Source: a virus. From it: a DNA stretch of 64,000 nucleotides. Below the pieces are notes generated by a model. That model saw nothing but the letters and a program-made list of their open reading frames with translations. It ran no database searches and was not told the origin of the DNA. Shown piece by piece: positions 1 through 64,000 of this stretch (positions within the stretch are counted from its first letter, which is position 1; each line of letters starts with the position of its first letter). A program made the position numbers and the translations under genes. The stretch spans positions 107,976 through 171,975 of the IMG/VR virus record IMGVR_UViG_3300036766_001364; one strand, written 5' to 3'.

Positions 1-1
1 G

Positions 2-136
2 GCCGCGAGCGACGCGAGGGCGACGGCCGACCACGCGACCCTGAACGCGGTGCATGCGCTGACGGCCGACGTGCACACGATCAACGAGCGGCAGAGCGAG
101 ATCCTGGAGCGCCTCGACGCGCAGACGGGCGGGTGA
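2..136 (+). CDS. C-terminal end of a DUF1003-like membrane protein (partial)
   Basis: Only the last 44 codons are inside the window; the start lies upstream. The visible helical tail (ADHATLNAVHALTADVH, then INERQSEILERLDA) closely matches the C-terminus of the next gene, so the two are tandem paralogues. In that full-length neighbour the helix follows two membrane segments. The TGA stop overlaps the GTG start of the next gene (GTGA), which implies translational coupling. The tail is probably a cytoplasmic coiled coil. Function unknown. Confidence 0.6.
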   Translation, partial: AASDARATADHATLNAVHALTADVHTINERQSEILERLDAQTGG

Positions 137-582
137 GGCCGGTGGACGTCGGGCAGGCGAAAGAGCACAGCCCGGCCGCGGTGCGCCGCAGGGACGTGTA
201 CGTCGCGGTGCACGGCAACCACCACGTCGGCCAGTTCAACGCGCGCGTCGCGGTGGCGATCAGCAGGGCCGTCGGCTCGATGTGGTGCGCGTACGCCGTC
301 GCGCTCTGTTCGGTCCCGCTCGTCGCGCTGGCGCTGAAGACGGGAGACGCGCTCACCGTCGCGTGGTTCTCGGTCGGCGCGATCGACCTCGCGCTCCTGC
401 CGATCCTCCTGGTGGGGCAGAACGTCGAGGCGGCGGCCCACGACGCCCGCGCCGAGGCCGACCACCTCACGCTCACGGCGCTCCACAGGCTGACGGCGAA
501 CGTCCACGAGATCAACGAGCTGCAGACGAAGATCCTCGAGCAGCAGAGCGAGATACTGGCGCGCCTCGACGCCGGCGCGTAG
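133..582 (+). CDS. DUF1003-like two-TM membrane protein with C-terminal coiled coil
   Basis: 149 residues from a GTG start that overlaps the previous stop. Two hydrophobic segments lie at about residues 50-69 and 76-95. They are followed by ILLVGQNVEAAAHDARAEAD and a heptad-like helix to the C-terminus. Two membrane helices, then a QN motif and a charged helix, is the pattern of DUF1003-type proteins. It probably sits in the host inner membrane. It is a tandem paralogue of the partial gene before it. A holin-like, superinfection or ion-related role is possible, but nothing in the sequence decides it. Confidence 0.6.
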   Translation: MRPVDVGQAKEHSPAAVRRRDVYVAVHGNHHVGQFNARVAVAISRAVGSMWCAYAVALCSVPLVALALKTGDALTVAWFSVGAIDLALLPILLVGQNVEAAAHDARAEADHLTLTALHRLTANVHEINELQTKILEQQSEILARLDAGA

Positions 583-612
583 GTTTACTAGCGGCGTAGG
601 TTAGACCATGAT
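582..612 (+). promoter_or_regulatory. Class A promoter
   Basis: GGTTTA at 582-587, 19 bases, then CATGAT at 607-612. The next ATG (619) is 6 bases after the -10-like box, so its transcript may be leaderless. This is the weakest -10 of the class; an alternative TAGGTT lies at 597-602. Confidence 0.45.
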
Positions 613-618
613 GGGCGC

Positions 619-801
619 ATGGCGACTCGCGCCGGCGCGGCCAACCCATTCTACGGCAGGCACCACACCGTCGAGGCGCGCGAGCGCATCGCCGTCGCGC
701 GGCGCGGGCGCGCGCACGACCCCGAGGTGAGGGCCAGGATCTCGGCGTCGGTGAGGCTCGCCATCGAGTCGCGCCGCGCTGTCAGGAGCGGACCGCTGTG
801 A
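619..801 (+). CDS. Small NUMOD3 (homing-endonuclease-associated DNA-binding) protein
   Basis: 60 residues. NPFYGRHHTVEARERIA at about residues 10-26 is a good NUMOD3 motif, and a second, weaker repeat (HDPEVRARISASVRLA) follows. NUMOD3 modules normally bind DNA next to GIY-YIG or HNH nuclease domains. No nuclease domain remains here, so this is either the DNA-binding remnant of a homing endonuclease or a free-standing DNA binder. Its stop overlaps the GTG of the next gene. The ATG lies 6 bases after a -10-like box and has no Shine-Dalgarno. Confidence 0.65.
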   Translation: MATRAGAANPFYGRHHTVEARERIAVARRGRAHDPEVRARISASVRLAIESRRAVRSGPL

Positions 802-3584
802 CGGCGTTCTACGTGAGGAAGACCGGGGTCAACACGAACGGCGGGACGTCTCCGACGGTCCGCTCGACGGGCACCGACGGGCACTCTAACAGCAACACGA
901 CGTTCACAGCGGCGTCGGCTTCATGGACGTCGGCCGACATCGGGCACTACATCCAGGTCAACACCACGACCGTCTCGATCAGGAAGATCGTGGCCGTGCC
1001 AGACGGACAGACGTTGACGCTCGACTCTGCGCTCGGCACCACTCAGACGGGTAGGACGTGGACCGTCGGCGGGGCCTTCCTGACGCTGCAGAAAGCCGTG
1101 TTCGACCTGAAGACGGTCAACGGCGCGCCCGCGTCAGCGCAGGGCGACGTCGTGTACGTCGGTCCCGGCGACTATCGGTCTGACGCGTTCGTCGTGGGTT
1201 CTTCGCCCGGTCAGACGGGCCTAGTCCTGATCCAGGGCGACTACGAGGGCGACGAGACCGGAGACGCGCCGGGAGAGATCCAGCTCAGCAACGCGGATCT
1301 TCAAAATGCCACCGCTCTGGAAATCAGAAACGTGTCTTTTTACGGCAGCGGCGTGAACATCCGAATAGGCAACGCCGCCGCCGGCAACGTGTTCAGGTTC
1401 ATAGACTGCGCGTTCATATCGGCGGTCGGCGCCACCACTGGATTCCCCAACAGCAGCATAGGGCTCTTCAACGTCTTGCTCGGCGTAGCAGCCCAATCTA
1501 TGGGAGAGATCCTCATCGACCGCTGTTATTTCAGCAGCATAAGCGCGAGAGGCGGATCGGCAAACCCGTCGATCTACATAGGGTACAACGTGTCCGGCAC
1601 GACGACCGAATTCTCGTTGGCCATGACCGTTCGAAACACGATGATCCTCCATCTTCGCAACGCATCCCCTATACAGATAGCCTCTAGCAACGGCGCGACT
1701 GGCGCGGACAGCGCCATAAAGCTGTCGGATCTCACGGTGACTCATTGCACGTTCATCACCAGCGCTTCAGACACTGGCGTCGCCGGTGTCCTTCAACTTC
1801 TTTCGACGAGCGGCAAGGTCACGGGCGTGCCGACCAGGAACTGGAAGTTCTTCTACAACGTCGGGATAGTGGCTGGAGCCGGAGGCGAAGTCTACGGCAA
1901 CATCACCACCGGACAGATCACGGAGAACAACAACGTGTGGGCCGCGAACAAGGGCGCGGCGCCGGTCATAGGCGCGAACGTGACTGCCGGCGGCAACACG
2001 TCGCTATTGGCCACCACGGCGACGAACTACCCGTGGTTTCTATTCGGTCAGGAGAGGACTTACGGACAGTCGCCCAAGCCGTTCGGCACTCCGGTGCTTG
2101 GGATCTCGACGGCCATCGGGCTCGCCGCCGAGAGCACCGTGGCGTCTGCCGCTGAGGACGCGACGAGGGCGTCGAGGCCGTCGTCGGCGAAGGTCGCGAT
2201 CACGTCTGGGGCTCTCGAGATCCCGATCGCGGCGCGTGAGACCTCGACGGTCCGCACGGGGGCGAACGCGCTCAGATTAGACCAGAGCGGTTCACAAGAG
2301 TTCTTGCTGCCGGTGAACGCCGGTCAGACGACGATCAGCGTGTACGCCAGGTACGACTCGAACTACGCGGCGTTCAAGTTCGGCAATCAAGTGGCCCCAC
2401 CGCAGGTCGTCCAGGCGTCGGCGCCGACGAACATCGCCGTGCACCCGACGGGCAGATGGATCGCGATCGTGGGCGGGACCAACAACATCCTGGTCTACGC
2501 CCTCGATCCGTCCACGGGCGCGATCGGCGCGCGACGCGCGAGCCCGGCCACGATGCCGGCCGGCGGCGCGACCCACGCACAGTGGAACCCCGCCGGGACA
2601 TACCTCGCGGTGGCGAGCACCAGCAGCCCGTTCATCGAGGTATACCCGTTCGACCCCGCGACGGGAGCGATCAGCGACAAGGTCGCCAACCCGGGCACGC
2701 TCCCGACGGGTGCCGGGAACTCGGTCGCGTGGAGCCCCGACGGCGCGTACGTCGCCGTCACCCACACGACCAGCCCATTCATCAGCGCATACCCGTTCTC
2801 GACTTCATTCGGAACGAAGGTGGCAGACCCCGGCACGCTCCCCGCCGGCATCGGCCGCCAGGTGGCCTGGAACCCAGCCGGAACGTGCGTAGCGGTCGCC
2901 CACGACACGAGCCCGTTCGTCACCGCCTGGCCGTGGAGCGCGGGGTTCGGGACGAAGGTGGCGGATCCCGGCACGCTGCCGTCGGCGGCCCGGACGGCGA
3001 TCGCGTGGAGCCCCGACGGATCGTACGTCGGCGTGGTCGGGGGGACGACTCCGTTCATCGAGGTGTACCCGTTCACCACGGGCTTCGGCGCGAAGGTGGC
3101 GGACCCAGGCACGCTGCCGTCTGGGTCTTCCACCGAGGCGGGCGGCATCCAGTGGACGGCCAGCGGCAACTACGTCGTCAGGACGAGCAACAGCAGCGCT
3201 TTCGTTGAGATCTGGCCGTGGAGCGCGGGGTTCGGGACGAAGGTGGCGGATCCCGGGACGGTGCTCGGCGGCTTAGCCGGCGGTCTCGGCATCGTCGGCA
3301 AGGGCAAGTTCATCTTCAGCCAGAACGAGTCGGCCGCCGCAACCGCCTATTCGACGTTCGGATACCGGTTCAACCACGCCCCCACGATGTCGGTCAAGGA
3401 CGGGCTCGAGATCGGAGTGGCCGACGCAGAGACTCAGATGGTCGGCGCGGCGAACCAGTGGGAGCAGCTCTCTCTCGTGTTCACCGCAACGGCGGCGGGG
3501 TTCGTCACCGTCAGGTTGGCCGCCCCCGGGTCTCCGGGCAGCACGACTGGGAAGGCGTTCTTCGACGACTTCGCGGCCGCGTAG
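798..3584 (+). CDS. Virion appendage protein: beta-helix, beta-propeller and C-terminal jelly-roll
   Basis: 928 residues from a GTG start in a GTGA overlap. The N-terminus (YVRKTGVNTNGGTSP) is of a type common at the start of phage tail-spike proteins. Residues about 85-420 look like a right-handed beta-helix, with short beta strands and Asn/Gly turns. Residues about 536-825 hold at least six propeller blades, each with a WSPDGAYVAV-like strand, SPFIEVYPF and a GFGTKVADPGTLP linker. The last about 60 residues (from NQWEQLSLVF to FFDDFAA) resemble a carbohydrate-binding jelly-roll. A 44-bp stretch at 2927-2970 recurs exactly at 3213-3256, encoding part of two blades. Likely a host-surface-binding appendage; enzymatic activity is not evident. 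Confidence 0.7.
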   Translation: MTAFYVRKTGVNTNGGTSPTVRSTGTDGHSNSNTTFTAASASWTSADIGHYIQVNTTTVSIRKIVAVPDGQTLTLDSALGTTQTGRTWTVGGAFLTLQKAVFDLKTVNGAPASAQGDVVYVGPGDYRSDAFVVGSSPGQTGLVLIQGDYEGDETGDAPGEIQLSNADLQNATALEIRNVSFYGSGVNIRIGNAAAGNVFRFIDCAFISAVGATTGFPNSSIGLFNVLLGVAAQSMGEILIDRCYFSSISARGGSANPSIYIGYNVSGTTTEFSLAMTVRNTMILHLRNASPIQIASSNGATGADSAIKLSDLTVTHCTFITSASDTGVAGVLQLLSTSGKVTGVPTRNWKFFYNVGIVAGAGGEVYGNITTGQITENNNVWAANKGAAPVIGANVTAGGNTSLLATTATNYPWFLFGQERTYGQSPKPFGTPVLGISTAIGLAAESTVASAAEDATRASRPSSAKVAITSGALEIPIAARETSTVRTGANALRLDQSGSQEFLLPVNAGQTTISVYARYDSNYAAFKFGNQVAPPQVVQASAPTNIAVHPTGRWIAIVGGTNNILVYALDPSTGAIGARRASPATMPAGGATHAQWNPAGTYLAVASTSSPFIEVYPFDPATGAISDKVANPGTLPTGAGNSVAWSPDGAYVAVTHTTSPFISAYPFSTSFGTKVADPGTLPAGIGRQVAWNPAGTCVAVAHDTSPFVTAWPWSAGFGTKVADPGTLPSAARTAIAWSPDGSYVGVVGGTTPFIEVYPFTTGFGAKVADPGTLPSGSSTEAGGIQWTASGNYVVRTSNSSAFVEIWPWSAGFGTKVADPGTVLGGLAGGLGIVGKGKFIFSQNESAAATAYSTFGYRFNHAPTMSVKDGLEIGVADAETQMVGAANQWEQLSLVFTATAAGFVTVRLAAPGSPGSTTGKAFFDDFAAA

Positions 3585-3590
3585 GCGGCT

Positions 3591-6500
3591 GTGACAGACA
3601 CGAAGGGCTTCGACTTCTTCAGGGTCGGTGAACCGTACCCGGCGCTCGGCAGCCTGGGAGCCATCGGCTTTGACCTGTGGCGCGTCGGCGAGCCGCTCTC
3701 CGATTTCGTCTCGGCGCTGATCAACGTCAGCGGCTCGGCTGCGATCAACGTCGAGGCGAGCGGCAACAGCGTCAGCAGCGCGGCGGTCGTCCCCATCGAG
3801 CAGGGGGCGACGGTCCATTCCACGGCCCTGACTCCCGTCGAATGGGATCGCGCTGTCGCCGAGGCGGGCGCGTCGCCGATCGAGGCAAAGATCGAAGTGT
3901 CCGGTCAGAGAGCGCCGCTGATCGAGGCCGCCGACCGCGTCGCCGGGCTGTCTGTGACAGAGATCGAGGCGACCGGATATTCCGCCAGTGATGGACAGAT
4001 CAACCTCGAGACCGCGCTCTTTGGGCTCGCAGCGCTCCGCGTCGAAGCGACCGGATATACAAAGAGCGACGGACCGATCAACTTCGAAGCGCGCCGGTCA
4101 GAAGCGGCGACAGCAGAGATCGAAGTCGAGTCTCTCAGGCGATTCAGCGTCATCGTCGACGTCGTGGCGACGGCCGAGATCGGCGTCGAGTCCAGCAAGA
4201 AGATCGCGCCGAGCGCGGCGGGCATCCGCGTCGAGGCGAAGAAGACCGTCGGGCCGCAAGTTTCCATCGTCAGGCTCGAGTTCGGATCGGCCTTGACATT
4301 CCTGCACGTCCAGCAGACCGTCCGCTTCGAGCACCTCACCGCGCCGGGGGCGGTCGTCCGGACCGCTAGGGCCAGCTTCGAAGCGAACGCGGCGATGGAC
4401 CCGCCCGGCGCTGCGGAGGTGAGCCTCGAGATCGTGAACGCGATGAACCAAGCGCTCATCGCGACAGAGAGCGCCGCGGTCGTGACCCAACAGCTGAGCG
4501 TTCAGATCGAGAGCCTCCCGAGCAACATCGCGCAGCCTAGCGAGATCGCCGTAGAACAGCTCGAACTGGTGCTCGGCGTGGCCGTCGAGCAGATCGAAGC
4601 GGTCAACCTCACGCCGCTCGCTACGGAACTCGCCGAGATCAACGTCGAGTCGTTCAGGCGGGCCGGGACGGCGTCGGCTGCGCTCCCGATCGAGAGCCAC
4701 GCGACCGTCACGCGGGTCGCTGGCGTCAACATCGAAGCGATCCTCGCGCGCGCCGGCGAGACAGAGATCGAATCGCTCGCAGCCATCGCGGTCGCGAGGG
4801 CGACAGCGTTCGAGGAGACGACGGCCGCGGCCCAGTCGGCCGCTGTCGGAGTCGAGTCGTGGGGGCCACCGATCGACCAGCAGGCCGGCGTCCGGTTCGA
4901 GGTCCTCGGGCCCGAGATCCGTGGTCTGAGGAAGATCCCGATCGAGAGCCGCAGGTGGTCGATCCAGATCGAGTGGATGGAGGTCGTCACCGGCCTGGCG
5001 CTGGTCCCTATCGAATCCAAGGCGGTCCAAGGAACGACCGCCGAAGTGCCCATCGAGTGGCTGCACGCGGGCAACGTCTCGGAGACGCATGACCTGCAGT
5101 TCGAAGAGACTCTGGGAGCGTCTGAATCGAACGACGCTCCGCTTGAATCTACGGGGTACGTCGCCAGCGCTCTCGCCGAGCAGGTCGAATCGGTCGAGAC
5201 GATCGACGCCGCGCGGGAGTCAGCGTTCGAAGAGACGACGGCCGCTGCCGTGGCGTCTGAGGCGCTCGTCGAGTCGCTCGTTCAAGTGGACGGCGTTGAG
5301 TTCGTTCCGATCGAGAGCGTCGAGCTGCTGGGCGTTGCCGTCCAGATTGCGGTCGAGTCAGAGACCGAAGTCGCGACCGACGTAGACGAGCAGTTCGAGC
5401 AGTTCATCGCCGCCGTCGGGACGAACGAAGTCGAGATCGAGCAGCTCATCGACATCAGGGCGATGGACGTGTCGATCCCAATTGAGTCAAAGAGAGCGCT
5501 CGCCGTCGCTGGGGCCGCCGCGCTCGAAGAGACGCTCGCCGTCGCGCTCGCGCTCGACGCGCAGGTCGAAGCGAACGTCGCGGCCGATTCGATCTCCGAG
5601 ATCGGCGTCGAGGCGTCTCCCGGACTCGTCTCTTCGACGTCTGACGTCAACATCGAGTCTTTCGGACCGCTCGCGGCCGCGACCGTCGCCCCGCTCGAGT
5701 GGGACACCGGTCGCAGCATGCTCAGGCGTCCACCGATAGAGTGGCTCGCCGAGGTCTCTGCTCGGTCGGACATGCTCATCGAAGCGCGGGGGGTCGTCTC
5801 CGGAGCCGGCGGCGTCCAGCTCGAGGGAGAGCTCGCCGTCGCGCGACAGAGCCAGATCGGACTCGAAGAGACGCTCGGCGCTTCTCGAGCGGCGGCCGCA
5901 CCGTTCGAAGAAGAGGCCTCTGTCAAGAGAGCTCCCGTCGCGCCGATCGAGGCGCTCTCTCTGCGGACATTCATCGCGGCCGACCCGATCGAGGCTCTGG
6001 GACTCGCCGCGGGCGTCTCTGACACCGCGATCGAATGGCGACACGTGGTCGTCACAGTCGCGCAGCAGGGCACGGTCAACGTCGAGTGGGTCGCCCCCAT
6101 ATCGGACGCGCGAGCCGCCGATCTCGAAGCGCTCAAGGCCGTGCGCGGGCGCGCCGTCGAACACATCGAGTCGCGCGCTCCGGTGTCTGTCGCGGTCACC
6201 GAGCCAATCGAATCGACCGCCGCAGCAGCGCGACTGGCAGCGATCGTGATCGAATGGCGCACCGTCGGCGTCAGAGCGACCGCGCGCGCTCAGTTCGAGG
6301 TCGTGAGGGGACCGCGCGGGACCGCCGCGATCGGGCTTGAGTGGACGCGTCCCGGGTCGCAAACGCGCCAGTCTCCGCTCGAATGGACGATCGCAGCGAC
6401 GGCCGCGCCCGCAGCGAAGATCGAATCAGCGACGCCGTCGGTGGGACGGCGGGAGATCGACTGGGAATCGGGAGACGCTTCTGGACAGTTCGCCGTCAGG

Positions 6501-6623
6501 CAGGCTGAGCCGACGACGGTCGGCGAACTCATCGTGGACAGGCTCGTTCTCGGTGAACTGGAGATCACGGTCGTCACGGTCGGCCAGCTCACCGTCAAAG
6601 CTTTCGACGAGGAGGCGACATGA
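3591..6623 (+). CDS. Giant degenerate-repeat virion protein (phi-E-[S/A/W] repeats)
   Basis: 1,010 residues from a GTG start. A short N-terminal unit (GFDFFRVGEPYP, repeated as GFDLWRVGEPLS) is probably a virion anchor. From about residue 40 to 960 the protein is almost entirely a degenerate repeat of 14-18 residues with a core such as VPIESxAxV, INVEAS, PIEWL or AFEETTAAA: a hydrophobic residue, Glu, then Ser/Ala/Trp/Glu. There are several dozen copies. The regular hydrophobic/Glu spacing suggests a beta-solenoid or long fibrous rod (inference). The same repeat appears in the two following large proteins. The stop overlaps the next start (ATGA). No enzyme motif was seen. Confidence 0.65.
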   Translation: MTDTKGFDFFRVGEPYPALGSLGAIGFDLWRVGEPLSDFVSALINVSGSAAINVEASGNSVSSAAVVPIEQGATVHSTALTPVEWDRAVAEAGASPIEAKIEVSGQRAPLIEAADRVAGLSVTEIEATGYSASDGQINLETALFGLAALRVEATGYTKSDGPINFEARRSEAATAEIEVESLRRFSVIVDVVATAEIGVESSKKIAPSAAGIRVEAKKTVGPQVSIVRLEFGSALTFLHVQQTVRFEHLTAPGAVVRTARASFEANAAMDPPGAAEVSLEIVNAMNQALIATESAAVVTQQLSVQIESLPSNIAQPSEIAVEQLELVLGVAVEQIEAVNLTPLATELAEINVESFRRAGTASAALPIESHATVTRVAGVNIEAILARAGETEIESLAAIAVARATAFEETTAAAQSAAVGVESWGPPIDQQAGVRFEVLGPEIRGLRKIPIESRRWSIQIEWMEVVTGLALVPIESKAVQGTTAEVPIEWLHAGNVSETHDLQFEETLGASESNDAPLESTGYVASALAEQVESVETIDAARESAFEETTAAAVASEALVESLVQVDGVEFVPIESVELLGVAVQIAVESETEVATDVDEQFEQFIAAVGTNEVEIEQLIDIRAMDVSIPIESKRALAVAGAAALEETLAVALALDAQVEANVAADSISEIGVEASPGLVSSTSDVNIESFGPLAAATVAPLEWDTGRSMLRRPPIEWLAEVSARSDMLIEARGVVSGAGGVQLEGELAVARQSQIGLEETLGASRAAAAPFEEEASVKRAPVAPIEALSLRTFIAADPIEALGLAAGVSDTAIEWRHVVVTVAQQGTVNVEWVAPISDARAADLEALKAVRGRAVEHIESRAPVSVAVTEPIESTAAAARLAAIVIEWRTVGVRATARAQFEVVRGPRGTAAIGLEWTRPGSQTRQSPLEWTIAATAAPAAKIESATPSVGRREIDWESGDASGQFAVRQAEPTTVGELIVDRLVLGELEITVVTVGQLTVKAFDEEAT

Positions 6624-8266
6624 CGATCGCGTTCCGTGTCGCCTTGGGGTCGTCTGTCAGCTCGGGTTCGCCCGTGACGCTCGTGGTAACGGTGCCCGCC
6701 GGCGTCCAGAACAACGACGTCATGGTGATGGGAGTGACCGTCTATAACGGGTCGAACAGGTCTGTCTCGACCCCCAGCGGGTGGACGCTGCTCTCGAGGT
6801 TCAATCAGGGGGCGTTCGTCGCGCAGGTTCTCTTCTGGCGCAGGGCGAGCAGCGAGCCAGCGTCCTATAGCATCTCTATCGCCGGTTCGGGGACGACCTT
6901 CGCCGCTTCGGCGATCATCATCGCGCTGTCGGGAGCAGACACGTCTGCCCCGACGTCGGCCCAGTACGGCGGACAGGCCGGGCACGACAGCTCGAACACG
7001 ATCTCGGCTGGGTCGATCGGCGCGTTCGCCGTGAGGAACGGCCTGAGCCTCTTCTTCGCCTCAGCGGAGGTGGCTTCGGCGCGCACGCCGGTCCCGCCGA
7101 CGGGATACACCCAGCCCGCGGGCGGGAACGTCTTCGTAGCGCTCGCACAGACAGAGGTCGCGTACAAGGCGCTCTCGGCCGTGACGAGCGTCGGCGCACT
7201 GTCTGAGACGTGGGCGGGCACCACGTTCTCAAGCGTCGGCGGTCAGGTATTCATATTCGAGCCGCCCAATCCGATCGGCAATTCTGCGACGATCGGCGTC
7301 GAAGCGCGCGGGTTCGTGACGGCGGACGCCGCCGTCCCGATCGAATCGAGAGAGGGCGCGGCCATCGTCCCCGCGATCGTGAACTTCGAGTCGCTCGCTT
7401 CCACAGTCGCGCAGACGGCGCTCGCCGGGCTCGAGTCTCTCGCTCGCGCGCGTGACCAGAGAGCGCCGCCGATCGAAGCCATGGCTGTCGCGCGCCGCGC
7501 CGCGAGCGTCCTCATTGAATCGAAAGCGGGCGCGACCGTCTCCGCTCAGGCGAGGGCGAACTTCGAGTCGCTCGCCACGACGGTCGCGCGGACGGCGCTC
7601 GTCCCGTTCGAGTCGCGCCGGAGCGCGCGTCGCTCCGCGCTCTTGCCGCTCGAGGCCACTGGCTATTCGGTCAGAGACGCTCTGGAGAACGTCGAAGTTG
7701 TCGGTCCGGCCTCTAGCCCGATCTCGGTGGACGCGAAGTCTGCGCTGGAGGCGAACACCGTCGTCCGCACGGCGCTGACTGTGGTGCTGGAGGTCAAGCG
7801 CGAGACGCGCGCCGTGGCCGGCGACCAGATCGAAGTCGTGCGCGTCGTCGGCTCGCTGCTCAACGTCGTCCAGTCGGGCATACACAACGTTGAGGCGACG
7901 CGTCGACCCGCGCCAGACGGTGCGATCAAGATCGAGGCGCAGTCTCGACTGGCGACGATCCCGGCGTCGCGTCCATTCCCGATCGAATGGATCAGGCGGG
8001 ACGCCGTCCATCCCGACGCGCCGCTAGAGTGGTTCTTTGCCGGGATCGCGCCGGAGGCAGAGATCTCTGTCGAATCGGAGACGAGGGTCTCCCGAGCGGA
8101 CGGGCGCGCTTTCGAATCGCTGGTCTCCGTCTCCGCCTCGGCGAAGATCCCATGGTCGCGCGACACGACGCAGCCGATCCCACCGACGCGCCTCGTCGCG
8201 GCGTCGACTATCGAGATAGACAGGTCGAACGCCGGCCGAGACCTGGGCGTCGTCGACCGTCCCTAG
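6620..8266 (+). CDS. Appendage protein with N-terminal beta-sandwich and phi-E-S repeats
   Basis: 548 residues, ATG overlapping the previous stop. Residues about 1-210 form a beta-rich domain with the pattern NNDVMVMGVTVYNG, then TPSGWTLLSRF, then LFWRRASSEP. Domains of this sort recur in phage appendage proteins and are seen again in the 8664 gene. Residues about 218-545 are the same degenerate repeats (VPIESREGA, NFESLASTV, PIEAMAVARR) that fill the upstream protein. It is transcribed with its neighbours and followed by a class A promoter. Probably a distal piece of the same appendage. Confidence 0.6.
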   Translation: MTIAFRVALGSSVSSGSPVTLVVTVPAGVQNNDVMVMGVTVYNGSNRSVSTPSGWTLLSRFNQGAFVAQVLFWRRASSEPASYSISIAGSGTTFAASAIIIALSGADTSAPTSAQYGGQAGHDSSNTISAGSIGAFAVRNGLSLFFASAEVASARTPVPPTGYTQPAGGNVFVALAQTEVAYKALSAVTSVGALSETWAGTTFSSVGGQVFIFEPPNPIGNSATIGVEARGFVTADAAVPIESREGAAIVPAIVNFESLASTVAQTALAGLESLARARDQRAPPIEAMAVARRAASVLIESKAGATVSAQARANFESLATTVARTALVPFESRRSARRSALLPLEATGYSVRDALENVEVVGPASSPISVDAKSALEANTVVRTALTVVLEVKRETRAVAGDQIEVVRVVGSLLNVVQSGIHNVEATRRPAPDGAIKIEAQSRLATIPASRPFPIEWIRRDAVHPDAPLEWFFAGIAPEAEISVESETRVSRADGRAFESLVSVSASAKIPWSRDTTQPIPPTRLVAASTIEIDRSNAGRDLGVVDRP

Positions 8267-8296
8267 GTTTCTGGACGGACCGTCTGGAGGTAGGTT
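8266..8296 (+). promoter_or_regulatory. Class A promoter
   Basis: GGTTTC at 8266-8271, 19 bases, TAGGTT at 8291-8296. The element begins inside the TAG stop of the upstream gene. The next ATG (8304) is 7 bases after the -10-like box, which suggests a leaderless transcript. Confidence 0.6.
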
Positions 8297-8303
8297 CTGA
8301 ACT

Positions 8304-8663
8304 ATGCCAAGTGAACGTTTCCCCGAGGGAACTACTGCGAGGTTCCTCTACACGCTTCGAGACAAGCAGCGTCGCGTGATCGACCTGACGGGGGCCCAAC
8401 TGACGTACGCCGTATACGCGGAGGATGCGGCTGTGACCGGTTCAGTGCCGCCCGCGTTCACTCCCAAAGAAGTGGGATCGGGAGTCGCTCTCGTCAACGC
8501 GGCCGGCGGAGTGATCAGGATCGACTGGGACCCGGCCGAGAGCGTCGATCGGGCGGGCATATACGATTGGGAACTGCAGCTGCTCGAGTCGAACGGCGAC
8601 AAGTGGCTCGCCGGTGAGGGGAAGGTCGTCATCAGGCCGGCGCGCCGCCTGGACACGGCGTAG
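8304..8663 (+). CDS. BppU-like N-terminal domain protein (upper baseplate/fibre type)
   Basis: 119 residues. The pattern F-P-E-G-T-T-A-R-F then LRDKQRRVIDLTGAQLTY, followed by GGVIRIDWDP and AGIYDWELQLLESNGDKW, is the beta-sandwich layout of BppU-type baseplate or fibre domains. The 15389 gene has the same layout, so the two flank a block of giant appendage genes. It probably links appendages to the virion. The ATG has no Shine-Dalgarno and sits just after a class A promoter. The next gene starts directly after its TAG stop. Confidence 0.6.
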   Translation: MPSERFPEGTTARFLYTLRDKQRRVIDLTGAQLTYAVYAEDAAVTGSVPPAFTPKEVGSGVALVNAAGGVIRIDWDPAESVDRAGIYDWELQLLESNGDKWLAGEGKVVIRPARRLDTA

Positions 8664-11162
8664 ATGCCCCGCCTCGAGAGCTCGAGCAGTCTAAGCGGCA
8701 CGTCGACGCTCTTGGTGTCGTCGCCGATCGCCGGTTCGGGACGCGCGCTGATCGTCACGGTCTCTTGTCCGTCGTTCGCGCTTGGGTCGACGCGTTTTGT
8801 GTCGGCGATGGACCGCGGAGGAGTCCCGCTCACGCTGATCGCGATCAGGGACGCCAGCGGGCCATCCGCGAAGGCTCACGTCGAGATATGGGGGCTCAAC
8901 AACCCGACTGCGGGCGCGGCGACGCTCACGATCACGCTCGCGGGGACGAGCGCCGCGTCGGTGACGGCGGTCACCTCTGTCTGGACCGGAGTCGATCCGT
9001 CGACGCCGTGGGTCGATCCCGAGACGTACGCCACGACCGGACCCGGCGCCGGAACGACCGTTGCGACGTCGCAGGGCGACGTGGTGATCCACGCTAAGTC
9101 GCAGGGAGTGCCGAGCCTGACCTTCCCCGAGAGAGCGATCGACAGCGGCGCGTACGTGTCGATGCGCGGGGCCGACGCCACAGACGCGAGCACGACAGTG
9201 CTGGGGAATGCCGGGACGTCGTACACGGCCGGCGCCGCGATCGCTCTGAAGGCGGCCCCGGGGACGGGACTGACGCCGCTCCTCGTGGGCGCGACGTCGC
9301 ACGTGGAGACGAGCGCGACGTCGGCCTCTGTCGCCGCCCCCTTGGGGATCCCAGACGGCGCTCTGGTCGTCTTGGTCGCTGCGCTGTCCCCGGCGACGGG
9401 ATCTGAGGCGATCGGCCCTCCAGTCGGGTTCTCGCTCGTGATCGACCAGCTCAGCCCGGGTAGCCTGAGCGTCCAGCGGCTCGTCGTCTACACCAAGACC
9501 GCGTTCGGCGAAGCTGGGACGTACGCCGTCGGCGTGAGCGCCGCGAGGAACATCACGCTCGCGTGCATGGCGTTCGCCGACTGCAACAGCGTCAACGCGA
9601 TCGCGTTCGGGAGCAGCTATTTCACGTCTCTGGCGAACACGAACGCGAGCCTGCTCAACAGCTTTCAAGACGATTACCTCCTCAGCGTCGCGGCGAGGTT
9701 CGCGGGTTCCGCATCGGCGCAGGAGCTCACGCTGCCGGCCGGGTGGAAGCAGCTCTTTGACGCGCAGAGCGCGGCGAACGGACAGGGCCTCGAAGCGTGG
9801 GGAGCCCAGCTCTGTACGACCCGCGTCGGGAACAGTTGGACGTACGTGCCCGGGAGCGGGACGGTCCCGTACAGCGTCGCGTGGTTCGCGCTCTGTCTGT
9901 CGACGGGACCGACGCTCAACCCGGCCGTCGTGGCAGAGATCGGGTCGGCATCGGATCCCGATCTCATCGCATACCCATTCGCGGGCGGGACGCTCGGGGC
10001 GACGTATCGCAGCTCGGCGGCGTTCATCGCGAATGCGCTGGTGGCCCGGTTCTCCCCGGATGGCCGATGGGTCGCGATTGGGTCACTCACTGCTCCCTAT
10101 CTCAGGATCTATCCGTGGAACAATGGTCTCGGCGACAATCTGGTCTCCCCCAGCGCATCGTTAGGCGGTACGGTCCTTGATATAGCGTGGTCGCCTGACG
10201 GAAAGTTTATCGTGGCGATCGTCGGTGGCGCGATCAAGGGTTGGGTATGGACTGGATTCGGGTTCGGCGCGCAGCTCGCAGATCCCCCCGGCACGATCTT
10301 CGGCTGCAACTCATTGGCGTTCTCTCATGACGGACAGGCGCTCGCTGTGTTGGGTAACGCGTCCCCATTCATCCATGCGTGGCATTTCTCGAGCGCTGGA
10401 TGGGGGGCGAAACACGCTAATCCAAGCGCGGCGATCGTGGGCACATTTGCGATTCCAAAAGCGATCTCTTTCTCGCCAGACAGCGCTTATCTCGCCGTGC
10501 CGATGGCAGACACGCTCTCGTCTGTCAACGTGTACAATTGGAGCGCATCGGGTGGGTTTGGCGCGAAAGTGACGCTTCCGTCGACGACTCCGACGCAGGC
10601 CCGTGCGGCGAGGTGGTCGCCCGACGGCAAGGCCATCTTCATAGGATCTGGGGGCGGCCTCCTCTACGCCTGGAAGTGGTCGGCCGGGTTCGGGGCGGCG
10701 TTCACGGGCGCGACGGTATCTGGGATCATCCAGGACGTCGCGGTGGCCCTGACCAACCAGCACGCGGTGGTCGCGTATGGCACGCCGAGCGCGATCTGCG
10801 TCTACGCTATCGACACCGTTGCCGGCACGATCTCTCTGTCGCAGACGGTGAGCCAGAGCGTGGCCGTCGGTTCGGTCACGGTCGCGCCCGTGACTGGCAA
10901 CGCGGTCGCGCGAGCGCAGGCCGTCGAGCCCGTCGAGGCGCGCGGGAGAGTCACCGCGACGGCTCTAGCGCCGATCGAATCGCGGAGCCCGGCGGCGGGT
11001 GCGGTGTCGCGCGCGTCGGCGCTGCTCTTCGAGAGCGCGCGCCGCGTATCGGCCCAGGCAGCAGAGCCGTTCGAGTTCATCCTCAATTCGCGCGTGTCAG
11101 ACTCGGGTCGCGGCGTCGAAGCTACGATGTACATTAACCACATCCTGAGGAGGTTCCCGTGA
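8664..11162 (+). CDS. Virion appendage protein: beta-sandwich modules, beta-propeller, phi-E-S repeats
   Basis: 832 residues, with the ATG abutting the upstream TAG. The first about 410 residues contain two beta-sandwich modules like that of the 6620 product. From about residue 417 to 745 there are propeller blades: FSPDGRWVAIGS, WSPDGKFIVAI, FSHDGQALAVLG, FSPDSAYLAVPM and WSPDGKAIFIGSG, separated by linkers such as GFGAKV. This propeller is related to that of the 798 product. A short tail of phi-E-S repeats (EPVEARGRV, APIESRSPA) ends the protein. A GTGA overlap couples it to the next gene. Probable receptor-binding or decorating appendage. Confidence 0.65.
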   Translation: MPRLESSSSLSGTSTLLVSSPIAGSGRALIVTVSCPSFALGSTRFVSAMDRGGVPLTLIAIRDASGPSAKAHVEIWGLNNPTAGAATLTITLAGTSAASVTAVTSVWTGVDPSTPWVDPETYATTGPGAGTTVATSQGDVVIHAKSQGVPSLTFPERAIDSGAYVSMRGADATDASTTVLGNAGTSYTAGAAIALKAAPGTGLTPLLVGATSHVETSATSASVAAPLGIPDGALVVLVAALSPATGSEAIGPPVGFSLVIDQLSPGSLSVQRLVVYTKTAFGEAGTYAVGVSAARNITLACMAFADCNSVNAIAFGSSYFTSLANTNASLLNSFQDDYLLSVAARFAGSASAQELTLPAGWKQLFDAQSAANGQGLEAWGAQLCTTRVGNSWTYVPGSGTVPYSVAWFALCLSTGPTLNPAVVAEIGSASDPDLIAYPFAGGTLGATYRSSAAFIANALVARFSPDGRWVAIGSLTAPYLRIYPWNNGLGDNLVSPSASLGGTVLDIAWSPDGKFIVAIVGGAIKGWVWTGFGFGAQLADPPGTIFGCNSLAFSHDGQALAVLGNASPFIHAWHFSSAGWGAKHANPSAAIVGTFAIPKAISFSPDSAYLAVPMADTLSSVNVYNWSASGGFGAKVTLPSTTPTQARAARWSPDGKAIFIGSGGGLLYAWKWSAGFGAAFTGATVSGIIQDVAVALTNQHAVVAYGTPSAICVYAIDTVAGTISLSQTVSQSVAVGSVTVAPVTGNAVARAQAVEPVEARGRVTATALAPIESRSPAAGAVSRASALLFESARRVSAQAAEPFEFILNSRVSDSGRGVEATMYINHILRRFP

Positions 11163-14100
11163 GCCTCTCTTCGATCTCGAAGGCGACGTATTTCCCCGCT
11201 GGCGCAGCGATGTTCGCGCACCCGACGACGCACGAGATCATCGCTGTCTATCAGGCGGGATCGCTCGGAGTCACGGGCCTGGCCTACAGGACGTCGAACG
11301 ACTTCGGGGCGACGTGGTCGTCCGAAGCGCAGCTCTCGCCGAGGCAGAACGTGGTCCCTTCGGGCGTCGTCAACCCGGCGACGGGAGACGTCCACCTCGC
11401 CTACGGTCAGTACGGAGATCCGTCCCTGTCGGCGGCGTTCGGCATCTGGGCGCGCTTCCTCGTGTGGAACGGGTCCGGATGGACGATCGGCGGCGAGTTC
11501 ACGATCGAGGCCGGTGACGGGACACAGGGGCTCTCGAATCCGTCGCTGGCGGTCGATCTAAACGGTTTCATCACGGCACTCTACTATCGCAAGACGGCGT
11601 CGGCATCGGTCGTCCGCTCGGCCGTTTCGAACGGACCGTGGGACCTCACAGCGTCCACGACAGCCGACGCCGTCACGCTCGCGCTGGGCGGACCGATCTC
11701 GATCTCGACGCGATTCCTCTCCGTCCTCAACTGGTGGGCGGCGACGTTCCATCAGGACGGCGTGCTCAGGATCACTCGCTCGTCGGCGATCCTGTCGCCG
11801 GTGCAGCACGCGCACTCGTGGATCGCGTCGCAGACGATCTTCTTGCCGACGGCGACCGACGAGATGGACACGTCGTGGAACCCGGCGCCGACGGGGTCTC
11901 CCAATGGGCAGCTTGGGATCGCCTATCGCAAGGGGACGGCGGGGATCGTCTACAGGACATGGACGGCTTTCACGAACTCCCTGAGCGCCGAGGTCGCGCT
12001 GTCGGCGACGGGTCGCTATCCGGCGATCGCGAAGTACTTTAAGGACTGGATCGCCGGTTGGTTTGAGCCCGTGTCTGGCGACAAGAACAAGCTCCAGACC
12101 GCGTACATGAGCGATCCTGCAACGGTCTACGGGCTGGACGTCGACCCCGGCTTCGACGGCTGGGGCAACTTGCGGATGCCACTGGACGTCGAGGGTTTTG
12201 AGATCCTGCTGTTTCAGTGGTCTGACACGGCCGATCCGGGCGTCGACGGGTACACGGTCTATCTGGCGTCTGTGGCGGTCGCCATCTTCAAAGACGTCGT
12301 CGACGCGGCTCGCGCGACGGAGTCGTTCGTTCAGGGCCCATTTGTGTCTGATTCTGCGACGGGCACCGACAGCGTTGTTCAGGCGGGGATCGTCGGCGTC
12401 CCGATCTCGGTGTCCGATTCAGCGCTTGCCGTCGAATCGCTCGTCGTCGGGCCAGACGTGTTCGACACCGCTACGGGTGTCGAGGACCTGACTCAATTCG
12501 CGATCCGATTGGCCGTGCCCGACTCGGCGTCTGCCATCGAGACGATCTCGCTCGTCGCCGACATCGCTGTGGACGACGTGGCGACGGCGGTCGACACGGC
12601 GCTGGCGAACGTGCCCGTCTCCGTCACCGACGCGGCGGCGGCGACCGAATCGATCTCGATGAAGACGGCGCTCATCGACGCCCTAGCGTCGCCCGTCGAA
12701 TCTGTGGAGATCGGTCTTCACGTCAGCGAGACGGCGACTGGCTTCGAGTCTATCGTCTCTGGCCCAGACGTCGCCGATTCTGTTGCAGCGATGGAGGGTC
12801 TCGCGATCGGTGTATCTGTCGCTGACACGGCGTCTGCGACGGAGTCGTTCGGCAACCTCGCGGTCGACAGGATGCGTCGCGCGATCGCCGTCGCGACGAA
12901 CTCTGTCGAGGTGTATCCCGGCTATAAGAACGGGTGGACGCGCCGCGGACGGGCGCAGTTCGAGGCGGAGCCGCATTCTCGGATGTTCACGTTTGAAGAC
13001 GTCGATCAGTCGTACGCGGGGATCGTCTTCATCTGCACGCCCGAGACGCTGTCCGCCTGGAAGAGGATGCAGCGGAGCGTCAACGGCGGAGTCACGTTTT
13101 CGCCAGTCGGGCCTCCGCAGATGGCGTGCGTCGCGCGCGGCGCCGACGGGGCGCTCTGGGGGGTCGGAAACGACGGGAGCAGGCCCGTCAATACCCCCCA
13201 GCCGCCGATCGCCGCGGCCGACGGGACGGGGGTCATGGGATGGGCAGTGACGCAGCGACAGATCTTCCGTTCAGACGACAGGGGGTTGAACTGGATACGG
13301 GTCTACGACGACGCTGATTACGGCAATCAGGGGCGCTTCCCGTCGTACGTCCACGTTGCCGCCGATCCGTCAGACCAGAACCGCATCATGGCCTTTGGGG
13401 TCGCGCGCGGGTCGGCGTTCCTCGACGACGTGCAGATCGCTGCGTCCGTGGACCGTGGCCGGACGTGGACGGTCGCACGGCCGTCTGTGTCGCAGCTGTC
13501 GAACTTTCCAGTCTTTGAGTGGGCGCTCCATTCTGATTCGATCCTGACGGCGCTCGCCGGCGGTCGATTCATGCTCGGGTGCACGACGACCAAGCTTCTC
13601 AGAGGGCAGGACCTCGCTTTTTTGGGCGTAGTCGCCTGGCAGAGTCCGTTCTCATTCGCCGGGTTCGACCAGAACCATTCGACTGCGTTCTGGTCGACGA
13701 CGTACGCGACGGGCGACATCTGCGACGCGTCCGAGTTGGCGGATGGGTCTGTCTACGCGATCACAGACGTGGGGTTCTTGGTGAGCGTCCGCAGCGGAGT
13801 GTTCCTGAACGTCGGGAGGTCGCTGCGCGCGATCGCTTCTGACGGGACGAACGTCTTCGTCGGCTCGTCCGTCGGTGGGCCGCCGACCATCTACGCGTTC
13901 GATTCGGGCTTCCACCTCCTGTCGTCTCTGCCGTTAGACGCGGGTGACTCGGGGATCGTCTCGATGGCCTACGCCTCGGGCAGCCTGTACGCCTCGGTAG
14001 GCAACTCACCGGCGCGGCTCGTCCGCATCGACGTGAGCGACCCGCACAGCATGTCTCGCGTGGGCGCGTTCGACCTGGGAGCGGGCGAAGTCGACCTCCG

Positions 14101-15379
14101 AGGGCTCACGCTCGGGATCGACGGCTTCGTCTACGGCGTGATCTCGAGCAGCCCGGCGCGCGTCTTCCAGTTCGACGTCAGCGGCGCGGTCCCGGCGATC
14201 AGTTCGCAAGCGGACGGCGATGCGGGTGAGAACGTAGGCATCGACCTCGCCGTCCAAGGATCGAACGTGTACGCTCTGGTCAATGGGAGCGTCGTACAGT
14301 TCGTCGCGGCTGGTCCGACGATCGCCCGCTTTCAGGCGACGACCTTCTCGGGGATTGGGGTCGGAGTCGGCGCGTTCGGCCAGTTCGTGGCGGTCCTACA
14401 GAGCGTCGGCGGGCGCAGCGTCCTCTCAAAATATGACTCGCTCTCGGCCCTGGCGCTCATCGTCAGCGCCGACGTCGGGCCGAACCCGTTCAGCATATAT
14501 GTGTCGGCGGCGGGCAGCGCATACATCGGCGTCCTTGAGTCGTTCTCGGTCGCGGGGACGTCGCCGGCTGGGGCGACTTTCCCGACCACGTACACGACAC
14601 GGGCGCAGATCTCGGCGTACATCGTCTACGCGATCTCTGGTTCATCGGCTGGGAACCATCAACTCGGTCCGACGGCGATCCTGATAACTGACGATATGGG
14701 CATCGCGTGGCTGGCGAGATGGGTCGACGGTTCGTTCGTCGGGCAGGACGTCGCGCCGTTCGTGGACGCCGCATTCAGAGGATCGAAAGCGTTCGCAGTC
14801 CGCAACGACATGGGAGACGCTGGGCTCGGGCAGCGCGCCCTGTTCAGCGTCGACAACGGGATGACGTGGGATTACGTGCCCGATATTGGCCAGGTGGGTG
14901 ACCCGACAGCCCCCAGCGCATACGCGGCGGTGGCCTATGATTTCAAAGCGAAGACGCTCTACATCGGGACGCTCACGGGCGGGACATCGGTGTTCATGAT
15001 GGATGATCCGTCGTCAGGCCGATGGGTCGACGTCACAGATAACCTCGCCGACGCCGCCGGCGACGCGACGCCGCAGGTCTCATTCCGTGGTCTCGGGATC
15101 CTGTCAGACGTCCTCTCGGTCATCGACCCCGAGGTCTCTGACGCTGCGACGGCGGTCGAATCGCTGTCGGTCGACGTGCGTGTCGCCGATGGTTTCACGG
15201 GGCTGGACTTCGCCGGGGTCGCCATGATCGCGCTCGACGCAGCGACGGCCACCGAGAGCTTCAAGATCGACATACGGACTGGGCTCACTGTGCGCCTCGT
15301 CATGTCGCGCGGCGGCCGTACGATCCTCAGGGTCTCTGGGGCGCGCGAACCGGCGGTCATAGCGAACCCAAATGGATAG
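11159..15379 (+). CDS. Giant appendage protein with BNR/Asp-box propellers and D-A-T-A-V-E-S repeats
   Basis: 1,406 residues, GTG start. Asp-box motifs (S/T-x-D-x-G-x-T-W), typical of sialidase and BNR propellers, are visible: SNDFGATW near residue 46, DDRGLNW near 706, DRGRTW near 765, DDMGIAW near 1178 and DNGMTW near 1232. Residues about 378-575, and again about 1318-1370, are repeats of about 19 residues such as VSDSALAVESLVVGPD and VSDAATAVESLSV. The second large propeller (about 577-1315) includes LYASVGNSPARLVRIDVS-type blades that also occur in the tail hub at 33611. Carbohydrate binding is plausible. Catalytic sialidase residues were not identified. Confidence 0.65.
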   Translation: MSLSSISKATYFPAGAAMFAHPTTHEIIAVYQAGSLGVTGLAYRTSNDFGATWSSEAQLSPRQNVVPSGVVNPATGDVHLAYGQYGDPSLSAAFGIWARFLVWNGSGWTIGGEFTIEAGDGTQGLSNPSLAVDLNGFITALYYRKTASASVVRSAVSNGPWDLTASTTADAVTLALGGPISISTRFLSVLNWWAATFHQDGVLRITRSSAILSPVQHAHSWIASQTIFLPTATDEMDTSWNPAPTGSPNGQLGIAYRKGTAGIVYRTWTAFTNSLSAEVALSATGRYPAIAKYFKDWIAGWFEPVSGDKNKLQTAYMSDPATVYGLDVDPGFDGWGNLRMPLDVEGFEILLFQWSDTADPGVDGYTVYLASVAVAIFKDVVDAARATESFVQGPFVSDSATGTDSVVQAGIVGVPISVSDSALAVESLVVGPDVFDTATGVEDLTQFAIRLAVPDSASAIETISLVADIAVDDVATAVDTALANVPVSVTDAAAATESISMKTALIDALASPVESVEIGLHVSETATGFESIVSGPDVADSVAAMEGLAIGVSVADTASATESFGNLAVDRMRRAIAVATNSVEVYPGYKNGWTRRGRAQFEAEPHSRMFTFEDVDQSYAGIVFICTPETLSAWKRMQRSVNGGVTFSPVGPPQMACVARGADGALWGVGNDGSRPVNTPQPPIAAADGTGVMGWAVTQRQIFRSDDRGLNWIRVYDDADYGNQGRFPSYVHVAADPSDQNRIMAFGVARGSAFLDDVQIAASVDRGRTWTVARPSVSQLSNFPVFEWALHSDSILTALAGGRFMLGCTTTKLLRGQDLAFLGVVAWQSPFSFAGFDQNHSTAFWSTTYATGDICDASELADGSVYAITDVGFLVSVRSGVFLNVGRSLRAIASDGTNVFVGSSVGGPPTIYAFDSGFHLLSSLPLDAGDSGIVSMAYASGSLYASVGNSPARLVRIDVSDPHSMSRVGAFDLGAGEVDLRGLTLGIDGFVYGVISSSPARVFQFDVSGAVPAISSQADGDAGENVGIDLAVQGSNVYALVNGSVVQFVAAGPTIARFQATTFSGIGVGVGAFGQFVAVLQSVGGRSVLSKYDSLSALALIVSADVGPNPFSIYVSAAGSAYIGVLESFSVAGTSPAGATFPTTYTTRAQISAYIVYAISGSSAGNHQLGPTAILITDDMGIAWLARWVDGSFVGQDVAPFVDAAFRGSKAFAVRNDMGDAGLGQRALFSVDNGMTWDYVPDIGQVGDPTAPSAYAAVAYDFKAKTLYIGTLTGGTSVFMMDDPSSGRWVDVTDNLADAAGDATPQVSFRGLGILSDVLSVIDPEVSDAATAVESLSVDVRVADGFTGLDFAGVAMIALDAATATESFKIDIRTGLTVRLVMSRGGRTILRVSGAREPAVIANPNG

Positions 15380-15388
15380 GAGGAGCGC

Positions 15389-15754
15389 GTGAACACGGTC
15401 GCTGAACTCGTCGAGATCGGTCCATTCTTCGCGGGGAACACGGGGCCATCGCTGGATTTCATCCTGACGTGGGACACGGGCGGATACGTAGACCTGACAG
15501 AAGCGGACGTGCAGGCGTTGATCAGGCGTTGGGACCCGCGGCGCAAGGTGCCGATCGGTCCCGCGGTGACCAGCGGCCCGTGTGACATCGCGTCAGCGAA
15601 AGGCGGAGAAGTGACCTACGAATGGACCGACGGAGATCCGATCGATACCGTGCCGATCGACCCGGGATGGTACTACGTGCAGATCGAGGTGACCGACAAC
15701 CGCGGAAGGCTTCAGCTCGGTCAGCGCGCGATCTTCGAGGTCCTGCCGTCGTGA
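15389..15754 (+). CDS. BppU-like domain protein
   Basis: 121 residues, GTG start 3 bases after a strong AGGAGG-type ribosome-binding site region. The layout FFAGNTGPSLDFILTWDTG, then YVDLTEADVQALIRR, GGEVTYEWTDGD and PGWYYVQIEVTDNRGRLQLG matches the 8304 product and BppU-type domains. It is the last gene before the scaffold/capsid operon and probably helps attach appendages. No other domain is present. Confidence 0.6.
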   Translation: MNTVAELVEIGPFFAGNTGPSLDFILTWDTGGYVDLTEADVQALIRRWDPRRKVPIGPAVTSGPCDIASAKGGEVTYEWTDGDPIDTVPIDPGWYYVQIEVTDNRGRLQLGQRAIFEVLPS

Positions 15755-15774
15755 CGCCGGTCGCTTCGCTCTGG

Positions 15775-15806
15775 GGTTTCATACACTCTAGCGAGTGATC
15801 TAGGAT
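15775..15806 (+). promoter_or_regulatory. Class A promoter for the scaffold-capsid operon
   Basis: GGTTTC at 15775-15780, 20 bases, TAGGAT at 15801-15806. A leader of about 45 bases with an AGGAG site then precedes the GTG of the scaffold-like gene. This is one of the best class A matches. Confidence 0.65.
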
Positions 15807-15857
15807 GCTGAGGATACGCGTCGGTCCATCCGGCGTAGACCATCCAGGAGCATCTGC

Positions 15858-16712
15858 GTGGGCAGTCGGAAGCCAAGCGGTCTTATCAAGCTCGCTGAGA
15901 ACCCTGACGACGAAGAATACTTCGACGACGATGACGGGTACGGGGACGGCGACGAGCTCGGCGACGACGGCGGAGACGCCGAAGGGGAGATGGAAGACAC
16001 CGAGATGAAGGGCCGTCGGGTCGTGGGACCCCGGACCAAGCTCGCGTCTGCCGATCGCCTCGGTCGCATCGAGAACTCGGTCAGTTCGCTCGCGAAGGCG
16101 GTGAACGCGATCGCTCGCGTCCAGAAGGCCATCATCGAGAAGGACATGGACGAAGACGACGTCGACGGCCTTGACGGGTACGAGGACGACGATGACGACG
16201 ATGACGACGGAGACGGTGGCGGCGGCGACGAGTCGCGGCTCGACATGAACCGAAACGTCAAGAAGGCCAAGATGAAGAAGGCCAAGACCAAGGCGTCTTC
16301 CACGGTCGCGAAGGACGACGCCGCGTCGTCGTTCGGCGAGAAGGACGACGACACGCCAGGGAACCGCCCGTTCGACCAGACCGGCGTCGGCGACGACGAC
16401 ACGGTCATCCAGGGCGGACCGGGCGCGGGCCCGGGCCCGATCAGCAAGTCGCGCGAGGCTTACGTGACGCGAAACGAGATGCGCTCGATGATCAGGAACG
16501 CGGTGCGCGAGTCGCTCGGCGCTGCCGGACTGACGGCCATCCACAAGGCCGACGGCCCCATGATCGACGGACCCTCGTCCAAGATCGACAAGTCCGCAGA
16601 GCCGGTCGACCTGAGCGACCTGTTCGTCCAGATGAAGGATCGCTCCTTCAAGCAGATCAACTCCATCCGCGAGGAGATCGGGGATCTGCCGCGCGGCTGG
16701 TCGATGCAGTAG
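15858..16712 (+). CDS. Acidic prohead scaffold-like protein
   Basis: 284 residues from a GTG with AGGAG upstream. The sequence is extremely acidic, with Asp/Glu runs at about residues 15-50 and 100-125, interrupted by Lys-rich segments (KKAKMKKAKTKA) and predicted helices. It lies immediately upstream of the major capsid gene, where scaffolding proteins are usually encoded. No protease active site was recognised, so a separate or missing maturation protease is possible. The C-terminal helix (DLFVQMKDRSFKQINSIREE) could be the capsid-binding end. The role is inferred mainly from position and composition. Confidence 0.6.
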   Translation: MGSRKPSGLIKLAENPDDEEYFDDDDGYGDGDELGDDGGDAEGEMEDTEMKGRRVVGPRTKLASADRLGRIENSVSSLAKAVNAIARVQKAIIEKDMDEDDVDGLDGYEDDDDDDDDGDGGGGDESRLDMNRNVKKAKMKKAKTKASSTVAKDDAASSFGEKDDDTPGNRPFDQTGVGDDDTVIQGGPGAGPGPISKSREAYVTRNEMRSMIRNAVRESLGAAGLTAIHKADGPMIDGPSSKIDKSAEPVDLSDLFVQMKDRSFKQINSIREEIGDLPRGWSMQ

Positions 16713-16753
16713 GCACGGGCCAAAGACACCGAGGCAGGAGAAGGCACGACTCA

Positions 16754-18178
16754 ATGACAACGAAGCTTCCGCTTTCCACGATCAGCAAGTCCGCGATGAG
16801 CGGCACCGGCGTCTACCAGCCGAGGAGCATCCTCGACTGGCTGCAGCGGATGCCGGGCGGCGGGCCCGCTGCGGACCTCAACTACGGGTACTTCGGGCCG
16901 CAGAGCTCGATCATCCGCAAGGACATCACCACGGCCGGCGACACGTTCGTCGGCACAGACTTCTTCACGAACACCTTCGGGGCGAAGGTGTGGGACTCGC
17001 TCAACAGCCAGACCCGCCTGTTCAACCTGATCAGGAAGGTGGCATGGGGGAACACCACCGGCTACCGTATTCGGTCTGGCCGCAACACGTCGACGCAGCC
17101 GGTCTCTGAGACCGCGGCGCTGCCGACGATCGACAAGCCCGACCTCCAGACGATCTTCGTGCAGCCCGGGTTCATCGTCACCTCGCTCGGCGTGAGCGCG
17201 CTGGCGCAGTTCCTTGGCACCCTCGAAGGCGGCATCGGAGACGCGCTCGCCGTCGCCCAGGAATCGGCGATGATCGACCACGTCAAGCGCATCAACCAGA
17301 TGCTCACGGCGTCGAACAACCAGCGCGTCGTCGCCGGCGCTTCTGGCAACAGCAACGTGACCGTCGTCGACGCGACGTGGGCGTCGGTCGGAGACGTCTT
17401 CCGCGAAGCCGGACAGTCGCAGGACATCGTCTGCACGGTCGGCGGCCTCGCGCTCACTCTCCAGTTCGACCAGACGACGACGACCGACAGGATCCTGTAC
17501 ACCAGGTCCCGCGCCGGCATCTACTCGGTCGACGACGTCGTCCAGCAGACGGGGCTCCACATCAACGGTTCGACGTTCTCGGGCGCCGAGGCCGGCGGGT
17601 ACGGCAACCTCGTCGTCGCCGACCGCGACCCGCTTGCGTGGAACGCGGGCAACGTGTTTGAGTCGGGAGACGCGTCGCTTCGGCACCTCTCGACGGGCAT
17701 GATCGACCAGGCGATCGACACGGTCCGCCGCAACGGCGGCGAGCCAGACCTGATCGCCACGGGGATCGAGCAGCTCACGCGGCTCGGGACGATCCTGCAG
17801 GCCAACCAGCACTTCATCGGCGAAGGCACATTCCAGGTGAAGCAGGGCGGCGAGGGCACGCTCCTCGGTTACCCGACGGGCTTCCAGGTCGCCACGTACA
17901 AGGGCATCCCCTGCTGGCACGACTTCGACATCGCCACCAGCTACCAGCAGGCGGCAACGGGCGACGCCAAGCGCGGCGCCAACGCCTACGTCCTCGACAC
18001 CCGATTCATCGAGATGCCGGTGCTCTTCACGACCCAGTACCTCGAGAGCCGCGACTACCTGCAGAACAATATGCTAGGCGTGAAGGGAATTTTCCTCACG
18101 GCCCTACAGACAAGGTGTTACGATTTTCGCAAGCAGTCGAAAATCTCCGATTTGAGTGACGGAATCAATCTCACGTAG
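16754..18178 (+). CDS. Major capsid protein (HK97-fold type)
   Basis: 474 residues. It follows the scaffold-like gene and is followed by a strong stem-loop, as expected for a highly expressed capsid gene. The alternating helical and beta-rich composition, with no signal or enzyme motif, fits an HK97-fold capsid subunit. An E-loop-like region may lie around residues 95-125 (WGNTTGYRIRSGRNTS). Codon use is uniform and GC-rich. The protein would assemble into the icosahedral shell. The assignment rests on context, length and composition rather than on a diagnostic motif. Confidence 0.75.
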   Translation: MTTKLPLSTISKSAMSGTGVYQPRSILDWLQRMPGGGPAADLNYGYFGPQSSIIRKDITTAGDTFVGTDFFTNTFGAKVWDSLNSQTRLFNLIRKVAWGNTTGYRIRSGRNTSTQPVSETAALPTIDKPDLQTIFVQPGFIVTSLGVSALAQFLGTLEGGIGDALAVAQESAMIDHVKRINQMLTASNNQRVVAGASGNSNVTVVDATWASVGDVFREAGQSQDIVCTVGGLALTLQFDQTTTTDRILYTRSRAGIYSVDDVVQQTGLHINGSTFSGAEAGGYGNLVVADRDPLAWNAGNVFESGDASLRHLSTGMIDQAIDTVRRNGGEPDLIATGIEQLTRLGTILQANQHFIGEGTFQVKQGGEGTLLGYPTGFQVATYKGIPCWHDFDIATSYQQAATGDAKRGANAYVLDTRFIEMPVLFTTQYLESRDYLQNNMLGVKGIFLTALQTRCYDFRKQSKISDLSDGINLT

Positions 18179-18203
18179 CAATACGCGAACAACAGTCACC
18201 CTT

Positions 18204-18229
18204 AGAGGGCGCCAGAAACGGCGCCCTCT
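18204..18229 (+). terminator. Stem-loop terminator after the major capsid gene
   Basis: AGAGGGCGCC at 18204-18213 pairs perfectly with GGCGCCCTCT at 18220-18229 across a 6-base loop (AGAAAC). Only a weak T-tract (TCCGTTG) follows, so it may be Rho-independent or simply stabilise the abundant capsid mRNA 3' end. Confidence 0.75.
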
Positions 18230-18242
18230 TCCGTTGTATGAT
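18226..18242 (+). promoter_or_regulatory. Class B-like promoter overlapping the terminator arm
   Basis: CTCTTCCGTTGTATGAT contains the class B CTCTTCCG box and a TATGAT -10 at 18237-18242. The ATG at 18250 starts 7 bases later, consistent with a leaderless mRNA. The CTCT box is shared with the terminator's right arm. Confidence 0.45.
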
Positions 18243-18249
18243 GGCATTG

Positions 18250-19107
18250 ATGACGCGCGAGGACGGTCGGTTCGAGAAGGGCCACAAGGCCGGTCCTGGT
18301 TGGAAGAGGAATGTCGGTCATGGATGGACTGACGAGGATCGCGCCAAGCGAAAGAATCCAGGTGGACGCGGATTTAAGCACACGCCCGAAGCGAAGGCGA
18401 AGATCTCCCGGGCGTCGCGCGAACGAGCCCAGGATCCGGAGTACAGAGAGCGCCACGGCGTCGCACTGAAGAAGGCGTGGGAGACGCGCGATCGGACAGT
18501 CTCCGAGGAGACGCGCCAGAAGCTGCGGGCCAGCCGGCTCGGCAAGATCCCGGCCAACAAGAGGGGCCGTGAGGCGGAATGCGCCAGGTCAGGATGTACT
18601 AATATCATCTGGATATCGCCGTCGCGCGAGGGCACGAAGCGACACTGTTCGACGCCTTGCGCTCTCTCGGATCGCGCCCCTGAGATTGTGTCGAGCACGA
18701 TCGGCAAGATGCACGCTGCCCTCCAGGACGGTCGGCTGATCAGCGACCCAGAGCTGCGCCTGGGAGCGTTCCTCCTCGTCTGCGGGTTCGACGTCCACGG
18801 GCAGCGCGAGGTCGGCGCGTATCGCGCGGACTGGCTTGACGACGAGAACGGCCTCGATTGGGAATGCGACGAGCCGTACTGGCATTCGCGGCCTGAGGTG
18901 ATGAAGAGGGCCGCGAACCGCTCATACGCCTTCCGTCGCGCGGGCTACGCTCGGATCGGACTCGAGCCGTCAGAGATCCCCTCGTGGGACGACATAAGTG
19001 ATATTGCCACCTTCTCATCCGGCATGATGCTCTGCGCTGATGAAGGCGAGACCGTCTGCGACTGCTCGCCACGCTCTCGGCTCTCGCGTGATAAAATACG
19101 AGCATGA
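18250..19107 (+). CDS. Homing-type endonuclease with NUMOD3 repeats and zinc site
   Basis: 285 residues if started at the ATG 7 bases after the -10 box; an in-frame ATG at 18238 would add 4 residues. NUMOD3-type repeats lie at about residues 26-40, 44-60 (HTPEAKAKISRASRER) and 84-98 (VSEETRQKLRASRLGK). A C111-x4-C116-x16-C133-x3-C137 cluster should bind zinc. The C-terminal part (YRADWLDDENGLDWECDEPYW, split by further residues, then AFRRAGYARIGL) resembles DUF559/Vsr-like PD-(D/E)xK nucleases. Inserted directly after the capsid gene, it is a likely free-standing mobile endonuclease. The nuclease family assignment is tentative. Confidence 0.65.
   Translation: MTREDGRFEKGHKAGPGWKRNVGHGWTDEDRAKRKNPGGRGFKHTPEAKAKISRASRERAQDPEYRERHGVALKKAWETRDRTVSEETRQKLRASRLGKIPANKRGREAECARSGCTNIIWISPSREGTKRHCSTPCALSDRAPEIVSSTIGKMHAALQDGRLISDPELRLGAFLLVCGFDVHGQREVGAYRADWLDDENGLDWECDEPYWHSRPEVMKRAANRSYAFRRAGYARIGLEPSEIPSWDDISDIATFSSGMMLCADEGETVCDCSPRSRLSRDKIRA
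19079..19098 (+). promoter_or_regulatory. Class B promoter
   Basis: GGCTCTCGCGTGATAAAAT is an excellent class B core, with extended -10 TGATAAAAT. The ATG at 19104 lies 6 bases after the -10 box, so the mRNA is probably leaderless, unlike most class B copies. The core lies inside the 3' end of the upstream nuclease gene. Confidence 0.65.
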
Positions 19108-19280
19108 AGAGATTGTTGAGAGCGGCGCTCGCCGTCCTGCTGATCTACACCGTCGCGCACGAGGTCATCGCGCCCGCGTCGGGCGGCGAGTACCCGAAGC
19201 GCATCTACACGGGCGAGCTGCCGCCGGCGGTCTCGGAGCTGAGGGCCGGAGCGGGGGCGCCCGATGCGAGAGCTCGATAG
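19104..19280 (+). CDS. Small protein with N-terminal membrane/signal segment
   Basis: 58 residues. The N-terminus MKRLLRAALAVLLIYTVAH is a short signal-anchor-like helix, followed by a polar tail (APASGGEYPKRIYTGELPP). It starts 6 bases after a class B -10 box and overlaps the end of the upstream nuclease gene by 4 bases. Its C-terminus overlaps the next gene by 17 bases. It could be a membrane microprotein of the lysis region. No family was recognised. Confidence 0.55.
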   Translation: MKRLLRAALAVLLIYTVAHEVIAPASGGEYPKRIYTGELPPAVSELRAGAGAPDARAR

Positions 19281-19449
19281 CGCTCTTCCCGCGTGCGCCC
19301 ATCGGTGGACGATCGACGAGCCCAAGGGGCCCACGTCTCGCGGCGTCTGTCGCGCGTGCGGGGCGTCGCGCGACTTCCGCAACTGGGGCGACGACCCCGA
19401 TTGGTCCGATCACAAGCCGAAGCGTCGCGGGGCTCGGGTCCCTCGCTGA
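19264..19449 (+). CDS. Small zinc-ribbon-like protein
   Basis: 61 residues. C11-x-H13 near the N-terminus and a later C-R-A-C pair (GVCRACGASRDFRNWGDDPD) suggest a single zinc site. It overlaps the preceding gene by 17 bases in another frame. A class A promoter element begins 10 bases after its stop. Function unknown. Confidence 0.5.
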   Translation: MRELDSALPACAHRWTIDEPKGPTSRGVCRACGASRDFRNWGDDPDWSDHKPKRRGARVPR

Positions 19450-19458
19450 ACCGTCCTC

Positions 19459-19490
19459 GGGTTTCTCTCTGATCGGTCACGGCGTATCTA
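19459..19490 (+). promoter_or_regulatory. Class A promoter upstream of the lysis genes
   Basis: GGTTTC at 19459-19464, 20 bases, TATCTA at 19485-19490. The -10 is weaker than in the other class A copies. It precedes the membrane microprotein/M23 endolysin/holin cluster. Confidence 0.5.
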
Positions 19491-19539
19491 TTCAATAGCC
19501 TGGACTTGCTGAAAAGCTCACGTCCGCAGAGAGCAGGCC

Positions 19540-19647
19540 ATGAAGCGACCGCTCGTCGCCCTCGCGATCTTCGCCGTTGCCGCGGCCGCGCTGTGGTTCT
19601 TCATCGAGAGCACTGGTCGCGCTTTCGGCTACGGAGTGGGGCGATGA
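19540..19647 (+). CDS. Membrane microprotein with C-terminal AFGYGV motif
   Basis: 35 residues: a basic N-terminus (MKRP), one membrane helix (LVALAIFAVAAAALWFF) and a short tail ending RAFGYGVGR. The tail is shared with the microprotein at 52645 (KAFGYGVRPWER), so the two are paralogues. The start follows AGAGAGCAGG. ATGA overlap couples it to the M23 endolysin, suggesting a role in lysis such as a spanin, pinholin or chaperone (inference). Confidence 0.6.
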   Translation: MKRPLVALAIFAVAAAALWFFIESTGRAFGYGVGR

Positions 19648-20324
19648 ACGAACCAACCGCCCTCTGGGAGCGCTTGCCGTGGCATCCCGACTGCCCCATC
19701 ACGCAGCCGTTCGGGGGCGACCACCTCGGCGTGGACGCTGGTCCGCGATACGGCGTGCCTGAAGACGAAGAACTCATCTACGCTCCCTACCCGTGCAAGG
19801 TGAAGCTCCACGTACCCGGCGACGGGTACGGCAACGGCACCTTTGGAAACCATGTTGTTCTGGACGGCGGCGACGACTTCCCGACGACGCTCGCGCATCT
19901 CAAGCGTTTCCTCGTCGCTGACGGCTACGAGGCCAAGACGGGCGATCCACTTGGTGTCATGGGCTACACCGGGCTCACTCGCCCTGCGGGCCCTGGAGGC
20001 CGCCATACGCATGCCCAGCGCGACGCCGCTGGGAACCTCACTCGCGACATCGCCATCTGTCGCGATCCACTTTTGTACTTGGAGGATGACTTGCTGACCG
20101 CGAACATGAAGGCGATGCTGACGCTCGCTACGGGCAATTTCGACAAAGCGAAGGATGTTTACAACGTCCTCGTGCAGAAGGCCGTCATCGACGAGATGGC
20201 GCTCACCGGCGGCCACTTGGACCCAGCCTCCGATGACCTGAACAGCGTCCTGACCCGCTGGCGAGTGTTAGAGAATGTTGCCTACACGAACGCCGACGCG
20301 GCGGTGGCGGCCCTGTCGTCGTGA
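19644..20324 (+). CDS. M23-family metallopeptidase endolysin
   Basis: 226 residues from the ATG that overlaps the upstream stop; a longer in-frame start upstream would encode implausible sequence. The zinc-binding motifs of LytM/M23 endopeptidases are present: H27 and D31 in GGDHLGVDAG, and H121 and H123 in GGRHTHAQ. It should cleave peptide cross-bridges in peptidoglycan. Residues about 150-226 are helical and may bind the wall or regulate activity. There is no signal peptide, so export would need a holin, and two holin candidates follow. A GTGA overlap joins it to the first of these. Confidence 0.8.
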   Translation: MNEPTALWERLPWHPDCPITQPFGGDHLGVDAGPRYGVPEDEELIYAPYPCKVKLHVPGDGYGNGTFGNHVVLDGGDDFPTTLAHLKRFLVADGYEAKTGDPLGVMGYTGLTRPAGPGGRHTHAQRDAAGNLTRDIAICRDPLLYLEDDLLTANMKAMLTLATGNFDKAKDVYNVLVQKAVIDEMALTGGHLDPASDDLNSVLTRWRVLENVAYTNADAAVAALSS

Positions 20325-20569
20325 AGGCTCTGGGAGAGTTGGCGTCCACGCTGGTGCGCCCGCTCGTGACGCTGCTCTTGGTGGGCGCGCAGGTGGTGCT
20401 GGGCGTCGCGTGGGCGCACGGGTGGGAGAACGCCGCAGCCGCATTCGCGGGTCTCGGCACGTTCACGATGTTCGTGCTCGTCTTTTATTTCAAAGAGAGG
20501 TCCGATCAGCGCAACGCCGATCGCCTCGCGCGACCGCTCACCAACAGCACCGCGCCACCAGACGGCTGA
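20321..20569 (+). CDS. Holin candidate 1 (two TM segments)
   Basis: 82 residues, GTG start overlapping the endolysin stop. Two hydrophobic segments (about residues 12-32 and 39-57; LVTLLLVGAQVVLGVAWAH and AAFAGLGTFTMFVLVFYF) are followed by a charged C-terminus (KERSDQRNADR). Size, topology and position directly after an endolysin fit a class II holin that forms inner-membrane lesions at lysis. No family-specific motif was recognised. Confidence 0.6.
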   Translation: MKALGELASTLVRPLVTLLLVGAQVVLGVAWAHGWENAAAAFAGLGTFTMFVLVFYFKERSDQRNADRLARPLTNSTAPPDG

Positions 20570-20684
20570 GCAGGACTCCTTCTGGCGTCTCCGAGCGTCG
20601 GGAGGCGACGATTCACGCGGCGCGGGTAAGATTGAATAATAGAGGCACTTCGCTGCGGCGACACAAGAAGAGGGGGGACACACC
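20570..20684 (+). other. Intergenic region with a possible -10 box
   Basis: Contains GGGTAAGATTGAATAATAG (TAAGAT near 20627), which resembles the class B -10, and an AGAGGGGGG ribosome-binding stretch just before the 20685 start. No convincing terminator stem was seen. Confidence 0.35.
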
Positions 20685-21059
20685 ATGGACCTCGGTACGT
20701 CGACCGTACGCAGCCTGAACGACGTCGTCCAGGCGTTCGACCCCACGATGGTGTTCTGGCTCGGCGCCATGCTGGCGCTCGAATTCGTTACGGGCGTCGC
20801 CATCGCGTTCAAGGACAACGCGTTCGATTGGGACAAGGTGTTCGACATCGCCAAGAAGAACGTGTGGATGATGGTCGGCTGGGGAGCCGCCTTCGTCTAC
20901 AGCCGACAGGCCGGCAACGCCGTCTATTACCTGGCGCTCGCGTGGGCGTCGGCGGGGACGGCGCAGAACGTCATCGCGCTGGTCGGGGTGAACGCCAACG
21001 GGATCGTCGGACAGCTGCTCACCAGGGGTCCGGGAGACGCGAGCGCGCCGAAGGCCTGA
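20685..21059 (+). CDS. Holin candidate 2 / membrane protein
   Basis: 124 residues with a strong AGAGGGGGGA site before the ATG. Hydrophobic stretches lie at about residues 22-42 (MVFWLGAMLALEFVTGVAIAF), 60-75 and 80-105, with a polar loop (KDNAFDWDKVFDIAKKN) between the first two. Three-helix topology and location behind the endolysin fit a holin or antiholin. Having two candidates of different sizes may reflect a holin/antiholin pair (inference). Confidence 0.55.
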   Translation: MDLGTSTVRSLNDVVQAFDPTMVFWLGAMLALEFVTGVAIAFKDNAFDWDKVFDIAKKNVWMMVGWGAAFVYSRQAGNAVYYLALAWASAGTAQNVIALVGVNANGIVGQLLTRGPGDASAPKA

Positions 21060-21167
21060 TCCGGACCGCGCCGACGACAGAGAGAGGGGTCGCGTCAGCG
21101 CCTCCTTCTCTTCTTGCCCGTGAGAGAGGTAAGATCTCGAGCAGTCGAGTTCTCAAGGGGGTCCGCG

Positions 21168-21974
21168 TTGACGCAGGTCCAGACGACCGTGAAACCGAGC
21201 GTGCACATCGTCGGCTACACCGCGATCGATCGCGACGGGATGGACGCCTACCTCGAAGAATTGGGGACGTCTTGGCGCCCGCCCATCGGGGCGACCGATC
21301 AGGAAGCGCTCGTGGAATTCTACGGTCGCCTGTGCTATCGGAGCTTTGAAGTTGGCCTCAACCCGAACGTGACGCGCATCAGGGAAGACCACGCGGCCTA
21401 CATGCGGAACGTCCTGGAGAGCCGACACGGGTCGGTGTTCGAGGCCGTGACCGTGAACTTCGTCCTCTCTGACGTGAGCCGAGTGTTCACGCACGAGCTC
21501 GTCAGGCACAGGGTCGGGACCCACTTCTCGCAGGAATCGATGCGGTACGTCAGGTACACAGACGAGATGCCGCACTGGGATCCGTCGTGCGTCTCGGAAG
21601 ACGAATGGGCGAGCGATTTCTTCGCCGACAAGTGGGAACAGATGGCGTCCTGGCAGAAGGAGCTCGCGGACCACTACGGGATCGACGACATGAAGGCCTT
21701 CCAGAAGAAGAAGGAGCTCACGTCTGCGTTCAGGCGGCTGATCGGCAACGGAGTCGCGACGACGATCGGGTTCAGCGCCAACTTTCGCGCGTTGCGGCAC
21801 ATCGTGGAACTGCGCACAGCGCCGGGCGTCGAGGAGGAGTTCGCGCTCGTCGCGGGTATGATCGCAGACGCGTGCCTGAGCCGGTGGCCGGTGACGTTCG
21901 GCGACTTTTGCCGCGTGGACGTGGACGGACGCGAAGGCTTGCCGGCCTACGTCCCCGCCTGGAGCAAGGTATGA
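21168..21974 (+). CDS. thyX: Flavin-dependent thymidylate synthase
   Basis: 268 residues from a TTG start with AAGGGGG upstream. The ThyX signature is clear: R113-H-R then VGTHFSQES and MRY. It has one more residue between RHR and the serine than the classical RHRX7S. ThyX converts dUMP to dTMP using methylene-tetrahydrofolate, NADPH and FAD as a tetramer, so it supplies thymidylate for phage DNA synthesis. The usual length is about 220-250 residues. A -10-like GGTAAGAT lies about 35 bases upstream of the start. The stop overlaps the next start (ATGA), pairing two pyrimidine genes. Such genes are unusual beside virion genes. Confidence 0.9.
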   Translation: MTQVQTTVKPSVHIVGYTAIDRDGMDAYLEELGTSWRPPIGATDQEALVEFYGRLCYRSFEVGLNPNVTRIREDHAAYMRNVLESRHGSVFEAVTVNFVLSDVSRVFTHELVRHRVGTHFSQESMRYVRYTDEMPHWDPSCVSEDEWASDFFADKWEQMASWQKELADHYGIDDMKAFQKKKELTSAFRRLIGNGVATTIGFSANFRALRHIVELRTAPGVEEEFALVAGMIADACLSRWPVTFGDFCRVDVDGREGLPAYVPAWSKV

Positions 21975-22420
21975 GCCGAGCGCGACGCCTCGCCGACGAG
22001 GCCATCGAGAAATACGCGATCATGAGCGGCGATTTCGCTCTGTCGAGCGGCGCCAGATCCGACACGTACGTCGACTGTCGGGCGGCGATGCTGAAGGATC
22101 AGGCTGCGTTCAGTCTCTACTTATGGGAAGAGCTCAATCGCTATCGCAACGCGGCCCCCGTCGCGACCGGCACCAGCGGAGCCCTCATGCTCGGGCTGAT
22201 CGGTTGGGGTTACCTCTGGAACCCAAAGGGACACGGCGTCGAGTGGAGCCCACGGCCGGCGAAGGGCACGTCGGTCGTGCTATTCGATGACGTCGTCACG
22301 ACCCACGGGACGCTGGACAGGCTGCGCGCAGCGTGTGAGGCCGCGGGACTCGTGGTCGCGGGAGAGGTGGTCCTCTACGACCGGAGGGAGAAGGCGAGCG
22401 GTGTCGATCGACGTCCCTGA
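21971..22420 (+). CDS. Short orotate phosphoribosyltransferase-like protein
   Basis: 149 residues. Near the N-terminus, GDFALSSGARSDTYVDCR matches the orotate phosphoribosyltransferase signature (G-x-F-x-L-x-S-G-x-x-S-x-x-Y-x-D). VVLFDDVVTTHGTLDRL (D106-D107) is the PRPP-binding loop. GTSGALMLG lies between them. PyrE is usually about 210 residues, so this version has lost internal segments. The enzyme joins orotate to PRPP to make OMP. With ThyX immediately upstream (4-base overlap) it may boost pyrimidine supply. Whether the shortened protein is active is unknown. Confidence 0.8.
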   Translation: MSRARRLADEAIEKYAIMSGDFALSSGARSDTYVDCRAAMLKDQAAFSLYLWEELNRYRNAAPVATGTSGALMLGLIGWGYLWNPKGHGVEWSPRPAKGTSVVLFDDVVTTHGTLDRLRAACEAAGLVVAGEVVLYDRREKASGVDRRP

Positions 22421-22805
22421 CGGGTACATCACCCCGCCCGAGATATCGCGCTTCCTTCGCGTTCACTACGAGACCGTCAGGCTCTGGATGACGAACGGAT
22501 CGCTCGACACGATCAGGCACGGTCGCTTTCACGTGGTCTCGATAGTCTCGGCCGTGCGCGTCGCGCGCGAGCGCGACGCCCCGCAGTCGGTGATCGACGA
22601 GATGCTCGGAGCATCGCGATCGAACCGCGCTCCGCACCTCGGAGACGGCAATCGGGCGAGGGCTACGCCGCCGAAGACGACGTACAAGCCGACCGAGTGG
22701 ATCGCCGCGTCCGCCAAGAACGCTGGCAAGCGATGCATCAGATGCAGTGGCGCCCTGGTGCGCGGACAGTGCATAGCCTGCGGCTGGGATCCTTCGCCAG
22801 ACTGA
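22401..22805 (+). CDS. MerR/excisionase-like HTH protein with C-terminal zinc knuckle
   Basis: 134 residues from a GTG inside the 3' end of the phosphoribosyltransferase gene. Residues about 8-45 (ITPPEISRFLRVHYETVRLW, then TNGSLDTIRHGRFHVV) form a winged HTH of the excisionase/MerR type. The C-terminal C-x2-C and C-x2-C motif (CIRCSGALVRGQCIACGW) should bind zinc. It is probably a phage transcription factor or recombination directionality factor. No integrase is in this window. Confidence 0.7.
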   Translation: MSIDVPDGYITPPEISRFLRVHYETVRLWMTNGSLDTIRHGRFHVVSIVSAVRVARERDAPQSVIDEMLGASRSNRAPHLGDGNRARATPPKTTYKPTEWIAASAKNAGKRCIRCSGALVRGQCIACGWDPSPD

Positions 22806-22810
22806 CCGTG

Positions 22811-22842
22811 GGTTTCTCGAGACAGCGACGCGCGTGTATGGT
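22811..22842 (+). promoter_or_regulatory. Class A promoter
   Basis: GGTTTC at 22811-22816, 20 bases, TATGGT at 22837-22842. It is followed by a 26-base leader with AGGAG before the ATG at 22869. Confidence 0.6.
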
Positions 22843-22868
22843 CTGGCCATCGCAACAGGAGCCAGACG

Positions 22869-23879
22869 ATGCCAGGCAGCGTAGAGTTCAGTCAGATCAA
22901 CGGCCAGGTGCCGATCGAAGTATTCGGCGTCGACGATCCCGCCATCGCTCAGGCCTATTTCTACGTGACGCGGGGCGGCTTCAGAGACGGCCTGGCGTTC
23001 AATTTCGCTCGTCTCTTCACCCAGCCCAGCATCGTCTGGGTCGACACCGTCAACGGCGCCGACGGGCGCAACGGAGCGAGCCCCGAGCAGGCCGTGGCAA
23101 CGATGGCGGCCGCGTTCGCCCTCGCGTCCACGAACGGATTCATCTACGTCACGGGCGACGTCCGCGAACACGTCACGGCTCCGTTGGGAGTCTACGGGGT
23201 GAAGATCGTCGGGATCACGGGCGGGCGCGCGCGCCACGATCACGGCGTGCGATGGCGCCCGGCCGCGGTGGCGGGCGACGCGCCGCTCCTCACCCTGCGC
23301 GAGCAGGGCTGGGAAGTGCACAATGTCCTGTTCGTGCCGCAGAACACGCACAGCGCGATCCGCTGTTGGAGGGCCGAAGACGCGGTCCATCCCGACAGTT
23401 CCCACTTCATCGTCGCGAACTGCAAGTTCATCGGTCCGAACGACATCGGCGGCGCGCAGGGAATCGGCGTCGAGGACTGGGGCGGCAACCACCATTACCT
23501 CATCCAAGACTGCGAATTCAACGACCTCGAGTTCGCCATCGTCGCGCCCGCCGGCTCTCCTGGGATCGCGGCCCCGCTGCGCGACACCATCCAGCGGTGT
23601 TATTTCGAGAGCAACAAGCACGACATCTGTATGGACATGAGCAAGGGTCGCGTCCTCGACAACACCTTCCGGACCGCGTACCACGTGACCGCCCATCCGA
23701 ACACCATCAACTTGGCGTACACCAGCGACGTCACCGGCCGTAACCTCGTGAAGGGGAACTCGCTCGCCGACATCGCGACCGACGTGACGATCGCGCACGG
23801 ATACAAGCCGTCGACGGGCGACACCTGGCGAAACCAGGTCACGAACACGGCGGCAGACATCGTGGCCGTGCCGATATAG
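22869..23879 (+). CDS. Right-handed beta-helix virion protein
   Basis: 336 residues. The N-terminus is followed by VNGADGRNGASPEQAVATMA, the typical entry to pectate-lyase-like helices in tail spikes. Coils such as VHNVLFVPQNTHSAIRCW, FIVANCKFIGPNDI, YLIQDCEFNDLEFAIV and DTIQRCYFESNKHDICMD show the short strand/turn periodicity. It is probably a decoration or spike protein on the capsid, since it leads the decoration gene block. Catalytic acids of a lyase or hydrolase could not be assigned. Confidence 0.65.
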   Translation: MPGSVEFSQINGQVPIEVFGVDDPAIAQAYFYVTRGGFRDGLAFNFARLFTQPSIVWVDTVNGADGRNGASPEQAVATMAAAFALASTNGFIYVTGDVREHVTAPLGVYGVKIVGITGGRARHDHGVRWRPAAVAGDAPLLTLREQGWEVHNVLFVPQNTHSAIRCWRAEDAVHPDSSHFIVANCKFIGPNDIGGAQGIGVEDWGGNHHYLIQDCEFNDLEFAIVAPAGSPGIAAPLRDTIQRCYFESNKHDICMDMSKGRVLDNTFRTAYHVTAHPNTINLAYTSDVTGRNLVKGNSLADIATDVTIAHGYKPSTGDTWRNQVTNTAADIVAVPI

Positions 23880-23936
23880 GCGTGAGCCGGGACAGGCGTT
23901 CATGTCGCGCCACGAGCACGGCACAGGAGCAGTCGC

Positions 23937-24434
23937 GTGGCCGAGAACGTGAACCAGGTCATCTACCTGGAGACGGCCAGCTCCGAGAGAGAGACGTCGC
24001 GACGACTGCTTGGCGCGAAGTTCGCCCTGTACGAGACGGCCCCCATGCCGGTCGGGCTCGGGACCAACACGATCGTCAACACGGTCCGCGTCCCCAAGAG
24101 CGGGTTTGAACAGTTCCACGTCTATCTGCGCGTCGCCGCCGCGGCCAACACCGTGGCAGACACGCTCGATCTGTACGTAGACTGCTCGATAGATGGAGTC
24201 TTCTGGTTCAATTTCATCCACTTCAACCAGCTGAAGGGCAACATGGCGATCCCGCTCAAGAACCTCGCTATATCGCAGGCCGGATCTGGGAGCTACGCCA
24301 ACGTCAGCGGCACCCAGGCAGCCGGGCTGCCGCCGGCGAATTGGTTCGGTGACACGATCAGGCTGCGAGCCACGCTCGTGAACAACAGCGGCCTCGCTAA
24401 TTTCTCGTTCGGCGTATACGTGAGCATCCACTGA
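23937..24434 (+). CDS. Virion decoration-like protein, paralogue 1
   Basis: 165 residues, GTG start. It shares its whole plan with the next gene: NQVIYLET near the N-terminus, ALYETAPMPVGLGTNTI, then DLYVDCSIDG, WFNFIHFNQ and a C-terminal DTIRLRATLVNNSG and FSFGVYVSIH. The beta-rich fold suits an external capsid or tail decoration. A class A promoter lies one gene upstream. The stop is adjacent to the start of its paralogue. Confidence 0.6.
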   Translation: MAENVNQVIYLETASSERETSRRLLGAKFALYETAPMPVGLGTNTIVNTVRVPKSGFEQFHVYLRVAAAANTVADTLDLYVDCSIDGVFWFNFIHFNQLKGNMAIPLKNLAISQAGSGSYANVSGTQAAGLPPANWFGDTIRLRATLVNNSGLANFSFGVYVSIH

Positions 24435-24937
24435 TGAAGACGAACCTCGATCAAGTGATCTATGGAGAAGACGACCAGACCTCCAGAGAATCTCTCCTGG
24501 TGCTCATCGGGCGAGAGTTCAGCCTGTACAAGACTGCTCCCATGCCAGCTGGCCTCGGTACCGACACCATCATCGGCAGTCCCATCAGGCTCCCGTTGGG
24601 CGGATGGCAGCAGCTGCACGCATACCTGATCGTCACGGCGGCGGCGGCAGCGGCCGGCGATAAGCTCGACCTCTACATAGATTCGTCCATGGATGACGGG
24701 GCGTCGTGGTTCAACGTCATCCACTTCGCCCAGATCATCGGCACCGCTAGCGTCCCGTACCAGGCGCTCGCGGCCACGAACGTGACGGCCGCGACCTACG
24801 CCAACGTGACGAATGACATATCGGCCGGGGCGACTCCCGGCGCGTGGTCAGGAGATCACCTGCGACTGCGGGCCACGCTCGTCAACGCGGGCGGAGCGAT
24901 GTTCACCTTCGGTGTGTACGGAGAGGTGCACGGTTGA
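24434..24937 (+). CDS. Virion decoration-like protein, paralogue 2
   Basis: 167 residues. It is a tandem duplicate of the previous gene: DQVIYGEDD, SLYKTAPMPAGLGTDTI, LDLYIDSSMDDG, WFNVIHFAQ and HLRLRATLVNAGGAMFTFGVY. Divergence is considerable, so the duplication is old. Both copies keep the conserved APMP-GLGT segment, perhaps the assembly interface (inference). Confidence 0.6.
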   Translation: MKTNLDQVIYGEDDQTSRESLLVLIGREFSLYKTAPMPAGLGTDTIIGSPIRLPLGGWQQLHAYLIVTAAAAAAGDKLDLYIDSSMDDGASWFNVIHFAQIIGTASVPYQALAATNVTAATYANVTNDISAGATPGAWSGDHLRLRATLVNAGGAMFTFGVYGEVHG

Positions 24938-24939
24938 GA

Positions 24940-25022
24940 GGTTTCTCGTCAGGAGACGACCGATTAGTTTTGCTATCACGGGAGTCCCATCGCCCGGCCG
25001 CTCCGGCGGCGAAAGATACAAT
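24940..25022 (+). promoter_or_regulatory. Possible weak promoters before the 25040 gene
   Basis: GGTTTC at 24940-24945 is followed after 19 bases by TAGTTT (a poor class A copy). AAGATACAAT with TACAAT at 25017-25022 is a better -10 candidate, 18 bases before the TTG start. A 5-bp hairpin TCGTC-AGGA-GACGA lies at about 24946-24959. Confidence 0.35.
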
Positions 25023-25039
25023 GGCGTAGGAGTTTTCAA

Positions 25040-25510
25040 TTGACTGTCACGAGAAACAGGATCAGGCTTGAGCTGGGCAAGGGCATCGAAGCCCTCAGGC
25101 ACGAGGAGTGCCAGATCCTCGACGGCCTGAACGCCAAGACCCAGGTCGCGATCATCGGGCCGTTTGAGACCGACATCGACGTCAAGGAGGTCGAGGTCAC
25201 GGCGGGCATCGTCCCGGCGTCGTCCACGAACACCATTGACCTGTTCAACGGCACGGTCTCGGCGAACAAGCCGATCATCACTCAGTTCGATCCCGACACG
25301 CTCACGGCGCAGGTCCCGCTCGCGGCGACACTCACCCCGGCGAACGTCCGCGTCAAGGCGGGCACTCCGATCTCGGTGCGCTACGTCAGCGGCGGGGACA
25401 ACTCAAGCGCGCCCGCTTCGGTGCGCGTGCGCGTCGGCTACGACATCCCGATCGACGGCTACTCTAACGCCAAGGTCACCACGTACGGAGGCTACACCGA
25501 CGGTCAGTAG
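25040..25510 (+). CDS. Beta-rich virion protein (decoration or collar type)
   Basis: 156 residues from a TTG start (AGGAG, then TTTTCAAT spacer). The N-terminal helix (LGKGIEALRHEECQILDGLN) is followed by beta strands (VKEVEVTAGIVPASSTNTID, VRVKAGTPISVRYVSGGDN, SVRVRVGYDIP). It ends the decoration block and is closed by a stem-loop that includes its stop codon. No family recognised; assigned to the virion by context. Confidence 0.5.
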   Translation: MTVTRNRIRLELGKGIEALRHEECQILDGLNAKTQVAIIGPFETDIDVKEVEVTAGIVPASSTNTIDLFNGTVSANKPIITQFDPDTLTAQVPLAATLTPANVRVKAGTPISVRYVSGGDNSSAPASVRVRVGYDIPIDGYSNAKVTTYGGYTDGQ

Positions 25511-25524
25511 TCGCTGACCGTCGG
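25497..25524. terminator. Perfect stem-loop between convergent operons
   Basis: CCGACGGTCAG at 25497-25507 pairs perfectly with CTGACCGTCGG at 25514-25524. The 6-base loop contains the TAG stop of the upstream gene. It sits between a plus-strand operon and the converging reverse-strand fibre cassette, so it may end transcription from both sides. No T-tract is present. Confidence 0.65.
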
Positions 25525-25630
25525 GAAGCGCGAGAACCGCCGATCGACGGTCGCGATGCCCGCCGCGATCGAACCTGAATCGCCGTCAAGGCACGGTGGC
25601 GAGTTGCGTCCTCAGCGGAGACGCGATGGC

Positions 25631-25858
25631 TCATCGGTCGTCGCTTACCATCGGGAGGATCGCCTGATTCACATACCAGCATCGCGCCTCATAATCGCTT
25701 GACGCAACGCGCACAAGGGTACAGGTGAAGGGAAAGCAATCCGACTCGGTGTAGCAGTGCAGCGGGTTCGTCGGCGAGCCGGGGGAATCAGCATGCGCTA
25801 CGCTCACGCCGCTGATCGCGACTACCGCGAGGACTGTCAGCAGAAGAAAGCGCTTCAC
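25631..25858 (-). CDS. Small secreted/periplasmic Cys-rich protein
   Basis: 75 residues from a GTG in a GTGA overlap with the upstream fibre gene. It has a textbook signal peptide: VKRFLLLTVLAVVAISG followed by VSVAHA. The mature part holds four cysteines (HCYTESDCFPFTCTLV and ARCW), compatible with two disulfides outside the cytoplasm. It is last in a three-gene reverse-strand operon. It could be an exported lysogeny or superinfection factor or a cell-surface protein. No family recognised. Confidence 0.65.
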   Translation of the reverse strand: MKRFLLLTVLAVVAISGVSVAHADSPGSPTNPLHCYTESDCFPFTCTLVRVASSDYEARCWYVNQAILPMVSDDR

Positions 25859-27114
25859 GCCGCCGCGTAGTACATGAGGTCGGCGCATGGCATGACCAGC
25901 GTCGGCGCGCCGGGCGTCGTCGCCATCGTGGGGCAGGTTGCGCCGTTGGCCGCGATCGTCGCGGCGTCGGCGTCGCTCAGCGCCTCCGTGCCCGTCACGA
26001 TCCAGTTGAAGGCGGAGTCCACCCAGAAGTTCGCTGCGAGCGACGAACTCAGGTAGCCCATGTCGAATAGCGTTGCGTCGAGATTCGGCAGGTAGTTGTT
26101 TGCGGCCACGGCGAAAGCTGCCCCGTTGATGGAGAACTTCAGCTGCGTCGCCGTCCACGCGTAGATGAGTATCTGGGGGGTGCCCTTCGTGAATGTCCCC
26201 GCCACGTCCAGCGCCTTGTCATTCAGGCCGCCGATCTTCCTGTCCATGTGCCACGTCTGCGTTGGGTGGTAGTAGGTCAGGTGGTTCGAATCGTCGCTCG
26301 GTGTCGCGACCATCGACTCGTCGAAGAACCAGTGGTAGTTCTGCCCGGTGGGCGCGACGTTCGACGACCAACCGGGCGTCCAGCGGAAGGCGATCCAGCC
26401 CTGCGTGGCGTTCATGCCGCTGTCTGCCGTGGACAGCTGCAGCGTCCCCTGTACACGCGATGCCGGCGCTCCGTCTGTCGCGATGAGGGGCGTGGCGATG
26501 GCGTTGTACTCTACCTGAAAGCCACTGATATCGTAGGTCGCGGCGGTGGCGTCGGCTTTTTTCTGGATGCCGAACAGGGGCGATTCAGCGGTGGCAGATG
26601 TGTAGGTCACGGTCACCCGCTGTCGTGCGGTCGTCTTGGCGAGGTCGACGCGCCCGTAGTACACCGTGTCCGCCGGGTTGCGGATGATGAGTTCGATGTC
26701 CGCCACCGCTTCGGCGCGCGTGATGTACCCGGATAAGGTGACGATTGTGGAAGCGCCCGTCACGGCGGCGGCGATCTTGGTCGCGCCGAAGCTGGCGGCG
26801 TTGTTCACGATGCGCGCGCCCCAACCACCAAACTCAAGTGGCATCGCCGTCCGCGTCATGGAGAACGCGTTGGACGCCCATCCGGTGGTGTTCGTGCGGA
26901 ACCCGCTGTTCGGGAGGTAATTCGTCGCCCCCTGCCACACGCCAATGCCGCCGGGAGCCGCCGCACCGTCACCTTCCAGGTTCAGGTTGCGGGCGACGCT
27001 CGGCCCCTGCGACCAGTCGGTCATCAGTCCGCCAGAAAAGACGGCGCTGTGATACTTGCCGACGGGAAGCCGCGTGGCGGCCATGGCGCGGGTCGCGGCA
27101 GCGGTGCGAGCCAT
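25855..27114 (-). CDS. Fibre protein with CBM-like and LamG/concanavalin-like domains
   Basis: 419 residues. Residues about 60-215 begin with NYLPNSGFRTNTTGW, a common start of carbohydrate-binding jelly-roll modules. Residues about 230-395 (WIAFRWTPGW, ILIYAWTATQLKFSINGAAF, FDMGYLSSSLAANFWVDSAF) fit a LamG/concanavalin-A-like lectin domain. It probably binds host glycans. It lies on the strand opposite to the other virion genes, with ATG overlapping the upstream TAA. Codon use looks somewhat less GC3-biased than neighbours, hinting at acquisition as a cassette. Confidence 0.65.
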   Translation of the reverse strand: MARTAAATRAMAATRLPVGKYHSAVFSGGLMTDWSQGPSVARNLNLEGDGAAAPGGIGVWQGATNYLPNSGFRTNTTGWASNAFSMTRTAMPLEFGGWGARIVNNAASFGATKIAAAVTGASTIVTLSGYITRAEAVADIELIIRNPADTVYYGRVDLAKTTARQRVTVTYTSATAESPLFGIQKKADATAATYDISGFQVEYNAIATPLIATDGAPASRVQGTLQLSTADSGMNATQGWIAFRWTPGWSSNVAPTGQNYHWFFDESMVATPSDDSNHLTYYHPTQTWHMDRKIGGLNDKALDVAGTFTKGTPQILIYAWTATQLKFSINGAAFAVAANNYLPNLDATLFDMGYLSSSLAANFWVDSAFNWIVTGTEALSDADAATIAANGATCPTMATTPGAPTLVMPCADLMYYAAA

Positions 27115-27779
27115 TAGAGCCAGTACACCCCGACGCCCATCGTCGCCCCGCCCGTGATGACGGTGATCCCGATGGTCGCGATGGCGTCCACTTCGATGAC
27201 GATCGGCGCATCATTCTTGAATGTGGCGGGCAACGTGATCGTCGGGATGAGCTTCGTCCCCGCCCCAGAAGCGTGATCGTAGACGTCCACCACAGCATTC
27301 GCTATAGGGGTCGAGATGACAATCCTGCCGAGGATGCCGGAAGCGTTCTTCACGACCGTCGTGGTCTGCGTCGCGATCTGCGTGGAGTTGTAGGCGGGCA
27401 TGGTCCGCATCCGCCCGTAGGTCTGGTCCTCGCCCGCGATCAGCGTCGCCAGGCTGACCGAGAGGAAATGCGACGTGGAATTCCACACGTCCGCAAAGAT
27501 CTTCACCAGACCTCGCAGCTTCCCAGAGATCGTGCCGGTGGTGTCCGTGGAGACCGCCGCGTCTGTGGTGGCTCCGAGGACGATGTTGCCGCCGTCGGCG
27601 GTGGTCGAACCGGTCTGGAACCAAGCGGCGCCGTCCCAGAGGAAGAGTTTATTCGTGTTGCTTTCGCGGAATGACGAGCCGACTTTGTTCGGTCCGAGCG
27701 AGGGCTTCGCGTCTGTTGACAGCCCTATGTAGTGATCGGCTCGATATTCGACATTGGGGATGGCGAGAGTAACGGCCAT
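27114..27779 (-). CDS. Fibre-anchor-like protein, first gene of the reverse-strand cassette
   Basis: 221 residues from the ATG with GGAGGG upstream; longer in-frame starts would cover the promoter. The segment RESNTNKLFLWDGAAWFQTG is typical of phage fibre N-terminal anchors. The C-terminal half (ILGRIVISTPIANAVVDVYD onwards, with ITLPATF) is a small beta-sandwich. It probably joins the lectin-like fibre encoded next to the virion. Expressed from its own class A promoter. Confidence 0.6.
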   Translation of the reverse strand: MAVTLAIPNVEYRADHYIGLSTDAKPSLGPNKVGSSFRESNTNKLFLWDGAAWFQTGSTTADGGNIVLGATTDAAVSTDTTGTISGKLRGLVKIFADVWNSTSHFLSVSLATLIAGEDQTYGRMRTMPAYNSTQIATQTTTVVKNASGILGRIVISTPIANAVVDVYDHASGAGTKLIPTITLPATFKNDAPIVIEVDAIATIGITVITGGATMGVGVYWL

Positions 27780-27800
27780 GCGCGCGGCCCTCCGTATGAG

Positions 27801-27832
27801 ATCGTATCTTCGGGCGCCGCGCCGCTGAAACC
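27801..27832 (-). promoter_or_regulatory. Class A promoter on the reverse strand
   Basis: Reading the minus strand: GGTTTC (27832-27827), exactly 20 bases, TACGAT (27806-27801), then GGAGGG and the ATG at 27779. The same spacing as on the plus strand shows the element is directional and real. Confidence 0.65.
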
Positions 27833-27838
27833 TCCGTG

Positions 27839-27870
27839 GGTTTTTGATCGTCCCCCGGTAGGCGTAGGAT
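27839..27870 (+). promoter_or_regulatory. Class A promoter for the neck/tail operon
   Basis: GGTTTT at 27839-27844, 20 bases, TAGGAT at 27865-27870. The ATG at 27877 is 6 bases after the box, suggesting leaderless mRNA. Only 6 bases separate its upstream box from the upstream box of the divergent minus-strand promoter. Confidence 0.65.
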
Positions 27871-27876
27871 CGTGGC

Positions 27877-28980
27877 ATGCGAAGAGCCGACGCGATCATG
27901 CTCTGGCATGCCGGAGCGATGTCCGACGTGACTGATGCGCTCGGCGATGCAACGAGTCCGATCACGTTCGCGGCCGGCGATGCGCTCTACGTCGCCCATG
28001 GAGAGTGGCTCTCTGGCCTCTATGTCCAGGTCGATCTGGCGCCCGCTGGTATACCGACAGTCGCCGCCGAGATGTGGGACGCCGCGACGGCGACGTGGAA
28101 GAGTCTCCCCGTTCAGGAGAAGATCGACCAGGTGCAGGTCGGACACGTCCTCCACCCGAGGGCGTACGATTTCACCACTCCGGGCGTGATCTACTGGGGC
28201 ACGTCGCAGTGGCTGTGGGTGCTCAAGGTCGCGGGTGGAGGTTTTCCAGAGAACGCGGTCACGCCCGTCGACGGGATCCCGTATTACTGGGTCAGGCTGC
28301 GCAATGTCGGGACCGTTGACGTGCAGGTCGCGCGCGTGCTGCCCAACCTGTACAACACGTACGCGACGCACCAGGACGTGGCCCATTTCCTCGGACTGAG
28401 GGAAGAATTCACGGACGTCCGCGCTCCGCTGCAGATGGCCATCAGGAGGCGCATCAGGCAGGCAGAAGACTGGGTCGAGAACTACACGCGCAAGTCCTGG
28501 CGACTGCGCGCCGCGTACAACGAGCGCTACGTCTTCAACCCGTTTGGGGTGAGGCTCAAGAACTATCCGGTGTGGTACGTCACCCACCTCGGCGTCTGGG
28601 CGGGCAGCTCGTTCGCCGACATGCGCGAGGGCCGCAACCAGGATTTCTGGGTGTCGAACGACACCGGCATGGTCTATTTCACGCGCATCCTCTACGGGCG
28701 CGGGCTCCCGTGGAGCTCGGTGGCGACGCGCTACCTCAGGGCGCCCGACGCGCTCCAGGTGGACTACATCTATGGGTTCGACTTCGACATGGATCGCCGG
28801 CGCGACGTCGTGAGCGATATCGTTATCAAGCGCGTCGCCGCGCAGATCGTCGACTCGCAGGACTGGGTCGCCGTCCTGACGAACAACCCCGACACGGTCC
28901 CCAAGGCTGAGAAGGCGCGCGCTTGGAAAGAAGAAGCCGAGGCGCAGGCAGCAGAGATCCGCAGCCTGCTGGTGGTCTGA
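27877..28980 (+). CDS. Head-tail connector (gp6/adaptor type) with N-terminal beta domain
   Basis: 367 residues, starting at the expected transcription start; an ATG at 27919 is an alternative. Residues about 25-160 are beta-rich (ALYVAHGEWLSGLYVQVDL, IPYYWVRLRNVG). Residues about 168-220 (ATHQDVAHFLGLREEF, then RRRIRQAEDWVENYTRKSW) match the helical core of HK97 gp6-like connectors. The C-terminal region ends in a helix (AEKARAWKEEAEAQAAEIRS). It should form a ring below the portal. The extra N-terminal domain is unusual and may contact appendages. The portal gene is not in the window. Confidence 0.65.
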   Translation: MRRADAIMLWHAGAMSDVTDALGDATSPITFAAGDALYVAHGEWLSGLYVQVDLAPAGIPTVAAEMWDAATATWKSLPVQEKIDQVQVGHVLHPRAYDFTTPGVIYWGTSQWLWVLKVAGGGFPENAVTPVDGIPYYWVRLRNVGTVDVQVARVLPNLYNTYATHQDVAHFLGLREEFTDVRAPLQMAIRRRIRQAEDWVENYTRKSWRLRAAYNERYVFNPFGVRLKNYPVWYVTHLGVWAGSSFADMREGRNQDFWVSNDTGMVYFTRILYGRGLPWSSVATRYLRAPDALQVDYIYGFDFDMDRRRDVVSDIVIKRVAAQIVDSQDWVAVLTNNPDTVPKAEKARAWKEEAEAQAAEIRSLLVV

Positions 28981-28981
28981 C

Positions 28982-29554
28982 GTGGCGGACGTAGACGGCA
29001 ACCCCGACGCCCAGATCAGGGACAGATCGTTCCCGATAAAGACCACGTCGCTCGTCCAGGCGGGGAATGAGCCCGTCCCAGACGAGATGTTCAGGGACCT
29101 CCTCGACCGCGAATGGATCGAGACAGAAGCGGCGAAGCGACCAAAGGTGCTCGTCAAGGACGACGCTCTCCAGTGGGACCTGCGCTTGTCAGACCTGGTC
29201 ATGATCGAGGTGGAGAACTACCAGGAGCAGCCCATCGGGCACCGGCACGAGTTCGTCGACCTTGAGGTGCCGCTCGCGATCACGATCCGCTCGGCCGTGT
29301 CGCGCCAGCGCGTGTGGAACGTCATGGCCGAGTGTCGGCGGATCACGTATCGCTGGATGCTCGCGTTCCAGCCCTACCAGGTCCTCTATTTCGACGGCTT
29401 CCAGCCGGACTACGTCGGCGCGAACCAGTGGCAGGGCGTGATGCGCGTCCGCCTGACGGCCGGGACGATCCCCGCCATCGGTCGCTTCATCACGGGCGAG
29501 GAGGACCCGGCGTCGTCGCCCGGCATGTTCCCGGACGGCGTCCCGCGGCCGTGA
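28982..29554 (+). CDS. Tail completion / neck protein
   Basis: 190 residues from a GTG one base after the connector stop. Mixed alpha/beta, with VEVENYQEQPIGHRHEFVD-like strands, then ITIRSAVSRQRVWNVMAECR (one helix). This size and position, between connector and tail tube, is usual for head-closure or tail-terminator proteins. The assignment is by gene order. Confidence 0.55.
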   Translation: MADVDGNPDAQIRDRSFPIKTTSLVQAGNEPVPDEMFRDLLDREWIETEAAKRPKVLVKDDALQWDLRLSDLVMIEVENYQEQPIGHRHEFVDLEVPLAITIRSAVSRQRVWNVMAECRRITYRWMLAFQPYQVLYFDGFQPDYVGANQWQGVMRVRLTAGTIPAIGRFITGEEDPASSPGMFPDGVPRP

Positions 29555-29925
29555 CCTCGGAACAGATCGCTTTCGGCGCGGTCGAGTCAGACGCGCTCGC
29601 CGCAGATCTTGACGCGGCGTTCGACCTGGCGTCGTTCGAGCGCATCGCGCGGGGATCGTCAGCTTTCGGCGTCGCGGTCCAGTCTTGCCGTCCAGAGGGG
29701 CTCAAGCACCGGATATTCACGTTGGCGCGGGATCGCGGTGAACGCGGGGCCGAGCACCCACACGACGCGGCGATCGCAGTCTACCTGCTCGCGCTCGAGG
29801 GCCTGGACCGCGCAGGGTGTCGGGCCGCGGCGCGCTACGCGCTCGGGCGCGTCGGGCTCGGGTGGTGGGCGCCGCGCGTGGCGGGACGGATCGTCGAGAG
29901 CCTCGGAGCCCAGGTTTCTCGGTAG
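29551..29925 (+). CDS. Neck-region protein of unknown fold
   Basis: 124 residues, GTG overlapping the upstream stop (GTGA). Mostly helical: DALAADLDAAFDLASFERIA, AAIAVYLLALEGLDRAGCRA and a C-terminal GRIVESLGAQVSR. It lies just before the tail-tube promoter. It may be a head-tail joining or minor assembly factor (position only). Confidence 0.45.
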   Translation: MTSEQIAFGAVESDALAADLDAAFDLASFERIARGSSAFGVAVQSCRPEGLKHRIFTLARDRGERGAEHPHDAAIAVYLLALEGLDRAGCRAAARYALGRVGLGWWAPRVAGRIVESLGAQVSR

Positions 29926-29944
29926 GCCGTCCTTCGACTAGGAT
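29913..29944 (+). promoter_or_regulatory. Class A promoter for the tail tube
   Basis: GGTTTC at 29913-29918, 20 bases, TAGGAT at 29939-29944. It starts inside the previous gene's last codons and precedes the tube GTG by 35 bases. Confidence 0.65.
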
Positions 29945-29979
29945 CGACTCGGGATCGAGCGATCGACGCTCGCCCGCGG

Positions 29980-31071
29980 GTGTCTGTAGTGGCTGGACCC
30001 CTTATCAGGACCGAGAACTGTCTCGTCGGCTGGATCGAGGAACCGGTGTTCCGGGGGACCGGGACAGAGATCCCAGACAAGCGGTTTGGCCTCCACGAGA
30101 CCGTGAGCGCTCCCGACCCGACGATGGACTGGTACCCGTTCTACGGCGTGGGATCGAGCCGGAACCGACAGACGATCCTGCGCGGCAAGTGGATGCTCAA
30201 CGGCTCGATCCCCGACATCCGCCTGCGGTCGTCAGACCCCATCGGCAAACTCCTGGCGATGGGTTTTGGCCGATTCGACGGGACGAACGTGCTCGAGGGA
30301 CTGAAGGACAACGGGAACGGCACCTCCGATGAGCGCATCCCGTCGTTCACGATGCAGATCGCGATGCGCGATACAGACGGCGCTTACCCGCTCATACGCA
30401 ACTGGGAGGGGGGCAAGATCAACCGCCTGACGCTCTCTGCCGCCGAGGGCGAGGAGCTCAGGCTGAACCTCGACGAGATGCTGTTCGCGAACATGGCGCA
30501 CAACATCGAGGGAGTCTCGAAGTCTGGGTCTCCGCACCTGATGAACGACCCCGGAGCCGGGGCCGGGGGTCGATACGTGTTCGCGGGCGCAGAGATGAAA
30601 GTCTTTGGCGTGACGATCCTCAGGATCAGGCGCTTCGCGCTGACGCTCGACAACCAGATCGAACCGAGGTACTACCTCGCGAAGGTAGACCCGAACGGCG
30701 CGATGACGCAGGTCCCGACGGAGTTCGTCGAGGGGAAGCGCAAGTACGTGCTCACGATCGACATGGACGTGGCGGACCCGTCGACAGACCTGACGCTCTT
30801 CAAGTTCTTCATGAACGAGGGCGCTCAGGGCGGTGGCATCGGGGGCACGAGCGGCCCGACAATCGGCGGGCAAGTGATCGCAAAGTTCAACCAGACGCCG
30901 GGCGAGGGCGGTGGCAGCATCACGATCACGTGTGGTGGACTGTCTCCGAGCCCGGTTCAGCCCGCCGGAGTCGTGACGGCCGGTAAGATCAACGTGCCGG
31001 CCCCTCCGACTGGGTTCTTTCCGAGCACCTGGCAGCTGGACGTCGACAGCACCCACATCACGATCATATAG
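29980..31071 (+). CDS. Major tail tube protein
   Basis: 363 residues, GTG start (a second GTG lies three codons later). The N-terminus and core (WIEEPVFRGTGTEIPDKRFG, LRGKWMLNGSIPDIRLRSSD, PSFTMQIAMRDTD, KINRLTLSAAEGEELRLNLD, FALTLDNQIEPRYYL) alternate strands in the way of tail tube proteins that insert into membranes of stacked rings. A glycine-rich Ig-like C-terminal module (about residues 285-363) is probably surface-exposed. It sits directly before the tail-assembly chaperones, the conserved siphovirus order. Confidence 0.75.
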   Translation: MSVVAGPLIRTENCLVGWIEEPVFRGTGTEIPDKRFGLHETVSAPDPTMDWYPFYGVGSSRNRQTILRGKWMLNGSIPDIRLRSSDPIGKLLAMGFGRFDGTNVLEGLKDNGNGTSDERIPSFTMQIAMRDTDGAYPLIRNWEGGKINRLTLSAAEGEELRLNLDEMLFANMAHNIEGVSKSGSPHLMNDPGAGAGGRYVFAGAEMKVFGVTILRIRRFALTLDNQIEPRYYLAKVDPNGAMTQVPTEFVEGKRKYVLTIDMDVADPSTDLTLFKFFMNEGAQGGGIGGTSGPTIGGQVIAKFNQTPGEGGGSITITCGGLSPSPVQPAGVVTAGKINVPAPPTGFFPSTWQLDVDSTHITII

Positions 31072-31079
31072 GAGTCCAG

Positions 31080-31547
31080 ATGACGACACCCACCCAGAAG
31101 CGTCAGGCGCCGGGCGCCCGCCGGCCGTCGGTGACGCTGCCCAGGCCGAAGGCGTCGGCGCAGGAGATCGCGGCCCTGCTGCTCACGGAGTCGTCCGCCG
31201 AAGACGAGCTGACGATCCGCATCGACGACGAGCACGAGTTCACGGTCGTCTACCGCCCCCTCAGCTGGCTCGCGAAGAGCCGCTGCGTCTCGGCGGCGAC
31301 CAAGTACGAGATGTCGACCGACTCGAACGCGCAGGAGGTCAACGCGAGCTTCCGGCTCGACGTCTACTACAAGATGGCGCTCAAGGAGATGATCGTCAGA
31401 TCGCCCGTCCCGCTCACGGACGTGATGATCGATCGCCTGCCCTCGCGCGTCGGAGAACAGTTCAACGCGATCATCCCAAACCCGTTCACGGACTCGGCGA
31501 TGGTGGAGACGCTGGGAAAAGATACAGGGAGCTCCTCCACGGAGTGA
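31080..31547 (+). CDS. Tail assembly chaperone, short form (gpG-like)
   Basis: 155 residues. The N-terminus is basic and unstructured (TQKRQAPGARRP), then ASAQEIAALLLTESS and a helical core (SRCVSAATKYEMS, VYYKMALKEMIVRSP). It lies between the tube and tape-measure genes, as do lambda G-like chaperones. Ribosomes that do not shift frame at 31514 end at the TGA (31545-31547). It should bind the tape measure during tail assembly. See the frameshift site and fusion product. Confidence 0.75.
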   Translation: MTTPTQKRQAPGARRPSVTLPRPKASAQEIAALLLTESSAEDELTIRIDDEHEFTVVYRPLSWLAKSRCVSAATKYEMSTDSNAQEVNASFRLDVYYKMALKEMIVRSPVPLTDVMIDRLPSRVGEQFNAIIPNPFTDSAMVETLGKDTGSSSTE

Positions 31548-31744
31548 GGCAACCCCAGTTGGAGGATGTGGACCTTATGCGCGGAAAGATCGAGACGCGT
31601 CTGGTGAGGGCCGGCATCCCGTGGGAGACCCTTGAGCGAGTTCCCGAAGGTAAGGTCCTGTCTTGGTACGCGATCATCGTCGCGGACGATCAGATGGCCG
31701 AAGAGCGGCAGGCCGACGCGGTGAGGCAGGTGCGGTCGCAGTGA
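31080..31744 (+). CDS. Tail assembly chaperone, long frameshift form (gpG-T-like)
   Basis: A -1 slip on GGGAAAA would join the first 147 codons to a downstream frame that reads GKRYRELLHGVRQPQLEDVD and ends at 31744 (SYAIIVADDQMAEERQADAV-like helical tail). The fused protein has about 221 residues. The downstream frame overlaps the zero-frame stop, and the joined sequence looks like continuous protein with no gap. This matches the well-established siphovirus strategy in which a minority long chaperone recruits tail tube subunits to the tape measure. A separate GTG start at 31544 is possible but less likely. Confidence 0.8.
31514..31520 (+). promoter_or_regulatory. -1 ribosomal frameshift site GGGAAAA
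   Basis: Read in frame as G GGA AAA. After a -1 slip the codons become GGG AAA. The zero frame stops 25 bases further on. This is a canonical X XXY YYZ heptamer at the expected place in a tail chaperone gene. Confidence 0.85.
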
Positions 31745-31745
31745 C

Positions 31746-33035
31746 ATGACGATGGCGCGATCTGCCTCCAACGAGTACGTCTTCACGATGCGGCTCGATG
31801 CCTCCGATTTCAGGCGGCTGTTCTCCGCCAGCGGCGGCGGCGGCGGTCCCTCAGGCCCCGGCGCGGCCAAGGGCGCGGGACCCGGTGGGACGCCGCAGAA
31901 GCAGGGCGGCGGCCTGTCTGGTCCCGGGCTCCTCGCAGTCCTCGGGATCGGCAAGGGCGTCATGGGCCTCGTGCAGAACTCGAACGTCGCGAACGCGTAC
32001 TTGGGCGCGATGGGCAAGATGTTCGGTGCGGCGATCGACCTCCTGCTGATCCCGTTCATCCCGCTCTTCAACCTGATCATGGTGGGCCTGAGTATGCTCA
32101 TCCGGTGGCTCGTCACTTCGGGCGCGCTCGAGTACATAGGCAAGGTCATGGACCGCGCCGTCGGGTACCTCATCGACATAGCGAAATGGGTGTCCCAGTT
32201 CATGGGTGCTCTCCACGACATGGATTTCACGAAAGCCGGCGGGATGATCGTCACGGGCATATGGAGCGCGCTCAAGGCGCTCGTGCACGACCCGCTCGGG
32301 GTGATCGTCGCGACTCTACTCGCGATGAAGGCCGTGCAGATCGCCGCGAGCGTCGTCGGTGGCATCTTGAACTTCGCGACGTTCGGAACGGCCGGCATGG
32401 CCGGGACGGCCCTGCTCGCTAAGCTGGGGATCGGCAGGGCCGCAGCGACCGCAGCCGAAGTAGCCGCGCCGGCGGCCGCCGGGACCGCCGGCGGAGCCGG
32501 CCTATTGGCGACGCTTGGCCCCATCTTGGTGTCTCTCGGCACGGGACTGATAGCGCAGAAGGGCACCCAATGGGCCCTCGACAAGACCGGAGTCGCCAAG
32601 CCGGGCAGCATGACCGGCGACGTGCTCAGCTACGCCGCCGGTGGAGCGGCCGCGGGAGCCACCTTGGGGCTGTTTGGGGGTCCCTTCGCTCCGTTAACGG
32701 TCACGGGCGGCGCGATCGCCGGGGGACTGATCGGCGGCGGCGTCGGGTTTCTCAAGCACCAGCTTTCTGGAGGCGGCGGCCAACAGCAGGGCGCTCAGGG
32801 CGGCGGGAACAACGTCCAGAACTCGTACAACACGATCTACCTCAGCCAGCAGAACTATTTCAATAACCAGGACGCGCAGCAGGCCTCGCAGCGGATGGCA
32901 GACGACCTGGCGAAGCGCCTGGGGTTCACGCTCAGCCGATCGGCGGGGGCGACGCCCGTCGGCTCCAGCATCCAGGCGCGCCCGTGGCTGCCCGGTTCAT
33001 CGGGCGGCGGTGGCGGTGGTGGAGGCAGCTGGTGA
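31746..33035 (+). CDS. Tape measure protein (short)
   Basis: 429 residues. It has a low-complexity Gly/Pro N-terminal part, hydrophobic helices (about residues 55-130 and 160-250; LLLIPFIPLFNLIMVGLSML, GVIVATLLAMKAVQIAA), then Gly/Ala-rich membrane-like segments and a Gly-rich C-terminus (SGGGGGGGGSW). Its place after the chaperones identifies the tape measure. At about 0.15 nm per residue it would set a tail of only about 65 nm (inference). The hydrophobic parts may insert in the host membrane during DNA ejection. Its stop overlaps the next GTG. Confidence 0.7.
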   Translation: MTMARSASNEYVFTMRLDASDFRRLFSASGGGGGPSGPGAAKGAGPGGTPQKQGGGLSGPGLLAVLGIGKGVMGLVQNSNVANAYLGAMGKMFGAAIDLLLIPFIPLFNLIMVGLSMLIRWLVTSGALEYIGKVMDRAVGYLIDIAKWVSQFMGALHDMDFTKAGGMIVTGIWSALKALVHDPLGVIVATLLAMKAVQIAASVVGGILNFATFGTAGMAGTALLAKLGIGRAAATAAEVAAPAAAGTAGGAGLLATLGPILVSLGTGLIAQKGTQWALDKTGVAKPGSMTGDVLSYAAGGAAAGATLGLFGGPFAPLTVTGGAIAGGLIGGGVGFLKHQLSGGGGQQQGAQGGGNNVQNSYNTIYLSQQNYFNNQDAQQASQRMADDLAKRLGFTLSRSAGATPVGSSIQARPWLPGSSGGGGGGGGSW

Positions 33036-33595
33036 GCGATCTCCTGGCAGTCGTGCTTGAGGTGCTCAACTCTGACAATGCCGTGGACGCGCACCACCGG
33101 TTCAGGCTGCCCGTCTCTGGGATCACCAAGGAGATCACGCGCAATCCCGTCGTCTTCCCGCTGCCCGTGACCAGGATCGATAACGACTTGAGCCTCAACA
33201 ACCGGCCTGTCGCGTGGGCCCTTGACTTCGGCATGATGAGCGAGAATATCATCCTGACGGGCACGCTCCGAGACAACATCTCGGAGATGAACGTGGGCGA
33301 GATCACGAACGAAAATCCGCCCGTGTGCAACCTCTCTGAGCTCAGCGAGATCGTGCGCACCCACTGGGCGAACCTCACGCCCAGCCTGAGCGACATGGTC
33401 GACAACATATTCATCAGGTCGAAGGGCGGGGCCAGGCTCGTCGTCGACGAGGGGCAGGGCCAGGCGCCCACACCGCAGTGCTACCAGGGCGTCATCACGA
33501 CGTTCCGCGCCACGCGCCAGGGCGGAAACCTCTATTGGGACTACACGTTCGGGCTCACGGTCACGGTCTGGCCGATCGGGATGCGCAAGCTCTAA
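33032..33595 (+). CDS. Distal tail / baseplate protein
   Basis: 187 residues, GTG start in a GTGA overlap with the tape measure. Beta-rich, with FRLPVSGITKEITRNPVVFP, VAWALDFGMMSENIILTGTL and YQGVITTFRATRQGGNLYWD. This is the Dit/distal tail position. The final domain (FGLTVTVWPIGMRKL) is like the end of a small tail-tube-like fold. It probably closes the tube and links it to the hub at 33611. Confidence 0.6.
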   Translation: MSDLLAVVLEVLNSDNAVDAHHRFRLPVSGITKEITRNPVVFPLPVTRIDNDLSLNNRPVAWALDFGMMSENIILTGTLRDNISEMNVGEITNENPPVCNLSELSEIVRTHWANLTPSLSDMVDNIFIRSKGGARLVVDEGQGQAPTPQCYQGVITTFRATRQGGNLYWDYTFGLTVTVWPIGMRKL

Positions 33596-33610
33596 GTCAG
33601 AAGGTTGAAG

Positions 33611-36600
33611 ATGGCCCAAGGCGATCTGGTCGTCCAAGTGGGCGACGCGCAGACTAACACCGAGTGGCTGACGCTGCACGGGATGATCTCGTGCAAGGTC
33701 GTGCGCGGCAGCCACGCTGCCCCGGGGACGTTCGACTTGAGGGTGACCGTCCAGGACGAAGACTCGGCGGTCGACTTTAGGCCGGCGTCGGTGACCGTCG
33801 CTAACCGATACGTCGCGTTCGATCCCGGAGAGGACGACGCGACCTTCCACGCGATGTCCGAGGACGGGACGAGCGACTACGCCGTCACGCGATCCGATCC
33901 CTCTGTAGTCGTCAAGATCGACCCCCGAGATCCGATGTCGCGCCTCGGTTCGCTCACGCTCGATCCGGGCGAGTCGATGGCCGAAGCGGTCGCGATTGAC
34001 GGGGTGGGCGTCTATGGATACGTCGCGGTCCCGCTCGTCGTCCCGGCGATCGGACCCAGGATCGTCAAGTTCCGCTGTTCGGACATGACGCGCGTCGCCG
34101 AGGCGTTCATCCCGCAGGGGACGCGGGTCACGTTCATGGTGGCTTCAGAGGCCGGCGACCACCTCTACGCGGCGAGTGACGCGGGCGTCTTCCATCTTGA
34201 TTCGTCGGGCGCCGGGCTCTCGTTCCTCGGTGGCTGGGTGGCCGACATCGGCTCGTTCCCGGTGGCGATGCGCGGCTTCGAGGATTTCTTGGTGGTCGCG
34301 TGCGCGCAGCCGACGATCCGGACCGGGTTCGCCCGTTTTGGAGTCTTCGGACGATTGCGCGTGGTCAAGCTCCAGCTCGGCGGCGGAGCGCTCGCTTCTC
34401 CGACCGAGGTGAGCTCGACAGAGATGGACGTTTCTGACGATTCGCCGCACTCGATCGACATATCGCCCGCCGGGCACGCGTACGTGCTCTGCCAGCCGCG
34501 CGACGGCGCGTCCGCCGCGCGCGTGGTGGTCGTCGATATCGCCGCGACCGCGCCGACGCGCCTGTCGCATATCGACCTCCCCGTGGGTGGATACGGCGAA
34601 GCGTATTCGCTCGACTACGCTCCTGAGGACGGCTACCTCTACGTTCTCTTCGGCTCGCCGATCACGGTCATGCGGCTCGACGTCTCACAGGACACGCCGC
34701 GTCGGATCGGCGACTCGAGGTCCATGCTGTGGATCGACGGGCGCGGCCTGCAGGTTCGTGACGGGTCCGCTTACGTGTCGACGGGATCGAGCCCGGCCGC
34801 TCTCGTGAAGCTCGACCTGTCTGGGATATCAGACGTGATCACCCAGAGCGCGGCGCGAGCCAGGTTCTACCCGTTCCTCAACGTGCGCGTCCTCGAGAAC
34901 AACGGCGAAGTCGACATCACGGATCCCAATTGCCGGCAGTATTTCATCGGGCGCATCGACACCGCCAGCATCGTCGAGGACACGCGCTACGGACGCGTAT
35001 GGCAGATCAGCTGCCGCGACAGGCTCGCGTGCCTGTCTGACAACTTCATCGGTCTGGGCGCGTGGTTCCACATCCCCCAGGGCCGCGGGTTGCGGTCGGG
35101 CATCATAGAGGGCTCGGTCTACGTCCCCAAGTACACGGGCAACTGGTCGAATGACCCCTCGGGAGTCACCGGCGAGCGCCGCCAATCGATCGTCTCAGAC
35201 CTGGCCCTAAACATCATCGCGAGCGACGATCTTGGGCTCACGTCTGTCGATTTCTCGAACGCTCCAAACAGCAGGCGGATCGAAAAAGACTGGTCTGGGA
35301 CGAATGACTCCGAGATCTTGGCGGCGATCCGCGAGATCGCCGCGCACGATCCCTGGTTCGATCCAGAAGCAGATGGGGCGCCATCGCTCTCGCTGCCCGA
35401 TCCAGGAGATCGCGAAGGCGGAAGCGTCGACGCGCAGTTCTTGCAGCAGAACGGCTTTCCGCCGGGGAGCGGGTTCGGCGGAGAGTTCCAGATCATTTGC
35501 AACACTGCGGACGACGACGGCAAGCACGCCGAGTATTTCAGGCGGGGCTTCCTCAAGTCTAACGGAGCCCCCGAGGGTTTGGGTCGCGGCGGGTTCAACT
35601 ATGTTTTGTCATACGGAGCGCCTCAGGGGGTCGGCGTCGCAGACCTGAGCGTCGTGCGGTTCATCACCGCGTATCGGTTCGACAAGCAGGGCCTTGACTT
35701 GTTCTCGCGGGTCAACGTCCAGGGTCGCGGCGAGGCGACGAGCGGTGTCCAGGGTTCTGTCGGACAGACGCTCTTGTCGCCGGGAACAGATCAGACGACC
35801 GTCCCTCTCCCCGAGATGGAGCAGTCGTGGTTGCCCGAGAGCGGTTGGTTCAAAGTGAGGCGTACGATCCCCGTCGGGTCGGCCGGGATCGTCGGCGAAC
35901 CCGAGCAGTCCGGACAGGCAGACGGCAACGACGCGACGAACGCGCGCGAAGCCACCGACGTGGCGTACGGCAGCTTCGCATCGCTCGGCACGGGGAAAGG
36001 CGGCGCACACGTCGGCATGAACCGCGGCACGATTGCCGTCGCCGGGCTTCCAAACGGAGCGCCAGGACAGGTGCTCAGGCCGGGCACGGCGATCGACGTC
36101 TACATCCCCCAGGTCGGGGTCGTCGACACAGACAACCCGTTCAGCCAGGGACAGGAGTTCGTCATCGAGAGCTGGACGCTGATATGGCCAGACAACACGA
36201 CCACGTTCGAGATCGGACGCATCGGGTTCAGCGACGTGGGAGCGCGGCTCATCGACCTCGTCACAAAGACTCAGACGAACTCCGGCAAGATGAACAGCCG
36301 GTACGACACGGGTTGGTTCTTCGCTCCTTCCGACGGCAAGGTCGAGGTCACTCACGGTCTCGGGGTGAAGCCCAAGATCGTCGGCATAATTGTGGCACTT
36401 TGGGACGGGGGGTTCTCGCCAGACGGGTCTCCGCGCCCCGTGTCGGCCACGGTGGTGCACGTGTCTGGGATGGCGTTTGATTTTCAGAGCGGGCAGTACT
36501 CGGGAGCCAATATCAGCAAGTCAGACCGCCAGTCGGTCGCGTTCCAGCTCGCTCCGTGGATCGCCTATTCCGACGGAGCCGGCCAATACCTGAGGCTCGG

Positions 36601-36646
36601 CGACACCGTGAAGCAGCCGATCATACGGGTGATCGCGCAGCCGTAG
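33611..36646 (+). CDS. Baseplate hub / tail-associated protein with inserted beta-propeller
   Basis: 1,011 residues from the ATG with AGAAGG upstream (a TTG two codons earlier is too close to that site). Residues about 85-410 form a LVIVD-like propeller (HLYAASDAGVFHLD, YVLFGSPITVMRLDV, SAYVSTGSSPAALVKLDLSG). The last of these blades also occurs in the 11159 product. Residues about 420-900 carry a hub-like part (WQISCRDRLACLSDNFIG, RRIEKDWSGTNDSEILAAIR, LFSRVNVQGRGE). The C-terminus is a small beta domain (GWFFAPSDGKVEVTHGLGVK). Hub proteins hold the tail tip together; a propeller inserted in one is unusual. Confidence 0.6.
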   Translation: MAQGDLVVQVGDAQTNTEWLTLHGMISCKVVRGSHAAPGTFDLRVTVQDEDSAVDFRPASVTVANRYVAFDPGEDDATFHAMSEDGTSDYAVTRSDPSVVVKIDPRDPMSRLGSLTLDPGESMAEAVAIDGVGVYGYVAVPLVVPAIGPRIVKFRCSDMTRVAEAFIPQGTRVTFMVASEAGDHLYAASDAGVFHLDSSGAGLSFLGGWVADIGSFPVAMRGFEDFLVVACAQPTIRTGFARFGVFGRLRVVKLQLGGGALASPTEVSSTEMDVSDDSPHSIDISPAGHAYVLCQPRDGASAARVVVVDIAATAPTRLSHIDLPVGGYGEAYSLDYAPEDGYLYVLFGSPITVMRLDVSQDTPRRIGDSRSMLWIDGRGLQVRDGSAYVSTGSSPAALVKLDLSGISDVITQSAARARFYPFLNVRVLENNGEVDITDPNCRQYFIGRIDTASIVEDTRYGRVWQISCRDRLACLSDNFIGLGAWFHIPQGRGLRSGIIEGSVYVPKYTGNWSNDPSGVTGERRQSIVSDLALNIIASDDLGLTSVDFSNAPNSRRIEKDWSGTNDSEILAAIREIAAHDPWFDPEADGAPSLSLPDPGDREGGSVDAQFLQQNGFPPGSGFGGEFQIICNTADDDGKHAEYFRRGFLKSNGAPEGLGRGGFNYVLSYGAPQGVGVADLSVVRFITAYRFDKQGLDLFSRVNVQGRGEATSGVQGSVGQTLLSPGTDQTTVPLPEMEQSWLPESGWFKVRRTIPVGSAGIVGEPEQSGQADGNDATNAREATDVAYGSFASLGTGKGGAHVGMNRGTIAVAGLPNGAPGQVLRPGTAIDVYIPQVGVVDTDNPFSQGQEFVIESWTLIWPDNTTTFEIGRIGFSDVGARLIDLVTKTQTNSGKMNSRYDTGWFFAPSDGKVEVTHGLGVKPKIVGIIVALWDGGFSPDGSPRPVSATVVHVSGMAFDFQSGQYSGANISKSDRQSVAFQLAPWIAYSDGAGQYLRLGDTVKQPIIRVIAQP

Positions 36647-36677
36647 GTTTTAGTCCATGCCGCGGCTCGGGTAGTAT
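36646..36677 (+). promoter_or_regulatory. Class A promoter
   Basis: GGTTTT at 36646-36651, 20 bases, TAGTAT at 36672-36677. The first G is the last base of the upstream TAG stop. The ATG at 36686 lies 8 bases downstream. Confidence 0.6.
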
Positions 36678-36685
36678 ATAGACAC

Positions 36686-37054
36686 ATGCCCGCAACGAAT
36701 ACGAACATCATGGTGCCTGCGCAGGCCGATCAGCTTACAGATTTCGACCTCAGCTATCTGATCCATCATCGGCTCGGCTTAGAAGGCGTCCCATTGCCGT
36801 ATGCGACGCGTCTCGACCTGTTGCTCGGGCACGAGATGCGCTCCGAGCTCGAGATACGCGGGGTGTACGAGATCCAAGTTGGCTGGGAAGTGATCGGTTA
36901 CTTCGCGACGGTCTACGCACACGTGGGCACGAGAGCCGGCGACATCGCGGGAAGCGCGATCGGTCGCGCGACTCCAGAGAGAGCGGCGGCCGAAGCGATC
37001 GCTCAGGCGACGCGTCGGCTCGCGGAGAGGAGCGGCGATGCCGCATCCAAGTGA
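36686..37054 (+). CDS. Small protein of unknown function
   Basis: 122 residues. Segments: DFDLSYLIHHRLGLEGVPLP, RLDLLLGHEMRSELEIRGVY, then GYFATVYAHVG and a helical Ala/Arg-rich C-terminus (ERAAAEAIAQATRRLAERSG). It begins 8 bases after a class A -10 box. The 3' end overlaps the next gene by 17 bases. No family recognised. Confidence 0.5.
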   Translation: MPATNTNIMVPAQADQLTDFDLSYLIHHRLGLEGVPLPYATRLDLLLGHEMRSELEIRGVYEIQVGWEVIGYFATVYAHVGTRAGDIAGSAIGRATPERAAAEAIAQATRRLAERSGDAASK

Positions 37055-37367
37055 GCATTCGGGCGAGTCTGTCCCGTGTCCAAGCTGCATCGGAGGGACG
37101 TTCACGACCGCCGCGCTCGTGCGGCACGACGACGGCGTGTGCAGGCTCGAAGAGATCGAGTGTCGAGTCTGCGACAACGGGGTCGTCTCGCGTGAGCGTC
37201 TCGATCGCATCCTGACGGGCAAGAAGCTCAGGCGTGGAAGGCTCGCGGCTCGTCGCTCGCTGAGCGAAGAAGCGACACGACTGGGCGTGACGATACCCCA
37301 ACTGTCGGCTGCCGAGCGCAGCAAGTCGACGCTACCGGTGCCAGAGGGCGCTAGAGCCACGGAGTGA
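37038..37367 (+). CDS. Zinc-binding protein with HTH-like segment
   Basis: 109 residues. Two C-x2-C pairs (CPSCIGGTF and CRVCDNGVV) form a DnaJ-like zinc site. A later segment (SEEATRLGVTIPQLSAAERS) looks like a HTH. This architecture suits a small DNA- or RNA-binding regulator in a late operon. No close family is evident. Confidence 0.5.
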   Translation: MPHPSEHSGESVPCPSCIGGTFTTAALVRHDDGVCRLEEIECRVCDNGVVSRERLDRILTGKKLRRGRLAARRSLSEEATRLGVTIPQLSAAERSKSTLPVPEGARATE

Positions 37368-37370
37368 CGC

Positions 37371-37727
37371 GTGCAGACGTTCGGTTGGAGGATATCATTA
37401 CCAGACCAGGAGATGCGTAGGCGAGCGATCGCCGAGCTCCCCAGGCTCTGCTGCGAACGTCTCAACCTATGTGCGTCAGTGGGCTGTGGGTGCGTCGCGG
37501 GCGGAAGGACAAACGTGTGCTTCGCAGAACAGACGGGCGCGCGACTGGCGACCGTGCACATGGACGGGCCAGAGTGGGTCATACGCGTGAGCGAGTACCC
37601 TGAGGCCGTCGCGGTCACGATCGCTCTCGATCGCCCGGCGGTCGGAAGAGAGGTCGAAGAGCTCTATAGAGCGATCTCGCAGATCTGCCCGGGGCGCGCG
37701 ATCCACGCGACGTCGGTGACGCTCTGA
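37371..37727 (+). CDS. Small Cys-containing protein, unknown function
   Basis: 118 residues, GTG start. An N-terminal helical part with clustered cysteines (PRLCCERLNLCASVGCGC) is followed by beta strands (WVIRVSEYPEAVAVTIALD). The stop overlaps the next ATG (ATGG/TGA junction). Metal or disulfide use of the cysteines is unknown. No family recognised. Confidence 0.45.
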   Translation: MQTFGWRISLPDQEMRRRAIAELPRLCCERLNLCASVGCGCVAGGRTNVCFAEQTGARLATVHMDGPEWVIRVSEYPEAVAVTIALDRPAVGREVEELYRAISQICPGRAIHATSVTL

Positions 37728-38221
37728 TGGCGATCGACCGGCGCAGGCTGTTGATCGAGATGCACGGCGCTGGGATCGCGACTCCCGAGCGCCTGCGCGC
37801 GGTCCGCGCGATGGCCGACGCACAGATCCCCAGAGAGGTCATGTCGTGGAGCGCTCCTCCGCCCGTCAGGGAAGCCGCCGGCATCCCCGCCATATCGAAG
37901 AAGGCCGGGTCTATGAACCAGCGCGACGTGCACCGCCTCGCGCAGCAGCACCTCGCGCTCATCGGGAGAGACGCGATGCCGATCGTCAGGTTGCCGTGGT
38001 ACTCGGGGTGGGGCGCGGCGGCCTCTTCTGACTGGGAATCGCTTCTGGGCGTGGACGCCGAGTCGTGGGCCGTGACCGTCTACGGGCCGAAGGCGGCCAG
38101 GATCATCTACAGGCGCACAGACCCGGCGTGGGGGTCGCTCTCTGACATCGTCATAGCGACGGGACAGGTCCCGATCGGCCCGATGGGAGACTCGTTCGCC
38201 ATCGCCGACGCTCGAGAGTAG
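37727..38221 (+). CDS. Protein of unknown function upstream of the tail lysin
   Basis: 164 residues. N-terminal helix (RRRLLIEMHGAGIATPERL), then MNQRDVHRLAQQHLALIGRD and a beta-rich half (PIVRLPWYSGWGAAASSDWE, AWAVTVYGPKAARIIYRR). It overlaps the previous stop and ends 6 bases before the giant lysin, so it may be its assembly partner. No family recognised. Confidence 0.45.
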   Translation: MAIDRRRLLIEMHGAGIATPERLRAVRAMADAQIPREVMSWSAPPPVREAAGIPAISKKAGSMNQRDVHRLAQQHLALIGRDAMPIVRLPWYSGWGAAASSDWESLLGVDAESWAVTVYGPKAARIIYRRTDPAWGSLSDIVIATGQVPIGPMGDSFAIADARE

Positions 38222-38227
38222 GCGGCC

Positions 38228-41200
38228 GTGTCGATCACCAACCCCGACATCCTGGTGCCGTACGGGATCAGCGGAGGGCTCGGCCAGTTCCCCGCGGCGC
38301 AGGTGCCGATCTCGCGGAACGGCGGATCGTTCGTCGCCGACGGCGAGGTCCTGATCGCCCAGTTCCAATGGGACAGCGCGGTCGCCAACGCCGACAGCCT
38401 CGCGGCCCCTCCCGGCTGGACCAAGCTGGACTCGAGCATCAGTGGGGTCCACCAGACGGCGGTCTTCACGCACGTCGCTTCGGGCGAGCCGAACCCGGTG
38501 TACACGTTCGTCTGGCCCGTGCCCATCGCGTGGAACGCGGCCGAGATCTACCGCTTTCGAGGCGCGACGGGGATCGGGGCGGTCGCGGCGATCGACGGCC
38601 TCACGGCTCAGAGCGTGAACCTCCCGACGCCGAACAGCGCCGTCCTCTGTCTCTACACGGCGTCGAGCACCGTCGGCGACCAGGTCATCGTTCTTCCATC
38701 TGGACTGACGGCGATCGTCGGCATCTTCCACACGTCACAGTCCACATACAACATCCGCGCGGCGGGCATCGCGCAGCGTGCCCAGATCGGGCCGACGCCG
38801 ATGTTCACGGCGCAGGTGGGGTTCGTTGTGCACCCTCCGCTCGCCGCGTCGCGGGCCGTCACGATCGCGCTGGTCGCGCCCGTCCCGCAGATCGTCTGTC
38901 CGTCTGTCGACACGCCCGTCGTCACGTACGGGAGCTTCACGCGGACGGGACCGAACAACCCGGCGTGGGCGCTGACGTTCCACTGCGTCGACACGAGCCT
39001 GTCCGCCACGCTGGGCGTTCAGCTCAGAACACAACCGAATCGCAGCGGGACGCTCGTTGCGAGCGGAACGGTGTCGCTGTCGAACGGCGTGGCGACCGGC
39101 CTGCTCAGCGTCGCGTACAACGCGCCCGGCGTGGTGAACGGCTTCAACAACCTGTTCCTCACGGTGAACAACTCTCAGTGCGTCTCGCCCGACCTGCTCC
39201 TGGCAGTGCGCAGAGACGACTTCCTCTTCCCCGTCAACCAAGCGATCCAGGCAGCCGTCGGACCGGCCGGGCCGGCGAAGCACTACGCGCTCTTTGCGAC
39301 GCTCGCCGACGACCTGTCATTCGATCAGCTCGAGCTCTACTGGCGGCTGCGGACGGGGCCGAATGGGAGCGGCGTCCTCGTCCTCGACGGCCACGCGACG
39401 TCGGGCGCCCCGTTCTCTACAGACGTGTACGACCCGGGGCTCGTCCAGGGCGCGAACGCGCGCTACCTGCGGCTGCGCGACGGGGCGAACAACATCGTCG
39501 AGCGAGCGATCACTGTCACAGCAGACCTGACGACGGCGTCGCCGCCGTCGGTCTCGGGACTGGGGCTCACGCGACAGCCGTGTGGCCCGTACATGTCGTC
39601 GTACGCCACTCCGTGGGGGCTCTCGTTCTTCACGTCGAACCCAAACGGCGGGACGCTTTCGGCGTCGGTCGTCGACCAGTTCGGCGACACGGTCTGGACG
39701 GGCGTCGTCGCAGCGAACTCTACGACGCTCGCGCAGATCCCGTTCATCCAACGCGACGCGGGCATCGTCACGTCTGTCTCGTATACCATCACCGTCACGA
39801 ACGCGGCCGGGCTCAGCGGCTCGGCGGGGTTCTCTATCCCGTTCGACGACGACACCGTGAACCTCAGCGGGCAGGCAGTGGGCTGCGACCAGTTCGGCAC
39901 GTGGACGGTCGGCGGGCTGTTCGCATCTCCCCTGCCAAACGGGCGCGTCGGGGACCTCGCCGCGTGGTCGGCGTGGACGGGATCGAGAGTGGACTCTCAC
40001 GGCCGCACCGTCGGCGCGGGGACGAGGCTCGCGCAGGGTTCTGTCGTGGCGGGACAGGTCAGCGCGATCGCAGTCCACGATTCGACCATCCCCGTCGGGA
40101 CGACGACGCGCTTCCTCGAGATCGACAGCGCGGGCTGCGTCCCGATCACGTACGCGCTCGCGATCTCGCGGCCGTCTGTCGAGTTCATCGTGCTCTCGTA
40201 CAGTCAGACTCCACAGGTCACGTACGAGCAGCACGTGCCGTATCCGGCGACGCGCCTCGGGCCCAACTCCGAGACGGCGGACCTCTGGGCGACGGTCAAC
40301 ATGGACCTGGCGCACCGCATCGTCTGGGAGGTGTGGACGGGCCCGGGGAGGACTGGTTCACAGGTCAACCGCGGGGCATTCGGAGCCGGGACCTACGCCG
40401 CGCCCGTGTCCGTGGGGCCGAGCGTCGTCGGCAACCCGTACCCGGTGAACGACTTCAACGCGGCGACGGGTTTCACGGTTCCCGAAGGGACGAACGTCTT
40501 CTACCTCGTCGTGTTCGACTTCGACTCCGGCTTCGTCTCGAATTCGTTGCCGTTCGTGGTGTTCGACGACAAGGTCGCGGCCCCGATCGGCTCGAGCGCG
40601 AGCGTGCGCCAGAGTCCCGTGTCGGAGGCGACGCTCGACTATGACATGGACATCGTCCTCACGGACGACCTGTCGACTGTTCTGCTCGAGCTCCACTGGG
40701 AGGTGCGCGACGGCGCAGGCGGGACGGGACACCGCATCGCCTTCGGAGACACGACATCTGGCCTGCCGTTCGTCCTCAGCGTCTTCGGAGATCGGACGTT
40801 CCTCCAGCCGGGCGTGAACACGCGCTACCTGCGCTGGTACGACGGCGCGCTCAACCCCGCCGAGCTCGTGTTCTACGTCAGCAGGCAGCTGCCCGATCTC
40901 GCGCCGACCGTCATCTCGGCCGCTGTGTCCTACGCGTGCGGCGACCGCTGTGGCCCGCGCTCGACACCGTTCGCGATCGACGTCGCAGCGTCAGATCCCG
41001 AAGGGGGACCGGTCGTGGCAGAGGTGCGCACGAGCATCAACGGCGGGGGGACGCTCGTTGCGAGCGGCGCGCCGGGGAGCCTCAGCGTCCCATGGGACCA
41101 GTTTGGGATGCACGACGGCGACAACGTGCTCTATGTGACGGCCCTCGATCCCGCCGGCAATCGCTCGACAGATGCGTTCGTGGTCGTGAGCAGAGACCCG

Positions 41201-44047
41201 ACCACGGTGCCGAATTGGTACGACGTCAAAGTCTCGGACGTGGTCGCGGGGGCCTACACGGTCACGATGGCCCTCATCGACGATTTCTCTGTCCTCCCAT
41301 TCGAACTGACGTGGTCGTGGGAGGTGCCCGACGGCGGCCAGGTGCTCCAATCGGGGACAGAGACCAACGGGAATTTCTTCTCGTTCGGCGTGTCCGACCC
41401 GACGCTCGGTTCTGGCTTGAACGATCGCTTGCTGCGGATGACTGACGGCGCGTGCAACGAAGCGACTGCGCTGATCTCCGTCCAAGGCGCGCCGCCGGCG
41501 CCGATCCAGGTCCCGCCGAGACCGTGCTCGCTGTCGATCATCCACGATGGAATCGGGGCTGCCGTCGACGACTGGAGCGGGCTCACGCGCGACCAGACGG
41601 GCGGGCTCGAGCAGCCGATTATCACCCTCTGCGACCGCGTGCCATCGGGGAAATACGCGATCGTCCGCAGGAACCGCTCGCTCGCCGACGTCGCCGCGTC
41701 GCTGAAGGGCCGCGGGCTGCGCGGCGCGTTCTTCAGGCTGTCGCCGCCGGACTTTCCCAATTCGTCCGTCCCGTTCGTCGATCCGCGATCGTCGGTGCCG
41801 GGAGACCCCGACTGGGCCGCGTGGCAGCGCGTCCTCAGGCTCGACCAGCTCGTCGGGGACCCGGGACCGGGCCAACTCGCCGGGCCGCAGACGCTGCGCG
41901 CCGAGAGGCTGGTGGTCGGGGGGTTCTTCGAGCTCGGACAGACGGCCTACGACAACCCCGCCGCGGCCGCGTACGGGATCGCCGGACTGCGCAACGAGCT
42001 CAACCTCGACGCGGTGATCGTGGACGCCACCGACCCATCGTGGGCGGGACCGCGATCGGGAGAGAAGCTGCTCGCTCTCTGCTCAGTCGCCCAGACGTCG
42101 TTCGTCCGCTCTCCGTCAGCTCCAGACGCCCCCTACACGCTGTCGACCCACTGTCCGCTGTTCGTCTGCCTGCCCGCAAGCCAGGACGGGTACGGGTCGC
42201 TGCTCTCGGCAGACGGCGTGATCGAAGCGTTCGCCAACGGCTTCACCGGGCCCAAGGTGCTCGGCATGGCGCGCGTCGAGGCGGGCCGCGCGTTCGACGC
42301 CGCAGCGTCCAGACAGTGGGCCCGCCCGTGGTCGCGCGAGGGCAAGGGGATCGGCCAAGTCGAGCTGCTCGTCGACGTCCGATCGCGCGGCGACCCGACG
42401 GCTGCGGTGAACGCTTTCGCCGCGCCGCAGGCCGTCTCGTTCTCAGGTCTGCCCGGAGTGTGGGACATGCGCAGCGGGCTCATCGTGTACGACGACCTGG
42501 ACGCCGTCGACGCGGACGGCTGCCCCGGGACGGATCCCACGGGCTATTGGGGATACGACGGGCTCCACCCGCACCACGGGACGCTCGTGCCGGTCGTCCA
42601 CTCAGACCCCCCGCCGCAGGCCGCGATCGGCAGGGACTACGGGGTGGGCGGAACGAGCTCGTGCTCGGATCCCTACTCGGCGACGCTCGACTCGATCAGC
42701 ATGAATGAGGCGCTCCAGAGGGCCGCAGCGGCGGGCTTCAGCGGCCAGGATCAAGTCACCACGATCGCCGCCATCGCGATCGCCGAGAGCGGGCTGAGGA
42801 CCCTCGCCACGAACGCCAACACAGACGGATCGGTCGACCGCGGGATCCTGCAGATCAACTCGATCCACGACGGCGAGGGGTGCGGTTCAGACTGCGGTTT
42901 CGGCCTCGTGGATATCCTCGATCCCTGGCGCTTCGGGCTCGCGCTCTTCAAGCGTCGCGGAGACTTCAGCGACTGGGTCACGTACAACAATGGGCTCCAC
43001 CTCCCGTTCATGGCGCTCGCTCTGGCGTGTTTCACGGGCCAGTCGATCCAGTCCGCGCCGCTGCCTGGCTCGGCGGGCGGGGCGAACCGGAGCCTCAAGG
43101 TCTCGTTCGAGTCCTGGCGAGCGCCATTCGACAGGCCGACCGCGTTCCGCGCCGACGACCCAGCGTGCCCCGACACGCGTGAGATCGCGGGATCGTGGAT
43201 CACGCTCAACGGCGCGCCGATCGCGGCGACGCCGCACTCGGCCGGGCTGCTGACGGGAGCGCTCTACGTGGGTGGCCGCCCGCAGAGCGGAGACGTCGGC
43301 TTCCATCCCCTGTTGATCACAGCGACATCGTCGCAGGCTGACGACCACCTGTCTACGTCGGTCAGCCTGGGCGCCACGGTGTTCGATCCGGGCGAGTACG
43401 TGAAGACAGTCGCCCAGACCGAGTCCGCCGTCGCGAGGGCTTCGTGGCTCCACCCCCCACTGCACGACCCGGCCGCGGCCGGGCGTTTGCCTGACTACTG
43501 GATCAGCGCGGCCGACTACTGCGCGTCGACGTCTCCGTTCAAGCACATCAGCGCGCGGCAGGTCGCGGGCGCGCGGTCGTTCGCGCCCAGCGGGACGCTC
43601 GTCGGGTGCCCGTGCGCGGCGGGGTTCCCGCTCACGTCGGACTGCTCGTGGCACGTCGCGCACGAGGGGATCCAGGCCGTGGACATCGGGGTCCCCAGCG
43701 GCTCGGCCCTGTTCTCGGCGTGCGACGGCCGCATCGCGTTCCGCGGGTTCGACCCCAGGTACGACCCGTCGTGCACTGCCACCCTGTTCGGCCAGACCGT
43801 CGGCTGCGGTTACGGCTACACGGTGGAGGTGGACTGCGGCGGGGGGAAGACCCTGAGGTACGGGCACATGAGCCCCGGTTCTGTGTTCGAGGGTCCGTCG
43901 GTCGGCGACCCGGTGGCCGCCGGACAGCGCCTCGGGACAAGCGACGACACCGGCTACTCGAGCGGCCCGCACCTGCACTTCGAGGTCAGACAAGATGGGC
44001 TGACGCTCTGCCCGCTAGCGTTCCTGCCAGACGGGTGTCTCGGGTGA
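38228..44047 (+). CDS. Giant tail lysin: beta-sandwich repeats, lytic transglycosylase, M23 peptidase
   Basis: 1,939 residues, GTG start. About the first 1,080 residues are repeated Ig/fibronectin-like sandwiches (TPWGLSFFTSNPNGGTLSAS, TPFAIDVAASDPEGGPVVAE). A middle domain (about 1095-1400) resembles TIM-barrel-like hydrolases but was not assigned. A lytic-transglycosylase-like fold follows, with E1520 in AIAESGLR and the characteristic GILQIN. The C-terminal M23 domain has H1812 and D1819 (HEGIQAVDIG), and H1915 and H1917 (GPHLHFEV). It should degrade glycan and peptide bonds locally during injection. Combining both activities on one fibrous scaffold is known in tail-tip lysins. Confidence 0.75.
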   Translation: MSITNPDILVPYGISGGLGQFPAAQVPISRNGGSFVADGEVLIAQFQWDSAVANADSLAAPPGWTKLDSSISGVHQTAVFTHVASGEPNPVYTFVWPVPIAWNAAEIYRFRGATGIGAVAAIDGLTAQSVNLPTPNSAVLCLYTASSTVGDQVIVLPSGLTAIVGIFHTSQSTYNIRAAGIAQRAQIGPTPMFTAQVGFVVHPPLAASRAVTIALVAPVPQIVCPSVDTPVVTYGSFTRTGPNNPAWALTFHCVDTSLSATLGVQLRTQPNRSGTLVASGTVSLSNGVATGLLSVAYNAPGVVNGFNNLFLTVNNSQCVSPDLLLAVRRDDFLFPVNQAIQAAVGPAGPAKHYALFATLADDLSFDQLELYWRLRTGPNGSGVLVLDGHATSGAPFSTDVYDPGLVQGANARYLRLRDGANNIVERAITVTADLTTASPPSVSGLGLTRQPCGPYMSSYATPWGLSFFTSNPNGGTLSASVVDQFGDTVWTGVVAANSTTLAQIPFIQRDAGIVTSVSYTITVTNAAGLSGSAGFSIPFDDDTVNLSGQAVGCDQFGTWTVGGLFASPLPNGRVGDLAAWSAWTGSRVDSHGRTVGAGTRLAQGSVVAGQVSAIAVHDSTIPVGTTTRFLEIDSAGCVPITYALAISRPSVEFIVLSYSQTPQVTYEQHVPYPATRLGPNSETADLWATVNMDLAHRIVWEVWTGPGRTGSQVNRGAFGAGTYAAPVSVGPSVVGNPYPVNDFNAATGFTVPEGTNVFYLVVFDFDSGFVSNSLPFVVFDDKVAAPIGSSASVRQSPVSEATLDYDMDIVLTDDLSTVLLELHWEVRDGAGGTGHRIAFGDTTSGLPFVLSVFGDRTFLQPGVNTRYLRWYDGALNPAELVFYVSRQLPDLAPTVISAAVSYACGDRCGPRSTPFAIDVAASDPEGGPVVAEVRTSINGGGTLVASGAPGSLSVPWDQFGMHDGDNVLYVTALDPAGNRSTDAFVVVSRDPTTVPNWYDVKVSDVVAGAYTVTMALIDDFSVLPFELTWSWEVPDGGQVLQSGTETNGNFFSFGVSDPTLGSGLNDRLLRMTDGACNEATALISVQGAPPAPIQVPPRPCSLSIIHDGIGAAVDDWSGLTRDQTGGLEQPIITLCDRVPSGKYAIVRRNRSLADVAASLKGRGLRGAFFRLSPPDFPNSSVPFVDPRSSVPGDPDWAAWQRVLRLDQLVGDPGPGQLAGPQTLRAERLVVGGFFELGQTAYDNPAAAAYGIAGLRNELNLDAVIVDATDPSWAGPRSGEKLLALCSVAQTSFVRSPSAPDAPYTLSTHCPLFVCLPASQDGYGSLLSADGVIEAFANGFTGPKVLGMARVEAGRAFDAAASRQWARPWSREGKGIGQVELLVDVRSRGDPTAAVNAFAAPQAVSFSGLPGVWDMRSGLIVYDDLDAVDADGCPGTDPTGYWGYDGLHPHHGTLVPVVHSDPPPQAAIGRDYGVGGTSSCSDPYSATLDSISMNEALQRAAAAGFSGQDQVTTIAAIAIAESGLRTLATNANTDGSVDRGILQINSIHDGEGCGSDCGFGLVDILDPWRFGLALFKRRGDFSDWVTYNNGLHLPFMALALACFTGQSIQSAPLPGSAGGANRSLKVSFESWRAPFDRPTAFRADDPACPDTREIAGSWITLNGAPIAATPHSAGLLTGALYVGGRPQSGDVGFHPLLITATSSQADDHLSTSVSLGATVFDPGEYVKTVAQTESAVARASWLHPPLHDPAAAGRLPDYWISAADYCASTSPFKHISARQVAGARSFAPSGTLVGCPCAAGFPLTSDCSWHVAHEGIQAVDIGVPSGSALFSACDGRIAFRGFDPRYDPSCTATLFGQTVGCGYGYTVEVDCGGGKTLRYGHMSPGSVFEGPSVGDPVAAGQRLGTSDDTGYSSGPHLHFEVRQDGLTLCPLAFLPDGCLG

Positions 44048-44062
44048 GCCGCGGTATAATAT
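44046..44062 (+). promoter_or_regulatory. Class B-like promoter
   Basis: GAGCCGCGGTATAATATAAG holds TATAAT with an upstream GG in place of the TG extension. It is followed by CAGACCAAAGCGAGG and the ATG at 44087. It starts the accessory gene region. Confidence 0.5.
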
Positions 44063-44086
44063 AAGCAGACCAAAGCGAGGGCGAAC

Positions 44087-44536
44087 ATGGCGACGCGAGA
44101 GACCAAGTGGACGGAGGCGATGGACGGCAGCCCGGCGTCTGTCGACCTGCACGAGGCCGTCACGTCGAACCCGCGCATCGACGGCCACGACTACGAATGG
44201 ACGGCCGTCCCCCCGCACGGCCCGAACGGGTGGGGGAACATCGTCTGGCAGCACGGGCCGATCTTGGAAGTCGGGCGCAACGGCGTCCTGCTCGAGGAGC
44301 TGCTCGAGTTCGTCGTGATCCCGCGCCTCAAGGGGCTCAACCGCGAGCGCATCCCCGCGCCTCAGGGCCAGATCTCAGACGGTCTAGACGGCCAGATCGC
44401 GAACCCATTCCGCTGCGAAGAATCGACGCACGCGATCGCGCGCTTCGAGGAAGGCCTCAACTGGCTCAAGCGGCGGACCGAATTGCGTCGGCGACAGGGC
44501 GTCGAGGGCACGTTCTGGGCGCACGCGAGCTCGTGA
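44087..44536 (+). CDS. Small phage accessory protein with RTxxRxxQGVEGT tail
   Basis: 149 residues. The C-terminal part (CEESTHAIARFEEGLNWLKR, then RTELRRRQGVEGTFWAH) resembles a small protein family common in phages, of unknown role, that ends in a similar E-x-A-L-x-W-L and RGVEGT motif. The N-terminal half is WEWTAVPPHGPNGWGNIVWQ-like and ends with LEELLEFVVIPRLKGLN. Nothing shows an enzymatic site. Confidence 0.5.
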   Translation: MATRETKWTEAMDGSPASVDLHEAVTSNPRIDGHDYEWTAVPPHGPNGWGNIVWQHGPILEVGRNGVLLEELLEFVVIPRLKGLNRERIPAPQGQISDGLDGQIANPFRCEESTHAIARFEEGLNWLKRRTELRRRQGVEGTFWAHASS

Positions 44537-44778
44537 AGTTCAGGGCGAAACCCGTCGAGGTCGAAGCGATGCTGTTCGACGGCCCGACTTCGGCGAAGTC
44601 TATCGTCGAGTGGGCGAAGCCGAACGCCTGGCTCGGGTACAGCGATCGGCTCTACATATCCAGGGACGGGGATCCAGAGCATGTCCTGCTTGGCTTCTGG
44701 GTCGTCCGCGACGCGGACGGAGATCTCCATCTGTGCTCTCCAGACAAGTTTGAGTCAGAATACGAGGCGGCCGGATGA
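44533..44778 (+). CDS. Phage protein of the KPVxxEA small-protein type
   Basis: 81 residues, GTG start overlapping the previous stop. The N-terminus KFRAKPVEVEAMLFDGP and the end LHLCSPDKFESEYEAAG match a small protein widespread in phages (normally YRKKPVVIEA..., F-x-P-C-x-P-D-x-F-E-x-T-Y-E). Function unknown. The usual size is about 70-100 residues, so it is complete. Confidence 0.6.
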   Translation: MKFRAKPVEVEAMLFDGPTSAKSIVEWAKPNAWLGYSDRLYISRDGDPEHVLLGFWVVRDADGDLHLCSPDKFESEYEAAG

Positions 44779-44999
44779 GCCCGCAAGAACAGAAGTTTCG
44801 CGCCTGGCTGCGTGAAGAACTGGCCGCGGGACGCGTCCCGACGCCGACGAGCTGTCTCGCTTTTCTCGGGCGCAACCCACGCGCGCTACGGGTCGGAGGT
44901 CCGAGCCTCAACGGCGCGTTCAGCGCTGCTCGACGCGACGAATTCGCGGCCGCGGGACTCAAGAAAGACCCCCGCTCGGGCAGGTGGTATCTGCCGTGA
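44775..44999 (+). CDS. Small protein, possible HTH-like DNA-binding
   Basis: 74 residues. Basic N-terminal helix (QEQKFRAWLREELAAGRVP), then TSCLAFLGRNPRALRVGGP, ending in GLKKDPRSGRWYLP. ATG overlaps the previous stop and GTG of the Fic gene overlaps its end. The short helical plan suggests a nucleic-acid binder. No family recognised. Confidence 0.4.
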   Translation: MSPQEQKFRAWLREELAAGRVPTPTSCLAFLGRNPRALRVGGPSLNGAFSAARRDEFAAAGLKKDPRSGRWYLP

Positions 45000-45541
45000 G
45001 CTTCACGACTCCGCTCGAGGAGTTCGTCGCTCATTCTAACCGCATCGAGCGCGAGCCCGATCGGCCGGGACACCCGCTGTTCGACGACCACCTCGCCGTC
45101 GCGCGCAGGGTCCAGGCGTGGGCGCTCTCCGCCACGCGACCGGTCGCCATGTCTCCCCTAGCGATCCATCGCGCGCTCCTCAAGTCGCAGCCCGCGAAGT
45201 TCCCCGGCGAGCTGCGCCAGTGCCGTGTGGAGGTCAACGGGCTCGAAAAGATGCCGCCCGCAGAAGTGCGCCCCCGCTTCGCGCGGCTGATCGGCGACGC
45301 GCAGTTCTACGTGTTCATCCATCGCACCAAGAACAAACGGCTGACAGAAGAGCGTATCTGGGCGTTCCATCACGAATTAGAATGGATCCACCCGTTCGTC
45401 GACGGGAATGGGAGGACCGGTCGCCTGTGGATGAACGCCATCCGCCTCTCTGTAGGTTTCCCATGGCTGACGGTCGAGTACGGCGACCGTTTCGCTTACT
45501 ATCGGGCGATCCAAGACTGGGAGCACGAGAAGAGGGTATGA
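44996..45541 (+). CDS. Fic-domain protein (AMP/nucleotide transferase)
   Basis: 181 residues, GTG start. The active-site motif HPFVDGNGRTGRL begins at H132 and is complete: the catalytic His, the Asp/Gly anion nest and the final Arg. An N-terminal SNRIERE (about residues 14-20) partly matches the S/T-x-x-x-E-G/N inhibitory helix of class II Fic proteins, so it could be self-inhibited by that Glu. Fic enzymes transfer AMP or other nucleotides to Tyr/Thr/Ser side chains. A phage copy could alter a host target or act in defence interference (inference). It ends 4 bases into the next gene. Confidence 0.8.
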   Translation: MSFTTPLEEFVAHSNRIEREPDRPGHPLFDDHLAVARRVQAWALSATRPVAMSPLAIHRALLKSQPAKFPGELRQCRVEVNGLEKMPPAEVRPRFARLIGDAQFYVFIHRTKNKRLTEERIWAFHHELEWIHPFVDGNGRTGRLWMNAIRLSVGFPWLTVEYGDRFAYYRAIQDWEHEKRV

Positions 45542-46284
45542 ATCGCACTTCGCTGCTCTTCTGGTTCCCACTGATCAGAGATCTGGGCGTCCCCGTGCCG
45601 CGCACTGAGTGGGCGCTGATCGACCCGCCGACGGACGCCGAGTCGCTGATGTACCCTGAGAGCGGCGTCGACGAGAACGCTCCGCCACTGCTCTTCGACT
45701 GGGCGGGGCAGATCGAGGCGGCCGTGGACCGGCTTGGCTCTGGCTACCCCATCTTCATGCGCACGGACCTGATGTCGGGCAAGCACCTGTACTGGGATAC
45801 GTGCTACGTGGGGTCTGCGAGCGACCTGATGGCGCACGCTCTCGCTCTGATGGAAGACCAGGCGGTGCACATCATGTTCCCCAGATCCGATGAGAATGTG
45901 AGCGCGGTCGTGGTCAGAGAGTTGCTGCCCCTCGCCGCCGAGTTCGCGGCGTTCAGGGGGCTCCCGATCGCGCCCGAGCGCCGCTATTTCGTCGGCGACG
46001 GTCGAGTGACATGCCACCACCCTTACTGAATAGACGCTGACAACATCAAGAACGGGCTCGAATGGGGAACAGCCGTGCCCGATTGGGAGGCGCTCCTGGC
46101 GTCCGTGAACGAAGAATCGCCCGACGAGATAGCGCTCCTCACCGACTACGCGACCCGCGTCGCGCAGGCTTTGTCGGGCGCGTGGTCCGTGGATTTCGCG
46201 AAGACGGTTGACGGCGCTTGGCACCTGATCGACATGGCCGAAGCGGGCGTATCATGGCACCCGGAGCACGGCGATGTCGTATGA
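45538..46284 (+). pseudogene. ATP-grasp protein interrupted by an in-frame TGA at 46027
   Basis: The frame from 45538 runs to TGA (46027-46029), then stays open without shift to the TGA at 46282-46284. The first 163 residues include DLGVPVPRTEW, PIFMRTDLMSGKH, VVVRELLPLAAEFAAFRGLP and RYFVGDGRVTCHHPY. After TGA come WGTAVPDWEALL, ALLTDYATRVAQALSGAWSV and DGAWHLIDMAE. This order matches phage ATP-grasp-type proteins in which the segment reads HHPYW, so TGA takes the place of Trp (TGG). The gene is either nonsense-mutated or read through. A GTG at 46075 could restart translation of the last 69 residues. ATP-grasp enzymes ligate carboxylates to amines or thiols using ATP; the substrate is unknown. 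Confidence 0.7.
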
Positions 46285-47155
46285 CGCGAAGATGCCCACT
46301 CAGCGCGGGGCGCACGTCGATCGCGTCAGGCCCAGAGCGCCTCGGCGCGTCCAGCTCGGCTGCATCAGTTGCGGCGCGGGGCCGTTCCACTCTGAGGACG
46401 AGCGGCGGGCGCACGTCGACGAAGTCCACCTGTCGTGCAAGCCGTGCGGTTTCCTCGCGCCAGACGAGTACGGTCACCGGGCCCACATGACGTCGCGCCG
46501 GCACGAGGAGACGATCGCGTACGGTGCTCCGCGGGCGACGGTGAGCGCGCCGCGACCGGCAGAAAGCTCACGCCGAGTGGAGCCGCCGTTGGCGGGGTCT
46601 CTCCTCGACCCGTCGCGCATCGCGCACCCACCGCGCTTCGCGTACCCGTGCACTCAGCCGGGATGCGAACACCCGCCGTTCGCGAGCAGGCAAGCCATGA
46701 ACAAACACCGCGCAAGAGTGCACGGCGCCGAACTGGTCCAAGAGCGTCCGTTCGCAGGCGCTCAGTCGGCTGAAGAGCCGATCGCCGCGCGCGATGAAGA
46801 GAACGCCGCCGACGGCGGTGAGGGACTCGAAGGCGCAGCAGCAGCAGACGCGCTCTCGCAGACCATGGCCGATCGGCCGCGGCACACGACGGGCCGCTGC
46901 GCCGAGTGCGACGACAGGGAGGAAGCGATGGCGCTGATCCACGGGATAGCCGACGCGGTCAACGCGCTCGAGGAGCGCGTCGTCAAGCTCGAGATCGTCG
47001 CTGCCGACTGGCGCACGACGGAGCATCGCGACAGCTATATCCAGGCGCTGATCGACAGGCTCGCGAATAAGCGCGGCGTGGTCATCGACTCAGAAGAGTC
47101 GAAGCTCATGGACAGGATCGAACGAATCCTGTTCGCGGAGGTTGAACTGACGTGA
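46274..47155 (+). CDS. Three C2H2 zinc-finger protein with C-terminal coiled coil
   Basis: 293 residues. Three classic-looking fingers are visible: C30-x2-C33-x13-H47-x4-H52, C55-x2-C58-x12-H71-x5-H77 and C126-x4-C131-x13-H145-x4-H150. A later CAEC pair (about residue 209) precedes a helix (ALIHGIADAVNALEERVVKL) that should be a coiled coil for dimerisation. C2H2 fingers are uncommon in bacteria and phages outside Ros/MucR-type regulators. It is probably a DNA- or RNA-binding regulator. It overlaps the upstream open frame by 11 bases. Confidence 0.65.
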   Translation: MSYDAKMPTQRGAHVDRVRPRAPRRVQLGCISCGAGPFHSEDERRAHVDEVHLSCKPCGFLAPDEYGHRAHMTSRRHEETIAYGAPRATVSAPRPAESSRRVEPPLAGSLLDPSRIAHPPRFAYPCTQPGCEHPPFASRQAMNKHRARVHGAELVQERPFAGAQSAEEPIAARDEENAADGGEGLEGAAAADALSQTMADRPRHTTGRCAECDDREEAMALIHGIADAVNALEERVVKLEIVAADWRTTEHRDSYIQALIDRLANKRGVVIDSEESKLMDRIERILFAEVELT

Positions 47156-47640
47156 TGAGACCGGCCAAGCTCACGGACGCAGAGAAGGCGATCGCGACCG
47201 CGCTGTTGCGCGGGATGAGCCGGCAGGCGATCGCCGATTCCCGGTACGCGAGCGTGAAGACCGTCGACGCTCAGGTCGCGAACCTCTACAAGAGGATCGG
47301 GATCGACATGCGCTTGGGCATCGGGGCGATCAGGTCCACGCTCATCGACCTGATCGCATACGCCATCGCGTTCGACTCATCGCTCATCGACCCAGAGGGG
47401 ACGCTCGGCATGGCGCTCCGCTTGCGCGACGCCGCCGCGCCGTCGGGAAAGACCGTGAAGATCGTCGCGCACGGCGGCGAGATCATCGAGCGACGCGTGG
47501 TGGCGGTCGCCGACAACACGGTGGTCGTGTGCACCGACGACGAGTTCCGCGACGCGGCGACCGAGGGACGCGATCCGATCACGGTGGGCTTTCCCGTATC
47601 GGACATAGTGGTCGATCCGCGGAGGGCCGACGCGAGATGA
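47155..47640 (+). CDS. LuxR/GerE-type HTH protein, paralogue 1
   Basis: 161 residues from ATG (a GTG one codon earlier overlaps the upstream stop). An N-terminal HTH (LTDAEKAIATALLRGMSRQA, then VKTVDAQVANLYKRIGI) is of the GerE/LuxR type. It continues with LIDLIAYAIAFDSSLIDPEG and then a beta-rich C-terminal domain (KTVKIVAHGGEIIERRVVAV). The HTH half is clearly homologous to the gene at 48520, including AYAI-x-D-x-x-LI-x-x-E. No ligand-binding domain typical of quorum regulators is present. Its end overlaps the methyltransferase start. Confidence 0.65.
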   Translation: MRPAKLTDAEKAIATALLRGMSRQAIADSRYASVKTVDAQVANLYKRIGIDMRLGIGAIRSTLIDLIAYAIAFDSSLIDPEGTLGMALRLRDAAAPSGKTVKIVAHGGEIIERRVVAVADNTVVVCTDDEFRDAATEGRDPITVGFPVSDIVVDPRRADAR

Positions 47641-48527
47641 GCGCCGCGGCAGACCCCCTCAACGGCAACCTCGGGCGGGTCATCCTTGGCGACAATATGG
47701 AGATCCTCGCCGCGCTCCCCGATGAGTGCATCGATCTCGTCTACATCGACCCGCCCTTCAACACCGGCAAGCGCCAGGAACTTCGGCGCATCGAAGTCGT
47801 CCGCGATGCGGAGGGCGACCGCACCGGGTTCCAGGGGCAGCGCTACCGGACGCTCCAGACAACCAACCACGGCTACCTCGATGTCTTCGACGACTACCTC
47901 GCCTTCCTCGAACCGCGCCTCGTCGAAATCCGCCGCGTCCTCAAGCCGACGGGCTCGCTCTACTTCCACATCGACTACCGCGAAGTGCACTACTGCAAGG
48001 TGCTGCTGGATGCGATCTTCGGGCGCGAGTGTTTCCTCAACGAACTGATCTGGGCGTACGACTACGGCGCCCGGACGACGAAGAAGTGGCCGCCGAAGCA
48101 CGACAACATCCTCGTCTACGTGAAAGACCCCGCCGCCTACTACTTCTCAACGGAGGAGATGGAGCGCATCCCCTACATGGCCCCCGGCCTCGTCGGCCCG
48201 GAAAAGGCAGCCCGCGGCAAGCTCCCGACCGATACCTGGTGGCACACCATCGTCCCTACGAACGGCAAGGAGCGCACTGGCTACCCCAACCAGAAGCCGC
48301 TCGGCATCCTCCGGCGCATCGTCCAGGCGTCCTGTCCTCCCGGTGGCATCGTTGCCGATTTCTTCGCCGGCAGTGGCACGACCGGGGCCTCGGCGCTTGA
48401 ATCGCAGCGCCGGTTCCTGCTCGTGGACAGCAACCCAGAGGCGTTCGAGGTGATGCAGCGCCGCTTCTGCGGCGATCAATCTGGCTGGGGTCGCTCGCGC
48501 CACGTTTCATTCGAAAGGGATGCATGA
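47637..48527 (+). CDS. DNA adenine/cytosine-N4 methyltransferase (beta class)
   Basis: 296 residues from the ATG overlapping the upstream stop. The catalytic motif IV is DPPFNTG (D38), and the SAM-binding motif I DFFAGSGTT (242-249) comes after it. That order defines beta-class amino-methyltransferases (N6-adenine or N4-cytosine). Between them is a target-recognition region (about 110-220; DYGARTTKKWPPKHDNILVY). No partner endonuclease is present, so it probably protects phage DNA from host restriction. Two related LuxR-type genes flank it. Confidence 0.85.
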   Translation: MSAAADPLNGNLGRVILGDNMEILAALPDECIDLVYIDPPFNTGKRQELRRIEVVRDAEGDRTGFQGQRYRTLQTTNHGYLDVFDDYLAFLEPRLVEIRRVLKPTGSLYFHIDYREVHYCKVLLDAIFGRECFLNELIWAYDYGARTTKKWPPKHDNILVYVKDPAAYYFSTEEMERIPYMAPGLVGPEKAARGKLPTDTWWHTIVPTNGKERTGYPNQKPLGILRRIVQASCPPGGIVADFFAGSGTTGASALESQRRFLLVDSNPEAFEVMQRRFCGDQSGWGRSRHVSFERDA

Positions 48528-48825
48528 AATGACCAAGCTTACGCCTCGCCAGAGGCAGATCGCTCGCGCTATGATCGAGGGCCTCTCTACCGCGGAGATC
48601 GCGGTCGCGCGCGGCGTGGCCGTGGGGACCGTGGAGTGGCACGTGAAACAGACGCTCCGCGCGATCGGGCTGGAAGAGGCCGCGTCTCGCCAACACGGCT
48701 ACAGGGCGAACCTCATGGCGCTGTGCGCGTACGCGATCACCCACGACGCGGAGCTGATCCCGGCCGAGAGCGCGCTGGGGATCGCGCTCAGGCATTATCG
48801 GATCCGCTCAAAGACGAGCGTTTAG
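48520..48825 (+). CDS. LuxR/GerE-type HTH protein, paralogue 2
   Basis: 101 residues. LTPRQRQIARAMIEGLSTAE, then VGTVEWHVKQTLRAIGL, is a full GerE-type HTH. The tail (LMALCAYAITHDAELIPAES, ALGIALRHYR) parallels the 47155 product, so the two are paralogues. Its start lies inside the methyltransferase 3' end. It lacks the C-terminal beta domain of its paralogue. Possibly a transcription regulator of the methyltransferase or late genes. Confidence 0.65.
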   Translation: MHEMTKLTPRQRQIARAMIEGLSTAEIAVARGVAVGTVEWHVKQTLRAIGLEEAASRQHGYRANLMALCAYAITHDAELIPAESALGIALRHYRIRSKTSV

Positions 48826-48859
48826 CCCCTGCTAGAAGCCCGATTTTCGCGACTTTTTG

Positions 48860-48891
48860 GGTTTCTACGGGCCGCTTTTCTGGGGTACGAT
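48860..48891 (+). promoter_or_regulatory. Class A promoter
   Basis: GGTTTC at 48860-48865, 20 bases, TACGAT at 48886-48891. The leader then carries GGAG before the ATG at 48947. Upstream lies a T-rich stretch (GACTTTTTGG), perhaps a weak terminator of the HTH gene. Confidence 0.6.
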
Positions 48892-48946
48892 CGGCGTAAG
48901 ACGCGGCGCCTCTGCGGTCGACACAGACCCGCGATCGGAGTGAAAG

Positions 48947-49165
48947 ATGGGACACATCGCGCTCTCGTCTGTCGGCTGGACTGTCGCGACGGCGTTCGGC
49001 GGAGCGCCGCGCTTCGGTCGCCCGCCCAGACCCGCGCGCCGGACAGGCGCGCGGCACGCGCTGATCGCGCTCGGCATCATCGCATCGGCGATCGCGATGG
49101 GTGGCGCGATCTACGCTCTGAGCGACGCCATCGTGCGCGCCGCGCCAGGGATCGTGGGCCCGTGA
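48947..49165 (+). CDS. Small single-TM protein
   Basis: 72 residues. A basic middle (PRFGRPPRPARRTGARH) precedes one hydrophobic helix (ALIALGIIASAIAMGGAIYA), so the C-terminus probably crosses the inner membrane. It starts the protease-containing operon after a class A promoter and GGAG. Its stop overlaps the next start. No family recognised. Confidence 0.45.
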   Translation: MGHIALSSVGWTVATAFGGAPRFGRPPRPARRTGARHALIALGIIASAIAMGGAIYALSDAIVRAAPGIVGP

Positions 49166-49470
49166 TGAGAGTCGTTTGGCCGCCCGACGCCCTGCCCGTT
49201 GAGGTAGAAGAACTGCTCGCGCCCGGCGACTACGCGAAGCAGCCAAAGGGTGGCTTCTGGATGGTGCGCGCGCCTTCGGGGGAACTCGGCACCCTCACGC
49301 CTGAGTTGCACACCGTCATCGAGCATGAGGACGGGACGATCACGGTCGAACCGTCGTTGGACTACAAACGACACTGGTTTACGGGCGACGCGTTTTCGAT
49401 GCTGCGGTTCGAGCGGTACGGGGATGGCTATCACGGCTGGCTTCGCGGCGGGAACTGGGTGGCGGCATGA
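49165..49470 (+). CDS. DUF6527-like small protein, paralogue 1
   Basis: 101 residues from ATG (GTG one codon earlier overlaps the upstream stop). The core IEHEDGTITVEPSLDYK and the end YHGWLRGGNWVAA resemble DUF6527-like small proteins. A related copy lies at 49889 (EADGTLTIYG, then YHGYLTHGEWVPA). Function unknown. The C39-like protease lies between the pair with 4-base overlaps, so the three probably act together. Confidence 0.55.
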   Translation: MRVVWPPDALPVEVEELLAPGDYAKQPKGGFWMVRAPSGELGTLTPELHTVIEHEDGTITVEPSLDYKRHWFTGDAFSMLRFERYGDGYHGWLRGGNWVAA

Positions 49471-49892
49471 AGACCGTCGAACAGCGCGGCGACTCTGATT
49501 GCCTGATTGCGTGCCTCGCTTCGATCCTCGAGATCGATTACGAAGACGTGTCGCAGGAGATCGCAGACGAGGATCGACAGAACGACGCGACGGTGCGTTT
49601 CCTCCAAGAACGCGGCTATCTGTCATGGACGCTCACTCTGCACGGCGACGCGCAGCCGATGCTCCAGTTCGGGAACGCGCGGCCCGAATACCACATCCGC
49701 CCGACCGGGTACTGGATCGCCGGCGTCGGCAGCCCACGCATCAAAGACGGCACGCACGCCGTCGTCATGCGCGGAGAAACCGTCGCGTGGGACCCGCACC
49801 CGCTACGCGAGATGGGACACCTCGGGTTCCAGTCGGCCACGATCATCATGCTCGGAGACAGACACGCGGCGGAGATCGTGGGCCCGCGATGA
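49467..49892 (+). CDS. C39-like cysteine peptidase
   Basis: 141 residues. The catalytic cysteine is in DSDCLIACLAS (C12), the His in GTHAVVMRG (H97) and the Asp in WDPHP (D109). That is the order and spacing of small papain-like C39 peptidases that process bacteriocin leaders. A single-domain copy without an ABC transporter is known in phages, role unclear. It overlaps both neighbouring DUF6527-like genes, which may supply substrate or partner. An alternative is a non-peptidase transglutaminase-like fold. Confidence 0.7.
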   Translation: MKTVEQRGDSDCLIACLASILEIDYEDVSQEIADEDRQNDATVRFLQERGYLSWTLTLHGDAQPMLQFGNARPEYHIRPTGYWIAGVGSPRIKDGTHAVVMRGETVAWDPHPLREMGHLGFQSATIIMLGDRHAAEIVGPR

Positions 49893-50176
49893 GGGGCGCG
49901 CGGCTGTCGGTCGTCGACGGGAAGCTCGCGATGCCGAGCGCGCCCGGCGAGTACTGCGGCCCGGTGATGGGCTACTCTGGAGACCGGCCGGCGGTGTTCT
50001 TCGTGGCGCCGAACGCTGGCGTCGGAGACGTAGCGCACGTATGCTCTCCGCCCCACGGCTTCGCGGAAGAAGCCGACGGGACGCTGACGATCTACGGGTC
50101 GATCCTCAACGCCGACAACGGCGCAGCGCCCGAGTACCACGGCTACCTCACGCACGGAGAGTGGGTGCCGGCGTGA
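49889..50176 (+). CDS. DUF6527-like small protein, paralogue 2
   Basis: 95 residues. It shares the arrangement with the 49165 product: APGEYCGPVMGY, then EEADGTLTIYGSILN and YHGYLTHGEWVPA. Start and stop overlap its neighbours by 4 bases. A duplication around the C39-like gene is likely. Function unknown. Confidence 0.55.
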   Translation: MRGARLSVVDGKLAMPSAPGEYCGPVMGYSGDRPAVFFVAPNAGVGDVAHVCSPPHGFAEEADGTLTIYGSILNADNGAAPEYHGYLTHGEWVPA

Positions 50177-51141
50177 CCGACGCGGCGTCTCTGCTGGACG
50201 GGGCGATGGCGTTGAGCGACGCCCTGAAGCGCCGCGCTCAGGAGAGAGACGCCGCGCGTCGAGACGTGGAACTAGCGCTGGCGCTCTCTTGCTCGCTGCT
50301 CCGCAAGGCCTGGAGGTCGTACGATCCCGGCCGGTTCCAGACGCCGAGGGGCGCCAGGACGCGCGTCGGCCCGCGCGGGGGCCGGTACTACTGGGCCGGC
50401 CGCGACGAGAGCGTGCGCTCGTTCGAGGCGGAGTTCCAGCGCGTGGCCGGCACGACATGGAAGGAGGCGACGTCGAAATTGCCGCCGGAGTCCCTGGAAC
50501 GGGTCAGAGAGGCCGCCAGGACAGTGATGCGGTACGCGCACATCAACGAGCTCAGCGACGGGGCCGTCGCGGCCTTTGCCAGGAGGCTGTCGACCGCCTT
50601 CGACGAGATGGACGCCGGCTCGGGGTACGCGGCCACCAGGCGCAGCCGGGACGCCAACGAAGCGCTGACCGACGCCACGGAGGCGCTGTCGCAGTCGCTG
50701 CGCGGTTCGCGCGCGGACCGGGTGGTGGCGATCGACCGGGCGATGCACGCGATGCACGACAACGGGTCCCTGGCGGCGATGGTGCTCGGCGTCGGCGGCC
50801 GCTTCAACCGCGAGGGCGACGTGGTGTCGCTGCTCCTGTCGAGGCTGGCCGGCGAGGACCCGGGCGAGCGCGATTCCAGGCAGCGCGAGGCCAAGCGGCG
50901 GGGCATGGCGCGCGAGAGCGACTATTCGCGGCGGCCCAGCGCGCGCGGCGCCGCGAGAGACCGCGCGCGTTACCGCGAGGTGCTCGCTCACGAGATGATG
51001 CCGACCGCCGAGCGCGCCGCCCACATGCGCGCGCTGTCGCCCTACCGGCAGCGACAGGAGTCGGACTGGTACGACAGGCGACCGATGACGCTCGAAGAGG
51101 CGGAAGAGCGCGTGCGGCGGTACGACGCCGAGCGCCGATGA
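50173..51141 (+). CDS. Helical Arg-rich protein of unknown function
   Basis: 322 residues, GTG start. Almost wholly helical and Arg/Ala rich: LLDGAMALSDALKRRAQERD, SFEAEFQRVAGTTW, VAAFARRLSTAFDEMDAG, DRVVAIDRAMHAMHDN and a charged C-terminal part (RARYREVLAHEMMP, EEAEERVRRYDAERR). A TPRGARTRVGPRGGRYYW segment (about residues 56-75) is basic and Gly-rich, as in DNA-binding hinges. It might be a virion internal or replication protein. No family recognised. Confidence 0.5.
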   Translation: MTDAASLLDGAMALSDALKRRAQERDAARRDVELALALSCSLLRKAWRSYDPGRFQTPRGARTRVGPRGGRYYWAGRDESVRSFEAEFQRVAGTTWKEATSKLPPESLERVREAARTVMRYAHINELSDGAVAAFARRLSTAFDEMDAGSGYAATRRSRDANEALTDATEALSQSLRGSRADRVVAIDRAMHAMHDNGSLAAMVLGVGGRFNREGDVVSLLLSRLAGEDPGERDSRQREAKRRGMARESDYSRRPSARGAARDRARYREVLAHEMMPTAERAAHMRALSPYRQRQESDWYDRRPMTLEEAEERVRRYDAERR

Positions 51142-51428
51142 GAAAGCGATCGAACGCCGGGCGCGGACGTCGACGCGTTCCTGGACACTGCCGCGGCATG
51201 ACGCCCGGGCCGCTCTTCAGGCGCGCGCTCGCGCGTAAAGCTTTAAGGCGCTGCCGATCGCCGCGTGCGGGAGACCGCCGCGATCCAAATATCCAACGGG
51301 GGCGGAAGACGCCAGCGAACCAGAGCACCGCGCAGACAGACTCGAAGCGCCACCCGAAGCCACGCTGGCCAACGGCGCCAGGAGCACGCGATGAGCGCAC
51401 GGAGAGCACGCGGAGAGCGCACGAATAG
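51138..51428 (+). CDS. Possible basic protein running into the repeat array
   Basis: 96 codons from an ATG overlapping the previous stop (ATGA). The N-terminus MRKRSNAGRGRRRVPGHC is strongly basic. The last 15 codons come from the 11-bp repeat array, so the reading frame may be accidental. The 4-base overlap is the only support. Confidence 0.25.
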   Translation: MRKRSNAGRGRRRVPGHCRGMTPGPLFRRALARKALRRCRSPRAGDRRDPNIQRGRKTPANQSTAQTDSKRHPKPRWPTAPGARDERTESTRRAHE

Positions 51429-51588
51429 CCACGCGAAGAGCGCGTCAAGACCCCGACAAGAGCACGCAAAGCACGCCAGGAGCACGTGAAGAGCGCATGA
51501 ATAGCACGCCAGGAGCACGCCAGGAGCGCGTGGAGAGCGCATGGAGAGCGCATGGAGAGCACGTGAATAGCACGTGAAGTTGCGCAAA
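51381..51588. repeat. Tandem array of nineteen 11-bp units
   Basis: Nineteen consecutive units with consensus RGAGCRCRYGR (A/G-GAGC-A/G-C-...). Seventeen are exactly 11 bp, one is 12 (unit 5) and one is 9 (unit 9). Examples: AGAGCGCATGG twice in a row, AGAGCACGTGA, ATAGCACGTGA, GGAGCACGCCA. 11 bp is about one helical turn and is not a multiple of three, so the pattern is unlikely to come from coding. No gene covers it convincingly. Confidence 0.8.
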
Positions 51589-52113
51589 GCGCCCCAGTAC
51601 CTCGCTCGGTGAGCCCCAAGATCTCCGCTCCCCCGCGCTCTCTGGCATTCGCGCCTGGATCCTCTCGTGCCTTGGGATCCCGGGGACCGGTATTCGCGTG
51701 GGTCGCGTGGTCCTCGGCGCTCGAACGCGTGGGGGTGGTCGCAGACTCGGGCGGGCTCTCGCCCTCGGACCCGGTGGTCCTGGCGGGGTCCGCCGGTCAC
51801 GGGCGACGCCCGACGATATAGGATCCTGCATAGATCGCGGCCGCCGAGTTGAAAATTCCCGGGGTCTTCTCAGAAAGGACGCCGTTTCCATACCGTCTGC
51901 GGGATAAAAGCGGTCGGGAGCGCCCTCTGCGCGCGCTCTGTGGCCCGTCGGACCGCTCGAGAGCCGGCTTTCGCGGCCCGATCGCGATCGCGCGGCCCAG
52001 AAGCGCCCGCCCGAGGCCCAAGAGCGCCCGCCTGGCGCCTCGGCGGACCGCGCTTGGGAGCGCCCCGCGAATCTGGAACAGTTGTCAAGACAGGGGTAGC
52101 GGCTCGGGTCGGC
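51589..52113. other. Long non-coding stretch after the repeat array
   Basis: About 525 bases without a believable gene. Open frames on both strands give Arg/Ser/Gly-rich low-complexity translations and no ribosome-binding site. It contains GATATAGGATCCTGCATAG near 51818 and an A/T-richer patch (TTGAAAATTCCC) near 51850. Together with the array this is the longest gene-free region in the window, suitable for an origin, packaging site or regulatory hub. Confidence 0.5.
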
Positions 52114-52132
52114 GGCTCTTCCGCGGTAAGAT
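52114..52132 (+). promoter_or_regulatory. Class B promoter
   Basis: GGCTCTTCCGCGGTAAGAT with TAAGAT as -10. A leader ending ACGGAGAGG precedes the GTG at 52162. Confidence 0.6.
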
Positions 52133-52161
52133 GAAGTCACGGGCGATCGACGGAGAGGCGC

Positions 52162-52333
52162 GTGCAGAGGCCAAGGTCTAAAGAAGCGGCTCGTGCTCCG
52201 CGGCTTCAGGCCGACCGAGGCCGACTGGGCGAGGCTCGGTGAGACGGCGGCGGTCGACAGGAGGTCGAGGTCGTGGGAGCTCGAGGCGGCGGTCCGCCGC
52301 TGCCTGGACACGCGAGAGGCCTGTACACGGTGA
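52162..52333 (+). pseudogene. Small helical/RHH-like gene broken by a +1 shift
   Basis: GTG at 52162 has GGAGAGG at good distance. Its frame begins VQRPRSK and soon stops (52240). The next frame, from about 52181, reads KKRLVLRGFRPTEADWARLG and continues (RSRSWELEAAVRRCLDTREA) to TGA at 52331, and looks like a real helical DNA-binding protein. One base lost or skipped in TCTAAAGAAG would fuse VQRPRSK to KRLVLRGF. Either an inactivating indel, an assembly error, or programmed +1 frameshifting. A GTG at 52193 could also start the second part. Confidence 0.45.
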
Positions 52334-52425
52334 CCTGCTACCGCGAGGACGTGGACCTGTTCGAGTCCTCTGGCGCGTTCGCCGCCGCAGCGATCCTGTC
52401 TGCCTTCGATCGACTCGCGAAATAA
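52330..52425 (+). CDS. Microprotein of unknown function
   Basis: 31 residues from a GTG in a GTGA overlap with the preceding frame. Sequence plan: TCYREDVDLFESSGAFAAAA, then ILSAFDRLAK. One amphipathic C-terminal helix. The overlap is the main support. Confidence 0.35.
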   Translation: MTCYREDVDLFESSGAFAAAAILSAFDRLAK

Positions 52426-52462
52426 GCAGACGCCGAGCGTTCGCCTGAGGTATGATGAGGGC

Positions 52463-52648
52463 GTGCCGATCATAGCGACGACCTGCAAGGGCTCCAACGA
52501 CGACCCGAGCGGGACGGTGTCTTCCGAAGACGCCGCGAACGCGGTCGGGCTCATCCTCGGAGCGTGCCCCCAGTGCCGTACGCTGCAGCGCGTGTATAAG
52601 GACAGAGAGGGGCGGCTCTCGATCATGCCGCACGTCGTGCCGCAATGA
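52463..52648 (+). CDS. Small Cys-containing protein (single C-x2-C)
   Basis: 61 residues, GTG start placed 6 bases after TATGAT, so probably leaderless. C8 and C35-x2-C38 (CPQCRTLQRVY) may bind one metal. The middle is Ala-rich helical (SSEDAANAVGLILGA). Its stop overlaps the next ATG. Resembles the many small zinc proteins further right. No family recognised. Confidence 0.5.
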   Translation: MPIIATTCKGSNDDPSGTVSSEDAANAVGLILGACPQCRTLQRVYKDREGRLSIMPHVVPQ

Positions 52649-52764
52649 GGGCCCGGCTGACCGTCGCCCTGGCGCTCGTCGTCGCTGCGCTGGCGTCGCT
52701 CGCGCTGCTCGGGTACCTCACCGAGAAGGCCTTCGGCTACGGGGTCCGGCCGTGGGAACGGTGA
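52645..52764 (+). CDS. Membrane microprotein with C-terminal AFGYGV motif
   Basis: 39 residues: basic start MRAR, one membrane helix (LTVALALVVAALASLALLGY) and the tail EKAFGYGVRPWER. The tail and overall plan match the 19540 microprotein upstream of the endolysin, so these are distant paralogues. ATG and stop both overlap neighbours. The conserved end suggests a specific partner. Confidence 0.6.
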   Translation: MRARLTVALALVVAALASLALLGYLTEKAFGYGVRPWER

Positions 52765-52952
52765 GGCCGGCGCTGACCGGGGTTCGCTGGTGGCTGGCGA
52801 AGAAGATCAGCCCGTACGGCGCGATCGCGGTCGGACTGACGATCAGGGACGGGACGCTGACGCTCCCCGTCGGCGCGAAGAAAGCCGTCGTCGAGGACTG
52901 CGCGTTCGTGAACACGGGCGTCCATCCGCGTGGGAGCGGCGAAAAAGCGTGA
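52761..52952 (+). CDS. Small beta-rich protein of unknown function
   Basis: 63 residues from the GTG that overlaps the microprotein stop; another GTG at 52752 would add three. Segments: WWLAKKISPYGAIAVGLTIR and TLTLPVGAKKAVVEDCAFVN. No family recognised. Confidence 0.4.
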   Translation: MRPALTGVRWWLAKKISPYGAIAVGLTIRDGTLTLPVGAKKAVVEDCAFVNTGVHPRGSGEKA

Positions 52953-53071
52953 AAGACGCGAAGCGACCCGTCGCCCGCGAGAAGATCGAGCGCGGCGCGT
53001 CGGGCCAAGCGGCGAGCCGAAAGCCAGAGAAAGCCCCAAAGAGAAAGAAGAAGACGAGCCGTGGGAAATGA
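52949..53071 (+). CDS. Lys/Arg-rich microprotein
   Basis: 40 residues, GTG start in a GTGA overlap. Strongly basic throughout (AREKIERGASGQ, then KAPKRKKKTSRGK), as in small nucleic-acid-binding or DNA-condensing proteins. Unstructured. The overlap supports translation. Confidence 0.4.
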   Translation: MKDAKRPVAREKIERGASGQAASRKPEKAPKRKKKTSRGK

Positions 53072-53154
53072 ACGCGTGACCCCCCATCGAAGAGCGAGCG
53101 CCGTCTCGAGTCGAGGGGCCGGGAGGTTGGACGCGCCCGTCGCGCGGCGCGGCG

Positions 53155-53168
53155 CCCGCGGTATGATG
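53155..53168 (+). promoter_or_regulatory. Promoter with TATGAT -10
   Basis: CCGCGGTATGATGTATCG: TATGAT is followed by 8 bases and the GTG at 53176. Class B-like core (CGCGGTATGAT) without the CA-rich leader. Leaderless start likely. Confidence 0.45.
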
Positions 53169-53175
53169 TATCGCC

Positions 53176-53382
53176 GTGGCGAATGACAAGAAGGCCCGCG
53201 GACGCGGCAGGCGCACGGTGCTCCCCGGGGCCGTCGTGCTCGAGCGGTACGCGAACGGGCAGCCGTCGCTCTACCGGTTCAGGGGCGACCGGCTGACCAG
53301 GCGGCAGTACCACGTCTTGGTGAGGTCGCTGCAGGAGTCTGGGGACCTGCCCCCGCGCCGAGCCTGGGCCAAGAAGGCCTGA
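53176..53382 (+). CDS. Small basic protein, possible HTH
   Basis: 68 residues, GTG start. Basic N-terminus (ANDKKARGRGRRTVLPGAVV), a middle YANGQPSLYRFRGDRLTRRQ, and helix YHVLVRSLQESGDLPPRRAW. Could be nucleic-acid binding. No family recognised. Confidence 0.45.
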   Translation: MANDKKARGRGRRTVLPGAVVLERYANGQPSLYRFRGDRLTRRQYHVLVRSLQESGDLPPRRAWAKKA

Positions 53383-53387
53383 GAGAG

Positions 53388-53418
53388 GGTTTCAGGGAGC
53401 GGCGCCGCGCGCTACGAT
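53388..53418 (+). promoter_or_regulatory. Class A promoter
   Basis: GGTTTC at 53388-53393, 19 bases, TACGAT at 53413-53418. The ATG at 53425 is 6 bases further on, with no Shine-Dalgarno, so leaderless. Confidence 0.6.
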
Positions 53419-53424
53419 GTGCCC

Positions 53425-53898
53425 ATGCCGTACGCCGCGCCAGAGTCGATCACCAACGCCGATGGCTCCCTGAGCCCCATCGGCCTCGAACGCCGCTTCG
53501 CGACCCTCGAACAGGTCACGGCCGTCACGTCCGAGGCCACCGTCGCCAACCAGCGCACGATGTCGCAGCTGCTCGACGGGCAGCGCGAGTTCAAGGCAGA
53601 ACAGAACGAACAGACGCGCGTGATCGCGCACATCGACAAGCAGGTCTCGGACACGAACGGCTCGGTCCGCGAGCTGAAGGGGTGGAGGGTCACCGTGGAC
53701 GCGTGGATGGTCGCCGTGGACGCGTGGAAGAGCGCCGATTCGTCGATGCAGGACTACGCCAGCGGCGTCTTCGCCGGGCGCGAGCAGATCTCGAAGCGCG
53801 ACAAGGCGGTCATCGGGACCGTGTTCACGGGCCTGATGGTCGGCGTGAGCGTCCTCACCACGCTGCTCCCGCACGTCGCGCGCGCGATATGGGGGTAG
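53425..53898 (+). CDS. Coiled-coil protein with C-terminal TM (XhlA-like)
   Basis: 157 residues. A long helical/coiled-coil part (FATLEQVTAVTSEATVANQR, LLDGQREFKAEQNEQTRVIA) ends in a single membrane segment (VIGTVFTGLMVGVSVLTTLL). This N-terminal coiled coil plus C-terminal anchor is the plan of XhlA-type lysis accessory proteins. It could be a holin partner or spanin. It has its own class A promoter, like late genes. It lies next to converging minus-strand genes. Confidence 0.55.
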   Translation: MPYAAPESITNADGSLSPIGLERRFATLEQVTAVTSEATVANQRTMSQLLDGQREFKAEQNEQTRVIAHIDKQVSDTNGSVRELKGWRVTVDAWMVAVDAWKSADSSMQDYASGVFAGREQISKRDKAVIGTVFTGLMVGVSVLTTLLPHVARAIWG

Positions 53899-53912
53899 AC
53901 CGCGAGGTCTCC

Positions 53913-54101
53913 CTAGAAGCGGAACTCGCGCTTCTCTGACCGCAGCTCTCTCTGCAGAGCGTCGAAGGCGCGCTCGAACACCGCGTCTCTCGGGAGCTTC
54001 TCGAACAGCGGCCGCGAGGCGACGTGCGCCGCGGCGGCCCAAGCGAGCGCCTCGGCCTGCCTCCTGGTCAGCCGCACGACTACGTAGCCGTCGGCCGCCA
54101 T
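53913..54101 (-). CDS. Small helical protein (reverse-strand operon, gene 4)
   Basis: 62 residues from the ATG with GGGGTGG upstream (a longer in-frame start exists). VRLTRRQAEALAWAAAAHVA, then RDAVFERAFDALQRELRSEK are helices. It overlaps the preceding reverse gene by 22 bases. No family recognised. Confidence 0.45.
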   Translation of the reverse strand: MAADGYVVVRLTRRQAEALAWAAAAHVASRPLFEKLPRDAVFERAFDALQRELRSEKREFRF

Positions 54102-54361
54102 CGGTCCACCCCCGCTTCGCACTCTTCGCACCAGCCTTCGGCGATCATGGAGCGCACGTAGCGCTCGGTGCCCTGCAGGAGCGCCGCGTGTCGCTCGCAG
54201 ATCGCGGCGAAGCGGCCCCCGTCGCGGGGGTCGATCCCCTGGTCTTCCGCCCTGACGACGACGCGGATCCCGACTCCGTCTATGTGGGCGTGGACCCTGT
54301 AGCCGGCGTAGCGGCGGACGATCCCGCAGGCGGGATCGCTCGAAACACGGCAGGCCTTCAT
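54080..54361 (-). CDS. Small Cys-containing protein (reverse-strand operon, gene 3)
   Basis: 93 residues. Strand-rich N-terminal half (RYAGYRVHAHIDGVGIRVVV), helix GRFAAICERHAALLQGTERY, then WCEECEAGVDRW with a C-x2-C pair. Start overlaps the upstream stop. No family recognised. Confidence 0.45.
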   Translation of the reverse strand: MKACRVSSDPACGIVRRYAGYRVHAHIDGVGIRVVVRAEDQGIDPRDGGRFAAICERHAALLQGTERYVRSMIAEGWCEECEAGVDRWRPTAT

Positions 54362-54522
54362 CGCGGCAGCCTTTCAGCCAGGAATTCGGACTGCTCGCGC
54401 AGCCGTTTAGCGTCGCGTGAGTGCGTGCCGTATCGCTCCCAGATGAGCCTCTCGAACTCTTCGAGGAGCGGGAGGATCTCGGTCGCCCTGGCCTTTATCT
54501 CGGCTCGGGTGGGTCCGTTCAT
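54358..54522 (-). CDS. Small helical protein (reverse-strand operon, gene 2)
   Basis: 54 residues. One long charged helix (RAEIKARATEILPLLEEFER, then YGTHSRDAKRLREQSEFLAE), coiled-coil-like. ATG overlaps the upstream stop by 4 bases. No family recognised. Confidence 0.45.
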   Translation of the reverse strand: MNGPTRAEIKARATEILPLLEEFERLIWERYGTHSRDAKRLREQSEFLAERLPR

Positions 54523-54647
54523 CGCGTCACGACCAATATAGGGATATCGCTTGCGACGAGCGCTTTGGCGAGGCTGGCGAGCAGCGCCACTGCCTCCATT
54601 CCGAACCTGCGCGGCTTGCGGCCCTTGCGGATGGGGATCGGGCTCAT
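54519..54647 (-). CDS. Microprotein, first gene of the reverse-strand operon
   Basis: 42 residues. A basic start (SPIPIRKGRKPRRFG) is followed by a helix (MEAVALLASLAKALVASDIP). GGAGG precedes the ATG, and the whole start region is a class B module on the minus strand. The stop overlaps the next start (ATGA). Confidence 0.5.
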   Translation of the reverse strand: MSPIPIRKGRKPRRFGMEAVALLASLAKALVASDIPILVVTR

Positions 54648-54651
54648 CGCG

Positions 54652-54698
54652 ACCTCCGTGCTGTGCTGTTGTGTATAAGGATATCACGAGAGAGCCGT
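54652..54698 (-). promoter_or_regulatory. Class B promoter module on the reverse strand
   Basis: Reading the minus strand: GGCTCTCTCGTGATATCC, then a leader ACACAACAGCACAGCACGG and GGAGG before the ATG at 54647. The leader matches the class B CA-rich type almost base for base. It is divergent from the plus-strand copy at 54709. Confidence 0.65.
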
Positions 54699-54708
54699 GC
54701 GCGTCGGC

Positions 54709-54748
54709 CGCTCCGCCGTGATACGATAGACGCAGCAACATAAAAGGG
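54709..54748 (+). promoter_or_regulatory. Class B promoter module
   Basis: CGCTCCGCCGTGATACGAT (TGATACGAT extended -10), then GACGCAGCAACATAAAAGGG. The copy is back-to-back with the reverse-strand module, so a 100-bp segment drives both arms. Confidence 0.65.
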
Positions 54749-54763
54749 TTGGTGTCTTCATCC

Positions 54764-54970
54764 ATGGTCACAGACAGAGTCAAGCTCGCGACGTTCGCGC
54801 CCGACGACTACCGCGGGCGATACAACTACATGATCGGCTACGTCGGTCAGACGGCCGTGAACGCCGACGCGCCCACGCGCCGATCGCTCGCGCGCGTCCT
54901 GGACGCGATGGGCGAAGCCGCCGAGGTCTCTCGACTGGCGGCGCTCTTTCCGTCCGAGGCTCTCCCGTGA
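54764..54970 (+). CDS. Small protein of unknown function
   Basis: 68 residues from ATG; in-frame GTG (54752) and TTG (54749) lie closer to the AAAAGGG site, so the start is uncertain. Segments: RVKLATFAPDDYRGRYNYMI, then AVNADAPTRRSLARVLDAMG. The stop TGA is the TGA of the next class B promoter (CGTGATACG). Confidence 0.5.
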   Translation: MVTDRVKLATFAPDDYRGRYNYMIGYVGQTAVNADAPTRRSLARVLDAMGEAAEVSRLAALFPSEALP

Positions 54971-55008
54971 TACGATGGCCACAACAACAACAACAACAGA
55001 ACACGGAG
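54958..55008 (+). promoter_or_regulatory. Class B promoter module
   Basis: GGCTCTCCCGTGATACGAT, then a CAA-repeat leader (CACAACAACAACAACAACAG) and ACACGGAG. It has the longest CA-rich leader of the set. Confidence 0.7.
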
Positions 55009-55016
55009 AACCCAAG

Positions 55017-55181
55017 ATGCCGAAAGTCTACCACATGACCAAGCAGCGGGCGCTCGAGGGCGCGATCGAATGGCTCCAGGCCGTCCTCGACGAAGGCCAC
55101 CTCGACGGCGAACAGATGAAGCGAGACATCCTGTCTGACCTCGCCGCCTATCGGGCGGCCCGAGACCGGGGGTCGCGGTGA
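55017..55181 (+). CDS. Small helical protein of unknown function
   Basis: 54 residues from the ATG 8 bases after GGAG; an upstream in-frame ATG would start before the -10-derived transcript start. Helices: YHMTKQRALEGAIEWLQAVL and GEQMKRDILSDLAAYRAARD. The next gene begins at its stop (GTGATG). Confidence 0.55.
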   Translation: MPKVYHMTKQRALEGAIEWLQAVLDEGHLDGEQMKRDILSDLAAYRAARDRGSR

Positions 55182-55696
55182 TGGGAGTCGACTGCAACGC
55201 CTACCTGTACCAGTCTGCCGACGCCAGGGACGTCGCCGCGGTCCTCGCCGCCCTGGCGGGGAACACGATCAAGGAAGACGCCCACGGGAACGCCGGGGGC
55301 GAAGCCGTCATCGTGCGGCGAGCGCACATCGACGACATGCTGAGGATCGAGTTCCCGTCCCCCGCAGATCCGAAGTGTCCGACGCACGCGTGCGCGTTCT
55401 TCTTCAACGCGGACGGGCCGCGCCACGCGTTCAGGCTCGTCATGATGCGGTCGACGGCGTTCTGGATCGCCGCGGCGCGCGGGCTCGTGGACGTCTTCGG
55501 CGGGTTCGCCGACTACTCAGACAGCGACACGTCCGAGGTCGACTACGCGCGCTTCGAGGCCAAGGTCATGGCCGCCACAGACGGCGACGCGTGGCGCGAG
55601 CGCCAGGATCGCATCTTGAGCGTGAAAGCGATCGCTCCGGCCGACCTCATGCTCTGCGAGCAGTGGGCCGCGTACAAGTCAGGAGATCTCGAATGA
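55181..55696 (+). CDS. Protein of unknown function
   Basis: 171 residues (ATG, or GTG one codon before). It opens VDCNAYLYQSADARDVAAVL, then alternates strands and helices: VIVRRAHIDDMLRIEFPSP, ACAFFFNADGPRHAFRLVMM, FWIAAARGLVDVFGGFADYS. The region around DSDTSEVDYARFEAKVMAA is acidic. ATGA overlap with the next gene. Resembles hypothetical proteins of phages in style only. Confidence 0.5.
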   Translation: MGVDCNAYLYQSADARDVAAVLAALAGNTIKEDAHGNAGGEAVIVRRAHIDDMLRIEFPSPADPKCPTHACAFFFNADGPRHAFRLVMMRSTAFWIAAARGLVDVFGGFADYSDSDTSEVDYARFEAKVMAATDGDAWRERQDRILSVKAIAPADLMLCEQWAAYKSGDLE

Positions 55697-56088
55697 CGAG
55701 GGAAGACGTGGACGACATCAGCGTGCTCGAGGACTTCATCACGCCGCCGAGCGTCGGCGGACGGTTCGGCGCGCGCGTCGACAGGAGCCTCATGTTCCGC
55801 GCCAAGGGGGGGATCTTCCAGGTGCGCATCAGGGACGACGGGCCGATCCAGTCTTCGTACGCGCTCCTCGTGCGGTGGAGCCGCGAGCGAGAAGACTGGG
55901 TCACGCTGTCGATCCGCAAGCCGTCGGAGTGGGGCCTCTGCGCGGTCGGCGGCGCCAACGGGTCGGGCAGCGCGAAGCACGACCGCGAGTTCTACAAGCC
56001 CGCCGAGGACGACCTCATCGCGCTCGCGCTCGACTTCGAGGACTCGCTCCAGGACATCGGCCGCGCCAAGCCGGCTCTCGCGCGATAA
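55693..56088 (+). CDS. Protein of unknown function
   Basis: 131 residues. TREDVDDISVLEDFITPPSV is followed by beta-rich stretches (SLMFRAKGGIFQVRIRDDGP, DWVTLSIRKPSEWGLCAVGG) and an acidic helix (EDDLIALALDFEDSLQDIGR). The TAA stop is part of the next class B -10 (CGATAATATGG). Confidence 0.5.
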   Translation: MTREDVDDISVLEDFITPPSVGGRFGARVDRSLMFRAKGGIFQVRIRDDGPIQSSYALLVRWSREREDWVTLSIRKPSEWGLCAVGGANGSGSAKHDREFYKPAEDDLIALALDFEDSLQDIGRAKPALAR

Positions 56089-56114
56089 TATGGTCACAAC
56101 AACAAAATAGGGAG
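56073..56114 (+). promoter_or_regulatory. Class B promoter module
   Basis: GGCTCTCGCGCGATAATAT, then GGTCACAACAACAAAATAGG and GGAG. Here TG of the extended -10 is CG. Confidence 0.6.
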
Positions 56115-56121
56115 ACCAGAC

Positions 56122-56352
56122 ATGCAGTTCACCGTCAGGGCCATCGCGATCGACCCGAGCACGGGTGCGATGTACCCGCCGCGCGACGAGACGATCGACA
56201 CCGAGGCGAACGCGCTCTTCAGCGGCTGCTTCAGCGAGTGGGACGTCGAAGACGCGTACGAAGCGTTCTGGAACAGGCTCGACGGGTCGTGGGAAGCCGA
56301 GTTCCCGCGCGGCAAGGAGAAAGTCAAGGTCGTCAGCGTGGCGAGGCTGTGA
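56122..56352 (+). CDS. Small beta/alpha protein of unknown function
   Basis: 76 residues with GGGAG upstream. QFTVRAIAIDPSTGAMYPPR, then LFSGCFSEWDVEDAYEAFWN and FPRGKEKVKVVSVARL. Strand-loop-helix-strand plan. The stop overlaps the next GTG (GTGA). Confidence 0.55.
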   Translation: MQFTVRAIAIDPSTGAMYPPRDETIDTEANALFSGCFSEWDVEDAYEAFWNRLDGSWEAEFPRGKEKVKVVSVARL

Positions 56353-56837
56353 CAGAGTGTCCCGTCTGCTGCCAGCGCTTCAACGACGCGCCCACGGGTC
56401 AGGACTACCGCTACCGCAGTTGGAAGCACAGCAAGTCAAAGCGTCACAAGCGGGCGCTCTCGCGCGATACAGTGGTCTCAACAACGAAACAGAGAGGTCC
56501 CATCATGCCACACGCCGAAGGCCGCCATTCCATCATCGACATCGAATCAGACAGCGCGTATGAGCGCGTGCTCGCCAGCGAAGCGTTCCCGGGCGGGTTC
56601 GAGGACAAGGACCCGAAGGACGTCCTCGACGCGCTGCTCGACCTGGCCTACGATTATTGCCCAGGCGCCGATTCTGTCACCTTCGACTTCCACGGCGAAC
56701 TCGTAGCCGAGGGCATGGCAGTTCGGCCCGGCTACCGATTCAGCGCCGTCTTTGGGGACGGCTGCCGCGTGTCGGCCTGCAACATCCCCAAGCGCGCCAT
56801 CGCGCCGCGCGACCTGGCCGCCATGGACTTGGGATAG
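56349..56837 (+). CDS. Zinc-knuckle protein in frame with the 56505 gene (stop-loss fusion)
   Basis: 162 residues if read through. Residues 1-38 are a small C2H2-like unit (ECPVCCQRFNDAPTG, then KHSKSKRHKRALSR). In the neighbouring genes the class B promoter supplies a TGA stop here, but this copy has CGA (CTCGCGCGATACAG), so the frame continues across the leader (VVSTTKQRGPI) into the downstream protein. That protein has its own promoter and ATG at 56505 (110 residues: IIDIESDSAYERVLASEAFP, DVLDALLDLAYDYCPGADSV). Both separate and fused products are possible. Confidence 0.5.
   Translation: MTECPVCCQRFNDAPTGQDYRYRSWKHSKSKRHKRALSRDTVVSTTKQRGPIMPHAEGRHSIIDIESDSAYERVLASEAFPGGFEDKDPKDVLDALLDLAYDYCPGADSVTFDFHGELVAEGMAVRPGYRFSAVFGDGCRVSACNIPKRAIAPRDLAAMDLG
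56454..56497 (+). promoter_or_regulatory. Class B promoter module with lost stop codon
   Basis: GCGCTCTCGCGCGATACAGT, then CTCAACAACGAAACAGAGAGG. The usual TGA is CGA, which removes the stop of the upstream frame. Confidence 0.6.
56505..56837 (+). CDS. Protein of unknown function (own start of the fused frame)
   Basis: 110 residues from the ATG after GAGAGG. SAYERVLASEAFPGGFEDKD, then LDALLDLAYDYCPGADSVTF and YRFSAVFGDGCRVSACNIPK. This start fits the class B pattern better than the longer in-frame start. No family recognised. Confidence 0.55.
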   Translation: MPHAEGRHSIIDIESDSAYERVLASEAFPGGFEDKDPKDVLDALLDLAYDYCPGADSVTFDFHGELVAEGMAVRPGYRFSAVFGDGCRVSACNIPKRAIAPRDLAAMDLG

Positions 56838-56848
56838 GCGCTCTAACC

Positions 56849-56892
56849 GACTCTCCCGTGATACAATGATCCCAACAACAACAGCAGGGAGC
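56849..56892 (+). promoter_or_regulatory. Class B promoter module
   Basis: GACTCTCCCGTGATACAAT, then GATCCCAACAACAACAGCAGG and GGAG. Confidence 0.7.
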
Positions 56893-56899
56893 AACCCAC

Positions 56900-57232
56900 A
56901 TGACAACGCTTGCAGTCCGCAACGAAGCGCAGAAGATCCTCCTCGAGCGGGAGATGCTTGGCCAGATCAGCGACGGCCAGTGGGAGAACGCCCGACCGCT
57001 CGACCACTGGGAACCGTGGTGCAACGCGACGATCATCGTCGATCCCGCGAACGTCGGCCGCGATTTCTACGCGCGCAAGGACAACTACAACCTCACCAGC
57101 AAGTACCTGCTCGACATCGTCGGAGACCGCATGCTGGAAGCCGTCCAAGCGTCCGTGTCTGGCTACGACCGCAAGCGCATGGTCGCCGACCTGCGCGACC
57201 TCAAGGCCATCTTGAAGGCGTGGAGGGCCTGA
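56900..57232 (+). CDS. Protein of unknown function
   Basis: 110 residues after a class B leader. N-terminal helix (VRNEAQKILLEREMLGQISD), then WENARPLDHWEPWCNATIIV, KDNYNLTSKYLLDIVGDRML and C-terminal MVADLRDLKAILKAWRA. The aromatic middle and charged helices suggest a compact globular protein. The next gene starts 4 bases after the stop, in the same frame. Confidence 0.55.
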   Translation: MTTLAVRNEAQKILLEREMLGQISDGQWENARPLDHWEPWCNATIIVDPANVGRDFYARKDNYNLTSKYLLDIVGDRMLEAVQASVSGYDRKRMVADLRDLKAILKAWRA

Positions 57233-57235
57233 CGC

Positions 57236-57502
57236 GTGGCGATCGCGTTCACGGTCCCGCCGTTCAGCGGGCCGCGCTACGGTGAGAACGCGTCCCGCTG
57301 TCGGGGCGATCAGTGGCCCTGCGCGATCTGCGGGAGGGCGACTGAGAACGCCTCGGCGTGGGCGACCGTCGTTGACGGAGGCGCGGCCTGGGGGGACGAG
57401 TCCTCAGACGAGGAAGCGGACGGCTTCATGGGACAGTACCCGATCGGCGCAGACTGCGCCCGGCGGTACCGCATCAGGGGGATTGAGCGCGCTCTTCCGT
57501 GA
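57236..57502 (+). CDS. Small zinc-site protein
   Basis: 88 residues, GTG start. C22 and the pair in WPCAICGRATENASAW, with CARRYRIRG near the end, suggest one zinc site. The acidic middle (DESSDEEADGFMG) is flexible. The stop TGA is the TGA of the next class B promoter. Same-frame position after the preceding TGA means a readthrough product would be possible. Confidence 0.5.
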   Translation: MAIAFTVPPFSGPRYGENASRCRGDQWPCAICGRATENASAWATVVDGGAAWGDESSDEEADGFMGQYPIGADCARRYRIRGIERALP

Positions 57503-57525
57503 TAAGATAGATCCAACAGCAGGAG
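57491..57525 (+). promoter_or_regulatory. Class B promoter module
   Basis: GCTCTTCCGTGATAAGATAG, then ATCCAACAGCAGGAG. The leader is short. Confidence 0.7.
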
Positions 57526-57534
57526 CAAAAAGCG

Positions 57535-57870
57535 ATGCAGTACGCGATCCGGATCCGCAATAGCCACACGCACAACGTCGACATAGAGGGACCCCACCTC
57601 GACCTGCCCGACTTCGCCGTGCTCGGCTGGTACGCAGGCGACGACGAGCCGCCCTCGGCCCACATGCGGGTCGGCGTGCTGGTGTTCGACGACTTGGCAG
57701 AGGCCGAGGCCGACCGCGACGCCGTGATGGCGACGTGGTTCGCCTGCACGGCCGAGGTCCGTGTCCGTCAGCGAGGACAGATCAAGGGGGTAATCGCGAT
57801 GGACCACGGACGCGCTCATCGAGAAGATCAACGAGAGCGTCCGCGGGGATCCGGTCCGGCTCTCTCGTGA
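57535..57870 (+). CDS. Protein of unknown function
   Basis: 111 residues. Beta-rich start (QYAIRIRNSHTHNVDIEGPH), then PDFAVLGWYAGDDEPP, RVGVLVFDDLAEAEADRDAV and WFACTAEVRVRQRGQI. The last 30 codons look unlike the rest; another frame reads a plausible helix there (ALIEKINESVRGDPVRL), hinting at a late frameshift. The stop TGA lies in the next class B element. Confidence 0.5.
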   Translation: MQYAIRIRNSHTHNVDIEGPHLDLPDFAVLGWYAGDDEPPSAHMRVGVLVFDDLAEAEADRDAVMATWFACTAEVRVRQRGQIKGVIAMDHGRAHREDQRERPRGSGPALS

Positions 57871-57899
57871 CAAAATAGTCCCAACATCAAAAGCAGGAG
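57859..57899 (+). promoter_or_regulatory. Class B promoter module
   Basis: GGCTCTCTCGTGACAAAATA, then GTCCCAACATCAAAAGCAGG and GGAG. Confidence 0.7.
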
Positions 57900-57907
57900 T
57901 GAATCCC

Positions 57908-58372
57908 ATGGCGACGGAGTTCGTAAGGATCGCGGCCGATCGCGTCATCGTGGCGCCGTTCTCGATCGATCAAGCAGTCTGGCACGTCGCGCGCGCCAGG
58001 CAGAAGATCGAGACTCCGTGCCCGTTCTGCGCCGGCGGGGGATACGCTGTCGGCAAAGACGGCTCGAACGCGAGCTGCCCCAAGTGCATGACGAGGGCGG
58101 TCATCGTCGCTTACCTCGACGAAGCGTGGGCGGTCGACGATCGCGCGATGACCGTCGGGCAGATCAGGCTCGCCTACACCGGCGGACACCGAGCTTCCAG
58201 CGAGCGGTCGATCAACTACGGCTCACAGAAAGAGAGCGTCGAGTGGCGCTTCATGTGCTACGAGACGGGCATCGGATCGGGGTCGCTGTGGGATCCCAAG
58301 GACCTGTTCGCTTCGCGTGAGACGGCGCAGGCGGCGTGCGACACGAGGAATGCCGCGCCGTCTCTCTCGTGA
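57908..58372 (+). CDS. DnaJ-like zinc-finger protein
   Basis: 154 residues from the ATG after GGAG. C-x2-C (CPFCAGGGYAVGKDG) and a second C-x2-C (CPKCMTRAVIVAYLDE) form a zinc site of the DnaJ type. The remainder mixes helices and loops (RSINYGSQKESVEW, YETGIGSGSLWDPKDLFASR). It could chaperone or bind nucleic acid. The stop is the promoter TGA of the next module. Confidence 0.6.
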   Translation: MATEFVRIAADRVIVAPFSIDQAVWHVARARQKIETPCPFCAGGGYAVGKDGSNASCPKCMTRAVIVAYLDEAWAVDDRAMTVGQIRLAYTGGHRASSERSINYGSQKESVEWRFMCYETGIGSGSLWDPKDLFASRETAQAACDTRNAAPSLS

Positions 58373-58402
58373 TAAGATAGATCCAACAACGCAGCACGGA
58401 GG
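58360..58402 (+). promoter_or_regulatory. Class B promoter module
   Basis: GTCTCTCTCGTGATAAGATA, then GATCCAACAACGCAGCACGG and GGAGG. A near-consensus copy. Confidence 0.75.
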
Positions 58403-58408
58403 CCAGCG

Positions 58409-58876
58409 ATGGCACTGACGATCGAAAAGAACGCCGACGGCAAGTGGGCGCTCACAGACACCGAAGCAAACACGGTCGAGCTGTTCCGCAGCCGGACCGG
58501 GGCCGACGCCAAGCGCACCGTCCTCTTCAATCGGCGCGACGCCGCGGACCTCAAGGCGCGTCAGGACTGGGCGGCCGCGATGCCTCAGGCGAGCAAGGAT
58601 AGCGTCGACCACGCGATCAAAGACGCCGAGCGGCGTCTCGTTGACGCTGAAGACCGCGTCAAACGCGGGGCCGTGCGCATCAAGGAGAGGATGGAAAGCG
58701 TGCTCGCTGGGATGGAGCGCGGCCGGTATCCGAACTGTCTCGGAGAGCTGCAGTTTTCGGGCGTTGAGTTCGACCGCCTCTGCGGCGAGTTGGATCGCGC
58801 GAAGCACGAGCTGGTCGCCGTCCAGGACGTGTTCAAGCATGCGTTCGGCCGGGAGGACGAACCCGCCCTTAAGTAG
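58409..58876 (+). CDS. Helical protein of unknown function
   Basis: 155 residues. N-terminal strands (LTIEKNADGKWALTDTEANT, VELFRSRTGA), then a long coiled-coil region (SVDHAIKDAERRLVDAEDRV, AVRIKERMESVLAGMERG, LCGELDRAKHELVAVQDVFK). Could be a structural or regulatory dimer. No family recognised. Confidence 0.55.
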   Translation: MALTIEKNADGKWALTDTEANTVELFRSRTGADAKRTVLFNRRDAADLKARQDWAAAMPQASKDSVDHAIKDAERRLVDAEDRVKRGAVRIKERMESVLAGMERGRYPNCLGELQFSGVEFDRLCGELDRAKHELVAVQDVFKHAFGREDEPALK

Positions 58877-58885
58877 GGGGCCCAC

Positions 58886-58928
58886 GGCTCTCTTGTGATA
58901 CGATAGGCACAACAACGAAACAGAGAGG
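58886..58928 (+). promoter_or_regulatory. Class B promoter module
   Basis: GGCTCTCTTGTGATACGATA, then GGCACAACAACGAAACAGAG and AGAGG. Confidence 0.7.
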
Positions 58929-58935
58929 TACCCCC

Positions 58936-59367
58936 ATGATATCGATCGTCCGCACGCGCGAGCCGAAGGTCATCCAGCTCTACATCTCGCGCATGGACAG
59001 CTTCGGCGATCAGAACGACACGGTCCTGGACGCGGACACGCGCGAGCAGTTCGCCGACCACGCGATCCTCACGTGGCAGTTCGAGCACAACCGGTACCCG
59101 GGCGACGGCGCTGGGTCGATCGTGCGCGGGACGCTCGTGCTGGTGCAGGACCGCGGCTGCGTCTCCCACGGCGCGCCAGCCGGTTCGCGCTTCATAATCA
59201 AGGTCCTGGAGGGCGAGTTCGAGCGCGTTGGCCAGGCGGACATGCTGTTCGACGGCGACGTGACCGTGGAGTTCGACCAGGCGCGCCTGACCGCTCTCGT
59301 CAACGAGGTGAAGGCGGGCAAGCGCAGTCACGAGCCGCATCGCAGCTCGCAGCTCGCTGAGGCCTGA
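58936..59367 (+). CDS. Protein of unknown function
   Basis: 143 residues. Beta-rich: SIVRTREPKVIQLYISRMDS, HAILTWQFEHNRYPGDGAGS, IVRGTLVLVQDRGC, FIIKVLEGEFERVGQADMLF and DVTVEFDQARLTALVNEVKA. Looks like a small OB- or SH3-like barrel. C-terminus is basic. No family recognised. Confidence 0.55.
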   Translation: MISIVRTREPKVIQLYISRMDSFGDQNDTVLDADTREQFADHAILTWQFEHNRYPGDGAGSIVRGTLVLVQDRGCVSHGAPAGSRFIIKVLEGEFERVGQADMLFDGDVTVEFDQARLTALVNEVKAGKRSHEPHRSSQLAEA

Positions 59368-59378
59368 TCCCGAGGTCG

Positions 59379-59423
59379 GCTCTCTCGTGATAGAATAGCT
59401 TCAACCACAGAACACAGAAGGGG
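59379..59423 (+). promoter_or_regulatory. Class B promoter module
   Basis: GGCTCTCTCGTGATAGAATA, then GCTTCAACCACAGAACACAG and AAGGGGG. Confidence 0.7.
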
Positions 59424-59429
59424 GCGATC

Positions 59430-59651
59430 ATGCCAGCAGACGACATCGCCGAGATACGGACCGCCATCTTGAGCGAGGTGGCTTCGAACTTGGAGACTCT
59501 CGATTTCCTGGACGGCGGCGACGTCGGGTTCGCGGTCGGCGCGGTGTACGCCGCGGCGATCGAGGCCAACGCCATAACCGCCTGCTTCAGGCTCGAAGAC
59601 GGGCGCGTGGTGACGGCGCGGTTCGCGCTCGTCAATCTCGAGGTCAAGTAG
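59430..59651 (+). CDS. Small alpha/beta protein of unknown function
   Basis: 73 residues. Helix (DIAEIRTAILSEVASNLETL), then GGDVGFAVGAVYAAAIEANA and strands TACFRLEDGRVVTARFALVN. No family recognised. Confidence 0.5.
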   Translation: MPADDIAEIRTAILSEVASNLETLDFLDGGDVGFAVGAVYAAAIEANAITACFRLEDGRVVTARFALVNLEVK

Positions 59652-59653
59652 GA

Positions 59654-59689
59654 ATGCCAGATCAAAAAAGAGCCAAACCGGCCACATGA
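59654..59689 (+). CDS. Possible 11-residue leader peptide
   Basis: ATG CCA GAT ... TGA encodes MPDQKRAKPAT and overlaps the next ATG by 4 bases. It could couple translation of the next gene or be chance. Confidence 0.25.
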   Translation: MPDQKRAKPAT

Positions 59690-59835
59690 TCGCCATCACC
59701 GACGATCTCTACTGGAAGCTGCAAGAGGCGCCAGCTACGACCCGGACGACCGCCAACGTCGAATACCAGCGCGTGACGGCTCCCGCCTGGCTCGCAGCGT
59801 TCCTCACCTCGCAGGCACAGGAGGCGCAGGGATGA
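59686..59835 (+). CDS. Short relative of the undecapeptide-repeat protein
   Basis: 49 residues. The end NVEYQRVTAPAWLAAFLTSQ and AQEAQG repeats the end of the next gene almost exactly, but only one 11-residue unit (NVEYQRVTAPA) is left. It looks like a copy shortened by recombination between repeats. Its stop overlaps the next ATG. Confidence 0.5.
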   Translation: MIAITDDLYWKLQEAPATTRTTANVEYQRVTAPAWLAAFLTSQAQEAQG

Positions 59836-60290
59836 GCGCAACCACTCCACGGATCACGCTCGCGATGCTGAAAGGCGCTTGTAGCGAGCAGCGCCACACC
59901 TTTCTCACTGAATGGCCGCAGGGCGCTGTGGCAACCCTCGAAAACGTCCAGCGCGCACAGGCTATTGGCCTTAATCTCGATTGGGGTACGTGCTGGTTCA
60001 CGGCAACCGCCTACGCCGAATACGAGAGCGTGAGGATTGCCGCCCAAGCCGAATACCGGCTCGTGACGATTGCCGCACTCGCCGAATACCAGCGCGTGAG
60101 GATTGCCGCCAACGTCGAATACCAGCGCGTGAGGATTGCTGCCTGGCTCAAATACGAGAGCGTGACGGCTGCCGCCCAAGCCGAATACGAGAGCGTGAGG
60201 ATTGCCGCCCAAGCCGAATACGAGAGCGTGACGGCTGCTGCCTGGCTCGCAGCGTTCCTCACCTCGCAGGCACAGGCGGTGCAGGGATGA
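59832..60290 (+). CDS. Undecapeptide-repeat protein
   Basis: 152 residues. After an N-terminal domain (about 60 residues; QRHTFLTEWPQGAVATLENV) come seven 11-residue repeats of the type AEYESVRIAAQ (AEYRLVTIAAL, AEYQRVRIAAN, VEYQRVRIAAW, LKYESVTAAAQ and so on), then WLAAFLTSQAQAVQG. Similar AEYxxVxxxA repeats occur in several phage and bacterial proteins of unknown role. Each unit is 33 bp, and neighbouring units are nearly identical at DNA level, so copy number should vary by slippage. Probably an elongated helical rod. Confidence 0.65.
   Translation: MSATTPRITLAMLKGACSEQRHTFLTEWPQGAVATLENVQRAQAIGLNLDWGTCWFTATAYAEYESVRIAAQAEYRLVTIAALAEYQRVRIAANVEYQRVRIAAWLKYESVTAAAQAEYESVRIAAQAEYESVTAAAWLAAFLTSQAQAVQG
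60062..60250 (+). repeat. 33-bp tandem repeats inside the 59832 gene
   Basis: Units share GCC-GAATAC-SAGAGCGTGA-type cores (GAATACGAGAGCGTGA occurs repeatedly; GAATACCAGCGCGTGA in others). The same 16-mer family appears once more at about 59761 in the upstream short gene. Confidence 0.7.
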
Positions 60291-60460
60291 GCGATCAGCT
60301 AACCCGCGTAAGGTGCATAGAGCAGGCGGCGGACGACTACCGCCGATGAGGGCGGTTGCGACATCTGCGAGGCGGCAACGCATCAGAGCAGCGAATGCCC
60401 CCCCAGGAACCGCTGCCCATGTTCATCGAGACGATGGCGGACGACGGCCTAGCTTCGTGA
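60287..60460 (+). pseudogene. Probable small zinc-finger gene broken by frameshifts
   Basis: ATG 60287 reads 20 residues (SDQLTRVRCIEQAADDYRR) and stops. The next frame continues sensibly as GCDICEAATHQSSECPP, a zinc-finger-like sequence with no start codon of its own. After a run of seven C (about 60398) a third frame reads PQEPLPMFIETMADDGLAS to TGA 60458-60460. Two indels would restore one protein of about 57 residues. Either decay or sequence error. Confidence 0.45.
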
Positions 60461-60474
60461 GCGAGTTCATCGAC

Positions 60475-60517
60475 CGCTCTTCCGTGGTAGAATAGTCTCA
60501 GCAACAAAAGCACGGAG
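60475..60517 (+). promoter_or_regulatory. Class B promoter module
   Basis: CGCTCTTCCGTGGTAGAATA, then GTCTCAGCAACAAAAGCACG and GGAG. TGG replaces TGA in the extended -10. Confidence 0.7.
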
Positions 60518-60524
60518 ACCGACG

Positions 60525-60740
60525 ATGACCACCGACCTGCCCACCTGCATCCGCACCGGCTTGCCCATCAGGCCCGAGCTCTGGCCACCGCAGCCCGAGT
60601 ATCGGGGCGCGCACAGGCCGTTCGTCGGCCCGATGGTCAGCGCTCGCCTGGCGTGGCTGCTGGACTCAGACCAGTTCACGGCCACTTACGGCTGGGGCTT
60701 TGAGTGGAAAGACCAATCGCTGGTGGTGAAGGCATCGTGA
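60525..60740 (+). CDS. Small protein of unknown function
   Basis: 71 residues. Pro-rich N-terminus (CIRTGLPIRPELWPPQPEYR), then GPMVSARLAWLLDSDQFTAT and YGWGFEWKDQSLVVKAS. Strand-rich end. Starts 7 bases after GGAG. No family recognised. Confidence 0.5.
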   Translation: MTTDLPTCIRTGLPIRPELWPPQPEYRGAHRPFVGPMVSARLAWLLDSDQFTATYGWGFEWKDQSLVVKAS

Positions 60741-60757
60741 GCCAGGCGGGGGACTAG

Positions 60758-60808
60758 CGCTCTCACGTGATAAAATAGATCCAACAACAACAGAAAGCAG
60801 GGGGGGAG
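60758..60808 (+). promoter_or_regulatory. Class B promoter module
   Basis: GCGCTCTCACGTGATAAAAT, then AGATCCAACAACAACAGAAA and GCAGGGGGGGAG. Perfect TGATAAAAT. Confidence 0.75.
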
Positions 60809-60816
60809 TCCTCGCC

Positions 60817-61035
60817 ATGGCCACCGACCAGACCAGACAAGAAGCGCGCGACGATCAGCGCACGATCGAGCGCCTTGACGCCGCCGACGCGTACATCGCG
60901 AAGAACCTGCCCGGCGCTCAGCCGCTCTTCAAGTGCGTGGAGTGCGGCCGTCGCTTCCGCACGGTGAGCGCCGCAGAACGCGCAGTGGATGAGGGCTGCC
61001 CCAGATGCGGTGGCTCTGACGTCGATCTGGCCTGA
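60817..61035 (+). CDS. Small zinc-ribbon protein
   Basis: 72 residues. Helical N-terminus (TRQEARDDQRTIERLDAADA), then C-x2-C (KCVECGRRFRTVSAAERAVD) and C-x2-C (CPRCGGSDVDLA) at its end: a rubredoxin-like zinc ribbon. Such ribbons bind nucleic acid or protein. It is one of several small zinc proteins in this region. Confidence 0.65.
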   Translation: MATDQTRQEARDDQRTIERLDAADAYIAKNLPGAQPLFKCVECGRRFRTVSAAERAVDEGCPRCGGSDVDLA

Positions 61036-61075
61036 CTCTCTCGTGGTAAAATAACCACAGCAACAAAACACGGAG
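61034..61075 (+). promoter_or_regulatory. Class B promoter module
   Basis: GACTCTCTCGTGGTAAAATA, then ACCACAGCAACAAAACACGG and GGAG. Confidence 0.7.
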
Positions 61076-61083
61076 ACATGACC

Positions 61084-61290
61084 ATGGACTACCAGATCAA
61101 GCACAGGACGCTGCCGCGCGGCCTCTACCGCGCCAAAGCGACCCTCTATACGGCCATCGTCACCGACGAGCGCGGCGAGGTGGACCGCAAGGAGTTCGTC
61201 GTGGCGTGTGGATCAGGGAGTCCGCGGGCGCTCCTGCAGTGGCTCGATTCGTTCGGCTTCAGCGTCATCAAGACGCAGGTCGCCGCGTGA
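61084..61290 (+). CDS. Small beta-rich protein of unknown function
   Basis: 68 residues from the ATG 8 bases after GGAG (an in-frame ATG at 61078 is too close). YQIKHRTLPRGLYRAKATLY, TAIVTDERGEVDRKEFVVAC and ALLQWLDSFGFSVIKTQVAA. GTGA overlap with the next gene. No family recognised. Confidence 0.5.
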   Translation: MDYQIKHRTLPRGLYRAKATLYTAIVTDERGEVDRKEFVVACGSGSPRALLQWLDSFGFSVIKTQVAA

Positions 61291-61505
61291 GCGCCCGCGT
61301 AGGGATCGTCTGTGACCAGTGCACCAACGTCGGCAAGATGGCCATCGGCCCGACTGTCTACGGCACCATCGACGACCTCCGCAGGTCATTGCGCTTGGGC
61401 GGCTGGAAGACCTACCGCGCCCCGGTCAGCCGGGTGCTGGACGTCTGCCCCAACTGCCTGGTGGAGCCACTCATCCCAGACGACTGGCGCGAGGTCGCTC
61501 CGTGA
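61287..61505 (+). CDS. Small zinc-ribbon-like protein
   Basis: 72 residues, GTG in a GTGA overlap. C-x2-C (IVCDQCTNVGKMAIGPTVYG) and C-x2-C (DVCPNCLVEPLIPDDWREVA) frame a small ribbon; the middle DLRRSLRLGGWKTYRAPVSR is basic. Resembles the other zinc ribbons here. Confidence 0.6.
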   Translation: MSARVGIVCDQCTNVGKMAIGPTVYGTIDDLRRSLRLGGWKTYRAPVSRVLDVCPNCLVEPLIPDDWREVAP

Positions 61506-61532
61506 CTCAGGCCACATGCGGCGCGACCCCTG

Positions 61533-61685
61533 ATGCTGAAGACCGGCGAGACGCTGGCCTGCATCAAGATCGCCGGGCACGAGGCGCTGGACGAGACCAA
61601 GCTGTCGCAGTGCCACGCTGGCTTCCTCGATGGCGCGCGCAGACAGAAGATGCGCTTCTGGCGGGACGGCAAGGAGGTCCTGTAA
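61533..61685 (+). CDS. Small protein of unknown function
   Basis: 50 residues from ATG. LKTGETLACIKIAGHEALDE, then SQCHAGFLDGARRQKMRFWR and DGKEVL. The start is 28 bases after the upstream stop without clear ribosome-binding site. Protein-like composition supports it. Confidence 0.45.
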   Translation: MLKTGETLACIKIAGHEALDETKLSQCHAGFLDGARRQKMRFWRDGKEVL

Positions 61686-61688
61686 GGC

Positions 61689-61730
61689 CGCTCTCCCGTG
61701 ATAAGATGGTCCCAACAACACAGCACGGAG
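61689..61730 (+). promoter_or_regulatory. Class B promoter module
   Basis: CGCTCTCCCGTGATAAGATG, then GTCCCAACAACACAGCACGG and GGAG. Confidence 0.75.
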
Positions 61731-61738
61731 ACACAGAG

Positions 61739-61963
61739 ATGCAGACAGTACGACAGGCCGCCGAAGCGCGAGGGATCACCGAGTACGACACCGCGCTCCC
61801 GCAGCCGTGGGTCGACCTGGTGGTCGAGCGCTTCGGCAAGGATAACTACCCGTGCGGACACGTGGTGTGGTCATACGCGGGCGGCACGAACACGGGCTAT
61901 CCGATGGCCGTGGACGCCTTCGGCGACCGGCTGCTCGGGCGCATCGCGGCCAACCTGCGATGA
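61739..61963 (+). CDS. Small protein of unknown function
   Basis: 74 residues. QTVRQAAEARGITEYDTALP, then WVDLVVERFGKDNYPCGHVV and YPMAVDAFGDRLLGRIAANL. ATG is 8 bases after GGAG; the stop overlaps the next ATG. No family recognised. Confidence 0.5.
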   Translation: MQTVRQAAEARGITEYDTALPQPWVDLVVERFGKDNYPCGHVVWSYAGGTNTGYPMAVDAFGDRLLGRIAANLR

Positions 61964-62112
61964 CGCTCATCGACCCGAAGGACTACCACATGGCCGACCA
62001 GGCCTGCAGCCAGTGCGGCAAGAAGACCAAGGGCCTGTGGATGCCGCGCCGGCTGTGCAACGGATGTGACCGGAAGCGGCAGAATGCGCCGCGCTCTTCC
62101 GTGATAAAATAG
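61960..62112 (+). CDS. Small zinc-ribbon protein
   Basis: 50 residues. C-x2-C (ACSQCGKKTKGLWMPRRL) and C-x2-C (CNGCDRKRQN), a compact ribbon with basic surroundings. The TAG stop lies in the next class B promoter (GATAAAATAG). Confidence 0.6.
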   Translation: MTLIDPKDYHMADQACSQCGKKTKGLWMPRRLCNGCDRKRQNAPRSSVIK

Positions 62113-62132
62113 ATCCAGCAACGCAACATGGG
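62092..62132 (+). promoter_or_regulatory. Class B promoter module
   Basis: GCGCTCTTCCGTGATAAAAT, then AGATCCAGCAACGCAACATG and GGAA. Confidence 0.7.
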
Positions 62133-62141
62133 AATACTCAA

Positions 62142-62363
62142 ATGTTCGTAGTCTTCCATCGCGAGTCGCCCGAAGATTTCACCACGCACCGTGGCAAGCG
62201 CTCGGTCCTCGACGAGATCCAGCCCACTGGGTCGATGGCCGACGAATACTTCGTCATCGAGATCCGCGCCGGGAAAACGATCGGAGTCAGCTTCTCAGAC
62301 GCATGAGTCCAGGACAATGGGTTCGACGACGAATGGCTGGAAAAGAACGGGTACGCGGGGTAA
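62142..62363 (+). pseudogene. Small protein with an in-frame TGA at 62304
   Basis: 54 residues to TGA (62304-62306). The frame then stays open for 18 codons (VQDNGFDDEWLEKNGYAG) to TAA 62361-62363. The continuation reads like the end of the same protein, with TGA where SFSDAWVQDNG would be natural. N-terminal part: FVVFHRESPEDFTTHRGKRS and EYFVIEIRAGKTIGVSFSDA. So either nonsense decay or readthrough. Similar to the interrupted ATP-grasp gene. Confidence 0.5.
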
Positions 62364-62376
62364 GGCCGGTTCACTC

Positions 62377-62400
62377 CGCTCTCGTGGTATGATATGGATC
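62377..62400 (+). promoter_or_regulatory. Class B promoter, leader absent
   Basis: CCGCTCTCGTGGTATGATAT core is intact, but GGATCGCGCGGGGGGGCG and about 60 GC-rich bases replace the usual CA-rich leader. May be inactive or derived. Confidence 0.5.
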
Positions 62401-62475
62401 GCGCGGGGGGGCGTCCGACCACCAGTTTCCCGCCCCGCTTCCTAGTGGTCTAGGCGCCCACGCGTGGAGTACCTG

Positions 62476-62664
62476 ATGAGCACGAAGGACAGACGGTTCG
62501 CCACGGTCGAGTGCGAATGCTGCCACCGCGAGTTCGAGTCGGCCGTCACGGTCGACGGCTCGCCCCACGTGGCACACAAGGCGACGCGCGCAAGATGCTT
62601 CCGATGCCGCATGTCGTGCACGAACCAGGTCGGCGACTGTCGCCTCTCTCCCGCGGTAGAATAG
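62476..62664 (+). CDS. Small zinc-finger protein
   Basis: 62 residues from ATG 6 bases after GGAG. ECECCHREFESAVTVDGSPH and RARCFRCRMSC give several Cys pairs that could bind zinc. The TAG stop is inside the next class B promoter. An in-frame GTG lies at 62464. Confidence 0.55.
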   Translation: MSTKDRRFATVECECCHREFESAVTVDGSPHVAHKATRARCFRCRMSCTNQVGDCRLSPAVE

Positions 62665-62684
62665 TCCCAACAGCAAAAGGGAGG
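62643..62684 (+). promoter_or_regulatory. Class B promoter module
   Basis: CTCTCTCCCGCGGTAGAATA, then GTCCCAACAGCAAAAGGGAG. Confidence 0.7.
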
Positions 62685-62698
62685 ACTCAAAAAAAAAG

Positions 62699-62809
62699 AT
62701 GGACCAGAAGTGCTACGCGTGTCCGAACCGCGCGATCGCTTACATCGTGTTCGCCGGCAAACCGGCCAAACTGGCCTGCTACGACCACCTCGACGGGAAG
62801 GACTCCTGA
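62699..62809 (+). CDS. Microprotein with Cys pairs
   Basis: 36 residues, preceded by GGGAGG and a run of A. C5-x2-C8 (KCYACPNRAIAYIVFAG) and C28-x2-H31 (LACYDHLDG) could bind zinc. Two bases after its stop the next gene begins. Confidence 0.5.
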   Translation: MDQKCYACPNRAIAYIVFAGKPAKLACYDHLDGKDS

Positions 62810-62810
62810 G

Positions 62811-63056
62811 GTGGAACAGCTGTCCGTCGGAGCGGCGCTCCTGATCGCCGGGTTCGCCTGTCTCGGGTGGACGGCGTACGCACAGGCGCGCCGGCCAGCG
62901 CCCAGACCAGCGCCACCAGAACGGGTCCCAGTCGCGCCTAAGGCGCCCCGCGCCAAGCGACGGCCGCGCCCGATCGTAGACCTGGGCAGCGGCAGCACCG
63001 CGGCCGAGCGTGAGTCGCTCATGCGGGCCATCGAGGCTGCCGACCGCCGTGGTTGA
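62811..63056 (+). CDS. Small N-terminally anchored membrane protein
   Basis: 81 residues, GTG start. One hydrophobic helix (SVGAALLIAGFACLGWTAYA) followed by a Pro/Arg-rich linker (ARRPAPRPAPPERVPVAPKA) and a helix (TAAERESLMRAIEAADRRG). Type II or III single-pass topology. Its end overlaps the next gene by 8 bases. Confidence 0.5.
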   Translation: MEQLSVGAALLIAGFACLGWTAYAQARRPAPRPAPPERVPVAPKAPRAKRRPRPIVDLGSGSTAAERESLMRAIEAADRRG

Positions 63057-63393
63057 CAGCGTGGGCGTGTTCCTCTCTGGGCGGCCGAGGCAGCCCAGCG
63101 GGAAGGACCTGCTGCGCGCCGTCGCCGCCCGCGACTACAGCCTCGTCTTCGTGGACGACGCCGACGAGACGGTGTGGAACGGCGGGCCCATCGAGCCAGA
63201 CTTCGTGACTGACGACCGCGTCCAATGGCGCTTCTCGGTGGACATCAAGCGCGACTGCTACGTGGCCGGACTGGTCATCGAGTTCGGATCGTTCGACGAG
63301 CCGTATCGGCATCCGGTCAAGGACTCGGTGGCCGGGCGCATGAATGCCGGCGACACCCTGAACGTCGGCTTCGAGCTCACGTTCAGGCCGTAG
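63049..63393 (+). CDS. Protein of unknown function
   Basis: 114 residues, GTG start. DLLRAVAARDYSLVFVDDAD, VTDDRVQWRFSVDIKRDCYV, AGLVIEFGSFDEPYR and GDTLNVGFELTFRP: mostly beta. The start lies inside the 3' end of the membrane gene. No family recognised. Confidence 0.5.
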   Translation: MVDSVGVFLSGRPRQPSGKDLLRAVAARDYSLVFVDDADETVWNGGPIEPDFVTDDRVQWRFSVDIKRDCYVAGLVIEFGSFDEPYRHPVKDSVAGRMNAGDTLNVGFELTFRP

Positions 63394-63402
63394 AGGCCTC
63401 TC

Positions 63403-63448
63403 GCTCTCTCTCTCGTGATAAAATGACGCCAGCAACAGCGCGAGGAGC
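63403..63448 (+). promoter_or_regulatory. Class B promoter module
   Basis: CTCTCTCTCGTGATAAAATG, then ACGCCAGCAACAGCGCGAGG and AG. Confidence 0.7.
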
Positions 63449-63454
63449 AGCCAG

Positions 63455-63613
63455 ATGGCGGCGAAGAAGAGGGTCACATTCAGGAACATGGAGGCCGGCC
63501 GGGCGAACTGGGCGGTCTTCCTGGACGGCGCGGCTGTCATCGTCGGCCTCGAAGAGAGCGACGTCAAGGACTACGCGCGGGACGTCAGCGAGTTCGTGGG
63601 CATCGAGAAGTAA
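63455..63613 (+). CDS. Small alpha/beta protein of unknown function
   Basis: 52 residues after GAGGAG. AAKKRVTFRNMEAGRANWAV, FLDGAAVIVGLEESDVKDYA and SEFVGIEK: a basic strand then an acidic helix. No family recognised. Confidence 0.5.
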   Translation: MAAKKRVTFRNMEAGRANWAVFLDGAAVIVGLEESDVKDYARDVSEFVGIEK

Positions 63614-63633
63614 CCGTCCTGTAACCGCTCTCG

Positions 63634-63677
63634 CTCGCTCTCACGCGCTACAATCAACACAACACAACAGGGAAAGG
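63634..63677 (+). promoter_or_regulatory. Class B promoter module (divergent)
   Basis: CTCGCTCTCACGCGCTACAAT, then CAACACAACACAACAGGGAA. TACAAT -10 without the TG extension. Confidence 0.55.
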
Positions 63678-63688
63678 AACCCATCCCA

Positions 63689-64000
63689 ATGAAGAAGCTT
63701 TACCTCCGCGACTACGAAGTCGCACCCGAGGGCGCCGTCGTCGTGACGGGCCGGCTCGGCGGGCGGTACTTCGAGTACACCGACCGCGGTGATCGCCATC
63801 GCGACGCCGAGTTCACCGAATGGTTCTTGGCTCGCCCCAAGCTCCACACCGTCCACCTCAAGGCCCAGGCCGAAGCGCCCGCCGTCGAGGACCTCCACGT
63901 CGCCGGCGACGTGCCCGAAGAGCCCAAAGCGCAGATCGATGAAGTCGCCGCGCGCCGCGAGCACAAGAACCGGCTCGAACGCGATCGCCGCGCTCGCAAG
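63689..64000 (+). CDS. Protein of unknown function (cut by the window end)
   Basis: 104 codons are visible; no stop before 64000. Beta N-terminus (KKLYLRDYEVAPEGAVVVTG, YFEYTDRGDRHRDAEFTEW), then HLKAQAEAPAVEDLHVAGDV and a charged helix (DEVAARREHKNRLERDRRAR) that may be a coiled coil. Preceded by GGGAAAGG. No family recognised. Confidence 0.5.
   Translation, partial: MKKLYLRDYEVAPEGAVVVTGRLGGRYFEYTDRGDRHRDAEFTEWFLARPKLHTVHLKAQAEAPAVEDLHVAGDVPEEPKAQIDEVAARREHKNRLERDRRARK

Follow-up and report, generated by a model that had tools for sequence, protein, structure and literature searches.

The window analysed here, a 64,000-nt stretch of a viral contig of 171,975 bp (positions 107,976 to 171,975 of IMG/VR record IMGVR_UViG_3300036766_001364), carries a near-identical start signal (predicted promoter, RNA start and ribosome site) ahead of almost every small gene of one 9-kb stretch. 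Between 54.65 and 63.7 kb the forward strand carries 18 full modules and, at 62377, a core that lacks the leader; a single module lies on the reverse strand. Full modules share the layout CTCTCYCG-TGRTANNAT-N5-C/ARCAACA...GGAG...ATG, the slash marking the -1/+1 step, and each of the 18 forward ones occupies a fixed position ahead of a start codon. Most proteins of the array lack a family match, an Rfam search returned nothing, and no forward terminators were seen in the array. The modules and related cores are (window coordinates):

54648..54694, - strand: reverse module, CTCTCTCG-TGATATCCT, leader TATACACAACAGCACAGCACGGAGG; ahead of genes 54647..53913, which run leftward; forms a divergent pair with 54711
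54711..54763, + strand: module 1, divergent, weaker CTCCGCCG box; predicted TSS 54734; gene start 54764
54960..55016, + strand: module 2, predicted TSS 54983; leader ACAACAACAACAACAACAG; gene 55017; TGA stop of the upstream gene within the extended -10
56075..56121, + strand: module 3, predicted TSS 56098; gene 56122; TAA stop of the upstream gene within the -10
56457..56504, + strand: module 4, predicted TSS 56480; gene start ATG 56505
56851..56899, + strand: module 5, predicted TSS 56874; gene 56900-57232
57492..57534, + strand: module 6, predicted TSS 57515; gene 57535; upstream TGA stop within the promoter
57860..57907, + strand: module 7, predicted TSS 57883; gene 57908; upstream TGA stop within the promoter
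58362..58408, + strand: module 8, predicted TSS 58385; gene 58409; upstream TGA stop within the promoter
58888..58935, + strand: module 9, predicted TSS 58911; gene 58936
59380..59429, + strand: module 10, predicted TSS 59403; gene 59430
60477..60524, + strand: module 11, predicted TSS 60500; gene 60525
60760..60816, + strand: module 12, predicted TSS 60783; gene 60817
61036..61083, + strand: module 13, predicted TSS 61059; gene 61084
61691..61738, + strand: module 14, predicted TSS 61714; gene 61739
62094..62141, + strand: module 15, predicted TSS 62117; gene 62142; upstream TAG stop directly 3′ of the -10
62377..62393, + strand: degenerate core, CA leader absent; CTCTC-to-TG distance 2 bases shorter
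62646..62698, + strand: module 16, predicted TSS 62669; gene 62699; upstream TAG stop directly 3′ of the -10
63408..63454, + strand: module 17, predicted TSS 63431; gene 63455
63638..63688, + strand: module 18, predicted TSS 63661; gene 63689, running off the contig end
18226..18242, + strand: core-like site adjoining gene start 18238; CA leader absent
19081..19106, + strand: exact core TGATAAAAT-acgagc-ATG at the leaderless start TGATAAAATacgagcATG; TSS calibrator
52116..52132, + strand: core without leader; clear downstream gene start absent

The array of repeated promoter-leader copies reported in a preliminary description of this DNA is real, with the motif present at every coordinate listed for it. 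Eighteen of its 19 forward copies are full modules, the one at 62377 being a shortened core devoid of the CA leader; the reversed copy placed at 54698 exists, with its core at 54694-54678 and reading leftward. As for the more distant cores proposed there, 19081 is an exact core and 52116 and 18226 are cores without leader, while at 44046 a TATAAT is present and the CTCTC box is absent. The position of module 4 implies that its gene begins at ATG 56505 and not with the longer GTG ORF at 56349. The GC-rich stretch 3′ of 62377 was rejected as a structured RNA, as it folds no better than shuffles.

With up to three mismatches allowed, the 27-base pattern CTCTYNCGYGRTANNATNNNNNCARCA occurs at 20 sites in the window against 0.12 expected, a count reached by none of 100 shuffles; 18 of these sites are the full modules and the other two the distant cores 19081 and 52116. 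The core pattern alone gives 23 matches in the window (0.62 expected). Across the whole contig, a position weight matrix of the core has 31 matches on the forward strand and none on the reversed control, compared to three on the reverse strand and two on its own control. Contig positions 9284, 21493 and 35874, all beyond the window, carry additional full modules.

Conserved information is restricted to core and leader, the upstream box, -10 and leader holding about 1.2-1.5 bits per column versus 0.11-0.13 upstream, and the flanks of the copies are unrelated. The leader, whose conservation had been proposed as a test against its flanks, passes it with 1.31 bits per column, nearly the level of the -10 (1.48), against 0.11-0.19 in the flanks and 0.44 in the Shine-Dalgarno (SD) zone. 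The CTCT register is near-invariant and lies just 5′ of the extended -10; further 5′ information is at the random level, so the reported lack of a -35 holds. TG precedes the -10 directly in 14 of 18 copies and CG in the remaining four. TANNAT is present in nearly all copies, matching SigA promoters of the actinobacterial type (TANNNT followed by the start at about 7 nt, with a dispensable -35). In Mycobacterium tuberculosis, the highest activity is found in the TGN-TANNNT class of promoters, and the -35 is not conserved (PMC3898074). A search for sigma-70-type two-hexamer sites yielded one, on the other strand, with 1.3 expected by chance.

The start site could be placed by means of leaderless genes. 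Such genes, common in Actinobacteria and Deinococcus-Thermus, are marked by a TA-box some 12 bp upstream of the start (PMC3160421). Since TANNAT-N6-ATG/GTG is enriched genome-wide (15 sites versus 4.2 expected, Poisson p 3e-5), leaderless genes calibrate the TSS to 7 nt after the -10, at the C/A step. This step occupies -1/+1 in 18/18 modules, and at the contig cores 25290, 95107 and 127064 the predicted TSS coincides exactly with a start codon. The modules are very probably promoters starting at that step. Besides its use here, leaderless calibration offers a way of locating transcript starts in uncultivated phages when RNA is not at hand.

The leader deserves separate attention. It measures 20-34 nt from TSS to start codon (median 25, 18 modules), begins with ARCAACA, is T-poor and ACA-enriched and is always paired with an SD. 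ACA occurs 35 times in the leaders against 18.6 in composition shuffles and is present in 18/18, in every case upstream of the SD as in translation enhancers of the yifK/dppA type; ACA motifs in this position enhance translation in enteric bacteria (PMC3879156). The earlier proposal of an unstructured enhancer stands as regards structure, the computed unpaired fraction being 0.82 versus 0.50 for random sequence. The leader as an opener of the SD-AUG region is not supported: computed opening is indifferent to the leader (0.575, versus 0.564 with randomised leaders), so an unstructured enhancer should not be taken to mean one that holds the start codon free. The core also recurs without the leader at leaderless genes, which makes the leader separable and, if these cores are promoters, unneeded for promoter recognition.

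No close cultured relative of the contig was found, and a host search via the capsid in bacterial genomes gave none. The proposed search for the module in other phage genomes came out negative, exact-pattern scans of viral and bacterial collections matching no other genome; blastn of the module consensus against cultured phages returned a single 20-nt match, in a Variovorax phage. A search with early-gene homologues reached other viruses, none of which had arrays. The nearest relative, G001 (capsid 79% identical), carries an equivalent array in the corresponding region, with about 20 forward and three reverse copies. Its modules have the same -10 and C/A start and an ACA-rich leader of about 24 nt (22-27), whereas the upstream box is wholly different. 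TANNAT-N6-RTG occurs there at 26 sites versus 3.9 expected (p 1e-13). Divergent promoters at the left boundary of the array are common to both phages, and the gene behind module 5 (56900-57232) is 66% identical to a G001 gene at 142398 that has a G001-type module. Six more distant capsid relatives (G002-G007) lack the module, the TANNAT-N6-RTG peak and the expanded early region.

Between these two related phages the layout is fixed (-10, C/A start, 24-25-nt ACA leader, SD, divergent left-boundary promoters) and the upstream box is replaced in all copies, which separates features fixed by host machinery from those free to change. Some 40 natural variants become available for studying the influence of upstream boxes and ACA leaders on expression levels in high-GC bacteria, and the pair of arrays provides a clean natural experiment on the means by which viruses maintain similarity among many promoters.

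The genome-wide leaderless calibration and the equivalent array of different sequence in G001 both support the promoter-plus-leader interpretation given in the preliminary description, and tandem host-RNA-polymerase promoters with a translation-enhancing leader are, in our judgement, the likely explanation. Each module would constitute a complete expression head. Its core, CTCTCYCG directly 5′ of the extended -10 TGRTANNAT without a -35, would be read by host RNA polymerase with the housekeeping sigma factor, and RNA synthesis would begin 7 nt after the -10, at the A. The resulting leader, some 25 nt long, is nearly free of T and of structure and contains an SD; it most likely boosts ribosome loading via its ACA-rich unstructured sequence. 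The roughly twenty tandem copies would re-establish high transcription before nearly every small gene of an apparent early host-takeover region. As the contig has no close cultured relative, early timing is judged only from gene size, position and analogy, on which grounds it is probable.

Separability, lack of structure and ACA enrichment beyond composition make translational enhancement plausible; the role of the leader is probably post-transcriptional, and we lean towards translation as its main one. That the leader is conserved to serve transcription, as initial transcribed sequence or in promoter escape, or else to stabilise the mRNA, is possible and less likely. This would fit the peak of conservation beside the TSS (positions 14-21), which fades toward the SD, and the indifference of computed SD accessibility to the leader, but the cores without leader at leaderless genes, the ACA excess and the constant pairing with an SD speak against it. 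Host recognition of the upstream box also has a rival. CTCTCYCG might be bound by an activator or sigma-appropriating factor, encoded by the phage or carried in the virion, that stands in for the -35 contact, giving a phage-specific, possibly middle-class promoter, much as the MotA box replaces the -35 in T4 middle promoters (PMC1524935). The near-invariant CTCT register, a 101-aa LuxR/sigma-region-4-like HTH protein encoded at 48520 and the different box in G001, expected if box and reader change together, are consistent with such a factor, which we nevertheless regard as rather unlikely: the core also precedes scattered leaderless genes, in mycobacteria an extended -10 is enough where no -35 is conserved (PMC3898074), and no sigma region 2 protein was found in either this phage or G001. 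A phage sigma factor is rejected, as region 2 is lacking and the region-4-like match is a LuxR-type HTH. More speculative still is the broader idea that CTCTCYCG is a new promoter element read by a phage or host protein instead of a -35, each lineage rewriting some twenty promoters together when the reader changes and keeping start site and ACA leader fixed.

Two further explanations were weighed. Cluster A stoperators are short asymmetric repeats mostly in one orientation, and the modules, likewise short, asymmetric and almost all alike in orientation, could be repressor sites scattered over the genome, either operators or stoperator-like. Stoperators are repressor-bound at varied positions relative to genes, whereas here 20-34 nt separate TSS and start codon; this fixed distance, the built-in -10, SD and start-site step and the conservation running through the leader make operators very improbable. 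Even less credible is that the copies resemble one another only because a single intergenic segment was copied recently, without any function. Resemblance is slightly higher between neighbours (rho -0.21), and copying does occur in G001, because its copies share haplotypes. In the present genome no haplotypes are shared, nearest neighbours are as identical as expected under column shuffling (p 0.77) and the flanks bear no relation to one another, so copying without selection is not supported; the copies look like independent draws from one consensus, as expected under selection on a functional site.

Among known systems, the likeness to start-associated repeats (SAS) of mycobacteriophages noted earlier is apt, particularly for the extended form (ESAS), since read as a SigA-like promoter (PMC11373665), although the sequence differs. 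On sequence grounds the array is analogous to SAS/ESAS and not a member. In cluster K phages, too, a repeated promoter-like element and a conserved ribosome-site sequence stand ahead of numerous small non-structural genes and have, with few exceptions, the same orientation (PMC3203893, PMC11373665). The SAS, however, is a 13-bp GGGATAGGAGCCC that coincides with the SD and lies 3-7 bp from the start codon, whereas the conserved block here runs from CTCTCYCG to ARCAACA, through the T-poor ACA leader and not the SD. The ESAS has SigA-like -35 and -10 elements spaced 17-18 bp and a 15-17-bp inverted repeat, in contrast with an extended -10 plus CTCTC box and no conserved -35. The 18-bp repeats of Microbacterium phage cluster EC are also asymmetric, intergenic and of the same orientation (12 copies, located 5′ of the RBS at 21-30 bp from the start); they differ in sequence (TAGaCTATaGGTgTaAgC), a promoter role was not shown and an ACA leader not described (PMC7302621).

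T4-like phages likewise have many similar promoters across their early genes, with an own consensus per phage and novel ORFs under the same promoter type, but these possess a conserved -35 region and an A-rich UP-like element and differ between relatives only in detail (PMC1524935), unlike the full replacement of the upstream element between the two related phages here. The host-takeover module of the Bacillus phage SPO1 similarly groups small early genes whose promoters and ribosome sites are of the kind seen in highly expressed genes; the part of that source drawn on here describes no shared promoter-leader module (PMC6873191). Halovirus HF2 also has dispersed intergenic repeats, in which reporters demonstrated promoters, there of archaeal type; those repeats are conserved across the genus (PMC8707807), whereas the ones described here are lineage-specific.

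The motif described earlier before the small genes at 54.65-63.7 kb was present at every position listed for it. The array comprises 18 full forward modules (CTCTC box, extended -10 TGRTANNAT, C|A step, ACA-rich leader, SD and start codon), one reverse module and, at 62377, where a further full copy had been claimed, a degenerate core (CTCTC box and extended -10). In this genome, on which all module statistics rest, a long module pattern had 20 matches in the window against 0.12 expected by chance, and 18 of the 20 were full modules.

Conservation of module parts by column (18 copies)
GCTCTCYCG box: 1.21 bits
TGRTANNAT: 1.48 bits
five bases after the -10: 0.61 bits
leader block: 1.31 bits
SD zone: 0.44 bits
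flanks: near 0.11 bits, the random value

The leader is conserved beyond its flanks and no -35 element was found in the 18 aligned copies, as the preliminary description had held. In variant cores at contig positions 2372, 32484 and 95107, TACTANAAT replaces TGRTANNAT after the CTCTC box; two of them have short leaders and the third is leaderless.

At contig positions 25290, 95107 and 127064 (window 19089) the core is followed by ATG or GTG exactly at the module's C|A position; the core before a gene start at 106925 is one base off. The present genome has 15 sites at which exactly six bases separate TANNAT from ATG/GTG, where other spacings average 4.2; the corresponding figures for G001, the nearest relative by capsid, are 26 and 3.9, and the peak is absent from six more distant relatives (G002-G007). 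In published work a TA-box at such a distance marks leaderless genes (PMC3160421), and the genes at the peak are probably leaderless. As they calibrate the position, the module start site would lie 7 nt after the -10, at the C|A step (C at -1 and A at +1 in 18/18 modules). Contig-wide, the sharp peak of both genomes extends to late and replication regions (e.g., contig 43118, 57308 and 135840).

In 7 of the 18 modules the preceding gene ends within the extended -10 or immediately downstream of it; its stop codon is TGA in four of them and TAA in one, and in the other two it is a TAG immediately past the box. Since no forward terminators were seen within the array, transcripts probably run through, each module adding to the flow. 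Module 4 indicates a gene start at 56505 rather than at the longer GTG ORF.

From the putative start-site A to the start codon, leaders measure 20-34 nt (median 25). Their first twelve bases (A 58%, C 27%, G 13%, T 1%) differ from the upstream regions of other genes, and ACA, found in every leader, occurs 35 times versus 18.6 in composition-preserving shuffles. The 5' part is predicted to be 82% unpaired versus 50% for random sequence, and start regions of module genes are computed to be less structured than those of other genes (p 3e-8); replacing the upstream leader alone by random sequence left computed SD-AUG accessibility unchanged. The leader is a separable part of the module, because strong cores occur without it at leaderless genes. 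In enteric bacteria, translation is known to be enhanced by ACA motifs that precede the SD (PMC3879156), so ribosome recruitment is our best guess for the leader's role, one that we modestly favour.

G001 (165 kb), the one relative on which the between-phage comparison rests, has a capsid 79% identical to that of the present phage and a late region that is largely syntenic with it. It carries an array at 141.5-159.6 kb (oriented; contig pieces L029 and L030), in which about 20 copies face forward, and three reverse copies lie immediately to the left; divergent promoters are predicted at the array boundary in both genomes. The G001 module has a different, longer upstream box, CCTCCCGGCCGACG-like, about 17-30 bases upstream of TACAAT, which is followed by GGGATC, A(C/T)CAAGACACA and the SD. 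Module identity is 0.72 and 0.64 within genomes and 0.49 between them, where the -10 (0.77) and leader (0.57) are alike and the upstream box (0.32) is unlike. The G001 step is CA in 19/20 copies and its leader 22-27 nt, in an iterative PWM alignment whose column figures lean towards the pattern found. The gene at 56900 shares 66% identity with its counterpart in G001, yet each carries its own genome's module, so promoters would have been replaced where they stood or have converged on a lineage consensus. Present-genome copies look like independent draws from the consensus (p 0.77); some G001 copies share haplotypes (0/1000 shuffles), so copying contributes there.

The best supported mechanism, judged from sequence, would be strong extended -10 promoters in tandem, read by the host's main sigma, each followed by a translation-friendly leader. 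The most active class of M. tuberculosis promoters is TGN-TANNNT, and the -35 is not conserved there (PMC3898074). The array spans a probable early region, and its timing would be early. This mechanism does not account for the near-invariant CTCTC box, which would be either contacted by host polymerase or read by a phage or host protein. No sigma region-2 protein was detectable in the genome; a LuxR/sigma-region-4-like helix-turn-helix protein of 101 aa (window 48520-48825) is a candidate regulator. In kind, the module most resembles the ESAS/SAS of cluster K mycobacteriophages, in line with the likeness first proposed, and cluster EC repeats; the sequence differs, as also proposed, and the module lacks the sequence features that define SAS and ESAS. 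T4-like phages likewise have an early consensus particular to each phage, but their differences are gradual, unlike those between the present array and G001.

The 171,975-bp contig (G+C 64.6%), whose final 64 kb (positions 107976-171975) form the window, encodes, among others, family-A DNA polymerase, DnaB-like helicase, RecA, TROVE and adenylosuccinate synthetase; neither its capsid nor the 1013-aa protein encoded at 33605 revealed a cultured relative. By calls of a simple gene caller written for this analysis, which supplied the gene starts, the right end consists of small genes that run rightward, beginning at 54.76 kb, and are directly preceded by a group that runs leftward. The gene at window 59832-60290 is largely made of near-identical short GCCGCCCAAGCCGAATACGAGAGCGTGAGGATT-like repeats. 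Elsewhere, the phage encodes the RNA ligase RtcB and a protein of the SPFH/Band-7 type (L009:15291-16532; L010:10439-11431). Two inteins were seen, a LAGLIDADG one within a cytosine-5 methylase and one of Hint type within a protein of 697 aa (L011:15090-17315, L013:16182-18275). One 20-kb piece holds 37 tRNA genes (L013:6664-15058), interspersed with a gene for a TROVE-domain protein.
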